From the NCBI RefSeq assembly GCF_018881635.1, contig NZ_JACVPY010000002.1, positions 1,427,717-1,491,716 on the forward strand: a stretch of 64,000 nt of DNA, given 5' to 3'. Numbering within the stretch: the first letter of the stretch is position 1; each line of letters opens with the position of its first letter. A program made the position numbers and the translations under genes. The notes below the pieces were generated by a model. The model was not told where the DNA came from. It did not search any database and saw only the letters and a list, made by a program, of their open reading frames with translations. The stretch is from Polynucleobacter sp. UB-Piko-W3. Its GTDB lineage: Bacteria > Pseudomonadota > Gammaproteobacteria > Burkholderiales > Burkholderiaceae. This document shows, one piece after another, positions 1-64,000 of this stretch.

Positions 1-210
1 TGCACCACCTGCGCCAGCAATGATGGCCTGCAAACCATTGGCTTGGGCATCCTCTGCATACTGAAACATATCGTCTGGCATGCGATGTGCTGAGAGCACT
101 TTAGCCTCGTGAGCGATGTCAAATTGCTCAAGCATTTGAGCGGCGTGTTGCATCGTCTCCCAATCTGAATTGGAGCCCATCACTATTCCGACTATTGGCT
201 TCTTGTTCAT
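1..210 (-). CDS. purE: 5-(carboxyamino)imidazole ribonucleotide mutase PurE (partial, C-terminus outside window)
   Basis: Reading the minus strand from the ATG at 208-210 gives a protein that opens with MNKKPIVGIVMGSNSDWETM and contains LSAHRMPD and AGAGGA. These are the N-terminal GSxSD and SAHR signatures of class I PurE, which moves the carboxylate of N5-CAIR to give CAIR in de novo purine synthesis. Only the first 70 codons are here and the gene runs off the left edge. It follows purC on the same strand after 39 bases, so it is probably the next gene of the pgk-pyk-fba-purC unit; purK would be expected outside the window. The reading frame is open throughout. Confidence 0.93.
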   Translation of the reverse strand, partial: MNKKPIVGIVMGSNSDWETMQHAAQMLEQFDIAHEAKVLSAHRMPDDMFQYAEDAQANGLQAIIAGAGGA

Positions 211-249
211 CTACCTCTCCAAATGCCCTAAATATTTACTCAGGACCTA

Positions 250-1146
250 TTATCCCTGAGTTAAACGATTCAGGGCTTCACGGTACTTTTGGGCCGTCTT
301 TTCAATCACATTAGCTGGTAATTGCGGCGCAGGGGCAGTCTTAGGCCACAACTTGCCGTGTACTTGGGCAGTTTCCAACCAATCACGCACAAATTGCTTG
401 TCATAGGATGGCGGGTTTGAACCCACATGATAAGTTTCTGCTGGCCAGAAGCGTGAAGAATCTGCAGTGAGGATCTCATCCATCAAAACCAATTGACCCA
501 AATCATCTAAACCAAACTCAAACTTAGTATCAGCAATAATAATTCCACGAGTCGCAGCATAGTCAGATGCTTCTTTATAAAGACGGATGCTGACTGCACG
601 AATTTGATTAGCTAATTTCTCGCCAATGAGTTCAACCACTTTCTCAAATGAAATATTTTCGTCATGATTACCAACTTCTGCTTTGGCGGCAGGGGTAAAA
701 ATTGGCTCAGGTAATTTTTGGGCATTCTCTAAACCAGCAGGCAATGTGATACCACAAACCTTGCCACTTTCTTTGTAGTCCTTCCAGCCGCTTCCAGCGA
801 GATATCCGCGCACAACTGCCTCTACTAAAATAGGCTTTAAGCGCTTAGCAACTACTGCACGACCGATTACTTGAGAAACTTCGTCGGAAGTTACCACATT
901 TGCAGGGTCAATCCCAGTCAAATGATTTGGGATAACGGAAGCTAATTTATCAAACCAAAAATTAGCCATTTGATTAAGAACGATGCCCTTCTCTGGGATT
1001 GGTTCACCCATCACGACATCAAATGCGGATAAGCGATCAGTAGTGATCATCAGTAGCTTGTCATCGCCTAGAGCATAGACATCACGCACCTTACCTTTAG
1101 ATACCAAAGGTAATGACTTAATAGAAGTGGCGTATAAAGCTGGCAT
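250..1146 (-). CDS. purC: Phosphoribosylaminoimidazole-succinocarboxamide synthase (SAICAR synthetase)
   Basis: This 298-residue protein ligates aspartate to CAIR in de novo purine synthesis. Family signatures visible are [10 protein letters not shown] near the N-terminus, [16 protein letters not shown], the [14 protein letters not shown] block and the nucleotide-binding region with DTKFEFG and [14 protein letters not shown]. The length is that of the long beta/gammaproteobacterial and yeast-like PurC form. The start 7 bases after the fba stop and the 39-base gap to purE indicate co-transcription with glycolytic genes upstream. No anomaly is seen. Confidence 0.97.
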
Positions 1147-1153
1147 CTTTAAT

Positions 1154-2218
1154 TCACTTTACGATCTGAGTGAGTTTGCCGCTCTTATAGAGTTCAGCCA
1201 TTTTTTCCAAAGGTATAGGCTTGATTTTAGATGCTTGACCAGCGCAGCCAAAAGCCTGAAAACGTGCGATACAAACTTTCTTAGCTGCTTCGCGCGCTGG
1301 TTTTAGATAATCGCGGGGATCAAATTTGCTTGGATTCTCCATGAGGTAACGGCGGATAGCACCCGTCATTGCTAAGCGGATGTCGGTATCAATATTAATC
1401 TTACGAACACCATTCTTAATACCCTCTTGAATCTCCTCAACGGGGACACCGTAGGTTTCTTTCATATCGCCACCGAACTCACGAATCTCTGCCAGTAATT
1501 CTTGCGGAACACTAGAAGAGCCATGCATTACCAAGTGCGTATTCGGAATACGCATATGAATTTCTCTAATACGATCAATCGCCAAAATATCGCCTGTAGG
1601 CTTCTTAGTAAATTTATAAGCGCCGTGGCTAGTACCAATCGCAATCGCTAAGGCATCACACTGAGTAGCCTTCACAAAGTCAGCAGCTTGTTCAACGTCT
1701 GTTAATAACTGTTCACGAGTCATCTTGCCATCGGCACCATGACCATCCTCTTTATCACCCTGCATTGTTTCCAAAGAGCCCAAAACTCCCAGCTCTGCTT
1801 CCACGGTAACTCCAATGGAATGAGAAAACTTCACCACTTCCTGAGATACGGCTAAGTTGTACTCGTAACTGGCTACCGTTTTGCCATCGGCTTCAAGCGA
1901 ACCATCCATCATCACGCTAGTAAAACCACTCTTGATTGCCGCCATACAGACAGCTGGGCTTTGACCATGATCTTGATGCATGACAACTGGAATATGGGGA
2001 TATGCTTCGACAGCTGCAGAGATGAGGTGACGTAAAAATGCCTCACCAGCATATTTACGTGCGCCAGCAGATGCTTGCATGATGACTGGTGAATCAGCCT
2101 CATTAGCCGCCTCCATAATTGCGGTCACTTGTTCAAGGTTATTGACATTAAACGCCGGTAAACCATAACCGTTTTCAGCAGCATGATCCAAAAGTTGCCG
2201 TAAAGATACTAAAGCCAT
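1154..2218 (-). CDS. fba: Class II fructose-1,6-bisphosphate aldolase
   Basis: The 354-residue protein is a zinc-dependent class II aldolase (CbbA/Fba type) that interconverts fructose 1,6-bisphosphate with dihydroxyacetone phosphate and glyceraldehyde 3-phosphate. It opens [19 protein letters not shown], carries the metal-site HQDHG block near residue 82, an ELGVLGS segment, [11 protein letters not shown] and [10 protein letters not shown], and ends with the NIDTDIRLA phosphate-binding region. It lies between pyk (46 bases upstream) and purC (7 bases downstream), all on the minus strand. No class I features are present. Confidence 0.97.
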
Positions 2219-2264
2219 GATTTTCTCTTAATAGATATAGGTAAATAGTTAATCAATATACAAA

Positions 2265-3701
2265 TTACTTCACATGAACAATTTTGAGGGTATTCGTGCC
2301 ACCAGGTTCGCCCATTGGCTCCCCAGAAGTCAGCACGACAGTATCGCCCTTTTTAACTGCGCCAGCCTTTTTCAAGCAGGCTTCTACTTCTTGCAAAGCA
2401 GTATCGCGGTCTTTGGTGTAATCCAAACCAATTGGCGTGACATTACGATAAGTACTTAAAGCTCTTTGGGTGGCAATCTTTGAAGTCAATGCAAAGATGG
2501 GTACATGAATATTATGACGGCTCATCCAAATTGGGGTTGAACCAGAATCCGTCAAGGCAGCAATCGCATTTGCATGCAAATGATGCGCAGTAAATAAAGC
2601 GCCCAAGGCAATTGTTTGATCAATGCGGGTAAATCGTTGATCTAAAAAGTCGGTATCCAATTTTACTGTATCTGATTTCTCAGCTTCAACACAGATCTCG
2701 GCCATCGCTTTAATAGTTTGTATTGGATATGAGCCAGCAGCAGACTCAGCGGAGAGCATCACAGCATCCGTTCCATCCAATACGGCATTGGCTACGTCAC
2801 TTACTTCAGCGCGTGTGGGTACTGGAGCATTAATCATCGACTCCATCATTTGGGTTGCTGTAATCGTAAATTTATCGGCCTCACGCGCCCAAGAAATCAT
2901 CCGCTTTTGTAATGCAGGCACTGCAGCGTTACCAACCTCAATAGCGAGATCGCCACGGGCAACCATAATGCCATCACTTTGCTCAATAATGCTTTTGAGT
3001 GCTTTAGGCTCAATCGCTTCTGCACGCTCGACCTTAGCAATGGTTCGCACTTTGCCAACACCATATTTAGCACTAGCAGCATCAGCTAGCTTACGTGCAT
3101 ATGCCATATCAGCGCCATCTTTTGGAAAGCTAATCGCCAAGAAATCAACGCCCATGGCAATTGCAGCATCTAGATCAGCAATATCTTTTTCAGTAAGCGC
3201 TGGTGCTGTCAAACCACCACCGGCACGGTTGATACCCTTGTTATTTGAGAGTGGCCCGCCTTGTTCCACGAGTGTGAAGATTTCCCCGCCCTTAACGCTC
3301 TCAACACGCAGTACAACCAAGCCATCATTTAATAAGAGGCGATCGCCAGGCTTCACATCATTTGGGAGCTCTTTGTAATCAAGCCCCACACGTCCTTGAT
3401 TGCCAAGCTCACAGGCGACGTCCAGAATAAACTTCTCACCCTCTTTAAGAAGAATTTTGCTATCTGCAAATTTGCCCACACGAATCTTAGGGCCCTGCAG
3501 ATCGGCCATGATGCCAACCTCTTTGCCCACTTCGGCAGAAATGCTTCTGACTAAGTCATGGCGTGCTTTGTGATCTGCCACAGTCCCGTGTGAGAAGTTC
3601 ATGCGCACCACATCAACACCTGCGCGGATCATATCGCGCAATACTTCAGGCTTTTCAGATGCTGGTCCTAGAGTTGCAATAATTTTTGTTGCTCTTAACA
3701 T
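2265..3701 (-). CDS. pyk: Pyruvate kinase
   Basis: This 478-residue enzyme makes pyruvate and ATP from phosphoenolpyruvate and ADP. It starts MLRATKIIATLGPAS, shows the RMNFSHG substrate-binding motif, the MADLQGPKIRVG block, the catalytic lysine region RTIAKVERAEAIE, MVARGDLAIEVG and the TATQMMESMI signature. The C-terminal regulatory domain is complete. The start lies only two bases after the pgk stop, so translation is probably coupled. The plus-strand open frames inside this gene are antisense shadows with no family likeness. Confidence 0.97.
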   Translation of the reverse strand: MLRATKIIATLGPASEKPEVLRDMIRAGVDVVRMNFSHGTVADHKARHDLVRSISAEVGKEVGIMADLQGPKIRVGKFADSKILLKEGEKFILDVACELGNQGRVGLDYKELPNDVKPGDRLLLNDGLVVLRVESVKGGEIFTLVEQGGPLSNNKGINRAGGGLTAPALTEKDIADLDAAIAMGVDFLAISFPKDGADMAYARKLADAASAKYGVGKVRTIAKVERAEAIEPKALKSIIEQSDGIMVARGDLAIEVGNAAVPALQKRMISWAREADKFTITATQMMESMINAPVPTRAEVSDVANAVLDGTDAVMLSAESAAGSYPIQTIKAMAEICVEAEKSDTVKLDTDFLDQRFTRIDQTIALGALFTAHHLHANAIAALTDSGSTPIWMSRHNIHVPIFALTSKIATQRALSTYRNVTPIGLDYTKDRDTALQEVEACLKKAGAVKKGDTVVLTSGEPMGEPGGTNTLKIVHVK

Positions 3702-3703
3702 AT

Positions 3704-4915
3704 TTAGTCTTTCGCTCTTTCTGCAAGTACTGCAAAGGCTGGCAAAGTTTTACCTTCGAGAAATTCTAAGAAAGCGCCACCACCAGTTGAAATGTAATCC
3801 ACTTGATTCTCAATACCGTACTTAGCAATCGCTGCTAAGGTATCTCCACCTCCAGCGATTGAGAATGCTGGTGAGTGTGCAATTGCTGCAGCCAGCATTT
3901 TTGTACCACCGCCAAATTGATCAATTTCGAAGACGCCTAATGGGCCATTCCAGACAATTGTGCCTGCATGCGCAAGCATTGTGGAAAGGCGCGCAGCAGT
4001 CTTAGGACCGATATCCAAAATCATGTCATCTTCGGCAACTTGATCTGCAGGTACACGATTTGCGCGGGCTAGCGGAGAGAGCTCATTTGCAACGACGACA
4101 TCCTCAGGAATGGGTACATGGGCACCGCGCTTTTCCATGAGATTCATAATTTCTCTAGCTTCGTTGACCAAGTCTGGCTCGGCAAGCGATTTACCAATTG
4201 GTAAACCTTTAGCAAGCATGAAGGTATTGGCAATACCTCCACCCACAATCAATTCATCGACTTTCTCAGAGAGAGCCTTCAGAATGGTGAGCTTAGAGGA
4301 CACTTTAGAGCCGGCAACGATCGCTATTAGGGGACGTCTTGGATTTGCTAATGCACGACTTAGTGCGTCTAATTCAGCTGCCATCAATGGACCAGCACAA
4401 GCAACTGGTGCAAACTTAGCAACGCCATTGGTGGTTGCTTCAGCACGATGTGCAGTACCAAATGCATCATTTACATAAACATCGCATAGAGCCGCAATTT
4501 TTTTAGCTAGCGCATCATCATTTTTTTTCTCACCCACATTTACTCGGCAGTTTTCCAAGAGCACTACTTCGCCTGGCTGTACTTGAAATCCTCCATCGAC
4601 CCAATTACTAATGAGTGGTACTTTGCGATGAAGCAAAGTAGCAATCCGATCGGCGATCGGGGCTAAGCTATCTTCAGATTTAAATTGGCCTTCAATGGGT
4701 CGCCCTAAGTGAGAGGTCACCATCACTGCAGCGCCAGCGTCCAGACACATCTGCAATGCAGGCATCGAGGCCCGAATACGCGTGTCTTCAGTAATGTTGC
4801 CTGCCTCATCTTGGGGCACATTGAGGTCGGCGCGAATCAGCACCCGCTTCCCCTTTAATTGGCCCGCTTGGGCTAATTCACTTAAACGTTTAACTTGAAA
4901 TAAGGCTTCCGGCAT
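3704..4915 (-). CDS. pgk: Phosphoglycerate kinase
   Basis: The product is a 403-residue phosphoglycerate kinase, which transfers phosphate from 1,3-bisphosphoglycerate to ADP. I place the start at the ATG 4913-4915 ([15 protein letters not shown]), not at an open-frame extension that reaches 5074: the additional 53 residues are basic, have no family likeness and run through the divergent promoter region. Signatures include [29 protein letters not shown], ending with WNGPLGVFE and GGGDTLAAI for the nucleotide. It is the first gene of the pgk-pyk-fba-purC-purE unit. Confidence 0.96.
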
Positions 4916-5104
4916 GGGATTGGGCAAATGTGGTGATTTATGAGGAATACTCCATTCTAAATCGTCTAGCCCAAATATCCCACAGGATCTCAGACACCCT
5001 GCAGTCCTGCCTGCTCTACAATAGGAGCTTGGACGCATTTTGGGTCTAGGGCCATAAACCCTCCCTCGGCGCACCGATTAACTAGACACAAAAAGGTAGA
5101 GAAA

Positions 5105-6028
5105 ATGTCGATGTCCGACCGCGATGGCTTTATTTGGTCCGATGGGAAGCTCATTCCCTGGCGTGAGGCCAATATTCACGTTCTAACCCATAGTCTGCAC
5201 TACGGTATGGGCGTATTTGAGGGCATCCGCGCCTACAAAACACCCCAAGGTACAGCCATTTTCCGCCTCCCAGAGCATGTCAAGCGCCTCTTTAATGGCA
5301 CCAAGATTTTTCAAATGAACATGCCTTTCAGCCCAGAAGTGATTACCAAGGCAATTATTGATGTGGTCAACAGCAATAAGCTCGAGGCCTGCTACATCCG
5401 TCCAATCATCTTTATTGGCTCCCAGAAACTCGGCATCTCTCCCAAAGGAAATAGTATTCATACGGCGATTGCTGCCTGGGAATGGGGTGCTTATTTAGGT
5501 GAAGATGGGCTCAATAAAGGCATTCGGGTAAAGACATCTTCATTTACCCGCCACTTTGTGAATTCTTCACTCGTGCGCGCTAAGGCCTCTGGCTATTACA
5601 TCAACTCTATTTTGGCCAATCAAGAAGTCACAGCCAATGGATATGACGAAGCTTTATTGCTTGATACCGAGGGTTATGTGTCCGAGGGTTCTGGCGAAAA
5701 TCTTTTCATGATTCGTAATGGCATTGTGTACACCCCTGACTTAGCATCCTGCTTGGATGGTATTACGCGCGACTCTGTCATTCAGATTGCAAAAGATCTT
5801 GGATATGAAGTTCGTGAAAAACGGTTGACGCGTGATGAAGTTTATTCCGCAGATGAAGCTTTCTTTACTGGTACTGCAGCTGAAGTAACTCCGATTCGTG
5901 AGTTAGATGACCGCTCTATTGGTGATGGTAAGCGTGGTCCGATTACTGAACAAATTCAGAAGACGTATTTCGATGCGGTGTACGGCAGAAATGATCAATA
6001 CAAATCTTGGCTCACCTACGTTAAGTAA
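5105..6028 (+). CDS. ilvE: Branched-chain amino acid aminotransferase
   Basis: This 307-residue PLP enzyme of fold-type IV swaps amino groups between branched-chain amino acids and 2-oxoglutarate, the last step of valine, leucine and isoleucine synthesis. Evidence is the HYGMGVFEGIRAY block, the catalytic lysine in RAKASGYYINS, the GSGENLF motif, and the C-terminal FFTGTAAEVTPIREL signature. An AGGTAGAG ribosome site precedes the ATG; a second in-frame ATG two codons later is a possible alternative. It is divergent from pgk with about 190 bases between the starts, and is followed closely by the small CHCC zinc protein. Confidence 0.96.
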   Translation: MSMSDRDGFIWSDGKLIPWREANIHVLTHSLHYGMGVFEGIRAYKTPQGTAIFRLPEHVKRLFNGTKIFQMNMPFSPEVITKAIIDVVNSNKLEACYIRPIIFIGSQKLGISPKGNSIHTAIAAWEWGAYLGEDGLNKGIRVKTSSFTRHFVNSSLVRAKASGYYINSILANQEVTANGYDEALLLDTEGYVSEGSGENLFMIRNGIVYTPDLASCLDGITRDSVIQIAKDLGYEVREKRLTRDEVYSADEAFFTGTAAEVTPIRELDDRSIGDGKRGPITEQIQKTYFDAVYGRNDQYKSWLTYVK

Positions 6029-6040
6029 TCAGGAAAAAAG

Positions 6041-6229
6041 ATGCCTCAAGCTCAAGTTGTGATGGTGGATGGAAAGGACTTGCCATTACATTGCCCCACC
6101 AATCAAACTCCAGCCTGGAATTCTCATCCGCGAGTCTTCTTGGACATCACCAAAACTGGGGAAGCGAAGTGCCCATATTGCGGCGCTGAATATAAGCTCG
6201 TTCCCGGCACCGAGCCACACGGACACTAA
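6041..6229 (+). CDS. Small CHCC-type zinc-finger protein
   Basis: This 62-residue protein has a C-terminal zinc-ribbon: His and Cys ligands in LHCP and HPRVFLD, then CPYCGAEYKL. That is the zf-CHCC domain found in the NDUFS6-like subunit of complex I and in small free-standing bacterial proteins placed behind ilvE in betaproteobacteria. The start is 12 bases after the ilvE stop with a GGAAAA ribosome site, so it is probably co-transcribed. The molecular role of the bacterial protein is not known to me. Confidence 0.85.
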   Translation: MPQAQVVMVDGKDLPLHCPTNQTPAWNSHPRVFLDITKTGEAKCPYCGAEYKLVPGTEPHGH

Positions 6230-6235
6230 GCCTTA

Positions 6236-6260
6236 TCAGCACCTCATCATGGGGTGCTGA
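6236..6260 (+). terminator. Hairpin between the zinc-finger gene and waaF
   Basis: TCAGCACC and GGTGCTGA form an 8-bp perfect stem around a 9-base loop, just after the zinc-finger gene stop. There is no T-run after it, so it is either a weak terminator or an RNA processing/stabilising stem before waaF. Seen directly; function is inferred. Confidence 0.35.
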
Positions 6261-6275
6261 CTCGGGATACAACAC

Positions 6276-7310
6276 ATGCAAAGTATTCTGATCATTGCCC
6301 CGAATTGGATTGGGGATGCTGTAAGTACCCAGCCTCTTCTGGCTAATCTCAAGGTGCTTTATCCAAATTCTCAGATTGATGTTCTTGCTAGCAATTGGGT
6401 GGCGCCGATCTATCGTGCCTGCTCGCAAGTGCATGAAGTCATTGAGGCGAAGTTTGAGCATAAAAAACTGCAATGGAACTTACGTAAGCAAATAGCCAAA
6501 AAAATTCAGGCTAAAAACTATCAGGCCTGTTTTGTATTACCCAACAGTTTTAAATCTGCGCTGATCCCCTGGTTAGCCAATATTCCCTTTCGGATTGGCT
6601 ATCGCGGCGAATTGCGTTTTGGCCTGATTAATTTAGCCCTAAACAACCCAAGCAAAGTTAATCGCCCACCGATGGTGGAGCACTATTTAGCCCTGAGCCA
6701 ACTTCTCAAAGATGATGAATCTATTTCCCTTGATAAATTAGTACCCAAGTTAAATGTATCTGGCGCAGCGAAACAACAAGTAGAGCAAAAATTGCAAGGC
6801 GCTAACATCAATAGCAACTCTATTTATGCAATATGCCCTGGAGCAGAATATGGTCCATCTAAAAGATGGCCTACCGAATACTTTGCAGTGTTGGCACAGC
6901 AACTCATTAAGCAAAACTCAAATAATCAGATCATTCTTTTAGGTAGCAAAAATGATCATTCTCTTGCTCAAGAAATTACCTCCCAGGGACAGCAAGCTAG
7001 TAATGTTCATAACTGGTGTGGCAATACATCACTAGATGAAGCAATTGCCTTGATTGGCATGAGTAAAGCGGTGGTCAGCAATGATTCAGGGCTGATGCAT
7101 ATTGCAGCTGCGTTACAGATCCCTCAAGTTGCCATTTTTGGCTCCAGCGATCCAGCGCACACGCCGCCTTTATCAGATAGGGCTAAGATAATCTGGCTCA
7201 ATATGTCTTGTAGCCCATGTCACAAAAGAGTATGCCCCCTAGGGCACTTACGCTGCCTAAAAGATATCCTGCCAGAGCAAGTATTGATTACACTCAACAC
7301 ATTGAAGTAA
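6276..7310 (+). CDS. waaF: Lipopolysaccharide heptosyltransferase II (GT9 family)
   Basis: The 344-residue protein adds the second heptose to the LPS inner core, acting on the cytoplasmic face of the inner membrane with ADP-heptose. Family marks are the N-terminal ILIIAPNWIGDAV, the mid-protein CPGAEYGPSKRWP, the VVSNDSGLMHIAAAL nucleotide-sugar region and the cysteine-rich CSPCHKRVCPLGHLRC stretch near the C-terminus, which is typical of WaaF. WaaC and WaaQ are alternatives in the same family, but the NWIGDAV start and the cysteine cluster fit WaaF. gmhB at 50 kb supplies an earlier step of the same pathway. Confidence 0.92.
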   Translation: MQSILIIAPNWIGDAVSTQPLLANLKVLYPNSQIDVLASNWVAPIYRACSQVHEVIEAKFEHKKLQWNLRKQIAKKIQAKNYQACFVLPNSFKSALIPWLANIPFRIGYRGELRFGLINLALNNPSKVNRPPMVEHYLALSQLLKDDESISLDKLVPKLNVSGAAKQQVEQKLQGANINSNSIYAICPGAEYGPSKRWPTEYFAVLAQQLIKQNSNNQIILLGSKNDHSLAQEITSQGQQASNVHNWCGNTSLDEAIALIGMSKAVVSNDSGLMHIAAALQIPQVAIFGSSDPAHTPPLSDRAKIIWLNMSCSPCHKRVCPLGHLRCLKDILPEQVLITLNTLK

Positions 7311-7328
7311 TTACTGGAAAAGTAAGCG

Positions 7329-7763
7329 ATGACTAAACTTGCAAGGCTCTTTCATAATGCCGATGAAGTCGTAGATGCTTGGCGAGAGGCGCTACGCAAT
7401 CGTGATGTCAAAGGTGCTTTGGATATCTGGCTTGATGATGACTCCATCACCTGCGTCCTGCCCGAAGGGCATCGTCTTAGCGGTCATGTAGAAATTCGGA
7501 AGGGCTTGGAGAGACTTTTATCTAAGCAGCCATTATTTTTAGAGCCGATTGCTTGTATTAGCCACTCTATTCCAGGTGCTGCGATTTATGACACTACAGA
7601 AGCAGTCCACCTCAGAGCTGATCAAGTAGAGGCTGAATTTTTCCTCAATATCACATTAGTACTCTTGCAAGATAGTCAAGGTTGGCGCATTGCACACCTA
7701 CATTCCAGTCGCTCGACTGAAGAAACTTTTGATGCCCCCTCTACACCACACGGCCTCCATTAA
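7329..7763 (+). CDS. SnoaL/NTF2-like small protein
   Basis: This 144-residue protein opens with a helical segment containing VVDAWREALRNRDVKGAL and then shows alternating strands (SITCVLPEGHRLSG, AEFFLNITLVLLQ, WRIAHLHSS). That is the cone-shaped NTF2-like fold of the SnoaL/DUF4440 group, used for small-molecule binding or isomerase-type chemistry. No signal peptide is seen. It sits 18 bases after waaF and 8 bases before the next gene, so the three may be one transcript. The ligand is unknown. Confidence 0.7.
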   Translation: MTKLARLFHNADEVVDAWREALRNRDVKGALDIWLDDDSITCVLPEGHRLSGHVEIRKGLERLLSKQPLFLEPIACISHSIPGAAIYDTTEAVHLRADQVEAEFFLNITLVLLQDSQGWRIAHLHSSRSTEETFDAPSTPHGLH

Positions 7764-7771
7764 AGATCGAC

Positions 7772-8386
7772 ATGGATGAGCACGTATTAAGGTCACTCAT
7801 CAAGTGGCCTAGTGTGCCTGATTGCTTTGGTTGGCTTGCTTTAGATCGTCGAGGACAATGGCGTATGCGTGATGAATTTGCGCAGCAAAATAAATTACCT
7901 GGCCAAGTCATTACTCATAGAACCTTAAATGAATTCATCTCCAGAAACTATGCATGCGATAGTCTAGGTAGATACTTTTTTCAGAATGGCCCACAGCGTG
8001 TCTTTATCACGCTCGACGCCACACCTTGGGTAGCCCGTATCACCCTAAGCGAGAGTGGCTTAGAACTGATTACTCAATGCAATAATCCGATAGAGGCTGC
8101 TCGCGCATTAAGTGATGAAAAGGGTAATATTTACATCGTTGGAAAAGTGAATCAACTAATCTACCGGCAAGAAAATAAAGATTCGTTTACTAAAGAAGAT
8201 TGCCAGACAGTAGCACTTTTACATGATCATGACTTGGATCACTTCTCCCAATTGGCAAAACTGCATGAAGAAGCCTGTAGTTTTGGTGGCTCTTGGGAAT
8301 GGCAAGGCAAACAATTGTCCTTAGGCCCGATCCATTCAGAAGAGTTGGCTGCTCGCTTTCAATTCATTGCAAGGCCAAGCAATTAA
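7772..8386 (+). CDS. Conserved hypothetical protein, possibly DUF2946-like
   Basis: A 204-residue soluble protein with no signal peptide or membrane helix. The opening (MDEHVLRSLIKWPSVPDCFGW, then LALDRRGQWRMRDEF) resembles a Burkholderiaceae family that I recall labelled DUF2946 family protein; I am not certain of that label. Tryptophan- and histidine-rich segments (HDHDLDHFSQL, GSWEWQGKQL) stand out. It follows the NTF2-like gene by 8 bases and is convergent with the protease gene, with 8 bases between the stops. No function can be assigned. Confidence 0.6.
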   Translation: MDEHVLRSLIKWPSVPDCFGWLALDRRGQWRMRDEFAQQNKLPGQVITHRTLNEFISRNYACDSLGRYFFQNGPQRVFITLDATPWVARITLSESGLELITQCNNPIEAARALSDEKGNIYIVGKVNQLIYRQENKDSFTKEDCQTVALLHDHDLDHFSQLAKLHEEACSFGGSWEWQGKQLSLGPIHSEELAARFQFIARPSN

Positions 8387-8394
8387 TCGCAATC

Positions 8395-10095
8395 CTAACT
8401 AGGTATTTTGCCCTGCTCTTTGAGCTCATCTTGATACTGCCTTTGCATTTCTCTTAAGCGCGCGTCAATACTGGAGCCTTGATAGTAGTCAGACCCACCT
8501 GCCGAACGAGCGATCTTCAATTGCTCAATTGCTGATGGCCAAGCTCCTTCAAGAGCATATTTTTCTCCAAGAGCAAAATGACGCATTGGTACATTCTTAG
8601 CCTGATCATAGGATTTTGATAGCAAACTCCACCAGACAATTTCATTAGGCTGCAAGCGAGTACGGGCTTTAAGCCAGACAATTGCATCATTGGTACGACC
8701 GAGCACTAAATCCGCATTGATCATCGCGGCGCCCGCAGCATAAGACTGAGGGTAAGCACGCAAAGTAGCTTGTGCAATTTGTAAAGCTTCTACACCCTTG
8801 CCTTTGGCTAAGGCCAATTCAGATGCAGTAATGTCTAAAGATAAGCTTTGCCTCTGAATCGGTGAGCCTGGTGCGCTGGCAGCTTGAGCCAAATTGCGAG
8901 CTTGTTGTAAATATGCTTCTGCTTGATCTACTTTTCCTTGGCGTTGTGCAATGAGTGCTAAACCGTAAAAACCTTCCATTTGCTTACCCGCTTGAGGCTG
9001 CTTACTTAAGCTTTCAAAAGTATTTTTAAGGTCATACATACCACTCGAAGTACCAGACTGCTCCATACGCGCTCTAGCTTTAATAAAATAAAACTCTACT
9101 GCGGTGGGAACATTACGCGCAGCGACCCTCCTTGCTCTATCTTGCATGTCAGCAATACGATCAGTCGTTAAAGGATGGGTACGGACATAGGCTGGAACAC
9201 CCTTATCCATCACGCCGGTAGCTCTTTGTAAGCGCTGAAAGAAGCCTGGGGCACCATTTACATCGTATCCACTGGCCTCCAAAATCTGAAAGCCAATACG
9301 GTCTGCCTCACGCTCAGCATCTCTTGAGTATGAAAGTTGATTATCGATAGCCATTGCCTGACCGCCCTGCATCAGACCAGCAGCTGCCGAAGGATTGCGA
9401 GACATAGCTAATGCACCAAGTACCATACCTGCAATGGCGATCATGTTATTAGTAGATTGCTTATCCATTTGGCGCGCAAGGTGACGTTGCAATACATGTC
9501 CTGTTTCATGACCCATGACAGATGCCACTTCTGAATCTGTTTCTGCACTTACCAGTAGGCCCGTATGAAAACCAATAAATCCGCCTGGCAAAGCAAAGGC
9601 ATTAATGCTGCTGTCTTTGACTGCAAAGACTTCAAAGTTGTAGGCGCCACTACCCTGTTCATTGGCGCCACCAAGCTGCAATTGTTTAGCAGCCTGCAAT
9701 AATCGGCGCTCCATAGCGTTTAGAAAATCATAGATCGGTAAATCATTTGAATAATCTGGATCGGGACGAATCTGGCGCATGATCATTTCGCCATACTTTC
9801 GCTCATCTATCCGACTCAGAGAGTCGCCCCCAGGATCACCCATATCGGGCAAAATAATATTAGGCTGGCTTTGTAAAGTATTGCGATTAGGCAGCTTGGA
9901 AGATTTAGCATCCGGAGACTGCATCGCTTTGCCGATATTTTGAATGGCTGCAGAATTACCATCTACAGAGACATCTCCGACAGGAGTAGCAGCATAAGCA
10001 GGCATAACACCTGAGCAGAACAAAGCGAGTGCCAGCTGAGCAGCTAAAAGACGCTGCCAAAACGAGGTTTTTCTAAGGAACTTTATATCCTGCAT
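8395..10095 (-). CDS. bepA: Periplasmic M48 zinc metalloprotease with TPR repeats (BepA/YfgC type)
   Basis: A 566-residue exported protein. The N-terminus has a signal peptide (basic start, [14 protein letters not shown] core, cleavage near AYAA). The M48 zinc site HETGH is at residues 196-200, with the third ligand in the EREAD motif near 261-265, and the C-terminal 250 residues are helical and TPR-like. This matches BepA, which helps assemble or degrade LptD and other outer-membrane proteins. It is longer than the E. coli protein (about 490), mostly because of the low-complexity stretch after the signal peptide. The start lies only 23 bases from divergent moaC. lptD and surA are also in this window. 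Confidence 0.87.
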
Positions 10096-10118
10096 CTCTA
10101 TATGGTAAAACTTATCCC

Positions 10119-10592
10119 ATGAATAAACTAACTCATTTTGATGAAAGCGGCCAAGCCCATATGGTAAATGTGGGTGATAAAGCCTCTACCCATAGAATCG
10201 CTATTGCTACAGGCAAGATCAGCATGCTTCCCGAGACCTTCAAAATGGTTGAAGCAGGAAACCACAAAAAGGGTGATGTGCTGGGTATTGCTAGGATTGC
10301 AGGCATCCAAGCATCAAAGAAAACTGCAGATCTCATTCCCCTTTGTCATCCGCTGGCATTAACCCATGTTAGCCTCGAGTTTCAATCAAACTCAACTGAC
10401 AACAGTATCACTTGCCAAGTAAAAGCGGAAACTACCGGCCCTACTGGCGTGGAAATGGAAGCCCTCACCGCAGTCCAAGTCGCCCTTCTCACAATCTACG
10501 ATATGTGCAAAGCGGTAGATCGTGGCATGGTGATGGGTGATGTAAGACTACTAGAGAAGAGTGGTGGTAAGTCGGGGGAGTGGAAGGCTTAA
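10119..10592 (+). CDS. moaC: Cyclic pyranopterin monophosphate synthase
   Basis: This 157-residue enzyme converts the GTP-derived 3',8-cyclo-7,8-dihydro-GTP made by MoaA into cPMP in molybdenum cofactor synthesis. Family segments are the N-terminal [15 protein letters not shown], the active-site [22 protein letters not shown] and the C-terminal [11 protein letters not shown]. The length is standard. It is divergent from the bepA-type gene with 23 bases between starts, so the two promoters must overlap the opposing coding sequences. The frame closes at 10592 and the next gene is convergent. Confidence 0.96.
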
Positions 10593-10624
10593 AGAGGTGG
10601 CGCAAGCACTCAATATATATAAGA

Positions 10625-10948
10625 CTACTTGTAACCCAAAATGTCATTATGGGTTCGTTCCTGTCCCTCACCAAACCATTTAGTACAAATTCCCGAACCG
10701 CTATAAAGTGGTTTTTTTCTAGAGTTAACTTGCATTTGATACATTGCATCGAAACAATCTCTTCGACTGAGAAATTGGAAGGACTCACTATGAGTCTGAG
10801 CTCCTTTATAGAAGTGAAAGAAGTCTAAGGTCCACGGTGAAGTAACTGTAATCTGCGTGGCCACCTTCTGATCCTCCACTTGTGGACTGCTACAGGCCAC
10901 CAAAACCAGAGCCAACATTCCAAGAATGTACCTTGAATATTTCAACAT
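10625..10948 (-). CDS. Small hypothetical lipoprotein
   Basis: A 107-residue protein with a lipoprotein signal: hydrophobic core ILGMLALVLV and lipobox LVAC, with the lipidated cysteine at residue 19. The mature part contains CFDAMYQMQV and a GICTKWFGEG segment, giving two more cysteines that could pair. I do not recognise a family. It stands alone between convergent moaC and the pilin gene; a plus-strand intrinsic-terminator-like hairpin lies inside its coding region. Codon use looks like its neighbours. Confidence 0.6.
   Translation of the reverse strand: MLKYSRYILGMLALVLVACSSPQVEDQKVATQITVTSPWTLDFFHFYKGAQTHSESFQFLSRRDCFDAMYQMQVNSRKKPLYSGSGICTKWFGEGQERTHNDILGYK
10696..10718 (+). terminator. 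Probable moaC terminator inside the convergent lipoprotein gene
   Basis: AACCGCT and AGTGGTT form a 7-bp stem with one G-U pair and a 4-base loop (ATAA), followed by a run of seven T. The position is about 100 bases after the moaC stop and inside the antisense lipoprotein frame, so it would end plus-strand transcription from moaC. Confidence 0.45.
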
Positions 10949-11024
10949 ATGAATAGATTAATACATACAGAATAGTCGGCCCATGTTCTGCGCCTATAGC
11001 TTCAGGTTATAAAAGGTTTCATAA

Positions 11025-11050
11025 ATTTAACCGCCCTAAGACGGTTAAAT
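11025..11050 (-). terminator. Hairpin after the pilin gene
   Basis: ATTTAACCG and CGGTTAAAT form a 9-bp perfect stem around an 8-base loop, 27 bases downstream of the pilin stop on the minus strand. The A/T-rich tail is short, so it is a moderate intrinsic terminator candidate. Confidence 0.5.
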
Positions 11051-11076
11051 AATAGCGATAGCTTATTACCAAATTC

Positions 11077-11598
11077 CTATTTACTAATTCTGCATTCCGA
11101 CGGTAAGAGCTGAGGCAATAGATTTGTCTCTGTAGATCTGCAAGACCAACCACCCGCCCAAGTAGCGCCCTCTGGTTTTGAAAGGTCAATTGGTTTGGGT
11201 GCATTAGCATCTGGATCATTAGTCGGGATCAGATGTAATGTGTTCTTACCGTCTGGCGCAACACTGACTTGATAGTCGATAGCAATAGCACCTGACGGTG
11301 TTATTTCAATCAACTTCACACTGCGGGTAGGCCCAAAGGTGAACGATCCGCTTGTAGCATCATCCATTGCTACAGTGCCACGACTTGCAAATGCTTCTGT
11401 CACCGCAAGTTTTGCACTGGAAGATAAATTCATCCCCTCCACAACACGACTACGCGCAATGTAATCTTGATACTGAGGAACGGCAACTGCTACCAAAATA
11501 CCAATGATGGCAACTACGACCATCACTTCAATCAAGGTAAATCCAGAATCTTGGTGAGTCTCTTGTTGTTTTGGCTCGTCGTATTTTTTACTTTGCAT
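11077..11598 (-). CDS. pilA: Type IV pilin (PilA-like major or minor pilin)
   Basis: The 173-residue protein has the class III signal of type IV pilins: a hydrophilic leader ending DSG, cleavage before FTLIEVMVVVAIIGILV, and Glu at mature position 5. The hydrophobic helix runs to about residue 45 and is followed by QYQDYIARSRV. Two C-terminal cysteines (WSCRS and SECR) frame a disulfide loop, as in PilA. The 19-residue leader is long for a type IVa pilin (usually 5-10), and no closer start codon is available. A short TGAGG/CCTCA hairpin lies immediately upstream of the AGGAG ribosome site. Whether it is the major pilin cannot be told from the sequence. Confidence 0.85.
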   Translation of the reverse strand: MQSKKYDEPKQQETHQDSGFTLIEVMVVVAIIGILVAVAVPQYQDYIARSRVVEGMNLSSSAKLAVTEAFASRGTVAMDDATSGSFTFGPTRSVKLIEITPSGAIAIDYQVSVAPDGKNTLHLIPTNDPDANAPKPIDLSKPEGATWAGGWSCRSTETNLLPQLLPSECRISK

Positions 11599-11670
11599 AT
11601 CTTCTAGCTCCTGAGGTGAAATGCCTCATCATCCAGTCTATACCCCTTCTAATCAAGGAATCTGGGCGTT

Positions 11671-11700
11671 AAAAAAGCCGGCTTTAGAGGCCGGCTTTTC
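11671..11700 (-). terminator. Intrinsic terminator of the terC-like gene
   Basis: On the minus strand AAAAGCCGGC, a 7-base loop and GCCGGCTTTT form a 10-bp stem followed by further T. It lies 20 bases after the stop of the TerC-family gene, the classic arrangement. Confidence 0.85.
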
Positions 11701-11719
11701 TGATTCATTTGAAATCCGG

Positions 11720-12427
11720 TTAATGCGCTTCTTTTCCGGCATTTCGTTTTTTTATATAGGTGCCTACCAAAATAACAATGGCAACACCAATGACCTCAAA
11801 GGCTAGTTTTGCATCGCCTAGTGCCTCTTGAATACTGTCTTTGATAGCAGGGTCATCTACTAGCATACCGCCTGCCAGTAAGCCTAACAAGCCAGCGCCC
11901 AAAGTTATAATGATTGGGAAACGATCCATTACTTTCAAAAGAAGTGCACTACCAAAAATGATTAATGGAATAGACATTCCAAGGCCAATAATCAAAAGAA
12001 GTAAACGAGTCTCTTCAGGTCCTTTTTGTGCCGCTGCAGCCACAGCAAGTACGTTATCTAAACTCATTACCAAGTCAGCAATCAAAATCGTACGAATAGC
12101 CCCCCAAATGCTGGTCTTAGCTTCCATATGTTCTTCACCGCCACTATCAGATAGCAACTGAATGCCGATATAGAGGAGTAATAAGCCGCCAACAATTTTG
12201 AGATACGGCAAAGTCAATAAAGCCACTGCAGTAATGGTTAACACTACGCGCAAAATAATTGCAGCAGCACTACCCCAGAAGATGGCCTTCTTTTGCTGAG
12301 CAGGTGGCAAGTTACGTGACGCTAATGCAATCACCACTGCGTTATCACCAGATAGCAAAATATTCGCTACGATGATTGATAGAAGTGCCGCCCAAAAGGT
12401 GGCATCTGAAAATGCTGAAAAATCCAT
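11720..12427 (-). CDS. TerC-family integral membrane protein
   Basis: A 235-residue protein with about seven membrane helices. It has the two conserved acidic motifs of the TerC family, LLSGDNAVVIALASR near residue 25 and LIADLVMSLDNVLAVAAAA near residue 120. Members such as Alx, MntP-linked YkoY and YjbE are tied to manganese/metal export and pH or tellurite responses. I saw no yybP-ykoY manganese riboswitch pattern in the 109 bases upstream. The gene is followed by a strong terminator and preceded by sucD on the same strand; substrate unknown. Confidence 0.85.
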   Translation of the reverse strand: MDFSAFSDATFWAALLSIIVANILLSGDNAVVIALASRNLPPAQQKKAIFWGSAAAIILRVVLTITAVALLTLPYLKIVGGLLLLYIGIQLLSDSGGEEHMEAKTSIWGAIRTILIADLVMSLDNVLAVAAAAQKGPEETRLLLLIIGLGMSIPLIIFGSALLLKVMDRFPIIITLGAGLLGLLAGGMLVDDPAIKDSIQEALGDAKLAFEVIGVAIVILVGTYIKKRNAGKEAH

Positions 12428-12536
12428 ACTGTCTCCCTACGTTTTTATGTTTTAACTACTTTTTAAACTACTAATCACTAAAGATCAGGTGCTGCTAAAC
12501 AGTATTAATGTCGCAGCATCTTTTCTTGATCGCTAA

Positions 12537-13430
12537 TTACAACATGGCCTTCAGTAATGCCGCCATTTCCGATGGATTCTTTGTTACTTTAAAGCCGCAC
12601 TCTTCCATTACGGCAAGTTTGGCATCAGCAGTATCCGCTCCGCCAGAAATCAATGCACCAGCGTGGCCCATCCGTTTTCCAGGAGGCGCTGTTACACCAG
12701 CAATAAAGCCAACTACTGGCTTTTTCATATTGTCTCTGCACCAGCGAGCAGCTTCAGCCTCATCTGGACCGCCGATCTCACCAATCATGATGACGGCATC
12801 AGTTTCTGGATCTTCATTGAACATTCTCATGATGTCGATATGCTTCAAGCCATTGATTGGGTCACCACCAATACCAACAGCAGTTGATTGACCTAAACCA
12901 ATTGCAGTTAATTGACCAACCGCCTCATAGGTCAAAGTACCGGAGCGGCTCACAACACCAATGCGGCCCTTCTTATGAATATGGCCAGGCATGATGCCGA
13001 TCTTGATTTCATCAGGAGTAATGATTCCAGGGCAATTAGGACCAAGCAATAAAGTTTTCTTGCCGCCAGCAACTTCTTTCGCATGCATCTTATTGCGCAC
13101 TTCTAGCATGTCACGCACAGGAATACCCTCAGTAATGCAAATCACGAAATCAAGATCAGCCTCAACCGCTTCCCAGATGGCAGCAGCAGCACCTGGAGGC
13201 GGAACATAAATAACTGAAGTCGTTGCACCAGTTTGCGCAGCAGCTTCTTTAACAGTCGCGTAAATTGGAATGTTAAAAATGGACTCGCCAGCCTTTTTAG
13301 GATTGACGCCAGCAACAAAGCAATTTTTGCCGTTTGCATATTCTTGACACTTCTCAGTATGGAACTGACCGGTCTTACCAGTAATACCTTGGGTAATGAC
13401 TTTGGTGTTTTTATTAATCAAAATAGACAT
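12537..13430 (-). CDS. sucD: Succinate-CoA ligase, alpha subunit
   Basis: The 297-residue ADP/GDP-forming subunit binds CoA and carries the phospho-histidine. Signatures are [11 protein letters not shown], the Rossmann-like CoA site [12 protein letters not shown] region, [29 protein letters not shown] and the catalytic histidine in [12 protein letters not shown]. It makes succinate plus ATP from succinyl-CoA in the TCA cycle. It starts 15 bases after sucC on the same strand. Confidence 0.97.
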
Positions 13431-13445
13431 ATTGAAATTCCTGGA

Positions 13446-14615
13446 TTATTTGTTTTTGGCAACCGCAGCTACTACCTTGGTAGCAGCCTCAGCCATCGAA
13501 TCGGCGCTAATGATTGGCAAACCAGAGTCCGCAAGAATCTTCCTACCTAACTCTTCGTTTGTACCCTTCATGCGCACAACCAGTGGCACTGTCAGATTTA
13601 CAGCCTTACATGCCGTCACTACGCCATCAGCGATCACGTCGCAACGCATAATGCCGCCAAAGATGTTCACCAAAATTGCCTCAACACTCTTGTTCTTGAG
13701 CATGATCTTGAATGCTTCGGTTACTTTTTCTGCTGTAGCGCCACCACCAACGTCTAAGAAGTTTGCCGGCTCGCCGCCGAACAGCTTAATCGTATCCATG
13801 GTTGCCATAGCTAAACCAGCACCATTCACCAAACAACCAATATTGCCATCTAAAGAGATGTAAGCCAGGTCAAATTTAGAAGCCTCAATCTCAGCAGCAT
13901 CTTCTTCATCGACATCACGATAAGCAACGATTTCTGGATGACGGAATAATGCATTCGGATCAAAGTTAAATTTTGCATCGAGCGCCTTGATCTTGCCATT
14001 CCCCTCAAGGATCAACGGGTTGATCTCCACTAATGAGGCATCTGTATCCCAATAGGTTTTATAGAGATTCTTGAATACGTCACGCGCCATCGGAATAGAC
14101 GCATCAGGCACGCCGATACCTTTTGCAATGATGTCGCAATCAGCATCTGTCAAACCAATCAATGGATCAACAAATACTTTGATAATTTTTTCTGGATGAG
14201 ATTCTGCAACCTCTTCAATATCCATACCACCTTCGCTTGAAGCCATGATCACATTCTTTTGTGTGCCACGATCTGTCACGATGCTGAAGTAGTACTCTTT
14301 TTTGATATCTGCGCCATCTTCGATTAAGAGGCGATTGACTTTTTGACCTTCTGGTCCTGTTTGGTGAGTCTTAAGCTGCATGCCCAAAATTTCAGAGGCG
14401 TATTTCTTCACGTCGTCCATGCTTCTTGCCAACTTCACGCCACCACCCTTACCGCGACCGCCTGCATGAATCTGCGCCTTGACAACCCATACTGGGCCAC
14501 CCAATTTTTCAGCAGCCTTCATTGCCTCATCAACACTAAATGCAGGAATGCCGTTTGGAACAGGCACATTAAATTGGCGCAGAAGTTCTTTGCCTTGGTA
14601 CTCGTGAATTTTCAT
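13446..14615 (-). CDS. sucC: Succinate-CoA ligase, beta subunit
   Basis: The 389-residue subunit has the ATP-grasp domain ([34 protein letters not shown]) and the CoA-ligase C-terminal domain with [13 protein letters not shown]. It provides nucleotide specificity and the succinate site for the TCA-cycle enzyme with SucD. The start at 14613-14615 has a GGAGTAATT ribosome site. The 193 bases upstream hold its promoter region and the end of recX. Confidence 0.97.
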
Positions 14616-14808
14616 AATTACTCCGAAACGGTATCTTTTTTAGTAAGCGACGAGGATTAGTTAAACCGATACTGCCTTGATCCCGTACTTACTCTAGAAA
14701 TAGCGAAATTAGCCAAATTTGAATAAATGCGAACGGCTTGACAGACCCAATAATTTTATCATGTTGCAACGCCGCATTTGCCTATTTCGGATCCGCAACC
14801 GCCCTGCT

Positions 14809-15336
14809 CTAATCAGGCTTTTGCCCGCCAACCACCTTTGCCACCACTTCGGAGCTAAAACCCTTAGATGCCAAGAAGCGGTATTGCCTAGCGCGCTCCT
14901 TCTGATCCTGGGTTACGTTGTCATACTTTCGAGCCCAAAGCTCATGGGCACGCTGAAATTCAGTTTCCCGCAAGGACTGCAATAGGACGGCTGACTGGGC
15001 CGCATCAACCCCTGCCCGTTGGAGCTCATCTGCAATTTTGCGCGTCCCATAGCGCTCACTTCGTCTTCGAACCAAGGCTTCAGCAAAACGCTCGTCTGAT
15101 AGCCAGCCTCTGGCCTCAAAGTCATCTAGCACTGCTGTGATTTGTGCCGTGGTCGATTCTGAAGTTTGATCAACTTGATCACCCCCCAGCTTTGCCCATC
15201 TTGCCTCTGACTCTGCCAACTTTGCCGCTAAACCTTTGCGACTATATTCTCGGAGCGATAAAAGACGCAAAGCCCGAGCTTTGAGACTCGGGCTTTGTTT
15301 GGTTCTTTCTTTGCTGCTACTAGCTAGCTCTGACAT
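14809..15336 (-). CDS. recX: Regulatory protein RecX
   Basis: A 175-residue RecX, which caps RecA filaments and moderates recombinase activity. The family's three-helix repeats are visible: LKARALRLLSLREYSRKGLA, DDFEARGWLSDERFAEALV with RSERYGTRKI, and the C-terminal YRFLASKGFSSEVVAKVV. It begins 4 bases after the recA stop. A strong hairpin with a T-rich tail is built into its first codons (15269-15296), so only part of recA transcription may reach the rest of the gene. Confidence 0.93.
   Translation of the reverse strand: MSELASSSKERTKQSPSLKARALRLLSLREYSRKGLAAKLAESEARWAKLGGDQVDQTSESTTAQITAVLDDFEARGWLSDERFAEALVRRRSERYGTRKIADELQRAGVDAAQSAVLLQSLRETEFQRAHELWARKYDNVTQDQKERARQYRFLASKGFSSEVVAKVVGGQKPD
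15269..15296 (-). terminator. Attenuator-like hairpin inside the 5' end of recX
   Basis: On the minus strand AAAGCCCGAG, an 8-base loop and CTCGGGCTTT make a perfect 10-bp stem. GCGTCTTTTA follows. It lies 45 bases after the recA stop, within recX codons for SPSLKARAL. Position and structure suggest partial termination between recA and recX, as is known in E. coli, though there the terminator is intergenic. Activity is inferred. Confidence 0.6.
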
Positions 15337-15340
15337 CGAA

Positions 15341-16432
15341 CTATTCGACTTCCTCTTCTTCGCTCAGCACATCAGTTACTACAGCTGAGCCAGATTTAAC
15401 ACCTAACTTCGCACGAATTTTGACTTCGATGTCTTTAGCAATCTCTGGGTTCTCTTTCAGGAAATCGCGCACATTATCTTTGCCTTGACCGATGCGATCG
15501 CCGTTATAGCTATACCAAGAGCCAGACTTTTCAACGATATCGGCTTCAACACCCATATCAATGATTTCACCTTCTCTGGAAATGCCAGCGCCATACATGA
15601 TGTCAAAAATAGCTTCACGGAATGGAGGAGAGACCTTGTTCTTCACAACCTTCACACGGGTTTCATTACCAACAATCTCATCCCCTTTTTTGATGCTACC
15701 AATGCGGCGAATGTCTAAACGCATAGAGGCGTAGAACTTGAGCGCATTACCGCCAGTAGTAGTTTCTGGGGAGCCAAACATCACACCGATCTTCATGCGA
15801 ATTTGATTAATAAAGATCACTGTTGTGTTGGTACGCTTAATAGCGCCAGTCAACTTACGTAAAGCTTGACTCATCAAGCGAGCCTGTAAGCCCGGCAAGG
15901 AGTCGCCCATATCGCCTTCAATCTCGGCCCTTGGAACCAAAGCAGCAACTGAGTCAATCACAATTAAATCAATGGAGCCTGAACGTACTAATGCATCAGC
16001 AATTTCTAATGCTTGCTCACCAGTATCTGGCTGAGAGATCAATAGATTATTGACATCAACCCCAAGGCGCGATGCGTACTGCACATCTAATGCATGCTCT
16101 GCATCGATAAATGCACAAGTGCCACCAAGCTTTTGCATTTCTGCAATCGCATGTAAAGTTAAAGTTGTTTTACCAGATGACTCTGGCCCGTAAATCTCAA
16201 TCACACGACCCCGTGCAATACCGCCAACTCCTAAAGCAATATCAAGGCCTAGTGAACCGCTAGACACCACTTGAACATCTTGACTGATTTCAGCATCGCC
16301 CAATCTCATGATCGAGCCCTTGCCAAATTGCTTCTCAATTTGTGCCAAAGCTGCTGTTAATGCTTTTTGCTTGTCTCCGCTCATTCCCTCAAATTCTGAG
16401 GAGGCTGATTTTCTTTTGTCATCTATGGCCAT
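15341..16432 (-). CDS. recA: Recombinase RecA
   Basis: A 363-residue RecA with the Walker A motif GPESSGKTT at residues 82-90, the DAEHALD segment, the L1/L2 DNA-binding region ([15 protein letters not shown] preceded by TTGG) and the MAW-like [11 protein letters not shown] region. The C-terminus ends in the usual acidic tail (SEEEEVE). It catalyses strand exchange and triggers LexA self-cleavage in the SOS response. An AAAGGAAT ribosome site and a LexA-boxed promoter stand upstream. Confidence 0.98.
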
Positions 16433-16502
16433 TTTTTGATTCCTTTTCGCTTTAATTGGGCTTTTTCCCGAAGTTTTATCTACTGTTTCACAACTTAGAA
16501 GT

Positions 16503-16532
16503 TACTGTATATAAAAACAGTAGTATTTGCAA
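16503..16532 (-). promoter_or_regulatory. SOS promoter of recA with LexA box
   Basis: TACTGTATATAAAAACAGTA (16503-16522) matches the CTGT-N8-ACAG LexA consensus and the E. coli flanks TA/TA. On the minus strand a -35 TTGCAA (16527-16532), a 17-base spacer and a -10 TACAGT (16504-16509) place the box over the spacer and -10, so bound LexA would block polymerase. The box ends about 70 bases before the recA start codon. Confidence 0.85.
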
Positions 16533-16550
16533 GCGACTTTTTAAAGGAAT

Positions 16551-17084
16551 TTACAGATTTTTAGCGAGGCTAGGCTTGATAGAGGTGCGAGCCCAATAGA
16601 AAAGGAGGGGCATCGCTATTGCCCAAACCACGCTAATTAGGCCTAAACCCAGGATTTGGGACCCAGAATCCCAATTTGCTGCCCCTAACCGTATTCCAGC
16701 CTCATAAGATAAGGGGCCAGAAATTGCCCCTAAAACAACCCCTAGAAAAAGCTTACCTTTTAGCCAAGATAAGGAGCTATTGAGGGTAGTGGCCACTAAA
16801 AGCCAGAGTACCCACATCCATACTGGCGATACATAAGGAGAAGGCCATGCACCTTTAAAGTCGAGAAACCCTAAGTACATCAAGAGGCTATCGGTCAGGA
16901 TCCCATAAGAGAGGACTTTGAGCAGCAAGCTGAGCTCCAGCTTTGGGCTCTGGGAGCGCCAGACATGAAAGGCAACATAGGCTAGCGTACCAATCACTGG
17001 CCATAGCACCTGGTGATGCGCTGCACCCAGTACACAAGCAAACCAGCCTGCCTGGAAAAGGACAAAGTTCCAAAATTTAGCCAT
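16551..17084 (-). CDS. DUF2878 membrane protein
   Basis: A 177-residue integral membrane protein with about six hydrophobic segments. Start MAKFWNFVLFQAGWFACVLG and the later WMWVLWLLVATTLNSSLSW and GPLSYEAGIRLGA segments are those I associate with DUF2878. Function is unknown. It lies between tRNA-Met and the recA promoter on the minus strand; the tRNA terminator separates it from the tRNA, so it needs its own promoter. It is followed by recA, which has its own SOS promoter. Confidence 0.75.
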   Translation of the reverse strand: MAKFWNFVLFQAGWFACVLGAAHHQVLWPVIGTLAYVAFHVWRSQSPKLELSLLLKVLSYGILTDSLLMYLGFLDFKGAWPSPYVSPVWMWVLWLLVATTLNSSLSWLKGKLFLGVVLGAISGPLSYEAGIRLGAANWDSGSQILGLGLISVVWAIAMPLLFYWARTSIKPSLAKNL

Positions 17085-17106
17085 AAGACGATTCTAGCCA
17101 ACCTAA

Positions 17107-17140
17107 GAAAAAGGCCACTGCCGGTGGGCAATGGCCTTGA
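17107..17140 (-). terminator. Terminator after tRNA-Met
   Basis: On the minus strand AAGGCCA and TGGCCTT form a 7-bp stem around a 14-base loop that can itself pair in part, followed by TTTCTT. It lies 4 bases after the tRNA 3' end. Confidence 0.7.
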
Positions 17141-17144
17141 GATT

Positions 17145-17221
17145 TGGTGGCGATTCAGGGATTCGAACCCCGGACCTGTGGATTATGATTCCATCGCTCT
17201 AACCAACTGAGCTAAATCGCC
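17145..17221 (-). tRNA. tRNA-Met (CAT anticodon), probably elongator
   Basis: The minus strand folds as a full cloverleaf of 77 bases with encoded CCA: acceptor GGCGATT/AATCGCC, D arm GCTC..GAGC with loop AGTTGGTTA, anticodon loop ATCATAA (anticodon CAT), variable AGGTC and T arm CGGGG-TTCGAAT-CCCTG. G1-C72 pairing rules out the initiator. The 9-base D loop resembles elongator tRNA-Met more than tRNA-Ile(CAT). The top pair of the anticodon stem is an A-C mismatch. Confidence 0.92.
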
Positions 17222-17230
17222 GAACGTGTG

Positions 17231-17259
17231 ATTGTAGCAAATCTGCCCCATTCTGTAAC
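17231..17259 (-). promoter_or_regulatory. Probable tRNA-Met promoter
   Basis: On the minus strand a -35 like GTTACA (17254-17259), a 17-base spacer and -10 TACAAT (17231-17236) end 9 bases before the tRNA 5' end. The -10 is a 5/6 match and the -35 a 4/6 match to the sigma-70 consensus. Confidence 0.55.
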
Positions 17260-17289
17260 GGCCTAAGCTAGAAACCGTAATATAGGGGC

Positions 17290-17610
17290 ATGAGAAAAGA
17301 GCTCCCAAAATTCCTAATTGTGGCCATTTTGAGTGGTTTTCTGGTCTCGAGTGTATCTGCGGCGCAAATCTTCATCACCAACTACTCCTCGGAAGCAAAT
17401 GCCAAGGTTTTTGTGACCAAATATCAGTCCGAGGCTAACTGCATTGTGTATGAAACCCAATACTCCAGTGATAGTGAGCCGGGAGTATGGTTCTATACCA
17501 AGTACAAAAGCAATGCGCGAGCAGCGATCTACTACACCCAATATAAATCGGATGCTGACTTGATCGTCTATTTCACAAAATACAAAAGTGATGCGCGCTG
17601 TCGCTACTAA
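17290..17610 (+). CDS. Exported repeat protein, DUF6150-like
   Basis: A 106-residue protein with a signal peptide (FLIVAILSGFLVSSVSAA) followed by six tandem units of about 12-14 residues of the form [I/V]-[F/Y]-x-T-x-Y-x-S-[D/E/N]-A, for example VFVTKYQSEANC, IYYTQYKSDADL and VYFTKYKSDARC. The alternation of hydrophobic/aromatic and charged residues predicts short beta-strands in a periplasmic or surface repeat fold. I associate the pattern with DUF6150, whose function is unknown. Two cysteines lie in repeats 2 and 6. An AGGGG ribosome site precedes the ATG; the MOSC gene begins 14 bases after its stop. Confidence 0.72.
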   Translation: MRKELPKFLIVAILSGFLVSSVSAAQIFITNYSSEANAKVFVTKYQSEANCIVYETQYSSDSEPGVWFYTKYKSNARAAIYYTQYKSDADLIVYFTKYKSDARCRY

Positions 17611-17624
17611 CTCAATTTTTATTC

Positions 17625-18236
17625 ATGAGACTACTTTCAATTTCCACGGGCAAAGTTATGCCACTGTTTGGTAATCACCACCCAGACTACCAATCGGTTG
17701 CTTCGGCAATCCGTAAAAAGAGTGTTAGTAATTTAGAGGATCCCTTGCCTGTTGAGATTTATTCTCTTGGAGTCAAAGGAGATGAGCAAGCAGATCTGAG
17801 TGCGCATGGTGGAATTGAAAAAGCAATTTATGTTTATCCAGCAGAGCACTATGCTTTTTGGAACGAGTTACTCACCCGTGAAACTAAAAAATCAACAGTG
17901 CTTAAGCATGGAGCAATCGGTGAGAACTTCACTATTGAAGGCTTGCTAGAAACCGAAGTTTTTATTGGCGACAAACTTCTCATTGGCGATCTTGAATTTG
18001 TCGTTGTCAAACTGCGTGAACCCTGCTTCAAATTTAATGCCACCTTGGGCTATAAAGGTGCTGCTAAAGCCATGGTGCAGTCAGGCTTTTGTGGCTGGTA
18101 TTTGCGTGTACTCAAAACTGGAAGTGTGGCCGCCGGCGTGCAGATCACCATTATTCCCGGAGCAAGAGATACTTCTATTGCCGAGCAAAATCGCAATCTA
18201 ATTCAACATCGCAATCAACAAGATTTGTGGGAATAA
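17625..18236 (+). CDS. MOSC-domain protein (YiiM-like)
   Basis: A 203-residue MOSC-domain protein. YiiM-type marks are GVKGDEQADLSAHGGIEKAIYVYP, the GENFTIEGL block and the reactive cysteine region LREPCFKFNATLG, with the C-terminal SGFCGWYLRVLKTG. MOSC domains handle sulfur or molybdenum cofactor chemistry, and YiiM reduces N-hydroxylated compounds such as 6-hydroxylaminopurine using Moco. That activity is inference here. moaC elsewhere in this window shows that cofactor synthesis is present. Confidence 0.85.
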   Translation: MRLLSISTGKVMPLFGNHHPDYQSVASAIRKKSVSNLEDPLPVEIYSLGVKGDEQADLSAHGGIEKAIYVYPAEHYAFWNELLTRETKKSTVLKHGAIGENFTIEGLLETEVFIGDKLLIGDLEFVVVKLREPCFKFNATLGYKGAAKAMVQSGFCGWYLRVLKTGSVAAGVQITIIPGARDTSIAEQNRNLIQHRNQQDLWE

Positions 18237-18241
18237 AAAAA

Positions 18242-18268
18242 CCCGACCATTTTGTGGTCGGGCTTCTT
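18242..18268 (-). terminator. Terminator between the MOSC and MHS transporter genes (bidirectional)
   Basis: CCCGACCA and TGGTCGGG form an 8-bp perfect stem with a 5-base loop. The minus strand reads a run of seven T after it, ideal for the MHS transporter gene that ends at 18291; the plus strand has a weaker CTTCTTATTT tail for the MOSC gene. Confidence 0.85.
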
Positions 18269-18290
18269 ATTTACTGCAGACTAAAGATGC

Positions 18291-19961
18291 TTAGTCATTT
18301 GCGTAGATATCTACGTCTTTAGTTTCTTTAACAAACAGCACACCGATAATCAATGTCATCGTAGCGATGATGATTGGATACCAGAGACCGTAGTAAATAT
18401 TACCGTTTTGCGCAACCAAGGCAAAGGCGATTGTTGGCATCAAGCCACCGAACCAACCGTTACCAATGTGATATGGCAAGGACATTGAGGTGTAACGAAT
18501 ACGAGTTGGGAACAACTCAACTAGCATCGCAGCGATTGGACCATAAACCATGGTTACCAAGATCACCAAAATTACCAAGATACCCAAAACTGCAGGAAGG
18601 TTAATAGCAGCAGGGTCAGCCTTGGCAGGATAACCAGCAGCATTCAATGCATCACGAATAGCTTTCTTAAACTCTGCATCTTTTGCTTTCGCATCAGCTG
18701 GTGCTAAACCTTTAGCGGTATAACCCTGAATCTCTGTGTCGCCAATCTTCACAACAGCAACTCCACCGGCTGGGCCAGCAATGGTTGTGTAGCTTGCAGA
18801 GTTAGAGGCCATCACTTGCTTAGCAATATCGCATGAGCTAGTGAACTTTGCAGTACCCGTTGGGTTGAACTGGAAAGTACATTCGTTCACATCAGCAGTA
18901 ATACTGGCTGGTGCAGTTGCCATCGCTTTTTCCAATGCTGGATTAGCAAAGTGGGTTAAGCCATTAAACAAGGAAACTGGTGTGTTCGGGATGTACAAAA
19001 TGATCGCTAACAGCAAACCACCCATGATGATCACTTTACGGCCAATCTTGTCTGACAGTGCGCCAAAGACGATGAAGAATGGTGTACCGATGACTAATGA
19101 AGCGGCAATCAACAAGTTTGCAGTCTTAGGATCTACTTTCAATACCTGGGTAAGGTAGAACAAAGCATAGAACTGACCTGTGTACCAAACCACCGCTTGA
19201 CCAGCAACCAAACCAAACAAAGCCAAGATTACGATCTTTAAGTTTTTCCACTGACCGAATGACTCTGTCAAAGGTGCTTTGGTCAACTTGCCTTCATTCT
19301 TCATTTTTGTAAATGCTGGTGATTCAGCCATGGACAAACGAATCCAAACTGAGATGCCTAGCAAAATGATGGAAGCAATGAAAGGAACGCGCCAGCCCCA
19401 AACATCAAAGTCTGGACCAGTGATTTCACGTGTGAACAAAATCACGAGCAAGGACATGAACAAGCCAAGAGTAGCAGTTGTCTGAATCCAAGCTGTGTAT
19501 GCACCACGCTTACCGTGAGGAGCATGTTCTGCAACATAAGTAGCAGCACCACCGTACTCACCGCCCAAAGCCAAACCTTGCAGCATACGTAAGGCGATCA
19601 ACAATACAGGTGCAGCAACACCAATCGTTGCATAGTTAGGCAAAATACCCACAATAAATGTGGCTCCACCCATGATCACAATGGTGACCAAGAAGGTGTA
19701 CTTACGACCAATCAAATCGCCTAAACGACCGAACACCAATGCGCCAAATGGACGCACAATGAAACCAGCCGCAAATGCTAACAAGGCAAAAATGAAGGCA
19801 GAGCCAGCATCTAAGCCTGAGAAAAACTGCTTGGCGATAACGGCAGCCAAAGAACCGTACAGATAAAAGTCGTACCACTCAAAAACCGTACCTAAAGAGG
19901 AAGCAAAAATAACTTTGCGCTCAGCGGCGGTCATTGGGGCTGCTTTAGTTGATGTTGACAT
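18291..19961 (-). CDS. MFS transporter of the metabolite:H+ symporter (MHS) family with large periplasmic insert
   Basis: A 556-residue proton symporter of the group that includes KgtP, ProP and ShiA. The first six helices are typical: ASSLGTVFEWYDFYLYG, RPFGALVFGRLGDLIGRK, LRMLQGLALGGEYGGAA and the central loop. The second half has FGALSDKIGRK and, after an insert of about 130 residues (roughly 325-455) between helices 9 and 10, VYGPIAAMLVELFPTRIRYT. The insert should face the periplasm and has Cys361 and Cys377, which could form a disulfide. Usual length is 430-450. AGGAG precedes the ATG. Substrate unknown; organic acids are the likely class. Confidence 0.83.
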   Translation of the reverse strand: MSTSTKAAPMTAAERKVIFASSLGTVFEWYDFYLYGSLAAVIAKQFFSGLDAGSAFIFALLAFAAGFIVRPFGALVFGRLGDLIGRKYTFLVTIVIMGGATFIVGILPNYATIGVAAPVLLIALRMLQGLALGGEYGGAATYVAEHAPHGKRGAYTAWIQTTATLGLFMSLLVILFTREITGPDFDVWGWRVPFIASIILLGISVWIRLSMAESPAFTKMKNEGKLTKAPLTESFGQWKNLKIVILALFGLVAGQAVVWYTGQFYALFYLTQVLKVDPKTANLLIAASLVIGTPFFIVFGALSDKIGRKVIIMGGLLLAIILYIPNTPVSLFNGLTHFANPALEKAMATAPASITADVNECTFQFNPTGTAKFTSSCDIAKQVMASNSASYTTIAGPAGGVAVVKIGDTEIQGYTAKGLAPADAKAKDAEFKKAIRDALNAAGYPAKADPAAINLPAVLGILVILVILVTMVYGPIAAMLVELFPTRIRYTSMSLPYHIGNGWFGGLMPTIAFALVAQNGNIYYGLWYPIIIATMTLIIGVLFVKETKDVDIYAND

Positions 19962-20296
19962 CAGTAGCTCCTAACTATTTTTATTAAATAAAAAACAACC
20001 CGCCGATTATGCTTTGAAAAAACCCAAAGAAATCCACCACTTAGGGTAACTCCCCATCGATTTAAGTCAGGGTTTTCCCGATATATGTGGATTAGGTGCA
20101 ACATCATAAAACCTTGATAAAAATAAGGTTTAGCCCAGCTTTATGGCAAGATGCACTTTCGGGGTGCATATTCGCGCATCCAGGTGCAAACCACAGAGTT
20201 AATCAAGCTGCATTTCGCTTTAATAGTTCCAGAAGTTAATAAAAAGGCAGTGTCAAAAATGCCATCCCATCAAAAAATGAACAAGGAGCAATTCAA
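19962..20296 (+). promoter_or_regulatory. Divergent control region between the MHS transporter and TRAP genes
   Basis: This 335-base stretch has no gene. It holds an AAACCTT/AAGGTTT dyad at 20109-20131, the direct repeat AGGTGCAA at 20094-20101 and 20182-20189, a TGCAC/GTGCA dyad at 20152-20168, and an AAGGAG ribosome site at 20283-20288 for dctP. No clear consensus promoter was found. The repeats around TGCA are candidate operator elements for control of one or both transporters. Confidence 0.4.
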
Positions 20297-21382
20297 ATGA
20301 AAAGACGTGACTTTCTAGGTAAGACTGCACTTGGCGCTGCTGCTGGAGTATTGGCTGCACCGGCGATTGCCCAATCCCTGCCAGAGGTGAAGTGGCGCTG
20401 TGCCTCTAGCTTTCCAAAGAGCTTGGATACGATTTATGGTGGTGGTGAATTCATTGCTAAACGAGTGGCCGCTTTAACAGACGGCAAATTCCAGATTCGT
20501 ATTTTTGGCGCGGGTGAAATTGTTCCAGCCTTCGGCACCGTTGATGCAGTTCAGCAAGGGACTGTGGAGTGCACCCATACTGCCGGCTATTACTTTGTAG
20601 GCAAAAATAAAACCTTTGCTTTTGATACAACCGTTCCATTTGGCATGAATCAGCGTCAACAAAATGCCTGGATGTATTGGGGTGGCGGCTTAAAACTTCA
20701 ACGTGAGTTCTTACGTGACTACAACATTATTTCTTTCCCAGCCGGAAACACCGGAACACAGATGGGTGGATGGTTTAAAAAGCCAGTGAAAACTGTTGCA
20801 GACCTCAAGGGTCTCAAAATGCGAATCGCTGGACTTGGTGGCGAAGTGATGTCACGCCTAGGCGCTATCCCACAGCAAATCGCTGGTGGTGATATTTATC
20901 CTGCGCTTGAAAAAGGGGTGATCGATGCGGCTGAGTGGGTTGGCCCGTACGACGATGAAAAATTAGGCTTTTACAAAATTGCGCCTTACTACTACTACCC
21001 AGGATGGTGGGAGGCTTGTTCAATGTACTCCATGTACGTGAACATTAAGGAATGGGAAAAATTGCCTAAGCAATATCAAGAAGCCTTGGCTTCAGCCTGC
21101 GCAGAATGCAACATCGACATGATGGCTGAGTACGACTACAAAAACCCAATCGCTTTACAAAGCTTAATTAAGAATGGTGTCAAGCTACAGTCTTATTCCA
21201 CAGACATTATGAAAGCAGCTTCTGCTGCCGCTTTTGAAATGTATGAAGAAGAGGCTGGCAAGAATCCATCGTTCAAGAAGATTTACGAGCCTTGGAAAAA
21301 ATTCCGCAACGATCAAATGCTGTGGAACAAAGTCGCTGAGCAAACTCTCATGAGCTTCATGTTGACTAATCCAGTCAAATAA
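20297..21382 (+). CDS. dctP: TRAP transporter solute-binding protein, TakP-like
   Basis: A 361-residue periplasmic binding protein with a Tat signal (KRRDFLGKTALGAAAG, cleavage near AIAQ). It resembles TakP of Rhodobacter, which binds 2-oxoacids: shared blocks are ASSFPKSLDTIYGG, GNTGTQMGGWF, GLKMRIAGLGGEVM, QQIAGGDIYPALEKG and EWVGPYDDEKLGFYKIAP. The conserved arginine of TRAP binding proteins is in the MRIAG segment. It is the first gene of dctPQM and has a good AAGGAG site. Likely ligands are pyruvate-like 2-oxoacids; this is inference from family likeness. Confidence 0.88.
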   Translation: MKRRDFLGKTALGAAAGVLAAPAIAQSLPEVKWRCASSFPKSLDTIYGGGEFIAKRVAALTDGKFQIRIFGAGEIVPAFGTVDAVQQGTVECTHTAGYYFVGKNKTFAFDTTVPFGMNQRQQNAWMYWGGGLKLQREFLRDYNIISFPAGNTGTQMGGWFKKPVKTVADLKGLKMRIAGLGGEVMSRLGAIPQQIAGGDIYPALEKGVIDAAEWVGPYDDEKLGFYKIAPYYYYPGWWEACSMYSMYVNIKEWEKLPKQYQEALASACAECNIDMMAEYDYKNPIALQSLIKNGVKLQSYSTDIMKAASAAAFEMYEEEAGKNPSFKKIYEPWKKFRNDQMLWNKVAEQTLMSFMLTNPVK

Positions 21383-21402
21383 AACCTTATTGAGAATCTG
21401 AT

Positions 21403-21945
21403 ATGCCAAAACAATTTTTAGTTTTCGCAAGCTTTGTTGATCGTTTAAATGACCGTTTTGGTGTATTAGCGAGTTGGATGGTATTGATAGCCGTACTGGT
21501 CAGCACAGCAAATGCGCTGATTCGGTATGGCTTCAATATCAGCTCCAACGGTTGGCTTGAAGCGCAGTGGTATTTGTTCGCCGGCATGGTGATGTTTGGT
21601 GCTGCAACGACTTTCCGTCTCAATGAACACGTGCGAGTAGACGTTCTCTATGCAATGTACCCCAACAAATTTCGCCTCTGGCTGGACTTTTGGGGCGGCA
21701 TTGTTTTCTTCTTACCGGTAACCATCATCATTGGTTATTACTCTTGGGAATTTTTTCTTACTTCGGTCATTCAAAATGAAACTTCAAGTAACCCAGGCGG
21801 CCTGATTCGTTGGCCAGTTCGTGGAGCAATTACTTTGGGCTTTTTCTTACTAACACTCCAAGGTATTTCTGAAATCATCAAACGCTATGCAGCCATTATT
21901 GGCATGATTCAAATCGATCCTAAGTACGAAAGACCGCTCCAATGA
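21403..21945 (+). CDS. dctQ: TRAP transporter small permease
   Basis: A 180-residue protein with four membrane helices (WMVLIAVLVSTANALIRYG, then WYLFAGMVMFGAATTF, FWGGIVFFLPVTIIIGYYSW and GAITLGFFLLTLQG). This is the DctQ subunit that pairs with the large permease for sodium-driven uptake of solute delivered by DctP. It starts 20 bases after dctP and overlaps dctM by 4 bases, so translation of the two membrane subunits is coupled. The HVRVDVLY segment is typical. Confidence 0.92.
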   Translation: MPKQFLVFASFVDRLNDRFGVLASWMVLIAVLVSTANALIRYGFNISSNGWLEAQWYLFAGMVMFGAATTFRLNEHVRVDVLYAMYPNKFRLWLDFWGGIVFFLPVTIIIGYYSWEFFLTSVIQNETSSNPGGLIRWPVRGAITLGFFLLTLQGISEIIKRYAAIIGMIQIDPKYERPLQ

Positions 21946-23387
21946 TTAGCCATGATTTGATGGCCCCCATCATGTTTGGGGGCCTTATTATATTTTTGTT
22001 GCTTGGATATCCAGCTGCTTTTTCTCTTGGTGCTGTTGGCTTATTCTTTGCATTTATCGGCATCGAAATGGGCATGTTTCAGCCCACTTTCTTGCAAGCC
22101 CTTCCAGACCGAGTCTTTGGCATTCTCTCCAATGACTTGTTGCTCTCAATTCCTTTTTTCACCTTTATGGGTGCGATTCTGGAAAAGTGTGGATTAGCTG
22201 AAGATATGCTCGAAGGATTGGGTCAATTGTTTGGTCCAATCCGTGGTGGCCTAGCTTATGCCGTCATTATTGTTGGCGCGATTCTCGGAGCAATTACTGG
22301 AACCGTTGCTGCATCCGTAATTGCGATGGGCTTAATCTCCCTGCCGATCATGCTGCGCTATGGCTACAACCCGCGCGTTGCGACTGGTGTGATTGCCGCC
22401 TCAGGAACGATTACCCAACTCATCCCGCCGTCACTCGTATTAATTGTGTTGGCTGATCAGTTAGGTAAGTCTGTTGGTGATATGTATGCCGGTGCTATTG
22501 GGCCCTCAATCATTCAAGTAGCGCTGTTCTGTTTATTCATTTTCTTCTTATCAATTTTTAGACCGCAAGATGTACCTGCACTGCCTCCAGAGGCGCGCCC
22601 AACAATTGATTGGAAGTTATTTAAGAAAATCCTCTGGGGTATTGTTCCCTCTATCGCACTCATCTTCTTAGTACTCGGAACGATTTTGATGGGCCTAGCC
22701 ACACCAACTGAAGGTGGCGCCATGGGTTCTGTAGGAGCATTAGTTCTCGCAGCAATGAACAAACGCCTACAAAAAACGCTAGTTTGGGAGGCGATGACCT
22801 CTACTATGCGCATCAATGCCATGGTGATCTTCATTCTGATTGGCTCTACTGTATTTGGCTTGACATTCCGCGGTGTAGATGGAGACCTTTGGATTGAGGA
22901 GCTCTTAACAGGTCTGCCAGGTGGTCAAGTAGGCTTCTTGATTGCGGTGAACTTATTTGTATTCTTCTTAGCCTTCTTCTTAGACTATTTTGAAATCGCG
23001 TTCATCATCATTCCATTGTTAGCTCCAGTTGCAGAAAAACTGGGGATCGATCTCATTTGGTTTGGCGTGCTTCTGGGCGCCAATATGCAAACCTCATTCA
23101 TGCATCCGCCCTTTGGTTTTGCCTTGTTTTATTTGCGAGGGGTAGCGGATAAAACCGTTAAAAGCTCAGATATTTACTATGGGGCACTGCCCTGGGTTGG
23201 TCTACAACTGATTCTGGTAGCGATCATCATCTTCATCCCAGAAACAGTGACCTACTTTGTTGATAAGCCGATAGCTGCCTTTGATGCTAGCGGACCATCG
23301 GTTGATCCATTAGCTGGCGTCGAACAAAATGAGATCACAGTAGACTCTAGTGCAGATATCGAGCGGCAATTGCGCGAAAATAAATAA
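21942..23387 (+). CDS. dctM: TRAP transporter large permease
   Basis: A 481-residue protein with about 12 membrane helices in two related halves. DctM marks are FFTFMGAILEKCGLAEDMLEG, GAILGAITGTVAASVIAMGLI, GTITQLIPPSLVLIVLADQ and FFLDYFEIAFIIIPLLAPV. It forms the ion-coupled channel of the TRAP system. The C-terminal 40 residues are hydrophilic, a little longer than the usual 425-440 residues. The GGT-like gene begins 39 bases later. Confidence 0.94.
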   Translation: MISHDLMAPIMFGGLIIFLLLGYPAAFSLGAVGLFFAFIGIEMGMFQPTFLQALPDRVFGILSNDLLLSIPFFTFMGAILEKCGLAEDMLEGLGQLFGPIRGGLAYAVIIVGAILGAITGTVAASVIAMGLISLPIMLRYGYNPRVATGVIAASGTITQLIPPSLVLIVLADQLGKSVGDMYAGAIGPSIIQVALFCLFIFFLSIFRPQDVPALPPEARPTIDWKLFKKILWGIVPSIALIFLVLGTILMGLATPTEGGAMGSVGALVLAAMNKRLQKTLVWEAMTSTMRINAMVIFILIGSTVFGLTFRGVDGDLWIEELLTGLPGGQVGFLIAVNLFVFFLAFFLDYFEIAFIIIPLLAPVAEKLGIDLIWFGVLLGANMQTSFMHPPFGFALFYLRGVADKTVKSSDIYYGALPWVGLQLILVAIIIFIPETVTYFVDKPIAAFDASGPSVDPLAGVEQNEITVDSSADIERQLRENK

Positions 23388-23426
23388 TATAAAAATAGTG
23401 GCACAAAACAATAGAGGGGTTTTGCA

Positions 23427-25025
23427 ATGCAGGCAAAGTGGGGTATACAAGGGATGGCGGTCGCACCGCATTCCCTTGCTTCTGAATCAGCGTTAGCAGT
23501 TCTTCGAGAGGGTGGTAATGCATTAGAGGCAATGGTTGCTGCCGCAGCCACTATTGCTGTTGTTTATCCCCACATGAATTCAATCGGTGGCGACTCTTTC
23601 TGGGTCATACATTCACCTGGTAAGGCGATGGGTGGCATTGATGCATGCGGTGCCGCTGCTGGTTTGGCTAGTAAGCAATGGTATGCAGATCATGGCATTA
23701 CTAAAGCGATTCCATTTCGTGGACCCGTTGCAGCCAATACCGTTGCCGGCACAATCTCTGGCTGGGGTGCTGCACATAAGCTATCTAAAAAAGGTTTAGG
23801 CGGCAAGATTCCTTTGTCTCGTTTATTGGCAGACGCTATTCATTACGCAGAAACTGGTGTGCCAGTGACTTATAGTCAATCCAGCCTAACTGAAAAGAAG
23901 CGTGCAGAGCTGAGTGCTATTCCAGGTTTTTCTAAGACCTTCTTAGTCAATGGCAAGGCACCGGCTGTGGGTAGCATCTTCAAACAAGAACGTCTAGAGA
24001 AAACTTTGCGCCAGATTGCAAGCAAAGGTACGGATGATTTTTATCGTGGCGATCTTGCTAACCTTCTGGCAAAAGAGCTCACTGATATTGGTAGCCCATT
24101 ACGTTTTAGTGATCTTGCGCGGCATCAGGCAAAACTCATTGATCCACTAGAGCTCAAGCACAGCATGGCTAAGGTCTACAACATGGTACCGCCTACTCAG
24201 GGCGTAGTGTCATTGATGATTATTGGCATCTTGGATCAATTGAACTTAAAACGCTTTAAGGTCGACAGTACTGAGTATGTCCACCACTGTGTTGAAGCAA
24301 CGAAGCAGGCATTTAAGATTCGGGATCAGTTTGTTACTGACCCTGCTTACATGACAAAAAATGCACAGTCATTTTTATCGCCCGCGTTTCTGAAAAAACT
24401 GGCTAAGAATATTAATCCCAAAAAAGCCTTACCTTGGGGTCAGGGTAAAGGCCCAGCAGATACCATCTGGATGGGCGTGATTGACGGCGATGGCAACTGC
24501 GTCTCTTTCATTCAAAGTATTTATCATGAGTTTGGTGCTGGTATTGTTCTGCCGAAGTCTGGCGTGAATTGGCAGAACCGTGGCTGCAGCTTTTCTTTAG
24601 ACCCTAAGACGCTAAACCATCTCGAGCCTTACCGTAAACCCTTTCACACACTCAATCCTGCCATGGCCATATTCAAGGATGGTCGCTCAATGGTGTACGG
24701 AACTATGGGTGGCGATGGCCAACCTCAAACGCAATGTGCACTTTTTACGCGCACTGCTACTTATGGACTTGATCCGCAAGATGCCATTAGTCGTCCACGT
24801 TGGTTACTGGGACGAACTTGGGGTCAAACGAGCGATAGTCTCAAACTAGAATCTCGCTTTAGTCCATGGGTTGCAAAAGAATTACATGCCATGGGTCATG
24901 AAATTGAGATGCTGGACTCTTTTGATGAGACCGTAGGTCACGCTGGTTGCATCATTCGTGATCCATCTGGCACATTACGCGGCGGCTGGGACCCACGAAG
25001 TGATGGGGCTGTTAGCGCGTTTTAA
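23427..25025 (+). CDS. Gamma-glutamyltransferase family protein (cytoplasmic form)
   Basis: A 532-residue Ntn-hydrolase of the GGT family. The N-terminal AVAPHSLASESALAVLREGGNA and NSIGGDSFWVI blocks are typical, and the self-processing site is in GPADTIWMGVIDGDGN, with Thr as the candidate nucleophile. The usual TTH is TIW here, placing it in a divergent GGT-like subfamily. C-terminal GTMGGDGQPQ is the conserved glycine-rich loop. There is no signal peptide, so it acts in the cytoplasm, unlike classic GGT. It lies between a TRAP transporter and a GST-like isomerase; the substrate may be an imported gamma-glutamyl or amide compound (inference). Confidence 0.82.
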   Translation: MQAKWGIQGMAVAPHSLASESALAVLREGGNALEAMVAAAATIAVVYPHMNSIGGDSFWVIHSPGKAMGGIDACGAAAGLASKQWYADHGITKAIPFRGPVAANTVAGTISGWGAAHKLSKKGLGGKIPLSRLLADAIHYAETGVPVTYSQSSLTEKKRAELSAIPGFSKTFLVNGKAPAVGSIFKQERLEKTLRQIASKGTDDFYRGDLANLLAKELTDIGSPLRFSDLARHQAKLIDPLELKHSMAKVYNMVPPTQGVVSLMIIGILDQLNLKRFKVDSTEYVHHCVEATKQAFKIRDQFVTDPAYMTKNAQSFLSPAFLKKLAKNINPKKALPWGQGKGPADTIWMGVIDGDGNCVSFIQSIYHEFGAGIVLPKSGVNWQNRGCSFSLDPKTLNHLEPYRKPFHTLNPAMAIFKDGRSMVYGTMGGDGQPQTQCALFTRTATYGLDPQDAISRPRWLLGRTWGQTSDSLKLESRFSPWVAKELHAMGHEIEMLDSFDETVGHAGCIIRDPSGTLRGGWDPRSDGAVSAF

Positions 25026-25029
25026 ACCT

Positions 25030-25698
25030 ATGAAACTAAAGCTTTATAGCTACTGGCGTAGCTCAGCCGCTTTCCGTGTTCGCATTGCGTTGAATCTCAA
25101 AGGCATAGACTACGAAGTCATTCCGGTTCACCTTGGCAAAAATGGTGGCGAACAACTGACTGAGTCCTATCAAAATAAAAACCCCAATCGTCTCGTGCCG
25201 CTATTAGATGATGGAAAAAATAGTATTCATCAATCGCTCGCCATTATTGAATACTTAGATGAAATTCAAGTCAAACCTGCTTTACTACCAAGCTCACCAA
25301 TGGATCGTGCCTGGGTGCGATCATTGGCCATGGATGTGGCGATTGATATTCATCCTATTAGTAACTTGCGGGTACTGCGCTACTTAATAAAAGAACTTGG
25401 AGCCAGTAATGAAACTAAGGATGCTTGGTATCAACATTGGATCAAGCTAGGACTAACAAGCGTTGAAAAGCAACTCAGTACTGATCAGCGCCGCGGCCGT
25501 TTTGCCTTTGGTGATCAGCCTGGTCTGATTGATATTTGCTTGGTGCCACAACTCTTCAATGCTCTCAGTAGCAAAATGGATATGAGTCACTACCCGACTC
25601 TGATGCAAATATTGGATGAATGCATGAAACTACCTACATTTATAGATGCTTCTTGGGAAAAGCAAATTGATGCAGAGGGACCAAATCCCTTTAGTTGA
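25030..25698 (+). CDS. maiA: Maleylacetoacetate isomerase / zeta-class glutathione S-transferase
   Basis: The start is the ATG at 25030 (MKLKLYSYWRSSAAFRVRIA), five bases after the GGT stop; an in-frame extension upstream would overlap GGT and has no family likeness. The 222-residue protein has a thioredoxin-like N-domain with the YWRSSAAFRVR active-site segment and NPNRLVPLL, IHQSLAIIEYLDE, then an all-helical C-domain with HPISNLRVL and LVPQLFNA. This is the MaiA/zeta-GST pattern. No other tyrosine-pathway genes are nearby, so a glutathione-dependent role linked to the GGT gene is also possible. Its end overlaps the convergent panE-like gene by 8 bases. Confidence 0.87.
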   Translation: MKLKLYSYWRSSAAFRVRIALNLKGIDYEVIPVHLGKNGGEQLTESYQNKNPNRLVPLLDDGKNSIHQSLAIIEYLDEIQVKPALLPSSPMDRAWVRSLAMDVAIDIHPISNLRVLRYLIKELGASNETKDAWYQHWIKLGLTSVEKQLSTDQRRGRFAFGDQPGLIDICLVPQLFNALSSKMDMSHYPTLMQILDECMKLPTFIDASWEKQIDAEGPNPFS

Positions 25699-26635
25699 TT
25701 TTGGATTCCATCATTTTGACTAAGGCATAAACAGATTCGTTATAGGGTGTCGGAACACCATAGCGCTTACCCAGCTCCACAATATATCCATTTAAAAAAT
25801 CCATCTCGGTCATTTTTCCTCTCGCCAAATCCTGAGCAGTTGAGGAAACCTGTGTCACCATCGTCTTTGCAATCGACTCGTTTGCAGCAAGCGCCTCTGA
25901 CATACTGATCTTGACGTCTTCAAGTGCAGCGATAGCAAGAAACTCTTTGGTAGTTTCTTCAATCAGCTTCACAACCTCAGGGGACTTTACCATCTCCCCA
26001 TAGGAAATCTGACCAATTCCTGAAATCGCATTAAAGGAACAGTTCACCAAAAACTTAAGCCACATATCCCTTTTAATTTGCGGCGCAATCGAGCATGGAA
26101 CGCCTGCTCCTTCAAAGAGCTTACAAATTAAGGTGAGGTTTTGATCATCAGTAGGTAATGCCGTACCAAGACCTCCCACCAAAAGTTCGCCGCGACCATG
26201 ATGCTTCATAGTTCTTTGACCAATCATCCCTGCAGCAACATAAACCACTGCTGCATAAACCGGATTAGCAATCACTTTGGAGGCAATATCAATATTTGCC
26301 ACTCCATTTTGGAGACTTAAGATCACTGCCTTGCTTGGCAAAACAGATTTAACTTCTGCAAGCGTACGCTCTGTATCAAGCGACTTCACACCCAGTAAAA
26401 CTAAATCAGCATCCTTCAGAGTAGAAAGATCAGAGTTGGCCTTAACTTTCACTGTTTCATGAAATGCCTTGCAATCCATTTCTAAGCCAAATGCATTCAA
26501 GGCCTCTACACGCTCAGGTCTTGCAATAAAAGTAACATCATAATGGCCGCGAGCTAGCATGCCACCAAAGTAGCACCCGACTGCACCCGCACCTAAGACG
26601 TATATCTTTTGATCACTCGGTGCTTTATAAATCAA
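25691..26635 (-). CDS. panE: 2-dehydropantoate 2-reductase family protein
   Basis: A 314-residue ketopantoate reductase-like enzyme. The Rossmann start is YVLGAGAVGCYFGGMLARG, the LLGVKSLDTE and LSLQNGVANID segments are typical, and the catalytic lysine is in RDMWLKFLVNCSFNAISG. It overlaps the ferredoxin gene by 11 bases and is in a catabolic context, so the true substrate may be another 2-oxo- or 2-hydroxyacid rather than ketopantoate; the gene symbol is tentative. Confidence 0.78.
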   Translation of the reverse strand: MIYKAPSDQKIYVLGAGAVGCYFGGMLARGHYDVTFIARPERVEALNAFGLEMDCKAFHETVKVKANSDLSTLKDADLVLLGVKSLDTERTLAEVKSVLPSKAVILSLQNGVANIDIASKVIANPVYAAVVYVAAGMIGQRTMKHHGRGELLVGGLGTALPTDDQNLTLICKLFEGAGVPCSIAPQIKRDMWLKFLVNCSFNAISGIGQISYGEMVKSPEVVKLIEETTKEFLAIAALEDVKISMSEALAANESIAKTMVTQVSSTAQDLARGKMTEMDFLNGYIVELGKRYGVPTPYNESVYALVKMMESKIN

Positions 26636-26912
26636 GGACCAGTGTTCCGCTCTTGATATGAGAAATACAGGGAGTTAAAAACTCCTGATGCTCATCATCA
26701 CTCAAAATACAATCCCCATGCTCTACATCGCCACTGATATATCTTGTCTTACAAGTGCCGCACAAGCCTGATTGGCAAGAAGTAGGTATATCAATACCTG
26801 ATCTTGCCAAAGCATCGATCAGTGACTCGGCTCTGGTGACGCTTATTTTTTGGCCATTACTCTGAATCTCGATCACCAACTCTTCAGAGTCCACACTAGA
26901 AATTTTATTCAC
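26625..26912 (-). CDS. Plant-type 2Fe-2S ferredoxin
   Basis: A 95-residue stand-alone ferredoxin. Cluster ligands are the first three cysteines in SCQSGLCGTCKTRY (C-x4-C-x2-C) and a fourth in LTPCISHIKSG. The sequence is like the C-terminal domain of VanB-type oxygenase reductases, so it probably passes electrons to the nearby Rieske oxygenase. No flavin reductase gene is in the region, so a reductase must come from elsewhere. A terminator hairpin lies just before its start, and panE overlaps its end. Confidence 0.88.
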   Translation of the reverse strand: MNKISSVDSEELVIEIQSNGQKISVTRAESLIDALARSGIDIPTSCQSGLCGTCKTRYISGDVEHGDCILSDDEHQEFLTPCISHIKSGTLVLDL

Positions 26913-26937
26913 TTTTTTGTCTCACTCCACAAAAAGA

Positions 26938-26959
26938 ATGGGCTGCAATTGCAGCCCAT
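26938..26959 (-). terminator. Terminator after the Rieske oxygenase gene
   Basis: ATGGGCTGCAATTGCAGCCCAT is a perfect 22-base palindrome, able to form a stem of 9-10 bp with a small loop. On the minus strand TCTTTTT follows. It lies 18 bases after the Rieske gene stop and 25 bases before the ferredoxin start. Confidence 0.7.
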
Positions 26960-26976
26960 CTCTTCTGATCTGTCAA

Positions 26977-28533
26977 TTAATGCTTAAATTGTGCTTTTGC
27001 AGCTTGCTCAAGCGCTTCCATCTTTTGCTTCACGAAGTCAGTGCGCTCTTTGCCTTTGTACTGCTCACTCTCAGTGAGAATCGCAATCACGCCTTTAGCC
27101 ACAAAGCGTCTTTGCGCGACCTCTTCTTCAGTAGTGGCACCAATTGGCAATTCGAATACAGTACCAGAGCAATAGCTATTGGGCGCACCATTCAATTCCT
27201 TTAACCATTCAGAAAAAGATTCTGCACTTGCTGCTGGATTAGAACCACGAATGGCATCCCGCAACATCTTTCTAAATAAATAAGGGCCCGCATCAAATTT
27301 AGTTGGATTCTCTAGAGCATGAATTGCGATCGGCCTTTGACTAATAATGGCCTCGTAATCACCAGGTGCATATTGAGCCATCTTGTAATTGGAGCGCGCT
27401 CTATGATCGGTAGGAATGTCCACAATATCGTCAATGGTGTGCTTACTAAAACGCTCAGCCCTTCTTAAAGCAACCTGGCCATCCAAAAAGTCGATTGATT
27501 CATATCCGACCAGCTCTTTTTGTCCGATTCCACGGGTATCAATGCCGGGGCCCATCACACGCCAGCCAATCATCTTGCTATTGAAGTCATCGACTGGAAC
27601 TGTCCAGCGAATAATATGAAAACGGCTAAATAGTTTTTTATTAGAGCCATCTTCAGAAGTGTAGGCATGCAAGCTGAGGTTTGGTAACACTTGATGTTGA
27701 ACACGAATAAACAATTTATCGTTGTTGACACGACGCGCACCAGAACAAGCCAAGCCTCGCCCACCATGGATTGGCACAAACTGCATATCTGGATGCACTT
27801 CCATTGTTGGAGAACCTACCTCATCAAAGGTCGTACCTTGAAAGTGGCCACCTACTACGTTTTTGGCAGCATGTAATTCAGCTGTGTGAAAGTTATCCGC
27901 TGCATTGTCTTGAACTTGCAACCAATTGCAGTGTTGGAAATTACTATAAGGGACAAGCTCATCACCAGGTGCTACTGTGAAATCAGACTCCCACTCTGGG
28001 AATGGTGGCTCTTTATCAGGAGGGCCCATATAGGCAAATACTAAGCCGTTTCTTTCGAAAGCTTTATAGGCGCCCTGTTGAATTGAGCATGCATATTTTT
28101 TTGCTTCCGCTTCTTCACCCTTAGGAAATGGTGCATTCAAACAAGTGCCGTCTACATCAAATACCATGCCGTGATAACAACACTTAATCCCATGCTCTTG
28201 AATCTGTCCATACTCTAGTGAAGCACCGCGATGAACGCAGTGTGCATGCAATACGCCAATGCTCCCACTACCATCACGAAACGCTACCAATTCTTCACCC
28301 AAGATAGTCAAAAATTTTGGTGTGTCAGTTAATTCAATTGACATACAAACTGGATGCCAAAAACCGCGCATGTACTCGCCTGTTGGTGTGCCTGGACCAA
28401 CCTCTGTGAGCTCAGGATCATGTCCTGGAACTTTATTGGTGTAGTAGCCACCATAAGGAACTAATTTCTTAGGCGTTGCAGATCCTGCCGATGCGCCGAC
28501 CTTTTTCTCCGCTTGTTCCTGTTTAGTTGTCAT
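26977..28533 (-). CDS. Aromatic ring-hydroxylating (Rieske) oxygenase, alpha subunit
   Basis: A 518-residue oxygenase. The Rieske 2Fe-2S ligands are Cys99-x-His101 and Cys118-x2-His121, and the mononuclear iron site is NAADNFHTAELH with the D-x2-H-x4-H pattern. All metal ligands are present, so it should be active. It resembles the phthalate 4,5-dioxygenase/vanillate demethylase side of the family but is longer than the usual 350-450, with a 45-residue N-terminal extension. Directly downstream of a class II aldolase and near a ferredoxin, it points to oxidation of an aromatic or related acid; the substrate is unknown. Confidence 0.88.
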   Translation of the reverse strand: MTTKQEQAEKKVGASAGSATPKKLVPYGGYYTNKVPGHDPELTEVGPGTPTGEYMRGFWHPVCMSIELTDTPKFLTILGEELVAFRDGSGSIGVLHAHCVHRGASLEYGQIQEHGIKCCYHGMVFDVDGTCLNAPFPKGEEAEAKKYACSIQQGAYKAFERNGLVFAYMGPPDKEPPFPEWESDFTVAPGDELVPYSNFQHCNWLQVQDNAADNFHTAELHAAKNVVGGHFQGTTFDEVGSPTMEVHPDMQFVPIHGGRGLACSGARRVNNDKLFIRVQHQVLPNLSLHAYTSEDGSNKKLFSRFHIIRWTVPVDDFNSKMIGWRVMGPGIDTRGIGQKELVGYESIDFLDGQVALRRAERFSKHTIDDIVDIPTDHRARSNYKMAQYAPGDYEAIISQRPIAIHALENPTKFDAGPYLFRKMLRDAIRGSNPAASAESFSEWLKELNGAPNSYCSGTVFELPIGATTEEEVAQRRFVAKGVIAILTESEQYKGKERTDFVKQKMEALEQAAKAQFKH

Positions 28534-28579
28534 TCATGCTGCTCCTGTTGATTAACTAGCTATATCTAAAACTATTCAA

Positions 28580-29419
28580 TTACTCAAACATATCTGGCTG
28601 GTTTTCTTTTAGATAACCCCAGATTGGCTGGAAATGTAGCCAGCCAATATATTCGCTGCCCACGTGTTCACGACTGTAGCGTGCGGTTTCTGGCGATAAC
28701 AACATAGGCTTAATACCGGTAGCTTCAACCATCATCTGCTGTTTGCAGCAACGCTCTAAAGCGATAAACCAGAACGCTGCAGCCTCAATACTGTGACGAC
28801 TGACTGTTAATAAGCCATGATTGCGGTGAATAATCGCTTTCACTTTTTTCAATGAACCTGCTACGTTGTAGCCTGAATTATCCTCAACTGCTACTTGACC
28901 AGCTTGTTCTGCTAAAACCATATGGTCCTCAAAGAATGCTGCTGCATCTTGAGAGATTGGATCAAGTGGTTTACCTAGCGCTGCAAATGCTGTTCCATAG
29001 ACTGTATGTGCATGACACATAGCCACAATATCAGGATGTTTTTCATGAACTGCTGCGTGCAACACGAATCCCGCACGGTTCAATGCATGCTTACCTTCCA
29101 AAATATTGCCTTCATGGTCGGCCAAGATTAAGTTAGATACTTTCACTTGATCAAAATGCACTGCCATTGGATTAGTCCAATACAAATTTGGATGCTCTGG
29201 ATCACGAACGGTTAAATGTCCTGCAAATCCGTAGTCAAACTTCTCTAGAGCAAACGCTCTACATGCCGCAACCAATCGCTCCTTGAGATGCTGACGCTGC
29301 TCAGCAAAATTATTAAATTTTGGCTGGTAAGGAAAAATCTGGGATTTGTCTTCAGGTTGATAAATGGACTCTCTGTCGCCCAAGTCCAATTTACGTTCTT
29401 TCTCCATTACCGCAGCCAT
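28580..29419 (-). CDS. Class II aldolase/adducin family protein
   Basis: A 279-residue member of the class II aldolase/adducin superfamily with zinc ligands in MCHAHTVYG and HRNHGLL. The GFAGHLTVRDPEHP block and DAAAFFEDH are those of a large uncharacterised subgroup. Relatives include aldolases and decarboxylases such as PhtC-type dihydroxyphthalate decarboxylase. It starts the operon with the Rieske oxygenase, 46 bases ahead of it, and is divergent from a LysR regulator, whose dyad sites lie between them. A retro-aldol or decarboxylation step on the oxygenase substrate or product is plausible. Confidence 0.82.
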   Translation of the reverse strand: MAAVMEKERKLDLGDRESIYQPEDKSQIFPYQPKFNNFAEQRQHLKERLVAACRAFALEKFDYGFAGHLTVRDPEHPNLYWTNPMAVHFDQVKVSNLILADHEGNILEGKHALNRAGFVLHAAVHEKHPDIVAMCHAHTVYGTAFAALGKPLDPISQDAAAFFEDHMVLAEQAGQVAVEDNSGYNVAGSLKKVKAIIHRNHGLLTVSRHSIEAAAFWFIALERCCKQQMMVEATGIKPMLLSPETARYSREHVGSEYIGWLHFQPIWGYLKENQPDMFE

Positions 29420-29523
29420 GTGAATTCCTTTTTTTGATGATGCAAATTTGATGTTTTGAGAAAACTCAAAAGATAACTAAGCCGTAATCATCGGCTTTCC
29501 CGAGAGTTTTGACAAACGATAAG

Positions 29524-29569
29524 TATTCATAGATAGATGAATATAAATCATGTATATTATATTTACATG
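29524..29569 (+). promoter_or_regulatory. LysR-type operator region (two dyads)
   Basis: TATTCAT-N6-ATGAATA (29524-29543) is a 20-base palindrome and CATGTA-N9-TACATG (29549-29569) is a second; the latter runs over the ATG of the regulator. LysR proteins bind T-N11-A dyads in such divergent regions and often repress themselves. The assignment to the neighbouring regulator is inference. Confidence 0.55.
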
Positions 29570-30463
29570 AGAAAAATGCCAAGTTATGTTCTTTTGCGGG
29601 CTTTTGAGGCTGCTGCCCGCCTCGAAAGCTTTACCTTGGCTGCTCAAGAGCTACATCTCACACAGTCGGCCATTAGTCACCAAATTAGAGCGCTTGAAGA
29701 TTATTTTGCTAAGCCGCTATTTTTGCGAAAGAACCGCAAAGTAGAGCCAACATTAGAGGGACGACGTTTATTAGACTCTCTTTCCAGGGTATTTGATGTC
29801 ATTGAGGCGGCATGCAATGAAGTCACCCTTGCCCCAAGCTCACAAGTTCTTGTCCTGCACTGCTCACCCAGTTTTGCTGCAAAGTGGCTCAGCCCAAGAC
29901 TTCCTGAGTTCATTAAAAATAATCCCGATATCACTATTCGCCTCACTTCTGGAGCAGAGCCAATTGATCTTTTGCGTAATCAAGAAATTGATATTGCGAT
30001 CTCTTATCAATCAACTCGCGAAGGCCCTGGAATTACATCCTTATCTCTAGGTGAAGAAAAAATTGCGCCGCTTTGTTCCCCGGAATTAATTGATCCGAAA
30101 ATGCCAGTAGAAGAGTTAATGAGTAACTTAACTCTCATCGAGTCATCACTAAATCACCATACATGGGAGCAGTGGTTTGAGATTAATCAACTCAAAAATC
30201 CATCAAGTCGAAAAATGTCATTTGATCGTGCAGCCCTTTCTGTATCGGCCGCCGTGGACGGCATAGGCGCTGTTCTTGAGAGCGTGCGCTTTGCTGAAAG
30301 AGAACTCTCACGAGGTGAGTTGGTTGAACTCGGTAAGGGAATCTTTTTACCCACTAATGATAGAACCCATTTTTTATCTTATCGATCGAATGCTAAAAAC
30401 AGTCAAAAAATTAAGCTCTTTAGAGAATGGATATGCATTAAGGCGGGAGTCACTGCAGAGTGA
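29567..30463 (+). CDS. LysR-family transcriptional regulator, GcvA-like
   Basis: A 298-residue regulator. I choose the ATG at 29567 (MRKMPSYVLLRAFEAAARL) because GcvA-like regulators start MR-x-[L/M]-P-x-x-x-x-LRAFEAAAR. The HTH is in FTLAAQELHLTQSAISHQIRALE, followed by a substrate domain with the typical LVLHCSPSFAAKWLSPRLPEF. It is divergent from the aldolase-Rieske operon and overlaps the EamA gene by 4 bases, so it probably controls both. The effector would be an intermediate of the pathway. Confidence 0.9.
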   Translation: MRKMPSYVLLRAFEAAARLESFTLAAQELHLTQSAISHQIRALEDYFAKPLFLRKNRKVEPTLEGRRLLDSLSRVFDVIEAACNEVTLAPSSQVLVLHCSPSFAAKWLSPRLPEFIKNNPDITIRLTSGAEPIDLLRNQEIDIAISYQSTREGPGITSLSLGEEKIAPLCSPELIDPKMPVEELMSNLTLIESSLNHHTWEQWFEINQLKNPSSRKMSFDRAALSVSAAVDGIGAVLESVRFAERELSRGELVELGKGIFLPTNDRTHFLSYRSNAKNSQKIKLFREWICIKAGVTAE

Positions 30464-31311
30464 AATCACCAGTGTTTTTTTTCCTTCTCAGTGGAATCTG
30501 CTTTTCTACTGTAGATGCAATGGCCAAAATTCTGGTCCAAGACACTAATCTCATCGCTGTAGTATGGTCTCGATTTTTTGGTCAACTATTACTTGCGGCT
30601 CCAATAGCTTGGTACTTCCTAGGAAAAAATTTTTGGCGCACTCAAAATTTAGGCTTGCAACTCTTTCGATCTTGCTTACTTGTTGCAACAGCAGCCTTAT
30701 TTTTTGCAGGGCTCAATTGGCTTCCTCTAGCTGAAGCATCATCGATTACCTTCACTGCTCCAATTTGGGTGGCAATCCTATCAGGACCTATATTGGGTGA
30801 GCGCGTTGGACTAAAAGATTGGTTCGTTGCTGCCCTAGGATTCCTGGGCATCCTCTTCATTGCAAGACCAGGCTCGGCAATTTTTCATTTAGCGGCGCTA
30901 CTACTTGTTCTCATGGCATTTCTCAACGCCATCTTTCAGCTGTGCACCAGAAAACTAGTTGAAGACTCGGAGTACACAACTTTCTTTTATAGCGGAATCG
31001 TTGGACTTGTGATCTCTACTTTATTGCTACCGATTTCGGCTCCACTTCCCTCATTACCTGCATATGAATATGTATTGTTTGGTTTGATAGGCTTATTTGG
31101 TGGATTAGCCCATCTATTAGTTGTACTAGCTTTCTACAAAATGCGGCCTTACAAGCTAACTCCTTTAGTTTTCTTGCAACTGATATGGGCCGTTGGCTAT
31201 GGCTACTTGATTTTTGGTGAACTACCCGATGGCTTAAGCGTCGTTGGCATGATTTTGATTGCCTCTTCAGGGATCTGGCTGATCTGGAACCATCGCACAA
31301 TATCAACCTAA
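30460..31311 (+). CDS. DMT-superfamily (EamA) transporter
   Basis: A 283-residue membrane protein with ten helices in two EamA repeats: first half with AMAKILVQDTNLIAVVWSRF and EASSITFTAPIWVAILSG-like segments, second half with LTPLVFLQLIWAVGYGYLIFGE. EamA proteins mostly export amino acids, nucleosides or related metabolites. Translation is coupled to the LysR gene by an ATGA-type overlap, and its stop is 3 bases from the convergent SAF oxidoreductase. Its substrate may be an intermediate or starting compound of the local pathway. Confidence 0.87.
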   Translation: MKSPVFFFLLSGICFSTVDAMAKILVQDTNLIAVVWSRFFGQLLLAAPIAWYFLGKNFWRTQNLGLQLFRSCLLVATAALFFAGLNWLPLAEASSITFTAPIWVAILSGPILGERVGLKDWFVAALGFLGILFIARPGSAIFHLAALLLVLMAFLNAIFQLCTRKLVEDSEYTTFFYSGIVGLVISTLLLPISAPLPSLPAYEYVLFGLIGLFGGLAHLLVVLAFYKMRPYKLTPLVFLQLIWAVGYGYLIFGELPDGLSVVGMILIASSGIWLIWNHRTIST

Positions 31312-31314
31312 GAT

Positions 31315-32652
31315 CTAGGCAAACACTTTTTCCATTTCTCGTCGAAATTGAATCGCCTGCAAAGTAGCGTCGTAATCCACATCACTCCAACACACTGGTT
31401 TGCCAGCTGGAATATCTTTGTTGAGCACCATATTGTGCGCCAAACCAATAGGTAAGGCACCAAGCTTTAGAGAGTCAGCAGTTGTCATCAGTTTTCCGTA
31501 AACGGTAAAGCCGCCCTCTCCGTCTAATTTCTCGCCCGACTTGAGCGTGCGCTTAGCGGTAGCTACTACGTCGCCCTTCCAATCTCCAGTTGCTCCCGTA
31601 GCCTCTCCTCGTACGGCAATACTTGCCACTGAGATACCCAGCTCCACACCGATCAAATGGTAAGGCTTATACATCGCTGCATATTTACCAGTGCTATCTG
31701 TTTTTAGGCCGTATTGTGAAAAGCAATCAATCACATATTGGCTGGGTGCTTCAAACACTGCAAAAACACCCCAACGCAAATCTCTAAATACCGGACGTCC
31801 ATCCCGCTCAACTGAAGACACTACTTCAACAGTTCCTTTTTGTTTCAGAATTCCACCTTCAGATACAGGACGGAAGATATGCGGCAAGTCATCCACTCCG
31901 CAAGGTGGAAACTCTAAGCCATTACTAGGGGGAATTAAGTCGCAAGCATTTGATACTGCGGCCATTTCGAGGGCTGACTTCGTTCCATCCAAAAATGAAT
32001 TGAACATTTGTGCATTAAAGTCGCCACCAGCAACTTGCGATTCAGAAAAGCCATAATGGCCCCAAACTGTATCCGGAGTGGACTGGTGATAGATAGGCAA
32101 ATATTTAGTGCCCTTACCAGCACACACTACTTCTAAGCCAATCGTTCTTGCCCAATCGACCAATTCAGCAATGAGAGCAGGCTGATCACCTGAGGCCATT
32201 GAATAAATCACACCAGCCTCTGCCGCCTTACGCGCAAGCAAGGGTCCAGCCAAAACATCTGCCTCGACGTTCACCATAATGATGTGCTTACGATGATCAA
32301 AACACAGTAATGCATGACGAATACCAGCTGCTGGGCTGCCTGTAGAATCGATCACGATATCGATATGCTCACTAGCAATCATTTTTTCTACATCGTCAGT
32401 CACAAAAGTGGCGCCTGACTTTGCTGCCTCTTGTAGCGAAGTAGCACTATAACGAGGCGCATCCCAACCTACACGAGCAAGGGATTCTTTGGCACGCGTG
32501 GGAGATAAATCAGCAACTGCAACTAGATGAATACCTGGAGTCCGTGGTGCTTGCGAGAGATACATAGAGCCAAATTTACCTGCGCCAATAATGCCCACAC
32601 GTACGGGATTATTGTTCGCAGCACGCACTTTGAGCTTTTGAATAAGGGACAT
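31315..32652 (-). CDS. NAD(P)-dependent oxidoreductase with C-terminal SAF domain
   Basis: A 445-residue protein. The N-terminal Rossmann fold has VRVGIIGAGKFGSMYL and IVIDSTGSPAAGIRHALLC, as in homoserine dehydrogenase-like enzymes. The C-terminal quarter (from about 370) has KTLKSGEKLDG-like and LNKDIPAGKPVCWSDVDYD segments typical of SAF domains, as in FlgA and sialic acid synthases. Such fusions occur in sugar-acid catabolism, but the reaction is unknown. It lies 74 bases downstream of aceE on the minus strand and is probably in the same operon. Confidence 0.8.
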   Translation of the reverse strand: MSLIQKLKVRAANNNPVRVGIIGAGKFGSMYLSQAPRTPGIHLVAVADLSPTRAKESLARVGWDAPRYSATSLQEAAKSGATFVTDDVEKMIASEHIDIVIDSTGSPAAGIRHALLCFDHRKHIIMVNVEADVLAGPLLARKAAEAGVIYSMASGDQPALIAELVDWARTIGLEVVCAGKGTKYLPIYHQSTPDTVWGHYGFSESQVAGGDFNAQMFNSFLDGTKSALEMAAVSNACDLIPPSNGLEFPPCGVDDLPHIFRPVSEGGILKQKGTVEVVSSVERDGRPVFRDLRWGVFAVFEAPSQYVIDCFSQYGLKTDSTGKYAAMYKPYHLIGVELGISVASIAVRGEATGATGDWKGDVVATAKRTLKSGEKLDGEGGFTVYGKLMTTADSLKLGALPIGLAHNMVLNKDIPAGKPVCWSDVDYDATLQAIQFRREMEKVFA

Positions 32653-32726
32653 CTAAAAATCTCCAGTTAATTCGGTATTAAGTAATAGGCAATAGAGGGA
32701 TGATCATAAGGCATCAAGAGAAAAGA

Positions 32727-35366
32727 TCATTTTTTCAATGATTCTTTTGCTACCTTATAAATACTGTCTGCATTGACGCCAAAATATTCACGTAATGCTG
32801 CCCTCGTATCACTCCTGCCGAAACCATCAGTACCAAGCGTAATGTATCGTCTGCCTTCAGGAATATAGGCGCGAATACTGTCTGGTAGCGCATGTACGTA
32901 GTCTGTAGCAGCCACAATCGGGCCACGTCCCTCAGTAAGCGTTTGGCTAATAAATGCTTGTTCGGTGCCAGTCTCACCAGCAAGCCTTGCCTGCTCTTTT
33001 GCCTTGCCATCTCTAGATAATTCACTCCAACTAGTCACGCTAAAGATATCAACATTAATGCCAGTGTTAGCAAGCATGTCTGCTGCCTTCAGCACCTCAG
33101 TCATGATGGCTCCAGAACCTAGCAAAGTTACACAAGAGTTACTATCCCCAGTGCTAGCTTTTACCGTCTTTAATTTATAGCAGCCACGAATCACGCCCTC
33201 GACAGCATTCTCAGGTAAATCAGGCTGAGCATAGTTTTCATTCATGAGCGTGATGTAATAGAACAAATCTTTTTGATCAACTAACATATCGCGCATACCT
33301 TGATCCACAATCACCGCCAACTCGCCTGCAAAAGCAGGGTCGTATGCCTTGCAATTGGGGATAGTTCCAGCAACGAGCTGGCTACTACCATCTTGGTGCT
33401 GTAAACCTTCACCGCCCAATGTTGTTCTACCAGAGGTTGCTCCTAATAAAAATCCCCTAGCGCGTTGATCAGCGGCTGCCCAAATAGCATCACCAATACG
33501 CTGAAAGCCAAACATTGAATAGTAGATATAGAAAGGCAGCATTGCGATGCCGTGAACGCTATAGCTAGTTGCTGCAGCAGTCCAACTTGCAATGGCACCC
33601 GCCTCACTAATGCCCTCTTCCAGAATTTGCCCGTCTAATGCTTCGCGATAGCTCAGAACCGAACCAATATCTTCCGGTTCATAGCGCTGACCTACGCTCG
33701 AGTAAATACCAACCTGCTTAAATAAATTGGCCATCCCAAATGTCCGTGCTTCATCGGCCACGATTGGTACGACTCTAGGCCCGAGCTCTTTATCTTTCAG
33801 TAAATTTCCAAGCATGCGGACAAAAGCCATCGTCGTCGACATCTCTTTTGATTCAGCTTTGATTGCAAAAGCTGCATAAGAAGCAATATCGGGGATATTT
33901 AACTTTTCACATTCTGAATAACGCTTAGGTAGCTGACCGCCAAGCTTAGTACGTTGTTCTTTTAAATACTTTAGCTCTTCACTATTTTCATCAGGCCTAA
34001 AGAAGGTAAGGTTAGTAGCCTGCTCATCTGTTAAGGGCAAATTAAATCGATTGCGATAGGCAATCAATGCTTCGTCATCTAACTTTTTCTGACTATGGGT
34101 AGTCATTTTTCCTTGGCCAGCATTACCCATGCCATAGCCTTTTTTGGTATGCGCCAAGATCACTGTTGGCTGACCTATATGATTAGCAGCAGCTTGATAG
34201 GCTGCATGAATTTTGACTAAATCATGACCGCCTCTTTTGAGCCGATCAATTTGTTCATCCGTCATACCCTGAGCAAGCCTGGCTAATTCTTCATTTTGAC
34301 CAAAGAAATTTTTACGATTAAAACTGCCATCTTTTGCAGCAAAGGTTTGCATTTGTCCATCAACAGTTTGAGCAAACGCTTTTACTAATGCTCCAGTAGT
34401 GTCTCTGGCAAAGAGCCCATCCCAATCACTTCCCCATACCAACTTAATGACATTCCAACCAGAACCTCTAAAGAGTTTTTCGAGCTCATCAATAATTCTG
34501 CCATTGCCGCGCACTGGTCCATCCAAGCGTTGCAAGTTGCAATTGACTACCCAAACCAAGTTATCCAACTTTTCTCTAGATGCCAATGTCAGGGCGCTCA
34601 TACTTTCTGGCTCATCCATCTCACCATCACCAAATACACCCCAAACTTTCCTGGTGGAGCAATCTAGTAATTTGCGATCACTCAGATAACGCATAAAGCG
34701 TGCATGGTAAATGGAGCTGATTGGCCCAATTCCCATTGAGCCAGTTGGGAACTGCCAAAAATCAGGCATTAACCAAGGATGTGGATAGCTTGATAAGCCC
34801 CTCGCTCCAGATTCAGGTGCAGTAATTTCACGTCTGTAATGCAACAGGTCATTCTCTGTAAGTCTTCCCTCTAGATAAGCACGGGCGTAGACTCCAGGCG
34901 CGCTATGAGGCTGAAAGAAAACTAAGTCTCCGCGCTCTTTGGCCTCTCCACCCTGAGTTCTTGCGCGGAAAAAATGATTAAAGCCCACTTCAAATAAATC
35001 TGCCGCGCTAGCGTAACTAGCAATATGGCCGCCCAACTCCCCATAGACTTCATTTGCTTTTGCAACCATGGCGAGTGCATTCCACCTCATCAAAGATGCG
35101 AGTTTTTCTTCAATCGCTAGGTCTCCAGGAAATGGAGGCTGCTCATCCACTGGGATTGAATTGACATAAGGGGTTACTAAATCTGGCACCCAATTAATTT
35201 GATTTTTATTGGCTAGCTTTAGCAAACTATCCAAAATGAATTTAGCCCTTGCGCTATCACCTGAGGCTAGCAAGTCCATAAATGCCTCGTTCCACTCTGC
35301 AGTTTCTGCAGGATCGGTATCAACGTGCTCAAGATTTAAATATTTTTTAATGTCGGGGGCGTTCAT
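32727..35366 (-). CDS. aceE: Pyruvate dehydrogenase E1 component, homodimeric type (accessory copy?)
   Basis: An 879-residue AceE-type E1. TPP/Mg binding is GVFGDGEMDEPES (GDG at 246-248) with NCN about 27 residues on; other family blocks are ISSIYHARFMRYL, ILAHTKKGYGMG, GYLHQDGSS-like GEGLQHQDGSSQ and the C-terminal LGTDGFGRSDTRAALREYF. It decarboxylates pyruvate, or a close 2-oxoacid, and acetylates E2 lipoyl groups. The gene follows an E2 lacking a lipoyl domain, and no E3 gene is present, so it is likely a second, inducible E1; the housekeeping aceEF-lpd set would lie elsewhere. Confidence 0.93.
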   Translation of the reverse strand: MNAPDIKKYLNLEHVDTDPAETAEWNEAFMDLLASGDSARAKFILDSLLKLANKNQINWVPDLVTPYVNSIPVDEQPPFPGDLAIEEKLASLMRWNALAMVAKANEVYGELGGHIASYASAADLFEVGFNHFFRARTQGGEAKERGDLVFFQPHSAPGVYARAYLEGRLTENDLLHYRREITAPESGARGLSSYPHPWLMPDFWQFPTGSMGIGPISSIYHARFMRYLSDRKLLDCSTRKVWGVFGDGEMDEPESMSALTLASREKLDNLVWVVNCNLQRLDGPVRGNGRIIDELEKLFRGSGWNVIKLVWGSDWDGLFARDTTGALVKAFAQTVDGQMQTFAAKDGSFNRKNFFGQNEELARLAQGMTDEQIDRLKRGGHDLVKIHAAYQAAANHIGQPTVILAHTKKGYGMGNAGQGKMTTHSQKKLDDEALIAYRNRFNLPLTDEQATNLTFFRPDENSEELKYLKEQRTKLGGQLPKRYSECEKLNIPDIASYAAFAIKAESKEMSTTMAFVRMLGNLLKDKELGPRVVPIVADEARTFGMANLFKQVGIYSSVGQRYEPEDIGSVLSYREALDGQILEEGISEAGAIASWTAAATSYSVHGIAMLPFYIYYSMFGFQRIGDAIWAAADQRARGFLLGATSGRTTLGGEGLQHQDGSSQLVAGTIPNCKAYDPAFAGELAVIVDQGMRDMLVDQKDLFYYITLMNENYAQPDLPENAVEGVIRGCYKLKTVKASTGDSNSCVTLLGSGAIMTEVLKAADMLANTGINVDIFSVTSWSELSRDGKAKEQARLAGETGTEQAFISQTLTEGRGPIVAATDYVHALPDSIRAYIPEGRRYITLGTDGFGRSDTRAALREYFGVNADSIYKVAKESLKK

Positions 35367-35400
35367 GAAAAATTCCTCTGTGACTTTTTATCTTTTAAGT

Positions 35401-36366
35401 TCATAACAACACCTTACGAAAATCACCTAATAACTGAGTGAGATACCTAGTGAAATGGGTTGCTAAGGCGCCATCAATAACTCGGTGATCCGCAGTCATT
35501 GAAAGCGGGTAGATGAGGCGCGGAATAAATTGTGCGCCATCCCAAACTGGCTTCATAGCAGACTTATTGACTGCCAGAATAGCCACCTCTGGTGCATTCA
35601 CAATAGGGGCAGAGTAGGTGCCGCCAATTCCACCCAATGAAGAGATCGTAAAACTCGCGCCCTGCATCTGATCCGGTTTCAGCCTTCCCTCGCGGGCCAG
35701 TATGGCTAGCGCAGCAGTTTCTGCTGCAATCTCTCGAATACCTTTCTGATCCACGTTCCGAATCACCGGAACGACTAAGCCACCCTTGGTATCTACGGCA
35801 AATCCAATATGGAAATATTTTTTCAAGATGAGATCTTCACCATCCAGCGAGGCATTAAATGTTGGGTACTTCTTGAGGGCGGCAACTGCAGCCTTAATTA
35901 AGAATGCTAATAAAGTAATCTTAATCTCGTCTTTTTTATTTTCTTGATTCAACTCAGCACGAAACTCTTCAAGCTCAGTGATATCCGCATCATCGTGATA
36001 AGTTACTGCTGGAATCATCGCCCAATTGCGCGCAAGATTAGCGGCTGAAACTTTCTGAATTCGACTACGAGCTTGACGCTCTATTTCTCCGAACTTTGTA
36101 AAGTCCACCTTAGGCCAAGGTAATAGGTCAAGGCCGCCATTGCCCTGAGGTACTTGGGGAGAACTTTCTTTTGCCAACATTGAGCGCTTTATAAATTGCC
36201 CGATATCTTCTTTGGTGATTCGGCCTCTTTGGCCACTGCCTTGAACCTGCCTAATATCAACACCAAATTCACGGGCAAATTTTCTGGTCGAGGGGCCAGC
36301 CCAACACTCAGACCCCATCATGTCTGGATCTTTTCGAACCTCTGGAAACGCAATCTCAATACTCAC
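35401..36366 (-). CDS. 2-oxoacid dehydrogenase E2 acyltransferase lacking the lipoyl domain
   Basis: A 321-residue protein. It has a peripheral subunit-binding domain (about 24-62; [27 protein letters not shown]), a short linker, and a full acyltransferase domain (about 90-321) ending with the catalytic DHRVIDG (His294, Asp298). Family members carry one to three lipoyl domains in front; here only [10 protein letters not shown] remains, which resembles the first strand of such a domain. The start is GTG (36364-36366) behind GGAGGGG. An in-frame TAG lies 27 bases upstream and Lrp begins 136 bases away, so no lipoyl domain can be encoded ahead of it. It is first in the operon with aceE 34 bases later. 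Confidence 0.9.
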
Positions 36367-36460
36367 AACCCCTCCAAAAATTGACGGCTGTACCTAAGGC
36401 TCAATTTTGTAGGATTACAGTCAAAATAGGATGCTAATTATTGGTCATAAATGATAATTT

Positions 36461-36477
36461 TCAGCATAATATGCTGA
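36461..36477 (+). promoter_or_regulatory. Lrp-like operator between E2 and the lrp-type gene
   Basis: TCAGCATAATATGCTGA is a perfect palindrome (8+8 around A/T). Its core CAGCATAATATGCTG fits the E. coli Lrp consensus YAGHAWATTWTDCTR at 14 of 15 positions. It is centred about 33 bases before the Lrp start. A second, imperfect dyad AATTAT/ATAATT lies at 36436-36458. Control of both divergent units is inference. Confidence 0.6.
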
Positions 36478-36501
36478 TATAAGTATTTTTTAAGGAATTT
36501 T

Positions 36502-36966
36502 ATGAAGCTAGACCCCATAGATATCAGAATATTGAATGAACTGCAAAATGACAGTTCCCATAGCAATGTGGAGTTAGCTAAGCGGGTTCACTTATCACCT
36601 TCACCCTGTTTGATGCGGGTGAAGGCACTCAAAGATAAGGGCGTTATCCGCAACTATGTGGCACTAGCTGACCCGAAGATTTTGGGGCTTGGCTTAAATG
36701 TTTTCATCTCGATTAGCCTTAAAGAGCAATCTAAAGAGGCCTTAGCGCAATTTGAACAGCGCATCTCTGAACACGATGAAGTAATGGAGTGCTATCTCAT
36801 GACTGGTGATAGCGACTACCTGATTCGGGTGGCAGTAGCCGATATGGGTGCACTGGAAAAATTTATCCTAGAGCAACTCACGCCAATACCTGGAATTGAA
36901 AAAATTCGGTCTAGCTTTGCTTTAAAGCAAGTGCGCTATAAAACTGCTTTACCATTACCTAAGTAA
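36502..36966 (+). CDS. Lrp/AsnC-family transcriptional regulator
   Basis: A 154-residue protein with an N-terminal winged HTH (LDPIDIRILNELQNDSSHSN, LAKRVHLSPSPCLMRVKAL) and a C-terminal RAM/ligand domain (VFISISLKEQSKEAL, CYLMTGDSDYLIRVAVADM). Family members sense amino acids or 2-oxoacids. It is divergent from the lipoyl-less E2-aceE operon and is followed by an SDR gene after 49 bases. A palindrome matching the Lrp consensus stands just upstream. Confidence 0.92.
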   Translation: MKLDPIDIRILNELQNDSSHSNVELAKRVHLSPSPCLMRVKALKDKGVIRNYVALADPKILGLGLNVFISISLKEQSKEALAQFEQRISEHDEVMECYLMTGDSDYLIRVAVADMGALEKFILEQLTPIPGIEKIRSSFALKQVRYKTALPLPK

Positions 36967-37015
36967 ATATTGGGCAATATAGAAGTTATCTGAGACATTT
37001 ATTAGAAAGAAAGCA

Positions 37016-37777
37016 ATGCCACAAACAAATAATAAGGTAGCGCTCGTCACTGGAGCTGGAGTAGGTATTGGAAGAGCAGCGGCTAAGGCGCTTCTCAAAG
37101 GCGGCTATCAAGTTGTCCTCACTGGACGCAATCTAGAGAAACTAGAAAAAGCAATTATCGATATCGGCGGAAATAATGAGAACTGCCTAGCAGTTACCTG
37201 TGACGTTGGTAAACCAGAGCAAGTAAAGAAATTGTTTGCCGCCCTAAAGGAACGCTTTGGACGTATTGACGTCTTGTTTAACAATGCAGGTATTGGTGCG
37301 CCCGCGATTCCAATGGAAGACTTGACATATGAGCAGTGGATGAATGTTGTGAATTCAAATCTCTGTGGTGCCTTCTTATGCTCGCAAGAAGCTATTCGGA
37401 TGATGAAAGCACAATCTCCACAAGGCGGCAGAATTATCAATAACGGCTCAATCTCTGCGCATGCCCCAAGACCCATGTCAGCCCCCTACTCTGCTACTAA
37501 ACATGGGATTAGCGGTTTAACAAAAACGATTGCGCTAGATGGTCGTCCATTTAACATTGCCTGCGGACAAATTGATATTGGTAATGCGGCAACAGAAATG
37601 ACAGAGCGCATGGCTGCTGGAATCATGCAGGCTGATCAATCCATTAAGGTTGAACCACGCATGGATGTAGAGCACGTTGGAGAGGCAGTTCTGCATATGG
37701 CGCAGCTACCGCTAGAAAGTAATATTTTATCGATGACGATCATGGCCACCAAAATGCCTTTTGTTGGCAGAGGCTAG
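37016..37777 (+). CDS. SDR-family oxidoreductase
   Basis: A 253-residue classical short-chain dehydrogenase. The cofactor motif is [15 protein letters not shown], the NAG motif is [13 protein letters not shown], and the active site is NNGSISAH with YSATKHG (Ser, Tyr, Lys). It follows the Lrp gene and is probably co-transcribed. It resembles general 3-oxoacyl or sugar alcohol dehydrogenases; the substrate is unknown. Hydroxyacid or alcohol oxidation feeding AceE is a reasonable guess. Confidence 0.88.
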
Positions 37778-37797
37778 TTTTAATTGATTCGGAGATA

Positions 37798-37824
37798 GAT
37801 GCTCACTCTAAACCCGTGAGCATC
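37798..37824. terminator. Bidirectional hairpin between SDR and gamma-carbonic anhydrase genes
   Basis: GATGCTCAC and GTGAGCATC form a perfect 9-bp stem around 9 bases; TTGATT and AATCAA outside it can extend the pairing. It is between two convergent genes, 20 bases after the SDR stop and just before the carbonic anhydrase stop. T-runs are short. Confidence 0.5.
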
Positions 37825-37831
37825 CAATCAA

Positions 37832-38359
37832 TTATTCAGAAATCTTTTTAAGCGTCTTGGTATAACGCTGCGCATTCTTAATATAGCGTCCAGCAATATC
37901 ATCAATACCAGCAATTTGCTCTGGGCTTAGTGTTTTGACTGCCTTAGCGGGCGAGCCAATAATCATTGAGCCCTCTGGAAACTCTTTACCCTCAGTTACT
38001 AGAGCTCCCGCACCAACCAAACAGTTTTTGCCAATCTTGGCGCCATTTAAGATCACTGCACCAATACCAATCAGACTTCCGTCACCGATACAGCAACCAT
38101 GAAGCATGACTTGATGCCCCACTGTAACGTTTTTACCAATCATGAGCGGGAAGCCAGGATCAGTATGCAGAACTGATGCATCCTGTACGTTGCTACCTTC
38201 ACCAATTTGAATAAGATCGTTATCGGCGCGGATAACGACTTTGGGCCAGATGCTCACATTTTTATGGAGCTCTACTTTGCCGATCACCTCAGCGCTCTGG
38301 GCAACCCAAGCTCCCTCAGATAACTGAGGAGCATTTCCGTCTAGTTCAAATATAGCCAT
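37832..38359 (-). CDS. Gamma-carbonic anhydrase family protein (YrdA/PaaY-like)
   Basis: A 175-residue left-handed beta-helix protein of hexapeptide repeats. Zinc ligand histidines are visible in [17 protein letters not shown], as in YrdA, CaiE and PaaY. Strands run from [10 protein letters not shown] to [11 protein letters not shown] with a C-terminal helix. It may hydrate CO2 or act as a thioesterase; activity is uncertain in this subgroup. It stands alone on the minus strand between the accessory cluster and amt. Confidence 0.85.
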
Positions 38360-38403
38360 GACTCATTATAGGTATGAAACAGGCTATATAGAAAGACTGA
38401 AAA

Positions 38404-39606
38404 CTACCAGTTAGGCTCACGATCTGGAGTAGAAGAAATACGGTGCACACTTAAGTCGGCGCCCTCATACTCCTCCTCTTGAGACATCCGAATACCGAGT
38501 ACTGCCTTCAGTGTTCCGTAGACTATAAATCCACCAATTAAGGCGATGCCCACGCCAAGCGCACTACCAATCAACTGGCCCGTAAAGGTGACGCCACCAA
38601 TCCCGCCGAGCGCTTTCGTTCCAAAAATACCGGCAGCCAATCCACCCCAGAGTCCACACAGGCCATGCAGCGGCCAAACGCCCAGAACATCATCGATTTT
38701 CCAGCGGTTTTGGACCAAGGTAAACATATAAACAAACAATGCACCCGCCACTACGCCAACAAATAATGCGCCGATCGGATGCATCAAATCAGATCCTGCA
38801 CAAACAGCAACTAAACCTGCAAGAGGGCCGTTATATACAAAACCCGGATCGTTGCGACCAACCACCCAGGCTGCGAGCGTGCCGCCGACCATCGCCATCA
38901 ATGAATTCATTGCGACTAAGCCGCTGATCTTATCAATCGTCTGTGCACTCATCACATTAAAACCAAACCAACCTACCGCAAGAATCCATGCACCTAAAGC
39001 AAGAAACGGAATGCTTGAAGGTGGATGCGCAGAAATCTGACCCTCTTTGGTATAGCGCCCACGACGAGCCCCCAAAAGAATCACTGCTGGCAAAGCAATC
39101 CAACCGCCTACTGCATGAACTACTACTGAGCCAGCAAAATCATGAAATTCTTCGCCAGTCAAACCTTTGATCCACGCCTGAATACCATAGTGCTGATTCC
39201 ATGCGATACCTTCAAAGAAAGGATAAATAAAACCCACCAACACAAATGTTGCAATGAGTTGTGGATTGAATTTAGCGCGCTCCGCAATGCCACCAGAAAC
39301 AATTGCAGGAATAGCGGCGGCAAAAGTAAGTAAGAAGAAAAACTTCACTAACTCATAGCCATTTTTCTCAGCCAGCAATTCTGCGCCGGAGAAAAAGCTC
39401 ACGCCATAAGCAATGCTATATCCAATGAAAAAATAGGCAATGGTTGAAACTGCAAAGTCCACCAAGATTTTGACCAAGGCATTGACTTGGTTCTTTTTAC
39501 GAACAGTGCCTAGTTCAAGGAAAGCAAAACCAGCATGCATGGCCAGAACCATGACTGCACCGAGCAAAATGAATAAAGCATCACTACCTGTTTTTAAAAT
39601 TTCCAC
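38404..39606 (-). CDS. amt: Ammonium transporter Amt
   Basis: A 400-residue channel with about 11 helices. I set the start at GTG 39604-39606, with an AAAGGAGA ribosome site 6 bases ahead; an extension to 39657 lacks family likeness. Amt marks are MHAGFAFLELGTVRKKNQVN, FAGSVVVHAVGGW with the pore histidine, and DVLGVWPLHGLCG with the second. GlnK is not adjacent, so PII control would come from elsewhere. The C-terminal regulatory tail ends in DREPNW. NtrC-type sites upstream suggest nitrogen control. Confidence 0.92.
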   Translation of the reverse strand: MEILKTGSDALFILLGAVMVLAMHAGFAFLELGTVRKKNQVNALVKILVDFAVSTIAYFFIGYSIAYGVSFFSGAELLAEKNGYELVKFFFLLTFAAAIPAIVSGGIAERAKFNPQLIATFVLVGFIYPFFEGIAWNQHYGIQAWIKGLTGEEFHDFAGSVVVHAVGGWIALPAVILLGARRGRYTKEGQISAHPPSSIPFLALGAWILAVGWFGFNVMSAQTIDKISGLVAMNSLMAMVGGTLAAWVVGRNDPGFVYNGPLAGLVAVCAGSDLMHPIGALFVGVVAGALFVYMFTLVQNRWKIDDVLGVWPLHGLCGLWGGLAAGIFGTKALGGIGGVTFTGQLIGSALGVGIALIGGFIVYGTLKAVLGIRMSQEEEYEGADLSVHRISSTPDREPNW

Positions 39607-39661
39607 GAAATTTCTCCTTTGATTTTTTGCATCATTATGGGGAAAAGATAATTCCAAATCA

Positions 39662-39686
39662 GTGCAGAATGCACCTCTTTAGTGCG
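39662..39686 (-). promoter_or_regulatory. NtrC-like enhancer upstream of amt
   Basis: On the minus strand CGCACTAAAGAGGTGCA (39670-39686) matches the GCAC-N7-GTGC core of NtrC sites and 14 of 17 bases of the enteric consensus. GTGCAGAATGCAC (39662-39674) adds a second TGCAC dyad. They lie about 60-80 bases before the GTG. A full sigma-54 -24/-12 element was not found; TTGGAATTATCTTTTCC is only a partial match. Confidence 0.5.
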
Positions 39687-39742
39687 CTAATAGGTCAAAT
39701 ATATGGTTTATGATGGAATTTCATATACCTTAGGGGAAGCCC

Positions 39743-40105
39743 ATGAAGAAATTCCTTATTATTTCGGCAGCTTTTGCAGCATTCTCTGCCCCAGCTCAGG
39801 CTCAAGAAACCATCAAAGTACTGAGCACCCAAGAATTAGTCAATGTTTGCAAACTCCCCGCAAGTCCAGAATCTCGCAGTTTTTGTATTGGATTTACGAC
39901 TGCCGTATATGAAACCTATTTAGCAACACGACACCCACAACGTGCCAAACCCTTTATTTGCGTTAAGCAACCTGCTCCTGCGCGCGATGAAGTGATCGGT
40001 GATTTTGTAAAGTTTGCACAATCGAATCAACAAGCAGCTGACAAACCAGCTTCAGGTGTGTTTTTAGGCTTTATGGCCACACGCTTTCCTTGCGCCAGTA
40101 AATAA
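39743..40105 (+). CDS. Rap1a/Tai-like small secreted protein
   Basis: A 120-residue protein with a signal peptide (KKFLIISAAFAAFSAPAQAQ). The mature part shows the Rap1a/Tai pattern: ELVNVCKLPA, FCIGFTTAVYETYL, PFICVKQ, and the ending GVFLGFMATRFPCA, with four cysteines. Some relatives are immunity proteins for type VI amidase effectors, but most orphan copies have no effector next to them, and none is visible here. Function is open. Confidence 0.7.
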   Translation: MKKFLIISAAFAAFSAPAQAQETIKVLSTQELVNVCKLPASPESRSFCIGFTTAVYETYLATRHPQRAKPFICVKQPAPARDEVIGDFVKFAQSNQQAADKPASGVFLGFMATRFPCASK

Positions 40106-40152
40106 TTCACACAACTTAGCAAACTCAAAATCTATTTAAAGGATCAGTTGAT

Positions 40153-40440
40153 ATGAAAAAAATTATCGCGATTTCGGTAGCAACGCTTGTGATTGTTGGC
40201 TGCTCAAATATGAGCAATACAGAGCAACGCACACTTTCAGGCGCAAGCATCGGCGCAGCTGCTGGTGCAGTCGGTACTGCTATTTTCCACGGCAATCCTA
40301 TTTGGGGTGCAGTTGGCGGCGCAGCTGTTGGCGCAGCCTCTGGTTATGTATACGATGCTTATAAGAAAGAGCAAGCATCAGAATATAACTCCGGCTACAA
40401 GGCAGGAAAAAATAATCAGCCGGCAAAAGCACCAAACTAA
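40153..40440 (+). CDS. Glycine-zipper lipoprotein
   Basis: A 95-residue lipoprotein: signal core IAISVATLVIV, lipobox VIVGC with Cys17. The mature part has the glycine zipper SGASIGAAAGAVGTAIF and AVGGAAVGAASGYVYDA, as in OsmB and YMGG-type proteins. Those insert in or bind the outer membrane and are often stress-induced. It follows the Rap1a-like gene by 47 bases and is closed by a clear terminator. Confidence 0.8.
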   Translation: MKKIIAISVATLVIVGCSNMSNTEQRTLSGASIGAAAGAVGTAIFHGNPIWGAVGGAAVGAASGYVYDAYKKEQASEYNSGYKAGKNNQPAKAPN

Positions 40441-40462
40441 TTCTAGTCTTAGTGCAGCAAAC

Positions 40463-40500
40463 AACCCAGCTTATATTAATTTACTAGCTGGGTTTTTATT
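40463..40500 (+). terminator. Terminator after the glycine-zipper lipoprotein gene
   Basis: AACCCAGCT and AGCTGGGTT form a 9-bp perfect stem with a 14-base loop followed by TTTATTT. It overlaps the 3' end of the convergent OsmC gene, so it may serve that gene too. Confidence 0.8.
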
Positions 40501-40868
40501 TGGATCTGTCCCGCTAAAGCTTTATGTATAGGGCACTTATTGGCAATCTCTATCAAGCGATCTTTTTCTTCTGCGCTTAAATTACCAATCAACTGAATAT
40601 CGCGTGTAAATTTTTCGACATCATCTACCCGCTCAATATCGACAATCACGATAGCATTCTCTAGACTCATTGCTTTACGACTGGCATACATCTTTAAGGT
40701 CATACTTGTACAAGCCGCTAAAGCAGCGCCTAGATATTCATGTGGACTAGGCCCAGTTCCACCACCACCCTTACTAACTTCTGCATCAGATAAAAAATGT
40801 AAATCGCCCGTACTTAACTTTTGCTGGAGTGGACCTTCGCCAAACTGTGACTCTACTTTTCTCATCAT
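40476..40868 (-). CDS. OsmC family protein
   Basis: A 130-residue OsmC/Ohr fold protein. Segments are GGTGPSPHEYLGAALAACTSM with the peroxidatic-type cysteine, DVEKFTRDIQLIGNLS and the second cysteine in NKCPIHKALAG. It probably reduces organic peroxides with thiols, of the YhfA-like branch. It is followed on the minus strand by the terminator it shares, and preceded by the rhodanese gene 27 bases upstream; both handle thiol/sulfur chemistry. Confidence 0.87.
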   Translation of the reverse strand: MMRKVESQFGEGPLQQKLSTGDLHFLSDAEVSKGGGGTGPSPHEYLGAALAACTSMTLKMYASRKAMSLENAIVIVDIERVDDVEKFTRDIQLIGNLSAEEKDRLIEIANKCPIHKALAGQIQIKTQLVN

Positions 40869-40895
40869 GACCTCAATTAAAATAAATAATGCTAC

Positions 40896-41297
40896 TTAGG
40901 GCTTACTTGCTTTATCGACTGTGGGTAGCTGAGCTTTTTTCCAGGCACTAAACCCACCCTCTAGATGAGATACATTGGGCACCCCCATTCTTTGCAGTGT
41001 CTCAGTCGCCAAGGCAGAACGCCAAGCAGAAGCACAATAAAGAACTAAACGCTTACCTTCGCCAAAAATCGGCTTGTAATAAGGACTCTCAGGGTCAACC
41101 CAAAATTCCAACATCCCTCTGGGAGCATGCATTGCATTTGGAATCATACCTTCGCGCTCTAATTCTCGAACATCACGAATATCAACAAAAACAGTATTAG
41201 AGTCGCCCAGCAAGTCTTGCGCCTTTGCTAGCGGAACAGTTTCAATTTGGGTCATTGCGCTGGCAATGAGCTCTTTATAGCCAATCTTTAATTTCAC
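40896..41297 (-). CDS. Rhodanese-like domain protein
   Basis: A 133-residue single rhodanese domain. The start is best at GTG 41295-41297, 5 bases after AGGGGG; a TTG one codon earlier and an ATG at 41255 are alternatives. Motifs are VFVDIRDVRELEREGMIPNA and the active loop LYCASAWRSALA, with Cys as the persulfide carrier. The A-W-R-S loop differs from the common CxxGxRS form. It probably transfers sulfane sulfur. It is upstream of the OsmC gene in the same orientation. Confidence 0.83.
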   Translation of the reverse strand: MKLKIGYKELIASAMTQIETVPLAKAQDLLGDSNTVFVDIRDVRELEREGMIPNAMHAPRGMLEFWVDPESPYYKPIFGEGKRLVLYCASAWRSALATETLQRMGVPNVSHLEGGFSAWKKAQLPTVDKASKP

Positions 41298-41355
41298 CAA
41301 AACCCCCTAAAGTGACAATGTCTTAGAGTATTCAATCACCTGCTACCATCCTGCT

Positions 41356-42618
41356 ATGAACTTTACCCCTACAGAACTTGGCGCCAGTATTATTTTTGCC
41401 ATTGCAGTTTTACATACTTTTTGCACTGCCTACTTTGAGACTCTAGCCAAAAACTCAAGGAGCCATTCTGGCCTTTGGCACCTCCTGGGCGAAGTTGAAA
41501 TTGTTTTTGGCTTTTGGGCAGCTATCCTAATCATCTTCATTTGTTTTATTGATGATTTAGATACTGCCAGAGCTTTTTTAGCAAAGCGTAACTTTACAGA
41601 GCCTTTATTCGTATTTGCCATCATGATTGTGGCGGGCAGCAAGCCAATTCTATTTATCTCTACTGAAGTTTTGTATCTGCTGGCGAAAGGGCTCCAGCTC
41701 ATTTTGCGCATTAGAAGTGCGCCTTCTTTATATTTCTTGACACTATCAATCACGCCATTGTTAGGATCTCTTATTACAGAGCCTGCAGCCATGACATTGG
41801 CTGCATTTTTACTGCGTGATTCAGTCTATCGACACCAGTGCTCAAAAGCATTGCTATTTGGAACGCTGGGCGTACTCTTTGTCAACGTCTCCATTGGCGG
41901 TACCTTAACCAACTTCGCTGCACCTCCAGTTCTCATGGTTGCTTCAACCTGGGGTTGGAGCTCAGCGTTCATGTTTACCAATTTCGGCATTGAATCCTGC
42001 ATTGCCATTTTTATTAATGCACTTGGAGTAACACTGCTATTTCATCGTCAGCTGATTGAGCCAAACAGCAGTACCAAGCAAGTCAAAATACCACTTGCAG
42101 TGATCTTGATGCATTTACTATTCTTGCTTGGCGTTGTGGTGTTTGCTCATGACCCTGTGATCTTTATGTGGATACTACTGTTCTTTATTGGCTACACCAC
42201 TGCATATCCTAAACATCAAAATCCGCTGATTCTGAAAGAGGCATTATTGGTTGGCTTCTTCTTGGCCGGTTTAGTGGTTTTAGGAGCATTGCAAGGATGG
42301 TGGCTGCAACCGATTCTTGAAAAGATGAGTCCCACTGCAGTCTTTTATGGCAGTCTTGCACTAACAGCGATCACAGATAATGCAGCGCTGACTTATTTGG
42401 GATCCTTGGTCACAGATACTTCCTTAGAGTTCAAGCTGGCTTTAGTGGGCGGAGCGGTTGCTGGCGGTGGATTGACTGTCATCGCTAATGCACCCAACCC
42501 AGCAGGAATTGCCATCTTGCGGCAACACTTTCCAAATGGGGCTGTGTCAGCCCTCTATCTCCTAATAGCAGCACTTCCACCCACAGTAGTAGCAATTTTG
42601 GCTTATCGACTCATATAG
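41356..42618 (+). CDS. Putative Na+/H+ antiporter (Na_H_antiport_3 family)
   Basis: A 420-residue membrane protein with about ten to twelve helices. Its pattern (HTFCTAYFETLAKNSRSHSG, HLLGEVEIVFGFWA, VNVSIGGTLTNFAAPPVLMV, ALTAITDNAALTYLGSLV, and IANAPNPAGIAIL) matches a family of putative sodium/proton antiporters (PF07399) related to the ion transporter superfamily. TNFAAPP and TDNAALT suggest the paired ion-binding sites. It is single, between the divergent rhodanese gene and miaB. Confidence 0.78.
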   Translation: MNFTPTELGASIIFAIAVLHTFCTAYFETLAKNSRSHSGLWHLLGEVEIVFGFWAAILIIFICFIDDLDTARAFLAKRNFTEPLFVFAIMIVAGSKPILFISTEVLYLLAKGLQLILRIRSAPSLYFLTLSITPLLGSLITEPAAMTLAAFLLRDSVYRHQCSKALLFGTLGVLFVNVSIGGTLTNFAAPPVLMVASTWGWSSAFMFTNFGIESCIAIFINALGVTLLFHRQLIEPNSSTKQVKIPLAVILMHLLFLLGVVVFAHDPVIFMWILLFFIGYTTAYPKHQNPLILKEALLVGFFLAGLVVLGALQGWWLQPILEKMSPTAVFYGSLALTAITDNAALTYLGSLVTDTSLEFKLALVGGAVAGGGLTVIANAPNPAGIAILRQHFPNGAVSALYLLIAALPPTVVAILAYRLI

Positions 42619-42666
42619 ACGGTAAAATCTGAGCTTCGCCCCCAGTTATAAACCTGAGAACGGCAT

Positions 42667-44013
42667 ATGAAAAAGCTCTATATCAAAACTTTTGGCTGTC
42701 AAATGAACGAGTATGACTCGGGTAAGATGGCCGACCTGCTACATGCCGAAGAAGGCATGGTCATGACCAATACCCCAGAAGATGCAGATGTCGTTCTTCT
42801 CAATACTTGCTCCATTCGAGAAAAAGCCGAAGATAAAGTCTTCTCCGACCTAGGACGTTTGCGTGAGCTTAAGAAAACTAAACCTCATTTATTAATTGGT
42901 GTTGGTGGTTGTGTAGCAAGCCAAGAGGGTCAGCAAATTGTCAGTCGTGCGCCCTATGTTGACGTAGTCTTTGGGCCGCAAACATTACATCGCTTACCTG
43001 ACCTGCTTGCGCAACGTCGCAATACTGGCATCTCACAAGTAGACATTTCTTTTCCTGAAATTGAAAAGTTTGATCATCTTCCTGCATCGCGCCAAACTCG
43101 AGGATCTGCCTATGTCTCTATTATGGAAGGATGCTCCAAGTACTGTAGCTACTGCGTAGTTCCTTATACACGCGGGGAAGAAGTATCAAGACCATTTGAT
43201 GATGTTCTTACCGAGGTTGCAGGACTTGCCAGCAAAGGTGTTAAAGAAATTGTTTTACTTGGTCAAAACGTTAATGCCTATCTTGGCAAAATGGGTGGCA
43301 CAGATGAGATCGCCGACTTTGCTTTACTGATTGAATACATTGCTGATATTCCTGGGGTTGAGCGTATTCGCTTTACCACTAGCCACCCTAAAGAATTCAC
43401 GCAACGCCTGATCGATGTGTATGCCAAAGTTCCTAAGCTGGTGAGTCACTTGCATCTACCAGTTCAACATGGGGCTGACTCAATGCTATCGGCCATGAAA
43501 CGGGGCTATACCGCATTGGAATATAAAAGCATCATTCGCAAAATGCGAGCCGTACGACCTGATTTGACCTTATCAAGCGATTTTATTGTAGGTTTTCCTG
43601 GTGAGACTGAGGCAGACTTTGAAAAGCTCTTGAAGATGGTTCGCGAGCTTGAGTTCGACAATAGTTTTTGCTTTATCTTTAGTCCGCGTCCAGGAACACC
43701 AGCCGCCAATCTCACTGATGAAACTCCATACGAAACAAAACTAAAGCGCTTACAAACGCTGTTAGCACTTGTTGAGGGACAAGCAAATCAAATCAGTCAA
43801 AAAATGCTGGGCAATACCGAGAGGGTGTTGATTGAAGGTCTAGCAAAGGATGGTATCAACTTACAAGGTCGCGCCGAGAATAATCGCGTTGTGCATTTCA
43901 TAACACCCGACCAAGCAATTGAATCGCTGATCGGACAGATGGTTGATATTCGCATTACTGAAGTACTAAATTACACCTTAAGAGGCGAATTAGTCAAAGC
44001 CCATGCTCACTAA
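42667..44013 (+). CDS. miaB: tRNA-2-methylthio-N6-dimethylallyladenosine synthase MiaB
   Basis: A 448-residue radical-SAM methylthiotransferase that modifies A37 of tRNAs reading UNN codons. It has the N-terminal UPF0004 domain with its cysteines ([29 protein letters not shown]), the radical-SAM [15 protein letters not shown], and a TRAM domain ([17 protein letters not shown]). All six cluster cysteines are present. Its last 11 bases overlap ybeY. Confidence 0.97.
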
Positions 44014-44461
44014 ACTCACCATTGATCTTCAGTATGCAAGCCCAGCTATTGAGGCTGCTATATCTAAGGCTGCCTCTGCTACTTTAATCAAAAAGTGGGT
44101 GAAGGCCACAACAGACCATGGCGGCTTATTAACATTGCGTTTTGTGAATGCTGCCGAAGGAAAAAAAATGAATCTCGCATTTCGCAAAAAAGATTACGCA
44201 AGCAATGTCCTCACTTTCCCGTATGAGCTTTCTAAAAATAGTTTGTCTGCAGACATTATTTTTTGCCTACCCATTATTCAAAAAGAAGCGAAAGAACAGA
44301 ATAAGTCTCTGAAAGCTCATTTGGCTCACTTGATCGTTCACGGCTGCCTCCATGCTCAAGCATATGACCATGAGATTAAAAAGGCAGCCGAAAAGATGGA
44401 GGCTCTTGAAGTCAAAATATTGCATCAACTAGGCTTTACCAACCCCTATCTAGACCAATAA
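44003..44461 (+). CDS. ybeY: Endoribonuclease YbeY
   Basis: A 152-residue zinc protein needed for 16S rRNA maturation and ribosome quality control. The signature [15 protein letters not shown] carries the H-x3-H-x5-H zinc ligands, and the [16 protein letters not shown] block is standard. The usual HLxGYDH is HAQAYDH here: the glycine is replaced by alanine. It overlaps the miaB end by 11 bases; phoH/ybeZ, which normally stands between them, is missing. Confidence 0.93.
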
Positions 44462-44517
44462 TTCATGATCTGATACAGATTCATTGATTTAACCTATTTC
44501 TACGCTATTCTTGCTAC

Positions 44518-45357
44518 ATGCCCGACCCCAATAAATCCCTCTTAGATCGCTTAGCTGCTTTTTTATCACCATTGCCAACCAAGCCTAGTGAGCGACGCCA
44601 AGAGTTAATCGCTACACTACGTGAAGCACAAACTGAAGGTCTCATTGATGCTGATGCACTCTCGATGATTGAGGGTGTGTTTCAGGTTGGTCAACTCTGT
44701 GCCCGCGATATCTTAGTGCCTCGCGCTCAAATTGATTGGATCGATATCAACTTACCTCTTGGTGATTTGATTAAAACTGTTATTGAAGCAGCGCACTCCC
44801 GCTTTCCAGTATTTGAGGGCAGTCGTGATAACGTGATTGGCATTCTGTTAGCTAAAGATTTACTAAGGCACGCAACAGAAAAAGATTTTCAAGTACGTGA
44901 CTGGCTTCGTCCAGCGGTCTTTATTCCTGAATCAAAGCGCTTGAGCGTTCTTTTGCGTGACTTCAAAGATAACCGCAATCATTTAGCGGTTGTAGTCGAT
45001 GAATATAGTGGTATAGCCGGCATTATCACTATCGAGGATGTGCTTGAACAAATCGTTGGTGATATTGAGGATGAGCACGATATCGATGAAGAGGCTGACA
45101 ATATTATCTATTTAGATAACGGTGATATTCGAGTAAAAGGCATTACCGAACTCGAGCAGTTGAATGAAGCACTCGGCACTGAATTTGCAGTGGAAGATAT
45201 TGAAACTGTAGCGGGTCTTGTGGTTCAGCATCTGGGCCGCGTTCCAAAAATTGGTGAGCTGATTGCAATGGATGGTGTTGAGTTTGAAGTACTACGTGCC
45301 GACCCAAGACAAGTTCATATCTTGCTGGCACGTCAAATACCAAAAACCGTAGACTGA
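44518..45357 (+). CDS. corC: CorC-type CBS-domain protein
   Basis: A 279-residue soluble protein with a pair of CBS domains (QLCARDILVPRAQIDWI, HSRFPVFEGSRDNVIGILLAKDLL, FKDNRNHLAVVVDEYSGIAGIITIEDV in shorter parts) and the C-terminal CorC_HlyC domain. It lacks the DUF21 membrane part, so it is the CorC form linked to magnesium/cobalt efflux and envelope integrity. It stands between ybeY and lnt, the conserved order of Gram-negative bacteria. Confidence 0.94.
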   Translation: MPDPNKSLLDRLAAFLSPLPTKPSERRQELIATLREAQTEGLIDADALSMIEGVFQVGQLCARDILVPRAQIDWIDINLPLGDLIKTVIEAAHSRFPVFEGSRDNVIGILLAKDLLRHATEKDFQVRDWLRPAVFIPESKRLSVLLRDFKDNRNHLAVVVDEYSGIAGIITIEDVLEQIVGDIEDEHDIDEEADNIIYLDNGDIRVKGITELEQLNEALGTEFAVEDIETVAGLVVQHLGRVPKIGELIAMDGVEFEVLRADPRQVHILLARQIPKTVD

Positions 45358-45365
45358 GAATCACC

Positions 45366-46898
45366 TTGCTTGATCTGCATTCTGGCAAGGCCCATCGAAG
45401 TGTGAACGCATTAGTGCTCATCACGTTATCGGTTTTAGGTGCTCTAATTGCCTTAGCGGCCGAACTGCCATATGGCGGCTGGATACAGATCCCCTTACTC
45501 AGCATCCTTTGGTGGCGACTTAGCCTACTAAAAGATTGCTCACTAAAACAGTACTTTTTCTCTAGTCTCTCATTTGGTATTGGCTACTTTGTTGCAGGGC
45601 TTTGGTGGCTTTATATCAGCTTGCATGATGTTGGCGGCATGAATTTTTTACTTTCCTGCATGGCGGTTTTTTTACTCTCGACATATGTTGCTTTCTATTT
45701 CTCAATCGCATGCATATCAATCAGACTCTTTAAATCCTCTTATGTATTAGGTCTGTTGCTAGCCTCAAGTTGGGTGCTTGGTGAATACCTACGCGAAGAA
45801 ATATTTACCGGCTTTCCTTGGATGGGTTTTGCAGAGACGCAAGTCAATGGACCCTTTGCATCCATAGCCCCATTTTTTGGTGGGTTGGCCTGTACTTTTT
45901 TAGTGATCTGGACTTCTTGGGAGATTTTTCATCTCAAGCAGCGTTTCAAAATTAGTGTCATTAGCATTGCTGCCGTCCTTACGATTTCACAGCTGGCAGG
46001 ATTCATTTCTTTTACTAAACCCTTTGGCGAGCCTATTAGCATTCGTCTGATACAAGGGAATTTTGAGCAAAGTCTGAAATTCAATCCACTAGAAATCAAT
46101 CAACAAATTGATTTCTACGCCAGTGAAATTAAGAGGCAGAAGGCTGATCTTGTGATCATTCCTGAAACTGCATTTCCATGGCCTCAAAATAATCTTCCAG
46201 TTGGCTTGATGAATTATTTGCAAAACTTCTCAAATAGCAGCTCAAGCAATCTTCTCCTTGGTCTGATTGGTGAAGTGAGAACTGCTAAGGGTATGCAGTA
46301 CACGAACCGAGCAACTGGCTTATCCCCAAATACTGCTCCATACCATTACGATAAATCTCACTTAGTACCATTTGGTGAATTTATTCCGCTAGGCTTCCGG
46401 TGGTTTGTCCAAGCCTTTAACGTACCGATGAGTGACTTCGCTAGAGGAAGTCTTAAGCAAGAGCCCTTTGAGATTGCACGCAAAAATCAATCTGCGATTC
46501 ATGCTGCCATAACGATTTGTTATGAGGATGTATTTGGTGGCGAGCTAGCTTCTCGCATTCAGAATAGTCAAGCGCCCGTTAACTTGCTGATTAATATGAC
46601 CAACCTTGCCTGGTTTGGGCAATCACAAGCCCCCACACAACAATTGCGCCTATCCCAAATGCGCTCGCTTGAAACAGGTCTGCCAGCCTTACGCGCTACG
46701 AATACTGGTATTACCGCAGTCTTGGGTGCCGATGGCAAGATACTGGACGCCCTCCCCGAATTTACTCAAGCAAGTTTAAGCGCCCAGCTCCAGCCATATG
46801 CAGGTAAAACGCCGTACGTCATTTGGGGTAATTTGCCAATTTTGAGCATTTCCTGCCTCCTGCTGATCTGGGGCCTGATTCGTCATCGACGTTTTTAG
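45366..46898 (+). CDS. lnt: Apolipoprotein N-acyltransferase
   Basis: A 510-residue inner-membrane enzyme that adds the third acyl chain to lipoproteins. The N-terminal half has about six to seven helices; the C-terminal half is a nitrilase domain with the Glu-Lys-Cys triad in VIIPETAFPW, KSHLVPFGEF and ITICYEDVFGG. The first codon is uncertain: TTG at 45366 or GTG at 45402; no ATG is near. It follows corC by 8 bases. Confidence 0.93.
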   Translation: MLDLHSGKAHRSVNALVLITLSVLGALIALAAELPYGGWIQIPLLSILWWRLSLLKDCSLKQYFFSSLSFGIGYFVAGLWWLYISLHDVGGMNFLLSCMAVFLLSTYVAFYFSIACISIRLFKSSYVLGLLLASSWVLGEYLREEIFTGFPWMGFAETQVNGPFASIAPFFGGLACTFLVIWTSWEIFHLKQRFKISVISIAAVLTISQLAGFISFTKPFGEPISIRLIQGNFEQSLKFNPLEINQQIDFYASEIKRQKADLVIIPETAFPWPQNNLPVGLMNYLQNFSNSSSSNLLLGLIGEVRTAKGMQYTNRATGLSPNTAPYHYDKSHLVPFGEFIPLGFRWFVQAFNVPMSDFARGSLKQEPFEIARKNQSAIHAAITICYEDVFGGELASRIQNSQAPVNLLINMTNLAWFGQSQAPTQQLRLSQMRSLETGLPALRATNTGITAVLGADGKILDALPEFTQASLSAQLQPYAGKTPYVIWGNLPILSISCLLLIWGLIRHRRF

Positions 46899-46904
46899 TC
46901 ATTT

Positions 46905-46935
46905 TTGACTCCAGACCCTGCTAGCCATGTAAAAT
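46905..46935 (+). promoter_or_regulatory. Candidate promoter of glyQ
   Basis: TTGACT at 46905-46910 and TAAAAT at 46930-46935 fit a sigma-70 promoter, although the 19-base spacer is long (TGTAAA at 46928 would give 17). It is between lnt and glyQ, where the synthetase operon needs a start. Confidence 0.4.
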
Positions 46936-46957
46936 CAACGGCTTAGCCAGGTTAATC

Positions 46958-47842
46958 ATGCTTACTTTTCAGCAAATCATTCTCAAACTTCAAGATTATT
47001 GGGACCAACAAGGTTGTGCCCTATTGCAGCCCATCGACCTTGAGGTTGGCGCAGGCACATCGCATACCGCGACCTTTCTTCGCGCTATCGGTCCAGAGCC
47101 TTGGAAAGCAGCTTATGTACAACCATCCCGCCGACCCAAAGATGGTCGCTATGGCGAGAATCCAAACCGCCTACAACATTACTACCAATATCAAGTTGTT
47201 CTAAAGCCGGCCCCTGAAAATATTCTTGAGCTATACCTTGGATCACTAGCTGCATTAGGCCTTAATCTCAAAGAAAATGATGTGCGTTTTGTAGAAGACG
47301 ATTGGGAGAACCCCACTCTAGGAGCTTGGGGCTTAGGTTGGGAGGTTTGGTTAAATGGCATGGAAGTGACTCAGTTCACTTATTTCCAACAAGTGGGTGG
47401 CTTAGATTGCAAGCCCGTGCTTGGCGAAATTACTTACGGTATCGAACGCTTAGCGATGTATATCCAAAATTGCTCAAATGTTTATGACCTCGTTTGGACG
47501 GACGGCATTTCTTATGGTGATGTGTATCACCAAAATGAAGTAGAGCAATCTTGCTATAACTTTGAACACTCAAATACTGAATTTTTATTTTCAAACTTTG
47601 CAAATTATGAGAGCGAAGCAAAACGCTTGATGGAAGTACCACTTGCCCTACCAGCCTATGAGATGGTTCTGAAGGCGGCACATACCTTCAATCTCCTTGA
47701 TGCTCGTGGTGCTATTTCAGTTACTGAACGTGCTGCTTATATTGGCCGTATTCGCAACCTTTCTCGCTCAGTAGCTCAAGCTTATTTTGAGTCACGTGAA
47801 AAGCTAGGCTTCCCAATGTGTCAACGCCAAGCTAAGGCTTAG
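46958..47842 (+). CDS. glyQ: Glycyl-tRNA synthetase alpha subunit
   Basis: A 294-residue catalytic subunit of the bacterial heterotetrameric GlyRS. It opens [20 protein letters not shown] and has the [40 protein letters not shown] and [15 protein letters not shown] blocks, typical of class II motifs 1-3. It starts the glyQ-glyS-gmhB-plsC run. Confidence 0.97.
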
Positions 47843-47867
47843 GTATCCAGATCTCAGTAATCTATCT

Positions 47868-50006
47868 ATGAGCACAACCAATTTACCTTCTCAGTCTGCT
47901 ACTTTATTAATTGAAGTGTTCACCGAAGAATTGCCTCCTAAGTCACTACGTCGCTTAGGTGATGCTTTTAGCGAGGGAATCTTTGCTGCCTTAAAGGCTG
48001 CTGGCTTAGCAAATGAATTATCACAGGCAACTAGCTTTGCTACACCACGTCGACTGGCAGTTCAAATCAGTAATGTTCTTGATCAAGCGCCCGACTATCC
48101 AGTACGCGAAAAACTACTTCCGACTAGCATTGCTTTTGATGCTCAAGGAAAAGCAACTCCGCCTTTACTAAAAAAATTAGGCGCACTTGGTTATGGTGAG
48201 ATTGATATCGCCACCCTTGAGAAATCTGGTGAAGGTAAAAATGAAGCGCTCTACCTTAATGTGATTGCCAAGGGTGCGGCACTAGAACACACCGCACGAA
48301 CAGCGCTTGAGCAAACGCTCAGTAAATTACCAATTGCCAAAATGATGCACTATCAAGTGCTACAGAAAGATGGTCAATTAGCTGATGTTCAATTTGCACG
48401 GCCAGCCCACCGTATTATTGCTTTGCACGGCAGTAAAACTCTGCACATTAGCGCCTTAGGTATTCATGCGGGCAACCAAACAGAGGGGCATCGCTTCCTA
48501 GCGCCTGGCAATATCACTATAGTTACTGCAGATAATTATGAAAATGAGCTGCAAACCAAGGCCAAGGTAGTTCCTAGCTTTAATCAGCGTAGAGCGCAAA
48601 TTGAAGTGGCGCTCCTAAAGGCAGCTGGCAGTGATCTTGTATTGATGCCTGATAGCTTATTAGATGAAGTGACTGCCCTGGTTGAATGGCCTGTCATTTA
48701 TGAATGTCACTTTGATCAAGAATTCTTGGAAGTGCCGCAAGAATGCTTAATTCTCACTATGCAAACTAATCAAAAATACTTTGCATTGACTGATCAGCAA
48801 GGAAAATTACGTAATCGTTTCTTAATTGTTTCTAATATTGAAACTGCTAAGCCAGATGCCATTATCTCTGGTAATGAACGGGTTGTACGTCCACGTCTTG
48901 CAGATGCTCGTTTCTTTTTCCAACAAGATCAAAAACGTTCTTTGGCTTCCCGCGTTACCGATCTTGGCAAGGTGGTCTATCACAATCAACTAGGCAGTCA
49001 GCTTGAACGCGCTAAGCGTGTTCAAGGTCTTGCTGTAGGTATTGCAAAAAAACTTCATGCTGACGAAAAGCTAGCAAGTCGTGCTGCAGAGGTTGCCAAA
49101 ACTGACCTACTAACCGATATGGTTGGGGAGTTCCCCGAACTACAAGGCATCATGGGTAGCTACTATGCGACACATGATGGTGAAGATTCTGAGGTAGCTG
49201 CCGCATGTAGCGAACACTATATGCCACGCTTTGCGGGTGATGCCCTACCGCAGACTGCAACTGGAACAATCTTAGCTATTGCCGATAAGCTTGAAACTCT
49301 TGTTGGCATTTGGGGTGTTGGACTAGCCCCCACTGGCGATAAAGACCCCTATGCGCTGCGTCGTCATGCCTTAGGTATTTGTCGTCTACTCTTGGAAAAG
49401 AACCTCTCTTTAGGTTTACCTGAGTTAATTGAGTTGGCTCGTGTGCAGTTTCCGCAAAAAGACGTCCAAGCAAAAGCAAACTCTACTGATATTTATGAAT
49501 TCATCATCGATCGCTTACGTGCTTATCTCCGAGATCAGTCCATTACTGGAAAATCATTCACCAGCGCTGAAATTGATGCTGTTCTTAGCCAAGAACCCGT
49601 GCATATTAATTACTTGATTCAACGTTTAACTGCTTTGCGAGAATTTAATGCTTTGCCTGAAGCGGGCCAACTTGCTGCCGCAAATAAACGGATTAGTAAT
49701 ATTCTGAAGAAAACAACCACCCCAATTCCGGCAAGCTGCTCTAGCAAGTTATTGCAAATTCCTGCGGAAGCTAGTCTGCACAAAGCTTTAGAAAGCATTA
49801 CCCCCGCACTCACTGCCGCCTATGAAAAGCGTCAATTTGTTGAACTCTTAAAAACTCTAGTTGCCTTGAGCGCACCGATTGACCAGTTCTTTGCTGACAT
49901 CATGGTGATGGATCCTGATCCAGAGTTACGCGATAACCGCCTAGCTCTTCTGCAACAACTTCACCAGAAAATGAATCTCGTTGCCGATCTCGGCAAATTA
50001 GCATGA
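47868..50006 (+). CDS. glyS: Glycyl-tRNA synthetase beta subunit
   Basis: A 712-residue tRNA-binding subunit. Family blocks are LLIEVFTEELPPKSL at the N-terminus, HRFLAPGNITI, VPQECLILTMQTNQKYFAL, RFLIVSNIE, DARFFFQQDQK and a C-terminal DALR-like helical region. It partners GlyQ and shares the operon; the stop overlaps gmhB by 4 bases. Confidence 0.96.
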   Translation: MSTTNLPSQSATLLIEVFTEELPPKSLRRLGDAFSEGIFAALKAAGLANELSQATSFATPRRLAVQISNVLDQAPDYPVREKLLPTSIAFDAQGKATPPLLKKLGALGYGEIDIATLEKSGEGKNEALYLNVIAKGAALEHTARTALEQTLSKLPIAKMMHYQVLQKDGQLADVQFARPAHRIIALHGSKTLHISALGIHAGNQTEGHRFLAPGNITIVTADNYENELQTKAKVVPSFNQRRAQIEVALLKAAGSDLVLMPDSLLDEVTALVEWPVIYECHFDQEFLEVPQECLILTMQTNQKYFALTDQQGKLRNRFLIVSNIETAKPDAIISGNERVVRPRLADARFFFQQDQKRSLASRVTDLGKVVYHNQLGSQLERAKRVQGLAVGIAKKLHADEKLASRAAEVAKTDLLTDMVGEFPELQGIMGSYYATHDGEDSEVAAACSEHYMPRFAGDALPQTATGTILAIADKLETLVGIWGVGLAPTGDKDPYALRRHALGICRLLLEKNLSLGLPELIELARVQFPQKDVQAKANSTDIYEFIIDRLRAYLRDQSITGKSFTSAEIDAVLSQEPVHINYLIQRLTALREFNALPEAGQLAAANKRISNILKKTTTPIPASCSSKLLQIPAEASLHKALESITPALTAAYEKRQFVELLKTLVALSAPIDQFFADIMVMDPDPELRDNRLALLQQLHQKMNLVADLGKLA

Positions 50007-50575
50007 GCCTGAGCTCCTCCAAACTCATTATTCTCGATCGCGACGGCGTGATCAATGAAGATCGTGACGATTATGTGAAATCTGTTGATGAATGGGTTCC
50101 ACTGCCAGGCAGCTTAGAAGCAATAGCACTACTAAATCAAGCAGGCTATCAAATAGCGATTGCCACCAACCAATCTGGTTTATCTAGAGGTTATTTTGCG
50201 ATTAATGATTTACATGCAATGCACAGCAAAATGGATAAACTCCTACAGCCATTAGGTGGTCACATTGATAGTATCTTTTTTTGCCCGCATGTAGATTCTC
50301 ATGGCTGTGATTGTCGTAAGCCTGCACCTGGCCTGATTAAAGAGATTGCCTTACGTTATAAGAAGTTGGACAGCACCCAACCCCTCTTGGGAGTACCCAT
50401 TGTTGGTGATTCTTTGCGCGATCTACAGGCTGGTATTGCCTTAGGCGCCTCACCTCACTTAGTTCTCACTGGCAAAGGTCAAAAGACCATCGATCAAGGC
50501 AACCTACCCGAAGGTACACAGATTCATGCCGATCTGATGGCATTTGCAAACGCACTCCTAGAAGGTAAGGCTTAG
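50003..50575 (+). CDS. gmhB: D-glycero-beta-D-manno-heptose 1,7-bisphosphate 7-phosphatase
   Basis: A 190-residue HAD-family phosphatase in the ADP-heptose route for LPS. The nucleophile motif is IILDRDGVINEDRDDYV, motif II ATNQSGLSRG, and the zinc site CPHVDSHGCDCRKPAPG, diagnostic of GmhB. It overlaps glyS by 4 bases and precedes plsC by 7. Its product route feeds WaaF, encoded at 6.3 kb. Confidence 0.93.
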   Translation: MSLSSSKLIILDRDGVINEDRDDYVKSVDEWVPLPGSLEAIALLNQAGYQIAIATNQSGLSRGYFAINDLHAMHSKMDKLLQPLGGHIDSIFFCPHVDSHGCDCRKPAPGLIKEIALRYKKLDSTQPLLGVPIVGDSLRDLQAGIALGASPHLVLTGKGQKTIDQGNLPEGTQIHADLMAFANALLEGKA

Positions 50576-50582
50576 AGACAGA

Positions 50583-51317
50583 ATGATCTACTTACGCTCT
50601 ACTCTCTTTGCTTTATTTCTACTCATCTTTACCCCGATTTGGTCTGTGTTATGCATGCTGGCATTTCCTTTTTTGACCCCAGAAAACCGCTATAGCTTTA
50701 TCGGACTTTGGAACAAAGTAGTCATTTGGCTTTTGTGGCATCTATGCGGTATCCATTATGAAATTCGAGGGATGGAGCATATGCGTGCAGTACTAGATCA
50801 ACCGGTCGTCATCCTTAGCAAACACCAATCTGCTTACGAAACGATTGCCTATATTGCCCTTCTTCCTAAACAGCTTTGCTTCGTTTTTAAACGCGAGCTG
50901 CTTTGGATTCCATTTTTTGGCTGGGCCTTAGCTTTGCTCAAGATGATTCACATTAATCGCGCAAATAAACAAACAGCAGCGCTATCAGTTGCTAGCCAGG
51001 GTCGTAAACGCCTAAGCGAAGGTAAGTGGATCATGCTTTTCCCAGAGGGCACCAGAACACCTAGAGGCTCAACTAAACCTTATCGTAAAGGTGGCGCGCG
51101 TCTTGCAAGCGCCACAGGTGCGCTAGTCATACCCATTGCACACAATGCTGGTAATTTCTGGCCGAAGAATAGCTTTTTAAAGCGTCCTGGCACAGTGATC
51201 TTTTCGATTGGCCCAGCGATTATTTCTGAAGGTAAATCAGGCGAAGAATTACAACAAGAAGTTGAGGGCTGGATCGAATCTGAAATGCGAGTAATTGATC
51301 CAAGCGCCTATAAATAA
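50583..51317 (+). CDS. plsC: 1-acyl-sn-glycerol-3-phosphate acyltransferase
   Basis: A 244-residue inner-membrane enzyme that makes phosphatidic acid. It has a hydrophobic N-terminal anchor (LFALFLLIFTPIWSVLCML), the acyltransferase motif SKHQSAYET (HxxxxE variant of NHxxxxD), and FPEGTRTPRG. It is the last gene of the glyQ-glyS-gmhB run, with its stop 6 bases from convergent rsmA. Confidence 0.93.
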   Translation: MIYLRSTLFALFLLIFTPIWSVLCMLAFPFLTPENRYSFIGLWNKVVIWLLWHLCGIHYEIRGMEHMRAVLDQPVVILSKHQSAYETIAYIALLPKQLCFVFKRELLWIPFFGWALALLKMIHINRANKQTAALSVASQGRKRLSEGKWIMLFPEGTRTPRGSTKPYRKGGARLASATGALVIPIAHNAGNFWPKNSFLKRPGTVIFSIGPAIISEGKSGEELQQEVEGWIESEMRVIDPSAYK

Positions 51318-51323
51318 GATTGT

Positions 51324-52100
51324 TTAAGAGGCTAAAACTTTAGCCCACTCAATATATCGCTCGACTCGAATATCCTGCGCCCTAGCCTTTAACTCAAGCT
51401 CGGTCAAACTCAATCTCTCTGCAAACGCTTGTAAATTAGTGCGCAGCATCTTTCTTCTTTGAGAAAAGGCTGCAGCAACTACCTGCTCTAAGGCGCTCCA
51501 CTGAGTATTGCTTAAATTAAAGTCTTTGCGTGGAATCATGCGAACCACCGCAGAGTTCACTTTTGGCTTTGGTTCAAAGGCCTCAGGCGGGACCTCCAGG
51601 ACAAGCTCCATATCGTAGCGAGCTTGAAGCATCACAGACAATCTACTGAAATCAGAGCCTCCTGCCTTTGCCACCATCCGCTCTACAACTTCGGCTTGCA
51701 ACATAAATATTTGTTCATCAATGCATGAGGCAGCTGAAACAAGGTGGAACAATAATGGCGAAGAAATGTTGTAAGGTAAATTACCCACTACCTTACAGAA
51801 CCCTTTTTTATTAGAGCGATTCTTAGCCCACTCCAGGAAATTAAACTGTAAGGCATCGCCTTCGATGACGGTTAAGTCATCGAGGTTTTGCTGCTTCCAA
51901 TAGGCTACTAAGTCACGGTCAATTTCTAGAAGATCGAGTTGATCGAGATTTCTGAGTAAAGGTATGGTTAAAGCACCAAGACCGGGGCCAATCTCAATCA
52001 CATGCATATCTGGGCCAGGATTGATTAAAGCTACGATCGAATAAATAATCCCATCATTCTGCAAAAAATTCTGCCCAAAACGTTTGCGCGCACGATGCAT
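51324..52100 (-). CDS. rsmA: 16S rRNA dimethyladenosine transferase
   Basis: A 258-residue KsgA. SAM binding is HVIEIGPGLGALTIPLL, and the catalytic N-L-P-Y motif is VVGNLPYNISSPLL. Start RARKRFGQNFLQNDG is typical. It dimethylates A1518 and A1519 of 16S rRNA. It is the last gene of lptD-surA-pdxA-rsmA, starting 4 bases after pdxA. Confidence 0.97.
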   Translation of the reverse strand: MHRARKRFGQNFLQNDGIIYSIVALINPGPDMHVIEIGPGLGALTIPLLRNLDQLDLLEIDRDLVAYWKQQNLDDLTVIEGDALQFNFLEWAKNRSNKKGFCKVVGNLPYNISSPLLFHLVSAASCIDEQIFMLQAEVVERMVAKAGGSDFSRLSVMLQARYDMELVLEVPPEAFEPKPKVNSAVVRMIPRKDFNLSNTQWSALEQVVAAAFSQRRKMLRTNLQAFAERLSLTELELKARAQDIRVERYIEWAKVLAS

Positions 52101-52103
52101 TAC

Positions 52104-53111
52104 TTAGCTGATATTTCTTTTATTAAGGGCAAGTGTATAAGCCAAACGAAGAGCTTCAAGCATGCTGCCAGAATCAGCAATGTCTTTCCCAGCAATATCC
52201 AATGCAGTTCCATGGTCTACTGAGGTGCGAATGATTGGCAAACCTAAAGTGACGTTCACGCCACCGCCAAATGTGACAAATTTAAACGGAGCCAATCCCT
52301 GGTCGTGATACATCGCTATAAATGCATCAACATGCTCTAGTGCAGCGGCATCAAACATGGTATCCCCAGGATACGGCCCAGAAACCCTGATACCTTGCTG
52401 TTTAGCGGCCTCAATTGCAGGCGCAATCATCTCAATTTCTTCGCGCCCCAAATAACCCGATTCTCCAGCATGCGGATTCAAGCCAGCAACCCGAATCGCT
52501 GGTCTGGCGATACCAAATTTTTCATGCAACTCTTGGTTTACTATTTGAATCGTTTCAAGCAAAAGCTCGTAACTTAGGGATGCAGAAACTTCCTTCAAAG
52601 GAAGGTGGGTGCTTACCAATGCAATCCTTAGGTCGATTTGAGACTTAATTCCCAAAAAGCCAGCAGGTAATGGAGCACATAACATCATGACTACGTGCTT
52701 TGTATTGCAGCGCTGCGCTAAATACTCAGTATGTCCAGTAAAAGGAATGCCAGCATTATTAATTAGGCTCTTTTGAACTGGGGCTGTAACCATCGCATCG
52801 AAATCTCCATTTAGACAAGCTTCGCTAGCTTGATCTAGAAGATTGAGAACATATTGAGCATTGGCAGGATTTAAAACTCCTGGGACCATAGGTGAACCAA
52901 GTGAAATTGATTCAATCATTAAACGCTCAGTAGTGCTCAGGTTTTTACCTGAAGAATCTTTAAATAAGCTTGCATCGCCTAATAAAGTTATCTGTACATG
53001 AGGCTGCTCACTCAAAAAATTCTTTGCTGCAGCCAAAGAAACTTCTGGCCCGATACCAGCAGGATCACCAGTAGTGATTACTAATTTAACGAAGCGCGGC
53101 GTCGGCTGCAT
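52104..53111 (-). CDS. pdxA: 4-hydroxythreonine-4-phosphate dehydrogenase
   Basis: A 335-residue enzyme of the pyridoxal phosphate pathway. Marks are VITTGDPAGIGPEVSL at the N-terminus, the metal ligand region PFTGHTEYLAQ, AGLNPHAGESG, and AMYHDQGLAPFKFV. Its ATG lies 26 bases inside surA, an overlap that implies coupling. It is conserved between surA and rsmA. Confidence 0.96.
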   Translation of the reverse strand: MQPTPRFVKLVITTGDPAGIGPEVSLAAAKNFLSEQPHVQITLLGDASLFKDSSGKNLSTTERLMIESISLGSPMVPGVLNPANAQYVLNLLDQASEACLNGDFDAMVTAPVQKSLINNAGIPFTGHTEYLAQRCNTKHVVMMLCAPLPAGFLGIKSQIDLRIALVSTHLPLKEVSASLSYELLLETIQIVNQELHEKFGIARPAIRVAGLNPHAGESGYLGREEIEMIAPAIEAAKQQGIRVSGPYPGDTMFDAAALEHVDAFIAMYHDQGLAPFKFVTFGGGVNVTLGLPIIRTSVDHGTALDIAGKDIADSGSMLEALRLAYTLALNKRNIS

Positions 53112-54540
53112 CGTCTGTATTCAAGATTTTTACAGTTGCTGTATCGCGCAATTCACGCACCCAGTCCTGATAAGCTTGTTCGAATTTTCTTTCACGGATA
53201 GCCGCGCGCGCAAAATCTCGCTGTTTTTCTACCGTTAACTGTGCTTGACGACGCTCTAACACCTGAATAAGGTGCCAACCAAATTCAGACCTGACCGGAT
53301 TACTCACTTCACCTATTTGAAGTCGATTCATCGCCTGCTCAAATTCAGGCACCAAATCTCCAGGACCCATCCAACCCAAATCACCGCCGTTTGGAGCCGA
53401 GCCATCCTCAGAATATTTTTTAGCGAGCTCACCAAAATCAGCAGTCTTAGCGCGCACTTGATCGCGATAACCTTGCAAGCGCCTCTCAGCATCTTGATCG
53501 GTTAGCCCTGGTCTATTTTTTAACAAAATATGACGCGACATCGTTTGGGTGATTGGAATATTTTGGGGTGTTGTAGACACGGGCTCTTGCGTTGAGGCTT
53601 GCTGAGCAGGGGCTACAGCAATAGCGCGACGGTCTAAAACCTTGAGTACGTGATATCCGGCTGGACTCTTAACAACGCTAGCTGCAACTTGCCCGCCGCC
53701 AGTATTTCGGATGGCTTCATAGAATAATTGTGGCAAACGATCAGGGCTACGGTAACCTAAATCTTGAAATTTAATTTTAGGATTTTCTTTTGCGGCAGCA
53801 GCGCCGAGTTGCAAAAAGTCTACATCGCCTTTTGCATCACGCAACAAGGCCTCAGCCTGCTTCTTTGCTTCTGCTTGAGCGCTTGCGCCGGCACCCGCAT
53901 CGACAGGAATAAAAATCTGAGCAACATCAATTTCTTCTGGACCCCCTTTAACTGGTGGCGCAGAAAGTTGGTCGCCGCCGCCAGCCATGGCACGCATGCG
54001 ATCAGCAATGAAATTATCTATCTCCGCATCTGAAATCTTGATCTTAGTATCTACTGAGCGCTCTCGATACCGGCTAACAATAATATCTTCACGTAAATTC
54101 TCTTTATAGCGCTCAAATGATAGTCCTGTAGAAATGACTTTGGACCTAAATTCGGCATAACTCACTTTATTTTTAGAGGCAATATCTCCAATAATTTGAT
54201 CTAGCTCTTTATTGGTGACTATGATGCCTTCTTGCTCAGCATTTTGTAATTGAATTTTTTCAATAATGAGGCGGTCTAAAATTAGTGTTCTTAAATTCGT
54301 AAGGTCAGGTAACTTCGAACCCTGCTTCTGAAGCATTGCGATTCGATCATCGATTTCCTTGCGGGTGACATAACCTGTATTTACTACTGCAGCAACGCCA
54401 TCGATATTGCGAATCTTTTTCTCTGTTGTATTGCTAGTCTTAGCAGAATCTTGAGAGTGGGCAATACCCGAAAACAAAACGACACCTAGCAGTAGGACAG
54501 TAGTCAGGTGCTGTTTCAGGTGATTCCTACAAAGCATCAT
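53086..54540 (-). CDS. surA: Periplasmic chaperone/peptidyl-prolyl isomerase SurA
   Basis: A 484-residue exported protein: signal peptide (TTVLLLGVVLFSGIAHS), the SurA N-terminal chaperone helix domain (VAAVVNTGYVTRKEIDDRI), and two parvulin domains (about 200-320 and 345-450; the second with SRHILLKNRPG and GGDLGWMGPGDLVPEFE). It escorts outer-membrane proteins such as LptD, encoded directly upstream with a 4-base overlap. Confidence 0.95.
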   Translation of the reverse strand: MMLCRNHLKQHLTTVLLLGVVLFSGIAHSQDSAKTSNTTEKKIRNIDGVAAVVNTGYVTRKEIDDRIAMLQKQGSKLPDLTNLRTLILDRLIIEKIQLQNAEQEGIIVTNKELDQIIGDIASKNKVSYAEFRSKVISTGLSFERYKENLREDIIVSRYRERSVDTKIKISDAEIDNFIADRMRAMAGGGDQLSAPPVKGGPEEIDVAQIFIPVDAGAGASAQAEAKKQAEALLRDAKGDVDFLQLGAAAAKENPKIKFQDLGYRSPDRLPQLFYEAIRNTGGGQVAASVVKSPAGYHVLKVLDRRAIAVAPAQQASTQEPVSTTPQNIPITQTMSRHILLKNRPGLTDQDAERRLQGYRDQVRAKTADFGELAKKYSEDGSAPNGGDLGWMGPGDLVPEFEQAMNRLQIGEVSNPVRSEFGWHLIQVLERRQAQLTVEKQRDFARAAIRERKFEQAYQDWVRELRDTATVKILNTDDAADAALR

Positions 54541-57059
54541 TGATAGTTCTCATATATTGAAGGAGGTATAGGCTTTGAAGTGGGCATATATCCAGGTACA
54601 TTTAGCTTCATGATATCAACTGGATTGCTACCGGCACTAGCAAAGCCCCTAAATTCTATTTGGAAGAGCACTTGAGTAGTTGTTAAGACTGATGAATTCA
54701 GCATCTGGGAATATGCGCCGCGGAATGTCCAGCAATCTTTGGTCCATTCGAAGCCAATTAAAGTATTTAAGGTTTTAGTTGTCAATGCATCATAACCCCA
54801 CCGCCCTAATGCAGATAATTCCCGTGTAATAGGCCATTGACCAGAAATATTGTACTGATCGGTTGTAGTCGCCGCAGGGGTAAAAGTCTGATTATTTTGA
54901 ATCGATGACTCAACAGGCGGTGACCACACATTGCGATAGCCAAAGTTCAAACTTCTTCCAGGGGTAGGTCGCCAACTACCGCCCACGGTAGTTTGCACAA
55001 AACGATTGAGTTGGGTGTTGTACTGACCAAATATATCGGCACTTAAGTTTCCGAGCAATCGAATTGAGCCGGAGCCTAGGGTATCTGAATAGGTTGATGG
55101 ATTAGCGATATTGCCGTTTAAACCAACCTTTTGCGCTGAGAACTGTTGTTGTTGCGCTAGGGTTACATTCGCACGCTCAGCTCCAGTACCTGCCTCAAGC
55201 ATCCTACTGGTCATACCCAGTGTTGCAGCATTTTTATCTGCAATACGATCATTACCAATAAAAGTGTTTTCAGCAAAAATCTGTGAGACACCAAAACCTG
55301 CATCTGCAGTATCAAAAATTGGAGTTTGTGCCTGATTTTGGTATGGGGTATAGACATACATTGCTCTTGGCTCCATCGTCAGCAACATATCGCGCCCAAA
55401 GAATCCTTTTAGCTCTGCGGCATCCCTTTCGAAGGCCATACCAGAATCTAGGCTAAGTGTTGGAATAGTGAAGCCCTGAGCTGGCGCTGCTCCAACATTA
55501 TTAAAAGGCGCAGCGTTATAGGTGTTTGCTTGAAAACTGACCTTGGGCGTAACGTAATAACCTGGTGTCACTTGTGGCAATGCCATTGCACCCTTCACTA
55601 CCGTTCTGTCAGCTTGGCTATATACACCGGGGGCAGTGGCGGGTAAGTGCCCTTGAATGTTGTATGCAAAACGCGTGAAATCTGTAGAAAATGTGGTTGC
55701 CGGTCCACTCGGTAAGGTTATGTACTTACCATTTGAACTTACAACAGCCGGAGTTAAACGATTGTTATAGGCAGCAGTAACATTGGGCAATACGTTATAT
55801 GGCGATTGCACCGTAACGCTTGGATCAGGTTGTAGTGTTTGGAAAGTCATGGCCCTCGCTGAAACATTCCAATTACTTAAACTACCTGTAAGCCCCTTGG
55901 TTGTTCCAACCTCCTGACGGAATTGATTAGTTACCGCCCCTGCAATACTTTGAGAAAACTGGGTTGGGTACAAATTGTCTGAAACTCTGGCCATGTTTGC
56001 ATAACCTGTCCATGAGCCTGGCAAAGGAACTCCGCCCGGTCCAATGCCCCCACTAAATGCCTGTCGTTGCTGCCAATCGTATTTCCATCGGTCAGTGCCT
56101 GTTTGCTTGTCATATGGCAAAATCTCGCCCGCGAGAGTGCCAGAATATTTACTATCTAAGAACCGGTACTGTGCACCTAACATCACGCCACGTTGAGCCA
56201 TATAACGAGGTAATAAAAGTAAATCGCGATTGGGTGCAATATTGACGTAGTAAGGTTGGGTAATATCAAAGCCATTGTTCGAGTTATAGCCGGCAACGGG
56301 AGCCAAAATACCGGAACGACGCTGCCCACCGGTTGGAGCACTGAAATAAGGGGTGTAGGCAATTGGTACATCAAAGAATCGCATCACTCCGTGTGTGCCA
56401 ACCATTTCTTTTTGCTCGTTATCGATTTCTAGATTGCTGACCGTGAAATACCAGTCCATATTTTCTGGAGTACAGGTTGTATAAGTTGCTTTATCAAAAA
56501 CAAAAACATCAGGACTATCAATCGTTAATTTTTTTGCTTTGCCACTTCCGCGACTATCACGCAGTTCGTAAGTAGGCATCTCCATGAAACCTTCACGTGC
56601 ATCGACTTTAAATTGTCCGCTAGGCCCCTTAAAGACAACGTTCCCTTTAGAAAGCTCTGCGTTACCAGTTAAATTAGCAATATCGGTATCAGGGTCATAG
56701 GTAATTTCATCTGCCTTAAGAACTGCGCCATTACGACGAATCTGCGCACGACCTTTCAAATGCATATCACGATCCACTACACCATCAATTACATCGCTAG
56801 AGGTAAAGGTCAACGATTTACCATCTTCAATTGGCTGACCAACGCGCAATTGATCATCCAACTTCAATATGGTCACATTGCCACGGTCAGGTAATAAAAC
56901 AGTATTGGGATTCGACTGCGAAACTGGGGGTAATGGAGTAGGCGCCTGCGCCCGAATCGGGAGTGCGAGTTGCAGCAATATCACCCCCATGATGATGCGC
57001 AGGGTTATAGCCAAAAAAAGAGGGGCGCAAAGGCCGGCGCGACGGCGATAATGACTCAT
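54537..57059 (-). CDS. lptD: LPS-assembly protein LptD
   Basis: An 840-residue outer-membrane beta-barrel that places LPS in the outer leaflet with LptE. It has a signal region (RIIMGVILLQLALPIRAQA), an N-terminal OstA/LptA-like domain (DGVVDRDMHLKGRAQIRRNG, DEITYDPDTDIANLTGNAEL in shorter parts) and a long barrel (from about 240, e.g. GLTGSLSNWNVSARAM, LNFGYRN). Cysteines needed for the shuffling disulfides appear near TCTPEN and KDCWTF. It begins the operon, 33 bases from divergent amgK. Confidence 0.95.
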   Translation of the reverse strand: MSHYRRRAGLCAPLFLAITLRIIMGVILLQLALPIRAQAPTPLPPVSQSNPNTVLLPDRGNVTILKLDDQLRVGQPIEDGKSLTFTSSDVIDGVVDRDMHLKGRAQIRRNGAVLKADEITYDPDTDIANLTGNAELSKGNVVFKGPSGQFKVDAREGFMEMPTYELRDSRGSGKAKKLTIDSPDVFVFDKATYTTCTPENMDWYFTVSNLEIDNEQKEMVGTHGVMRFFDVPIAYTPYFSAPTGGQRRSGILAPVAGYNSNNGFDITQPYYVNIAPNRDLLLLPRYMAQRGVMLGAQYRFLDSKYSGTLAGEILPYDKQTGTDRWKYDWQQRQAFSGGIGPGGVPLPGSWTGYANMARVSDNLYPTQFSQSIAGAVTNQFRQEVGTTKGLTGSLSNWNVSARAMTFQTLQPDPSVTVQSPYNVLPNVTAAYNNRLTPAVVSSNGKYITLPSGPATTFSTDFTRFAYNIQGHLPATAPGVYSQADRTVVKGAMALPQVTPGYYVTPKVSFQANTYNAAPFNNVGAAPAQGFTIPTLSLDSGMAFERDAAELKGFFGRDMLLTMEPRAMYVYTPYQNQAQTPIFDTADAGFGVSQIFAENTFIGNDRIADKNAATLGMTSRMLEAGTGAERANVTLAQQQQFSAQKVGLNGNIANPSTYSDTLGSGSIRLLGNLSADIFGQYNTQLNRFVQTTVGGSWRPTPGRSLNFGYRNVWSPPVESSIQNNQTFTPAATTTDQYNISGQWPITRELSALGRWGYDALTTKTLNTLIGFEWTKDCWTFRGAYSQMLNSSVLTTTQVLFQIEFRGFASAGSNPVDIMKLNVPGYMPTSKPIPPSIYENYQ

Positions 57060-57092
57060 GGATCCAGACCAGCCTTATTATACGAATCGACC

Positions 57093-58097
57093 ATGACTGA
57101 CTCTCGCCTAAATACCCTCCGCGACTGGCTAAAAGCCCTAGACCCTAGCTGGCAATTAGATCTTGACACTTTGGCTCCAGCCTCAGCAGATGCCAGCTTT
57201 AGACGGTATTTCCGAATTCAGTCCCAAAAGCACAATTACGGGACTTTAATCGTGATGGATGCGCCTCCTCAGCACGAGCCTTTGGATGCTTTTATTCAGG
57301 TCGATTTATTACTCTCTTCTGCAGGGTTAAACGCTCCAAAAATCCTCGAACAAAATGTTGCACAGGGCTTTCTTTTATTAAATGATTTGGGCACCAAGAC
57401 CTATCTGGCAGAACTCACTAGTGAAACCGCAGATCACCTCTACAAAGATGCAACTCATGCTTTAGTCCAAATGCAATTAGCCAGCAAGCCGAATGTACTG
57501 CCAAATTATGATGAAGCGCTATTGCAAAGAGAGCTTGATTTATTTCCTGAATGGTATTTAAGGAAGCATCTCCATATTGAATTAAATGATCTTCAGCAAA
57601 CCCAGCTTCGTAAAGCTTTTGAGTTGATTATTGAAAATAATCTAGCGCAAGCAAAAGTCTACGTTCATCGTGACTACCATTCACGAAATTTAATGGTGAC
57701 CGAAAAAGATAATCCAGGCGTGATCGATTTTCAAGACGCCGTTTATGGTCCCATTACTTACGATGCCTCCTCCTTGTGGCGCGATGCTTATATCGCCTGG
57801 CCTGAAGAGCGTGTCATTGATTGGATTATTAAATTCTGGGAAGAGGGTCGTAAAGTTGGCCTCCCAATGCCAAATGATTTCGGGCAGTTCTATCGTGATT
57901 TTGAGTGGATGGGCTTGCAACGCCATCTGAAAGTCCTTGGTATCTTTGCAAGGCTGTTTCATCGCGATGGTAAAGATGGTTATCTCAAAGATATCCCTTT
58001 AGTTTTAGAGTACGCGATTGCGACTGCAAATCGTTACATTGAATTAAAACCTTTGGCGCGCATTTTGGAGTCGACCCGCCAAAGTAAAGAATCATAA
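57093..58097 (+). CDS. amgK: N-acetylmuramate/N-acetylglucosamine 1-kinase AmgK
   Basis: A 334-residue sugar kinase of the aminoglycoside phosphotransferase fold. I set the start at ATG 57093 (MTDSRLNTLRDWLKALDPSW); an extension would run into lptD. It has the SADASFRRYFRI strand, the catalytic VHRDYHSRNLMV motif and DFQDAVYGPITYDASSL with the metal-binding Asp. In Pseudomonas, AmgK phosphorylates MurNAc for recycling. The next gene is murU, which completes the route to UDP-MurNAc. Confidence 0.9.
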   Translation: MTDSRLNTLRDWLKALDPSWQLDLDTLAPASADASFRRYFRIQSQKHNYGTLIVMDAPPQHEPLDAFIQVDLLLSSAGLNAPKILEQNVAQGFLLLNDLGTKTYLAELTSETADHLYKDATHALVQMQLASKPNVLPNYDEALLQRELDLFPEWYLRKHLHIELNDLQQTQLRKAFELIIENNLAQAKVYVHRDYHSRNLMVTEKDNPGVIDFQDAVYGPITYDASSLWRDAYIAWPEERVIDWIIKFWEEGRKVGLPMPNDFGQFYRDFEWMGLQRHLKVLGIFARLFHRDGKDGYLKDIPLVLEYAIATANRYIELKPLARILESTRQSKES

Positions 58098-58107
58098 GTA
58101 AAAAGTA

Positions 58108-58824
58108 ATGGACAAGCAAAATTCTCTTCCTTGCTTTCTTCTGGCTGCCGGTAGAGGCGAGCGGATGCGTCCACTCACTGATGACTTACCGAAACCCTTA
58201 CTCACAATTCAAAATAAGTCTTTACTAGCATGGCATCTTGAAGCCCTTGCTCAGTCAGGCATCCAAAAGGTTGTGATTAATCATGCTTGGCTTGGTAAAA
58301 AAATTGAAGAGAGCCTGGGAGATGGCCATCAATTTGGTCTTAGTATTGAGTACTCCCCAGAAGCAAGCGCTCTAGAAACTGCAGGAGGGATCCGCCAAGC
58401 ACTCCCCCTACTTTCCCCGGAAGACTATTTTCTAGTGATCAATGGCGATGTATTTGCCCCAAATCTAGCAATCAAGTCTCTTTTGGAGGAGGCCTCAAAG
58501 CTTCAAAGCAGTCCCAAGAAAGTATTGGCACACCTTTTAATGGTTCCAAACCCAGTTCAACATCCAAATGGTGACTTCTACCTCAAAGACTCCATAGTCA
58601 GCACTGACAAATCAGCAGGAGCAGAAAAACTGACTTTTTCAGGGATTGGCATCTACCATAAAGACCTTTTCAGAGAATTAAAAATGGGCGTCCCAGCCAA
58701 ACTGGCGCCCCTACTCATCCAAGCCATGGAACAAAATAAGGTGTCTGGTGAAAAATATACCGGTCCGTGGCACGATGTAGGTACTCCACAACGCTTACAA
58801 GAGCTCAATGCAGCTTATGAATAA
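58108..58824 (+). CDS. murU: N-acetylmuramate alpha-1-phosphate uridylyltransferase MurU
   Basis: A 238-residue nucleotidyltransferase: LLAAGRGERMRPLTDDLPKPLL is the NTP-binding signature, followed by VINGDVFAP with metal-binding Asp and GPWHDVGTPQRL. With AmgK 10 bases upstream it forms the muropeptide recycling route that bypasses MurA, the target of fosfomycin. The end overlaps the pepP start by 17 bases. Confidence 0.92.
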   Translation: MDKQNSLPCFLLAAGRGERMRPLTDDLPKPLLTIQNKSLLAWHLEALAQSGIQKVVINHAWLGKKIEESLGDGHQFGLSIEYSPEASALETAGGIRQALPLLSPEDYFLVINGDVFAPNLAIKSLLEEASKLQSSPKKVLAHLLMVPNPVQHPNGDFYLKDSIVSTDKSAGAEKLTFSGIGIYHKDLFRELKMGVPAKLAPLLIQAMEQNKVSGEKYTGPWHDVGTPQRLQELNAAYE

Positions 58825-60181
58825 CAATATCTATCAAGAACGCAGAAATGCGCTCGCAAAACAAATTCACGCCAAATCTGGTGGTGGTATTGCCGTTATT
58901 TCTACTGCACCTGAGCTAGCACGTAATCGCGATAGCGAATTTCCTTATCGTCATGACAGTGATTTCTTTTACTTAACCGGCTTTGAAGAGCCGGGTGCAA
59001 CCTTGGTTATGGAAGTCAACAGTAGCGGCAAAAACTACAAGCTTCAATCGCACTTATTTTGCAGACCAAAAGATACTGAACGAGAAATTTGGGATGGCAT
59101 TCGTCTCGGGCCTGATGCCGCAATCGCAGGACTTGGTGTTGAATTCGCATATAGCAACCAAGAACTTGATCATAAGTTAGGTGAACTGTTAGCTGATCAA
59201 GATGCGGTTTATATCCGCTTAGCAGAAAGCGCAGAAGCGGATCGGCGCTTACGTCACTGGATGAAGAAGGTTCGCGGACAAGCGCGCGCTGGTATTAATC
59301 CACCTTCAGAGTTGCATGATGTAGAGGCTCTGATTCATGAGATGCGCCTCTTCAAAGATGCACATGAGGTTGATACTATGCGCCGTGCCGCAGTCATCTC
59401 TGCACGGGCCCATATTCGGGCTATGCAAGTGTGCAAACCTGGCTTGCGCGAATATCAACTTGAAGCAGAATTGCTCCATGAATTCCGCAATAGCGGAGCA
59501 CAAAGTGTGGCCTATAACAGTATTGTTGCTGGAGGCGCAAACTCATGCATCCTTCACTACCGGGCGGGATCAACCGAATTACGCAGTGGTGAACTTTGCT
59601 TAATTGATGCAGGCTGTGAGCTTGATGGATACGCATCTGATATCACACGCACTTTTCCAGTCAATGGAAAATTTACAGGCCCTCAGCGCGCACTCTACGA
59701 CATCACCCTCGCTGCACAAGAATCAGCAGTTACAATGACCAAGCCAGGAAACACGTTTATGCAGCCCCATGAAGCGGCACTTAAAGTGCTCACCCAAGGA
59801 CTGCTAGATGAAAAACTACTCAAACTTTCAGAGTTAGGCTCGCTTGAGAATGCCATCGAGACTGGTGCTTATCGCCGCTTCTACATGCACCGCACCTCCC
59901 ACTGGCTGGGTATGGATGTACATGATGTTGGCTCTTATCGCGAACAAAGCAATAGCTCCTCCAAAGAAGAGAAGCCTTGGCGCATTCTCAAAAACGGAAT
60001 GGTCATCACGATTGAGCCTGGCTTATATGTAAGACCTGCGGATGATATTGATGAGGCTTTCTGGAATATTGGTATTCGCATTGAGGATGACGCAGTGATT
60101 AATGATTCTGGCTGCGAATTAATCTCTCGCGGGGTACCAGTCAAGGCCGATGAAATCGAAGCCATTATGAAGAACGCCTAA
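58808..60181 (+). CDS. pepP: Xaa-Pro aminopeptidase
   Basis: A 457-residue M24 metallopeptidase that removes N-terminal residues before proline. The N-domain has FPYRHDSDFFYLTGF; dimetal ligands are Asp in LIDAGCELDGYASDITRTF, His in HRTSHWLGMDVHD, and Glu in ITIEPGLYV and IGIRIEDD. A second ATG at 58817 is a possible start. It lies between murU and the UbiH-type gene, as in many betaproteobacteria. Confidence 0.95.
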   Translation: MQLMNNNIYQERRNALAKQIHAKSGGGIAVISTAPELARNRDSEFPYRHDSDFFYLTGFEEPGATLVMEVNSSGKNYKLQSHLFCRPKDTEREIWDGIRLGPDAAIAGLGVEFAYSNQELDHKLGELLADQDAVYIRLAESAEADRRLRHWMKKVRGQARAGINPPSELHDVEALIHEMRLFKDAHEVDTMRRAAVISARAHIRAMQVCKPGLREYQLEAELLHEFRNSGAQSVAYNSIVAGGANSCILHYRAGSTELRSGELCLIDAGCELDGYASDITRTFPVNGKFTGPQRALYDITLAAQESAVTMTKPGNTFMQPHEAALKVLTQGLLDEKLLKLSELGSLENAIETGAYRRFYMHRTSHWLGMDVHDVGSYREQSNSSSKEEKPWRILKNGMVITIEPGLYVRPADDIDEAFWNIGIRIEDDAVINDSGCELISRGVPVKADEIEAIMKNA

Positions 60182-60190
60182 ATTCAAATC

Positions 60191-61348
60191 ATGAGTGCAT
60201 CTCGTTGTGACATCTTGATTCAGGGAGGCGGGCCGGTTGGACTTGCTTGCGCTGCGTGGACTTTGCAAAAGTTTCCTGATGCAAAAGTTATCCTGATTGA
60301 TCGAAACCCGGTCGATGATGCCGATCTAGTCGCAGCCGATAGTCGTGGCATTGCGCTTTCTCATGGCAGCAAACTACTGCTCGATACGATTCATGCTTGG
60401 CCTGCTGACAGTGCTGATATTCATCGTGTGCATGTTTCACAAGCAGGTCGCTTTGGTCGCGCATTGATGACGCGAGAAGAGCTTAGTCAAGATGCTTTGG
60501 GACACATCATTCGCTATCGTGATATTCATATGGCATTACGACAAGCACTAAGATCAATTCAAAACAAGAGCCCTCATTTTGTTTGGCAACACATTAACAA
60601 AGAAGATGGGCAGGCTGAGATCAACGCCAGGTGTATTGTGCACGCTGAGGGGGGTCTATTTAAAAATCAAGACTGGGTTGAATCTGGCAGAGACTATGAT
60701 CAATCGGCTTTAGTGGGTTTAGTTGAGGTAGAGAATGCTCCACCTCATCAAGCCTGGGAACGCTTTACATCGGAAGGACCACTAGCAGTTCTTCCAAGTC
60801 ATTATGGTCCCAATATTTTGAATCTTGTATGGTGCGGAACTCCTGGTTCTTCACAGCATCGTCTGCAATTAAGTGATGCTGATTTTCTGACATCATTGCA
60901 AAACGAGTTTGGCTCACGTATTGGACGCTTTCTCAAAATTCAAGATCGTCGCCTATATGAGCTAGGCCTGAACTACCGCAAAGAAATTACTAAAGATAAT
61001 GAAGTGTGGATTGGTAATGCTGCACAAGCTTTGCACCCCGTTGCGGGACAGGGGTTAAATTTAGGATTGCGCGATGCTTTCTTGCTGGCTGAAAAGTTAG
61101 TCGCGGCATTTTCAGGAACAGCAGAAAACCAAACGCCAGCAAACATTCAAAGTGCATTAGAGAGTTATGCGCAAAGTCGCAAAGTCGACCGCACCACCAC
61201 CATTGGTCTTACAGACTTCATGGCTAGGGTATTTACTTCAAATCTGGCTCCAATAGTGATGGCCCGTGGATTAGCTTTATCGGCCCTTCAGTGGCTTCCG
61301 CCAGTCAAAACAGCCTTAGCTCGCCAGATGATGTTTGGTAGGCGCTAG
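60191..61348 (+). CDS. ubiH: UbiH/UbiF-family FAD-dependent monooxygenase
   Basis: A 385-residue flavin hydroxylase. The FAD motifs are CDILIQGGGPVGLACAAW, with the GD-like IGNAAQALHPVAGQGLNLGLRDA near residue 275, and the DG-like region replaced by weak similarity. Ubiquinone ring hydroxylation is the expected task; the exact position (UbiH, UbiF or UbiI type) cannot be decided. It is 9 bases after pepP, a usual pair. Confidence 0.86.
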   Translation: MSASRCDILIQGGGPVGLACAAWTLQKFPDAKVILIDRNPVDDADLVAADSRGIALSHGSKLLLDTIHAWPADSADIHRVHVSQAGRFGRALMTREELSQDALGHIIRYRDIHMALRQALRSIQNKSPHFVWQHINKEDGQAEINARCIVHAEGGLFKNQDWVESGRDYDQSALVGLVEVENAPPHQAWERFTSEGPLAVLPSHYGPNILNLVWCGTPGSSQHRLQLSDADFLTSLQNEFGSRIGRFLKIQDRRLYELGLNYRKEITKDNEVWIGNAAQALHPVAGQGLNLGLRDAFLLAEKLVAAFSGTAENQTPANIQSALESYAQSRKVDRTTTIGLTDFMARVFTSNLAPIVMARGLALSALQWLPPVKTALARQMMFGRR

Positions 61349-61402
61349 AGGGCTTAAAAGGCCTTACAAATCTCAGCATTCTAGGATTCATAGGAATCAA
61401 GC

Positions 61403-61427
61403 AATTTGCCTAAAAATTAGGCAAATT
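61403..61427 (+). promoter_or_regulatory. Perfect dyad with Fis-type core upstream of dusB-fis
   Basis: AATTTGCCTAA, AAA and TTAGGCAAATT form a perfect 11+11-base dyad. Its centre GCCTAAAAATTAGGC (61408-61422) satisfies the Fis core G-N2-Y-R-N2-W-N2-Y-R-N2-C at every fixed position. It is about 55-75 bases before the dusB ATG. Fis self-control of dusB-fis is known in E. coli. A ubiH terminator is the other reading, but no T-run follows. Confidence 0.5.
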
Positions 61428-61479
61428 TGGACCTCTTTGTGCTAAAGTGTCATGCTTTCCGCAAGACTCAGCTCAATAG

Positions 61480-62496
61480 ATGAAGATCGGCTCACACCTC
61501 CTCGCAAACAGACTATTTGTAGCCCCTATGGCTGGAGTTACTGACCGTCCATTTAGAGAGCTTTGCAAGAAATTAGGCGCTGGATACGCTGTCTCAGAAA
61601 TGGTGGCTTCAAATGCCCTACTTTGGAAAAGCGAAAAGACGCAACGTCGCGCAAATCATGTTGGGGAATTCAAGCCCATCGCCGTACAAATTGCAGGCGC
61701 AGATCCTGCCATGATGGCTGCTGCGGCAAAAATCAATGTAGACCATGGCGCACAAATTATTGATATCAATATGGGTTGCCCAGCAAAAAAAGTTTGTAAT
61801 GTCGCTGCGGGTTCAGCCTTGTTACGTGATGAGCCATTAGTGCAACAAATTTTGGAGGCGGTAGTTAAAGCAGTTGGTACCGGACCAGATGCAGTGCCCG
61901 TTACTTTAAAAATTCGGACGGGCTGGGATCGTGAGCATAAAAATGCAATCGAGATTGCGCGTCTTGCAGAACGCTCTGGTATCTCTATGCTGACTGTTCA
62001 TGGTCGCACAAGAGCAGATCTCTATCATGGTGAAGCGGAGTATGAAACGATTACTGCCGTAAAAAATAATGTGCAAATTCCAGTTGTTGCGAATGGTGAC
62101 ATCACTAGCCCAGAAAAGGCAGAGGCTGTTTTAAGGATCACTGGTGCCGATGCCATCATGATCGGTCGTGCTGCACAAGGCCGTCCATGGATCTTTCGCG
62201 AGATTAATTATTACTTAGAGACCGGCGGTAAGCTGCCAACTCCTGAAATTAATGAGATTCAAGACATCATGAATACTCACTTACTAGATCACTACGAGTT
62301 TTATGGTGAATATATTGGCCTACGAACAGCCCGTAAGCATATTGGCTGGTATTGCAAAGGTTTGCGTGATTCGCATGCATTCCGCCAACGCATGAATACT
62401 GCTGATGATTGCAAAACTCAATTACAGCTGGTTAATGATTATTTTGATGAGATGAAATCTCATTCTGACCGTTTGCTTTTTTTAGAAGCAGCGTAG
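61480..62496 (+). CDS. dusB: tRNA-dihydrouridine synthase DusB
   Basis: A 338-residue FMN enzyme that reduces uridines in the tRNA D loop. It has VAPMAGVTDRPFRELC, the catalytic-cysteine block INMGCPAKKVCNVAAGSAL, HGRTRADLYHGEA and VANGDITSPE. The length fits DusB. It precedes fis by 50 bases, the widespread dusB-fis operon. Confidence 0.96.
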   Translation: MKIGSHLLANRLFVAPMAGVTDRPFRELCKKLGAGYAVSEMVASNALLWKSEKTQRRANHVGEFKPIAVQIAGADPAMMAAAAKINVDHGAQIIDINMGCPAKKVCNVAAGSALLRDEPLVQQILEAVVKAVGTGPDAVPVTLKIRTGWDREHKNAIEIARLAERSGISMLTVHGRTRADLYHGEAEYETITAVKNNVQIPVVANGDITSPEKAEAVLRITGADAIMIGRAAQGRPWIFREINYYLETGGKLPTPEINEIQDIMNTHLLDHYEFYGEYIGLRTARKHIGWYCKGLRDSHAFRQRMNTADDCKTQLQLVNDYFDEMKSHSDRLLFLEAA

Positions 62497-62546
62497 CCTT
62501 CAACTAAGTTATAGCTCAATTATTTTATTTTTTAGATTTAAATATT

Positions 62547-62786
62547 ATGACCAATAAACATCCAATTACTGAGTGCATTGAAACCCAGCTGCAGAGCTAT
62601 TTGAATGACCTCAAAGGAACACCTCCGACAGATATCTATCAAATGGTATTGGCCGTAGTGGAAAAACCTATGCTTGAATTAGTCATGCAGCATGCTAAAC
62701 AAAACCAATCTTTAGCTGCTCAGTACCTTGGTATTAATCGCAATACCTTGCACAAGAAACTCGTTGAACACCATTTGCTGAAATAA
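62547..62786 (+). CDS. fis: DNA-binding protein Fis
   Basis: A 79-residue Fis-family protein, shorter than the 98 residues of E. coli. The N-terminal hairpin arm is reduced; the helical dimer core (YQMVLAVVEKPMLELVMQHA) and the HTH (QSLAAQYLGINRNTLHKKL) are complete. It bends DNA and tunes growth-linked transcription. It lies between dusB and purH with about 50-base gaps. Confidence 0.94.
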   Translation: MTNKHPITECIETQLQSYLNDLKGTPPTDIYQMVLAVVEKPMLELVMQHAKQNQSLAAQYLGINRNTLHKKLVEHHLLK

Positions 62787-62839
62787 ACCGCAATATTACA
62801 TAACCATTTTTAAGCCATTTATTAAACCTTTCGAAAATT

Positions 62840-64000
62840 ATGATCCGTACAGCCCTACTCTCTGTCTCCGATAAAAATGGTATTGTGCCCTTTGCCAAAG
62901 CCCTTCACGAGCAAGGCATCAAACTGATTTCAACTGGTGGCACAGCAAAACTCTTAGCAGAGAACAATCTGCCAGTTGTAGAAGTTTCCTCTTTGACCAA
63001 ATTCCCTGAGATGTTAGATGGTCGTGTAAAGACGCTCCACCCAATGGTGCATGGTGGGCTGTTGGCGCGTAGAGACTTCCCTGAACATATGGCGGCGCTC
63101 AAAGAGCACGGTATTGATACGATCGATATGCTAGTGATCAACCTTTACCCATTTAATGAGACGGTCGCTAAAGAAAGCTGCTCATTCGAAGACGCAGTAG
63201 AGAACATTGATATTGGCGGTCCAGCCATGTTACGTGCTGCAGCCAAAAATCATCAAGATGTCACCGTATTGATTTCGCCTGAAGACTACGCCCCAGTATT
63301 GGCAGAGATGAAGGCCAATAAAAACATTGTTTCTTATAAAACTAACTTAGCCCTAGCCAAAAAAGTGTTTGCTCATACAGCACAATACGATGGAGCAATT
63401 GCTAACTATCTATCTGCATTAGGAGATGACTTAGACCATAAAGCTCGCTCCGCATATCCAGAGACACTGCATCTTGCTTTTGAAAAAGTGCAAGAGATGC
63501 GTTACGGTGAAAACCCACATCAATCTGCATCCTTCTATAAAGATATTTACCCAGTAGATGGCGCGCTTGCCAATTACAAACAATTACAAGGCAAAGAGCT
63601 GTCTTACAACAACATCGCTGATGCTGATTCTGCTTGGGAATGCGTTAAGAGTTTTACGGGCAATACAGGGGGAGTTGCTGCTTGCGTCATCATTAAACAT
63701 GCGAACCCTTGTGGTGTAGCTGTTGGTGCCAGTCCACTGGAGGCCTATCAGAAGGCTTTCAAAACTGACCCAAGCTCCGCCTTTGGTGGAATCATTGCAT
63801 TTAATGTTCCATGTGATGGCGCTGCTGCCCAAGAGATCTCAAAGCAATTTGTCGAGGTTTTGATTGCTCCCAGTTTTAGCGATGAGGCAAAAGCTATTTT
63901 TGCAGCAAAGCAAAATGTGCGCCTCTTAGAAATTCCAATTGGTACAGCCTTTAATGCTTTTGATTTCAAACGCGTTGGTGGTGGCTTACTAGTGCAGTCA
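62840..64000 (+). CDS. purH: Bifunctional IMP cyclohydrolase / AICAR transformylase PurH (partial)
   Basis: The ATG at 62840 opens [20 protein letters not shown], then [10 protein letters not shown], the [19 protein letters not shown] block and NLYPFNETV of the MGS-like cyclohydrolase domain. [10 protein letters not shown] and [11 protein letters not shown] belong to the AICAR formyltransferase domain. 387 codons are visible of an expected total near 520; the frame stays open to the window end. It catalyses the last two steps of IMP synthesis. Confidence 0.96.

Follow-up and report, generated by a model that had tools for sequence, protein, structure and literature searches.

The genome of Polynucleobacter sp. 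UB-Piko-W3 encodes, in addition to its housekeeping AceF, a dihydrolipoamide acyltransferase (E2) that consists of a subunit-binding domain and a catalytic domain and has no lipoyl domain. This lipoyl-free E2 is real and conserved, it is derived from AceF, and it stands beside an E1 of the MdeB type. It is probably an arm-stripped aceF duplicate serving this E1 with lipoyl groups supplied in trans; precedents for lipoyl supply in trans exist, and the arrangement described here is a variation on them. The window analysed is a stretch of 64,000 nucleotides from a genome of 2.05 Mb in 9 contigs, and its main features are as follows.

31315-32652, minus strand: DXR-II-like or homoserine-dehydrogenase-like oxidoreductase of 445 aa with a SAF domain (DRL_cat), encoded third in the operon
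32727-35366, minus strand: homodimeric E1 of the MdeB type (TIGR03186), 879 aa, with its catalytic residues retained and G in place of E. coli V192
35401-36366, minus strand: lipoyl-free E2 acyltransferase, GTG start, 321 aa, with N-terminal tail (1-21), subunit-binding domain (about 22-60), linker and catalytic domain (about 81-321)
36369-36375, minus strand: Shine-Dalgarno-like GGAGGGG, two bases 5' of the GTG start
36462-36476, between the Lrp and E2 genes: perfect inverted repeat CAGCATA-A-TATGCTG, a putative Lrp operator
36502-36966, plus strand: divergent Lrp/AsnC-family regulator, 154 aa
37016-37777, plus strand: short-chain dehydrogenase adjoining the Lrp gene, syntenic in most carriers

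The lipoyl-free E2 gene and its operon

Two Pfam domains were identified in the E2, namely E3_binding (PF02817; residues 23-55, E 8.1e-14, 52 bits against a cut-off of 23.7) and 2-oxoacid_dh (PF00198; residues 94-320, E 3.1e-79, 266.1 bits against a cut-off of 23). Alignment with E. coli E2p matches the motifs DHRVIDG and FTISSLGG, and the protein has both marks of a PF00198-type E2, a DHRxxDG catalytic domain and a peripheral subunit-binding domain. A first-pass annotation of this DNA had described a subunit-binding domain and an intact catalytic domain without a lipoyl domain, which Pfam and the motif alignment confirm; the profile search for a lipoyl domain that it had proposed was run, and Biotin_lipoyl gave no match in the 321 residues even at E ≤ 1 (Pfam). 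The fold is fixed by the match to the solved E2p 7b9k (E 2.9e-98). Over its residues 14-321 the short E2 is 70% identical to the AceF of its own genome, and it scores 439.6 bits for the AceF model TIGR01348, below the cut-off of 552.1, with the profile aligned from position 285 only.

A stop lies in the E2 frame 9 codons (27 bases) 5' of the GTG start, and 135 bases separate this start from the ATG of the divergent Lrp gene (36502), so that a lipoyl domain of about 240 bases would have no room on the 5' side, as had been claimed before. That the N-terminal tail retains the first strand of a lost lipoyl domain, as suggested earlier, finds support in the starts of the four lipoyl-bearing orthologues, which begin with LAIEVVVPDIGDY in three and LAIEILVPDIGDY in one; the short copy of genome G306 begins with MAIELFVPDIG.

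The partner of this E2 had been read as AceE, which is not borne out. The E1 belongs to the MdeB-type family, since its 1442.6 bits for TIGR03186 exceed the curated cut-off of 1408.3, compared with 1278.7 bits for the aceE model TIGR00759, and it is 51-53% identical to the real AceE of the genus (17 loci). TIGR03186 is labelled alpha-ketoglutarate dehydrogenase by NCBI; the family was founded on P. putida MdeB, the E1 of a 2-oxobutyrate dehydrogenase. Nothing on MdeB was found in the open-licence literature searched. With E. coli residue numbers placed on the E1s by alignment, the equivalents of H142, H407, E522, E571, Y599 and H640, which are catalytic in E. coli AceE, are kept in 20/20 operon E1s. 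The position of V192, presumably near the substrate, is G in 146/146 MdeB-type rows with more than 600 aligned residues versus V in 17/17 AceE. For annotators it follows as a warning that a pair of AceE-like and AceF-like genes is not necessarily a pyruvate dehydrogenase.

E1 and E2 are separate genes (32727-35366 and 35401-36366), and the E2 lies 5' of the E1 on the same strand in 21/21 loci of the genus, that of the window included. The reversed order pointed out in the first-pass annotation therefore stands as far as the order goes, but not as an order relative to aceE; it fits an aceF copy inserted between the Lrp gene and an MdeB-type E1. The third gene matches 3upy/3upl (E 1.4e-58), a homology by which DXP reductoisomerase activity is a candidate only. 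It is found 3' of the E1 in 17 of the 21 E2 loci of the genus, is absent in two (L100, L108), and the contig ends first in the other two. Relatives of the oxidoreductase were also seen near MdeB-type E1 in other genera (L164, L188, L199, and edge fragments in L025 and L032), and in the genus loci L245-L249, which have the E1 only, relatives are located beyond the Lrp gene, on its other side.

The inverted repeat at 36462-36476 is a candidate operator for Lrp. Its exact 7+1+7 form is present in 9 of the 21 loci with this E2 and in 0/13 E1-only genus loci, and its inner part in 15/21, which makes it less general as an operator than first thought.

Distribution, origin and selection

A third AceF-like E2 (above 500 bits) was detected in 21 of 186 genomes of the genus, including that of the window, the best other match reaching 479.9 bits. 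These proteins comprise 17 short forms without a lipoyl domain and four long forms with one. A divergent Lrp gene is present in all 21 loci. In a 22nd carrier (G311) the E2 is broken off at the contig end and its form, short or long, is unreadable. The survey of homologues that had been proposed earlier thus found the short form conserved beside the E1 (17 short among the 21/186). All 17 short copies are open frames, and dN/dS is low in the binding and catalytic domains of the 16 copies tested, which argues against both a sequencing error and scattered decay. A frameshift, excluded in the first-pass annotation from the window copy, can be dismissed on the 17/17 open and conserved frames, and the decaying pseudogene with scattered disruptions, named there as a possible refutation, was checked and does not hold.

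MdeB-type E1 (at least 76% identity) occurs in at least 35/186 genomes of the genus, a count in which fragments may be missed. In at least 13 of them no E2 stands beside the E1, with the Lrp gene adjoining the E1 in 10 and not in 3; the downstream flank ends early in three of these loci and is short in a fourth, and some of the genomes are incomplete. Genome-wide, the 13 contain one or two E2 matches, none above 500 bits. One locus therefore exists in three states within the genus, as E1 alone, with a lipoyl-bearing E2 and with a lipoyl-free E2, and this series is suited to asking how far 2-oxoacid dehydrogenases share swinging arms and whether their cores mix. In the housekeeping AceF of the genus the number of lipoyl domains, one or two, varies with the species (L080-L088, L109-L126); G284 (92% complete) has two different AceF loci (L113 and L114), by duplication or contamination.

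In the family, an E1 above the TIGR03186 cut-off was detected in 54 of 150 sampled genomes. An E2 is adjacent to MdeB-type E1 in 7/110 loci outside the genus, always with a lipoyl domain, and none is adjacent in 103/110; the sample consists of 30 loci with 1.5 kb flanks and 80 from public genomes, and short flanks and contig ends limit the neighbour counts. A divergent upstream Lrp gene (at least 55% identity) is present in 69/110, and 8 of the Lrp-negative loci have less than 900 bases upstream. Among 18 further family loci, a lipoyl-bearing E2 is near the E1 in two, L044 and, one intervening frame away, L057, and a divergent Lrp gene by the same identity rule is present in five. MdeB-type E1 mostly stands without its own E2 in this sample, and together with the E1-only genomes of the genus the 103 loci without an adjacent E2 suggest that this E1 family relies on shared E2 and E3. 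The link between E1, Lrp and oxidoreductase looks older than the E2.

Two further observations concern the E1 loci. In L238, L240 and L241 the MdeB-type E1 is without an Lrp gene in the stretch examined and is near a 558-aa frame starting with MSEKMTGA(K/R)YF, which resembles a ThDP-dependent enzyme, so that the E1 possibly has another role there. In three family genomes (L045, L054, L058) the frame of the MdeB-type E1 has one in-frame stop.

A tree of 84 E2 cores unites the 21 third E2s in a single clade (100/99), whose connecting branch to the 27 AceF of the genus is supported by 99/92; support for the AceF clade itself is 92/83. This identifies the short E2 gene as a genus-level duplicate of aceF. 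Sixteen short forms cluster together (100/97), while the short form of G306 falls outside the four long ones, and this tree requires two changes of lipoyl state. By the AU test, a single clade of short forms is compatible with the E2 core (p 0.338), whereas the E1+Lrp concatenation rejects it (p 0.0087); the E2 tree was already known when the latter test was made. For the long forms, the lipoyl domains group in a single clade (SH-aLRT 99), with 73-77% identity to the best lipoyl matches in the AceF of the genus. Based on the E1+Lrp test and on this divergence, the lipoyl domain was probably lost at least twice, the second loss resting on G306, an 88%-complete genome. A recent re-acquisition of the domain by the four long forms was also considered and is not supported by their separate clade and the 73-77% identity, evidence that is weak in a tree of 79 columns.

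The DNA alignment of 15 loci revealed an upstream region common to short and long forms. The GTG or TTG start is aligned in 14/15 loci (L105 does not align there), and a GGAGG-like stretch before the start is aligned in most (weaker in L103). As the start signals are common to both forms, the deletion of the lipoyl domain was most likely internal. The E1 tree shows the E1-only genomes scattered among the others, its E1-only group of 14 including G311 with its broken E2, and this pattern suggests that the E2 was also lost entirely or the operon transferred.

The binding and catalytic domains of 16 short copies are under purifying selection. Pairwise median dN/dS within this 16-member clade (G306 left out, pairs with dS outside 0.05-2.0 dropped) is 0.049 for the catalytic part and 0.081 for the binding domain (111 pairs each), compared with 0.44 for the tail (112 pairs) and 0.40 for the linker (95 pairs); the ratios are approximate, as the median dS is about 1. 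For the other genes of the locus the values are 0.029 for E1 (90/91 pairs, 14 sequences), 0.026 for the oxidoreductase (78/78 pairs, 13 sequences) and 0.018 for Lrp (115/120 pairs). The whole short E2 gene has a median of 0.082 (118/120 pairs), higher than E1 and than AceF (0.056 from 54/91 pairs of 14 sequences, rough as the lipoyl number varies), which counts against the mechanism proposed below.

Residue 252 of the E2 is C in 20 and S in one (the window copy) of the 21 third E2s, and F in 54/54 AceF; another fixed difference from AceF is G265 to A. Both changes are also found in the long forms and hence predate the loss of the lipoyl domain. The column of F252 is S in two SucB-like proteins. 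In other lineages the E2s that adjoin MdeB-type E1 have retained F at this pocket position (L146, L203), so the pocket change is no general mark of an MdeB-type pathway. A smaller pocket residue would accommodate a larger acyl group, and the changes of E2 Phe to Cys or Ser and of E1 Val to Gly are a hint at a 2-oxoacid larger than pyruvate. The putative substrate assignment is based on the family name and on work on P. putida MdeB, from which the NCBI family label differs.

Proposed function and alternative explanations

The following mechanism is proposed. A genus-specific duplicate of aceF would have entered the space separating a lone MdeB-type E1 from an Lrp-type regulator, and an in-frame internal deletion would then have removed its lipoyl domain. 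The resulting short E2 may work as a dedicated subunit-binding and acyltransferase module for the E1, which would decarboxylate a 2-oxoacid, likely larger than pyruvate, e.g., 2-oxobutyrate, and reductively acylate a lipoyl group supplied in trans. Within a core that is shared or mixed, the donor could be AceF; alternatively, the N-terminal lipoyl domain of the pyruvate dehydrogenase (PDH) E3 could serve, as the binding domain of the short E2 could recruit this E3. The acyl group would be passed to CoA by the short E2, and the lipoyl group would be reoxidised by E3.

Such supply in trans is possible because lipoyl-bearing AceF and E3 are both encoded in the genome. Seven lipoyl-type domains over the cut-off were found there, which by labels assigned from reading the frames belong to AceF (two), SucB, the aceF-linked E3, GcvH and two biotin carriers, and no other free lipoyl carrier is among the seven. 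The aceF-linked E3 has a lipoyl domain in 17 of 18 PDH loci of the genus (L109-L126), the 18th being broken by a contig end. The first-pass annotation had held that known E2 chemistry requires a swinging lipoyl arm; taken as an arm on the E2 itself, this overlooks the natural cases of lipoyl supply in trans in Mycoplasma hyopneumoniae (PMC7873978) and OdhA (PMC10415282). It had also offered three ways out, of which borrowing of lipoyl domains is best supported by the comparison and a mixed core fits the 70% identity to AceF.

The third way out was that the E2 acts on free acyl-CoA. A wider form of this idea, with free acyl-CoA or free lipoamide and outside any 2-oxoacid dehydrogenase, would suit a protein without a lipoyl domain, but the position of the E2 beside the E1 in 21/21 loci and the kept subunit-binding domain make it highly improbable, and for free acyl-CoA there is no evidence. 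Equally far-fetched is an alternative DXP/MEP route, in which the E1 would condense pyruvate and glyceraldehyde 3-phosphate, a DXR-II-like enzyme would take the next step and the E2 would be incidental. The third operon gene is indeed a DXR-II-related oxidoreductase, position 408 (E. coli numbering) is S in 20/20 operon E1s, and single changes of E. coli AceE permit DXP formation (PMC3424233). Against this route, the sites at which DXP-enabling changes are most frequent, L633 and E636, are unaltered, 70 of 126 other MdeB-type E1s retain Q408, and the oxidoreductase families DLO1 and DLO2 are relatives of DXR-II (PMC3847144).

The other two explanations accept the E2 as part of a 2-oxoacid dehydrogenase. 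The short E2 might be structural or regulatory, its binding domain tethering the MdeB-type E1 in a mixed core, or diluting the AceF arms there, with its own acyltransferase activity irrelevant. A conserved binding domain and low dN/dS agree with such a role, the existence of E1-only relatives suggests that the MdeB-type E1 may need no E2 other than AceF, and at 70% identity co-assembly with AceF is plausible; yet the catalytic part is the most constrained (0.049), DHRVIDG and FTISSLGG are kept, and all 21 copies agree with AceF at 97 of its 126 near-invariant core columns. This is more than a tether alone would need, and we regard the structural reading as unlikely. Less likely still, the gene could be on its way out, as a redundant duplicate that lost its lipoyl domain first and in some lineages the whole gene next. 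Should AceF alone suffice for the E1 in relatives, the short E2 could be dispensable; the interspersed E1-only genomes are consistent with loss of the whole E2, the tail and linker evolve freely, and the remaining 29 of the 126 near-invariant columns vary among the 21 copies. The 17 intact short frames across the genus, the catalytic dN/dS of about 0.05 and the kept start region speak against it.

Within the preferred reading, an E2 with lipoyl supplied in trans, a heteromeric core can tentatively be imagined, although we do not consider it the likelier case. The short E2 would be an acyl-specificity subunit, by virtue of the smaller residue that replaces the AceF Phe at 252; co-assembled with AceF, it would bring its own E1 and use the arms of adjacent AceF or E3 subunits, and its own arm would have been discarded, probably more than once, since supply in trans suffices. 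If so, one PDH particle would also oxidise a larger 2-oxoacid.

Comparison with known systems

Among the matches listed from the open-licence literature searched, one, on human PDC, concerns the lack of a lipoyl domain, and none names Polynucleobacter. The closest relative is encoded in the same genome, the AceF (E2p) at 565-2187 of L001, which resembles the short E2 in the binding and catalytic domains and belongs to the sister clade; it has two lipoyl domains and F at position 252, whereas the short E2 is devoid of lipoyl domains and the window copy has S. The NCBIfam model NF008815 (PRK11857), a dihydrolipoamide acetyltransferase model of 308 positions, is aligned at positions 5-299 with residues 22-313 of the short E2 and so leaves no room for a lipoyl domain; unlike its members, the short E2 scores 181.9 bits against a cut-off of 378 and is not one of them.

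The locus shares with that of P. putida MdeB an E1 above the TIGR03186 cut-off and an Lrp-family regulator beside it. The P. putida locus has a methionine gamma-lyase next door; unlike it, the window has an E2 and, among 15 genes (26977-44013; Pfam), neither a methionine gamma-lyase nor another PLP-dependent Cys/Met enzyme, so that an MdeB locus of this composition was rejected. Neighbour clustering of 119 loci gave, besides E1 and Lrp, no family in more than 27 loci (the E2s), the next being in 23.

The PDH of M. hyopneumoniae presumably has an E2 without a lipoyl domain, as PMC7873978 implies. In that PDH the lipoyl domain is carried by E3 (PdhD) (PMC7873978). The genome studied here likewise encodes a lipoyl-bearing E3 and a lipoyl-free E2. 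It differs in that the M. hyopneumoniae complex is the PDH of the cell, whereas here lipoyl-bearing AceF and SucB are also present and the E3 is encoded elsewhere. Corynebacterial OdhA, for which PMC10415282 and PMC7568260 describe lipoyl groups provided in trans, by AceF, is similar as an acyltransferase and E1 relying on lipoyl in trans, a reliance that would also apply to the short E2. OdhA is an E2-E1 fusion acting on 2-oxoglutarate; here the two genes are separate, and the subunit-binding domain is kept.
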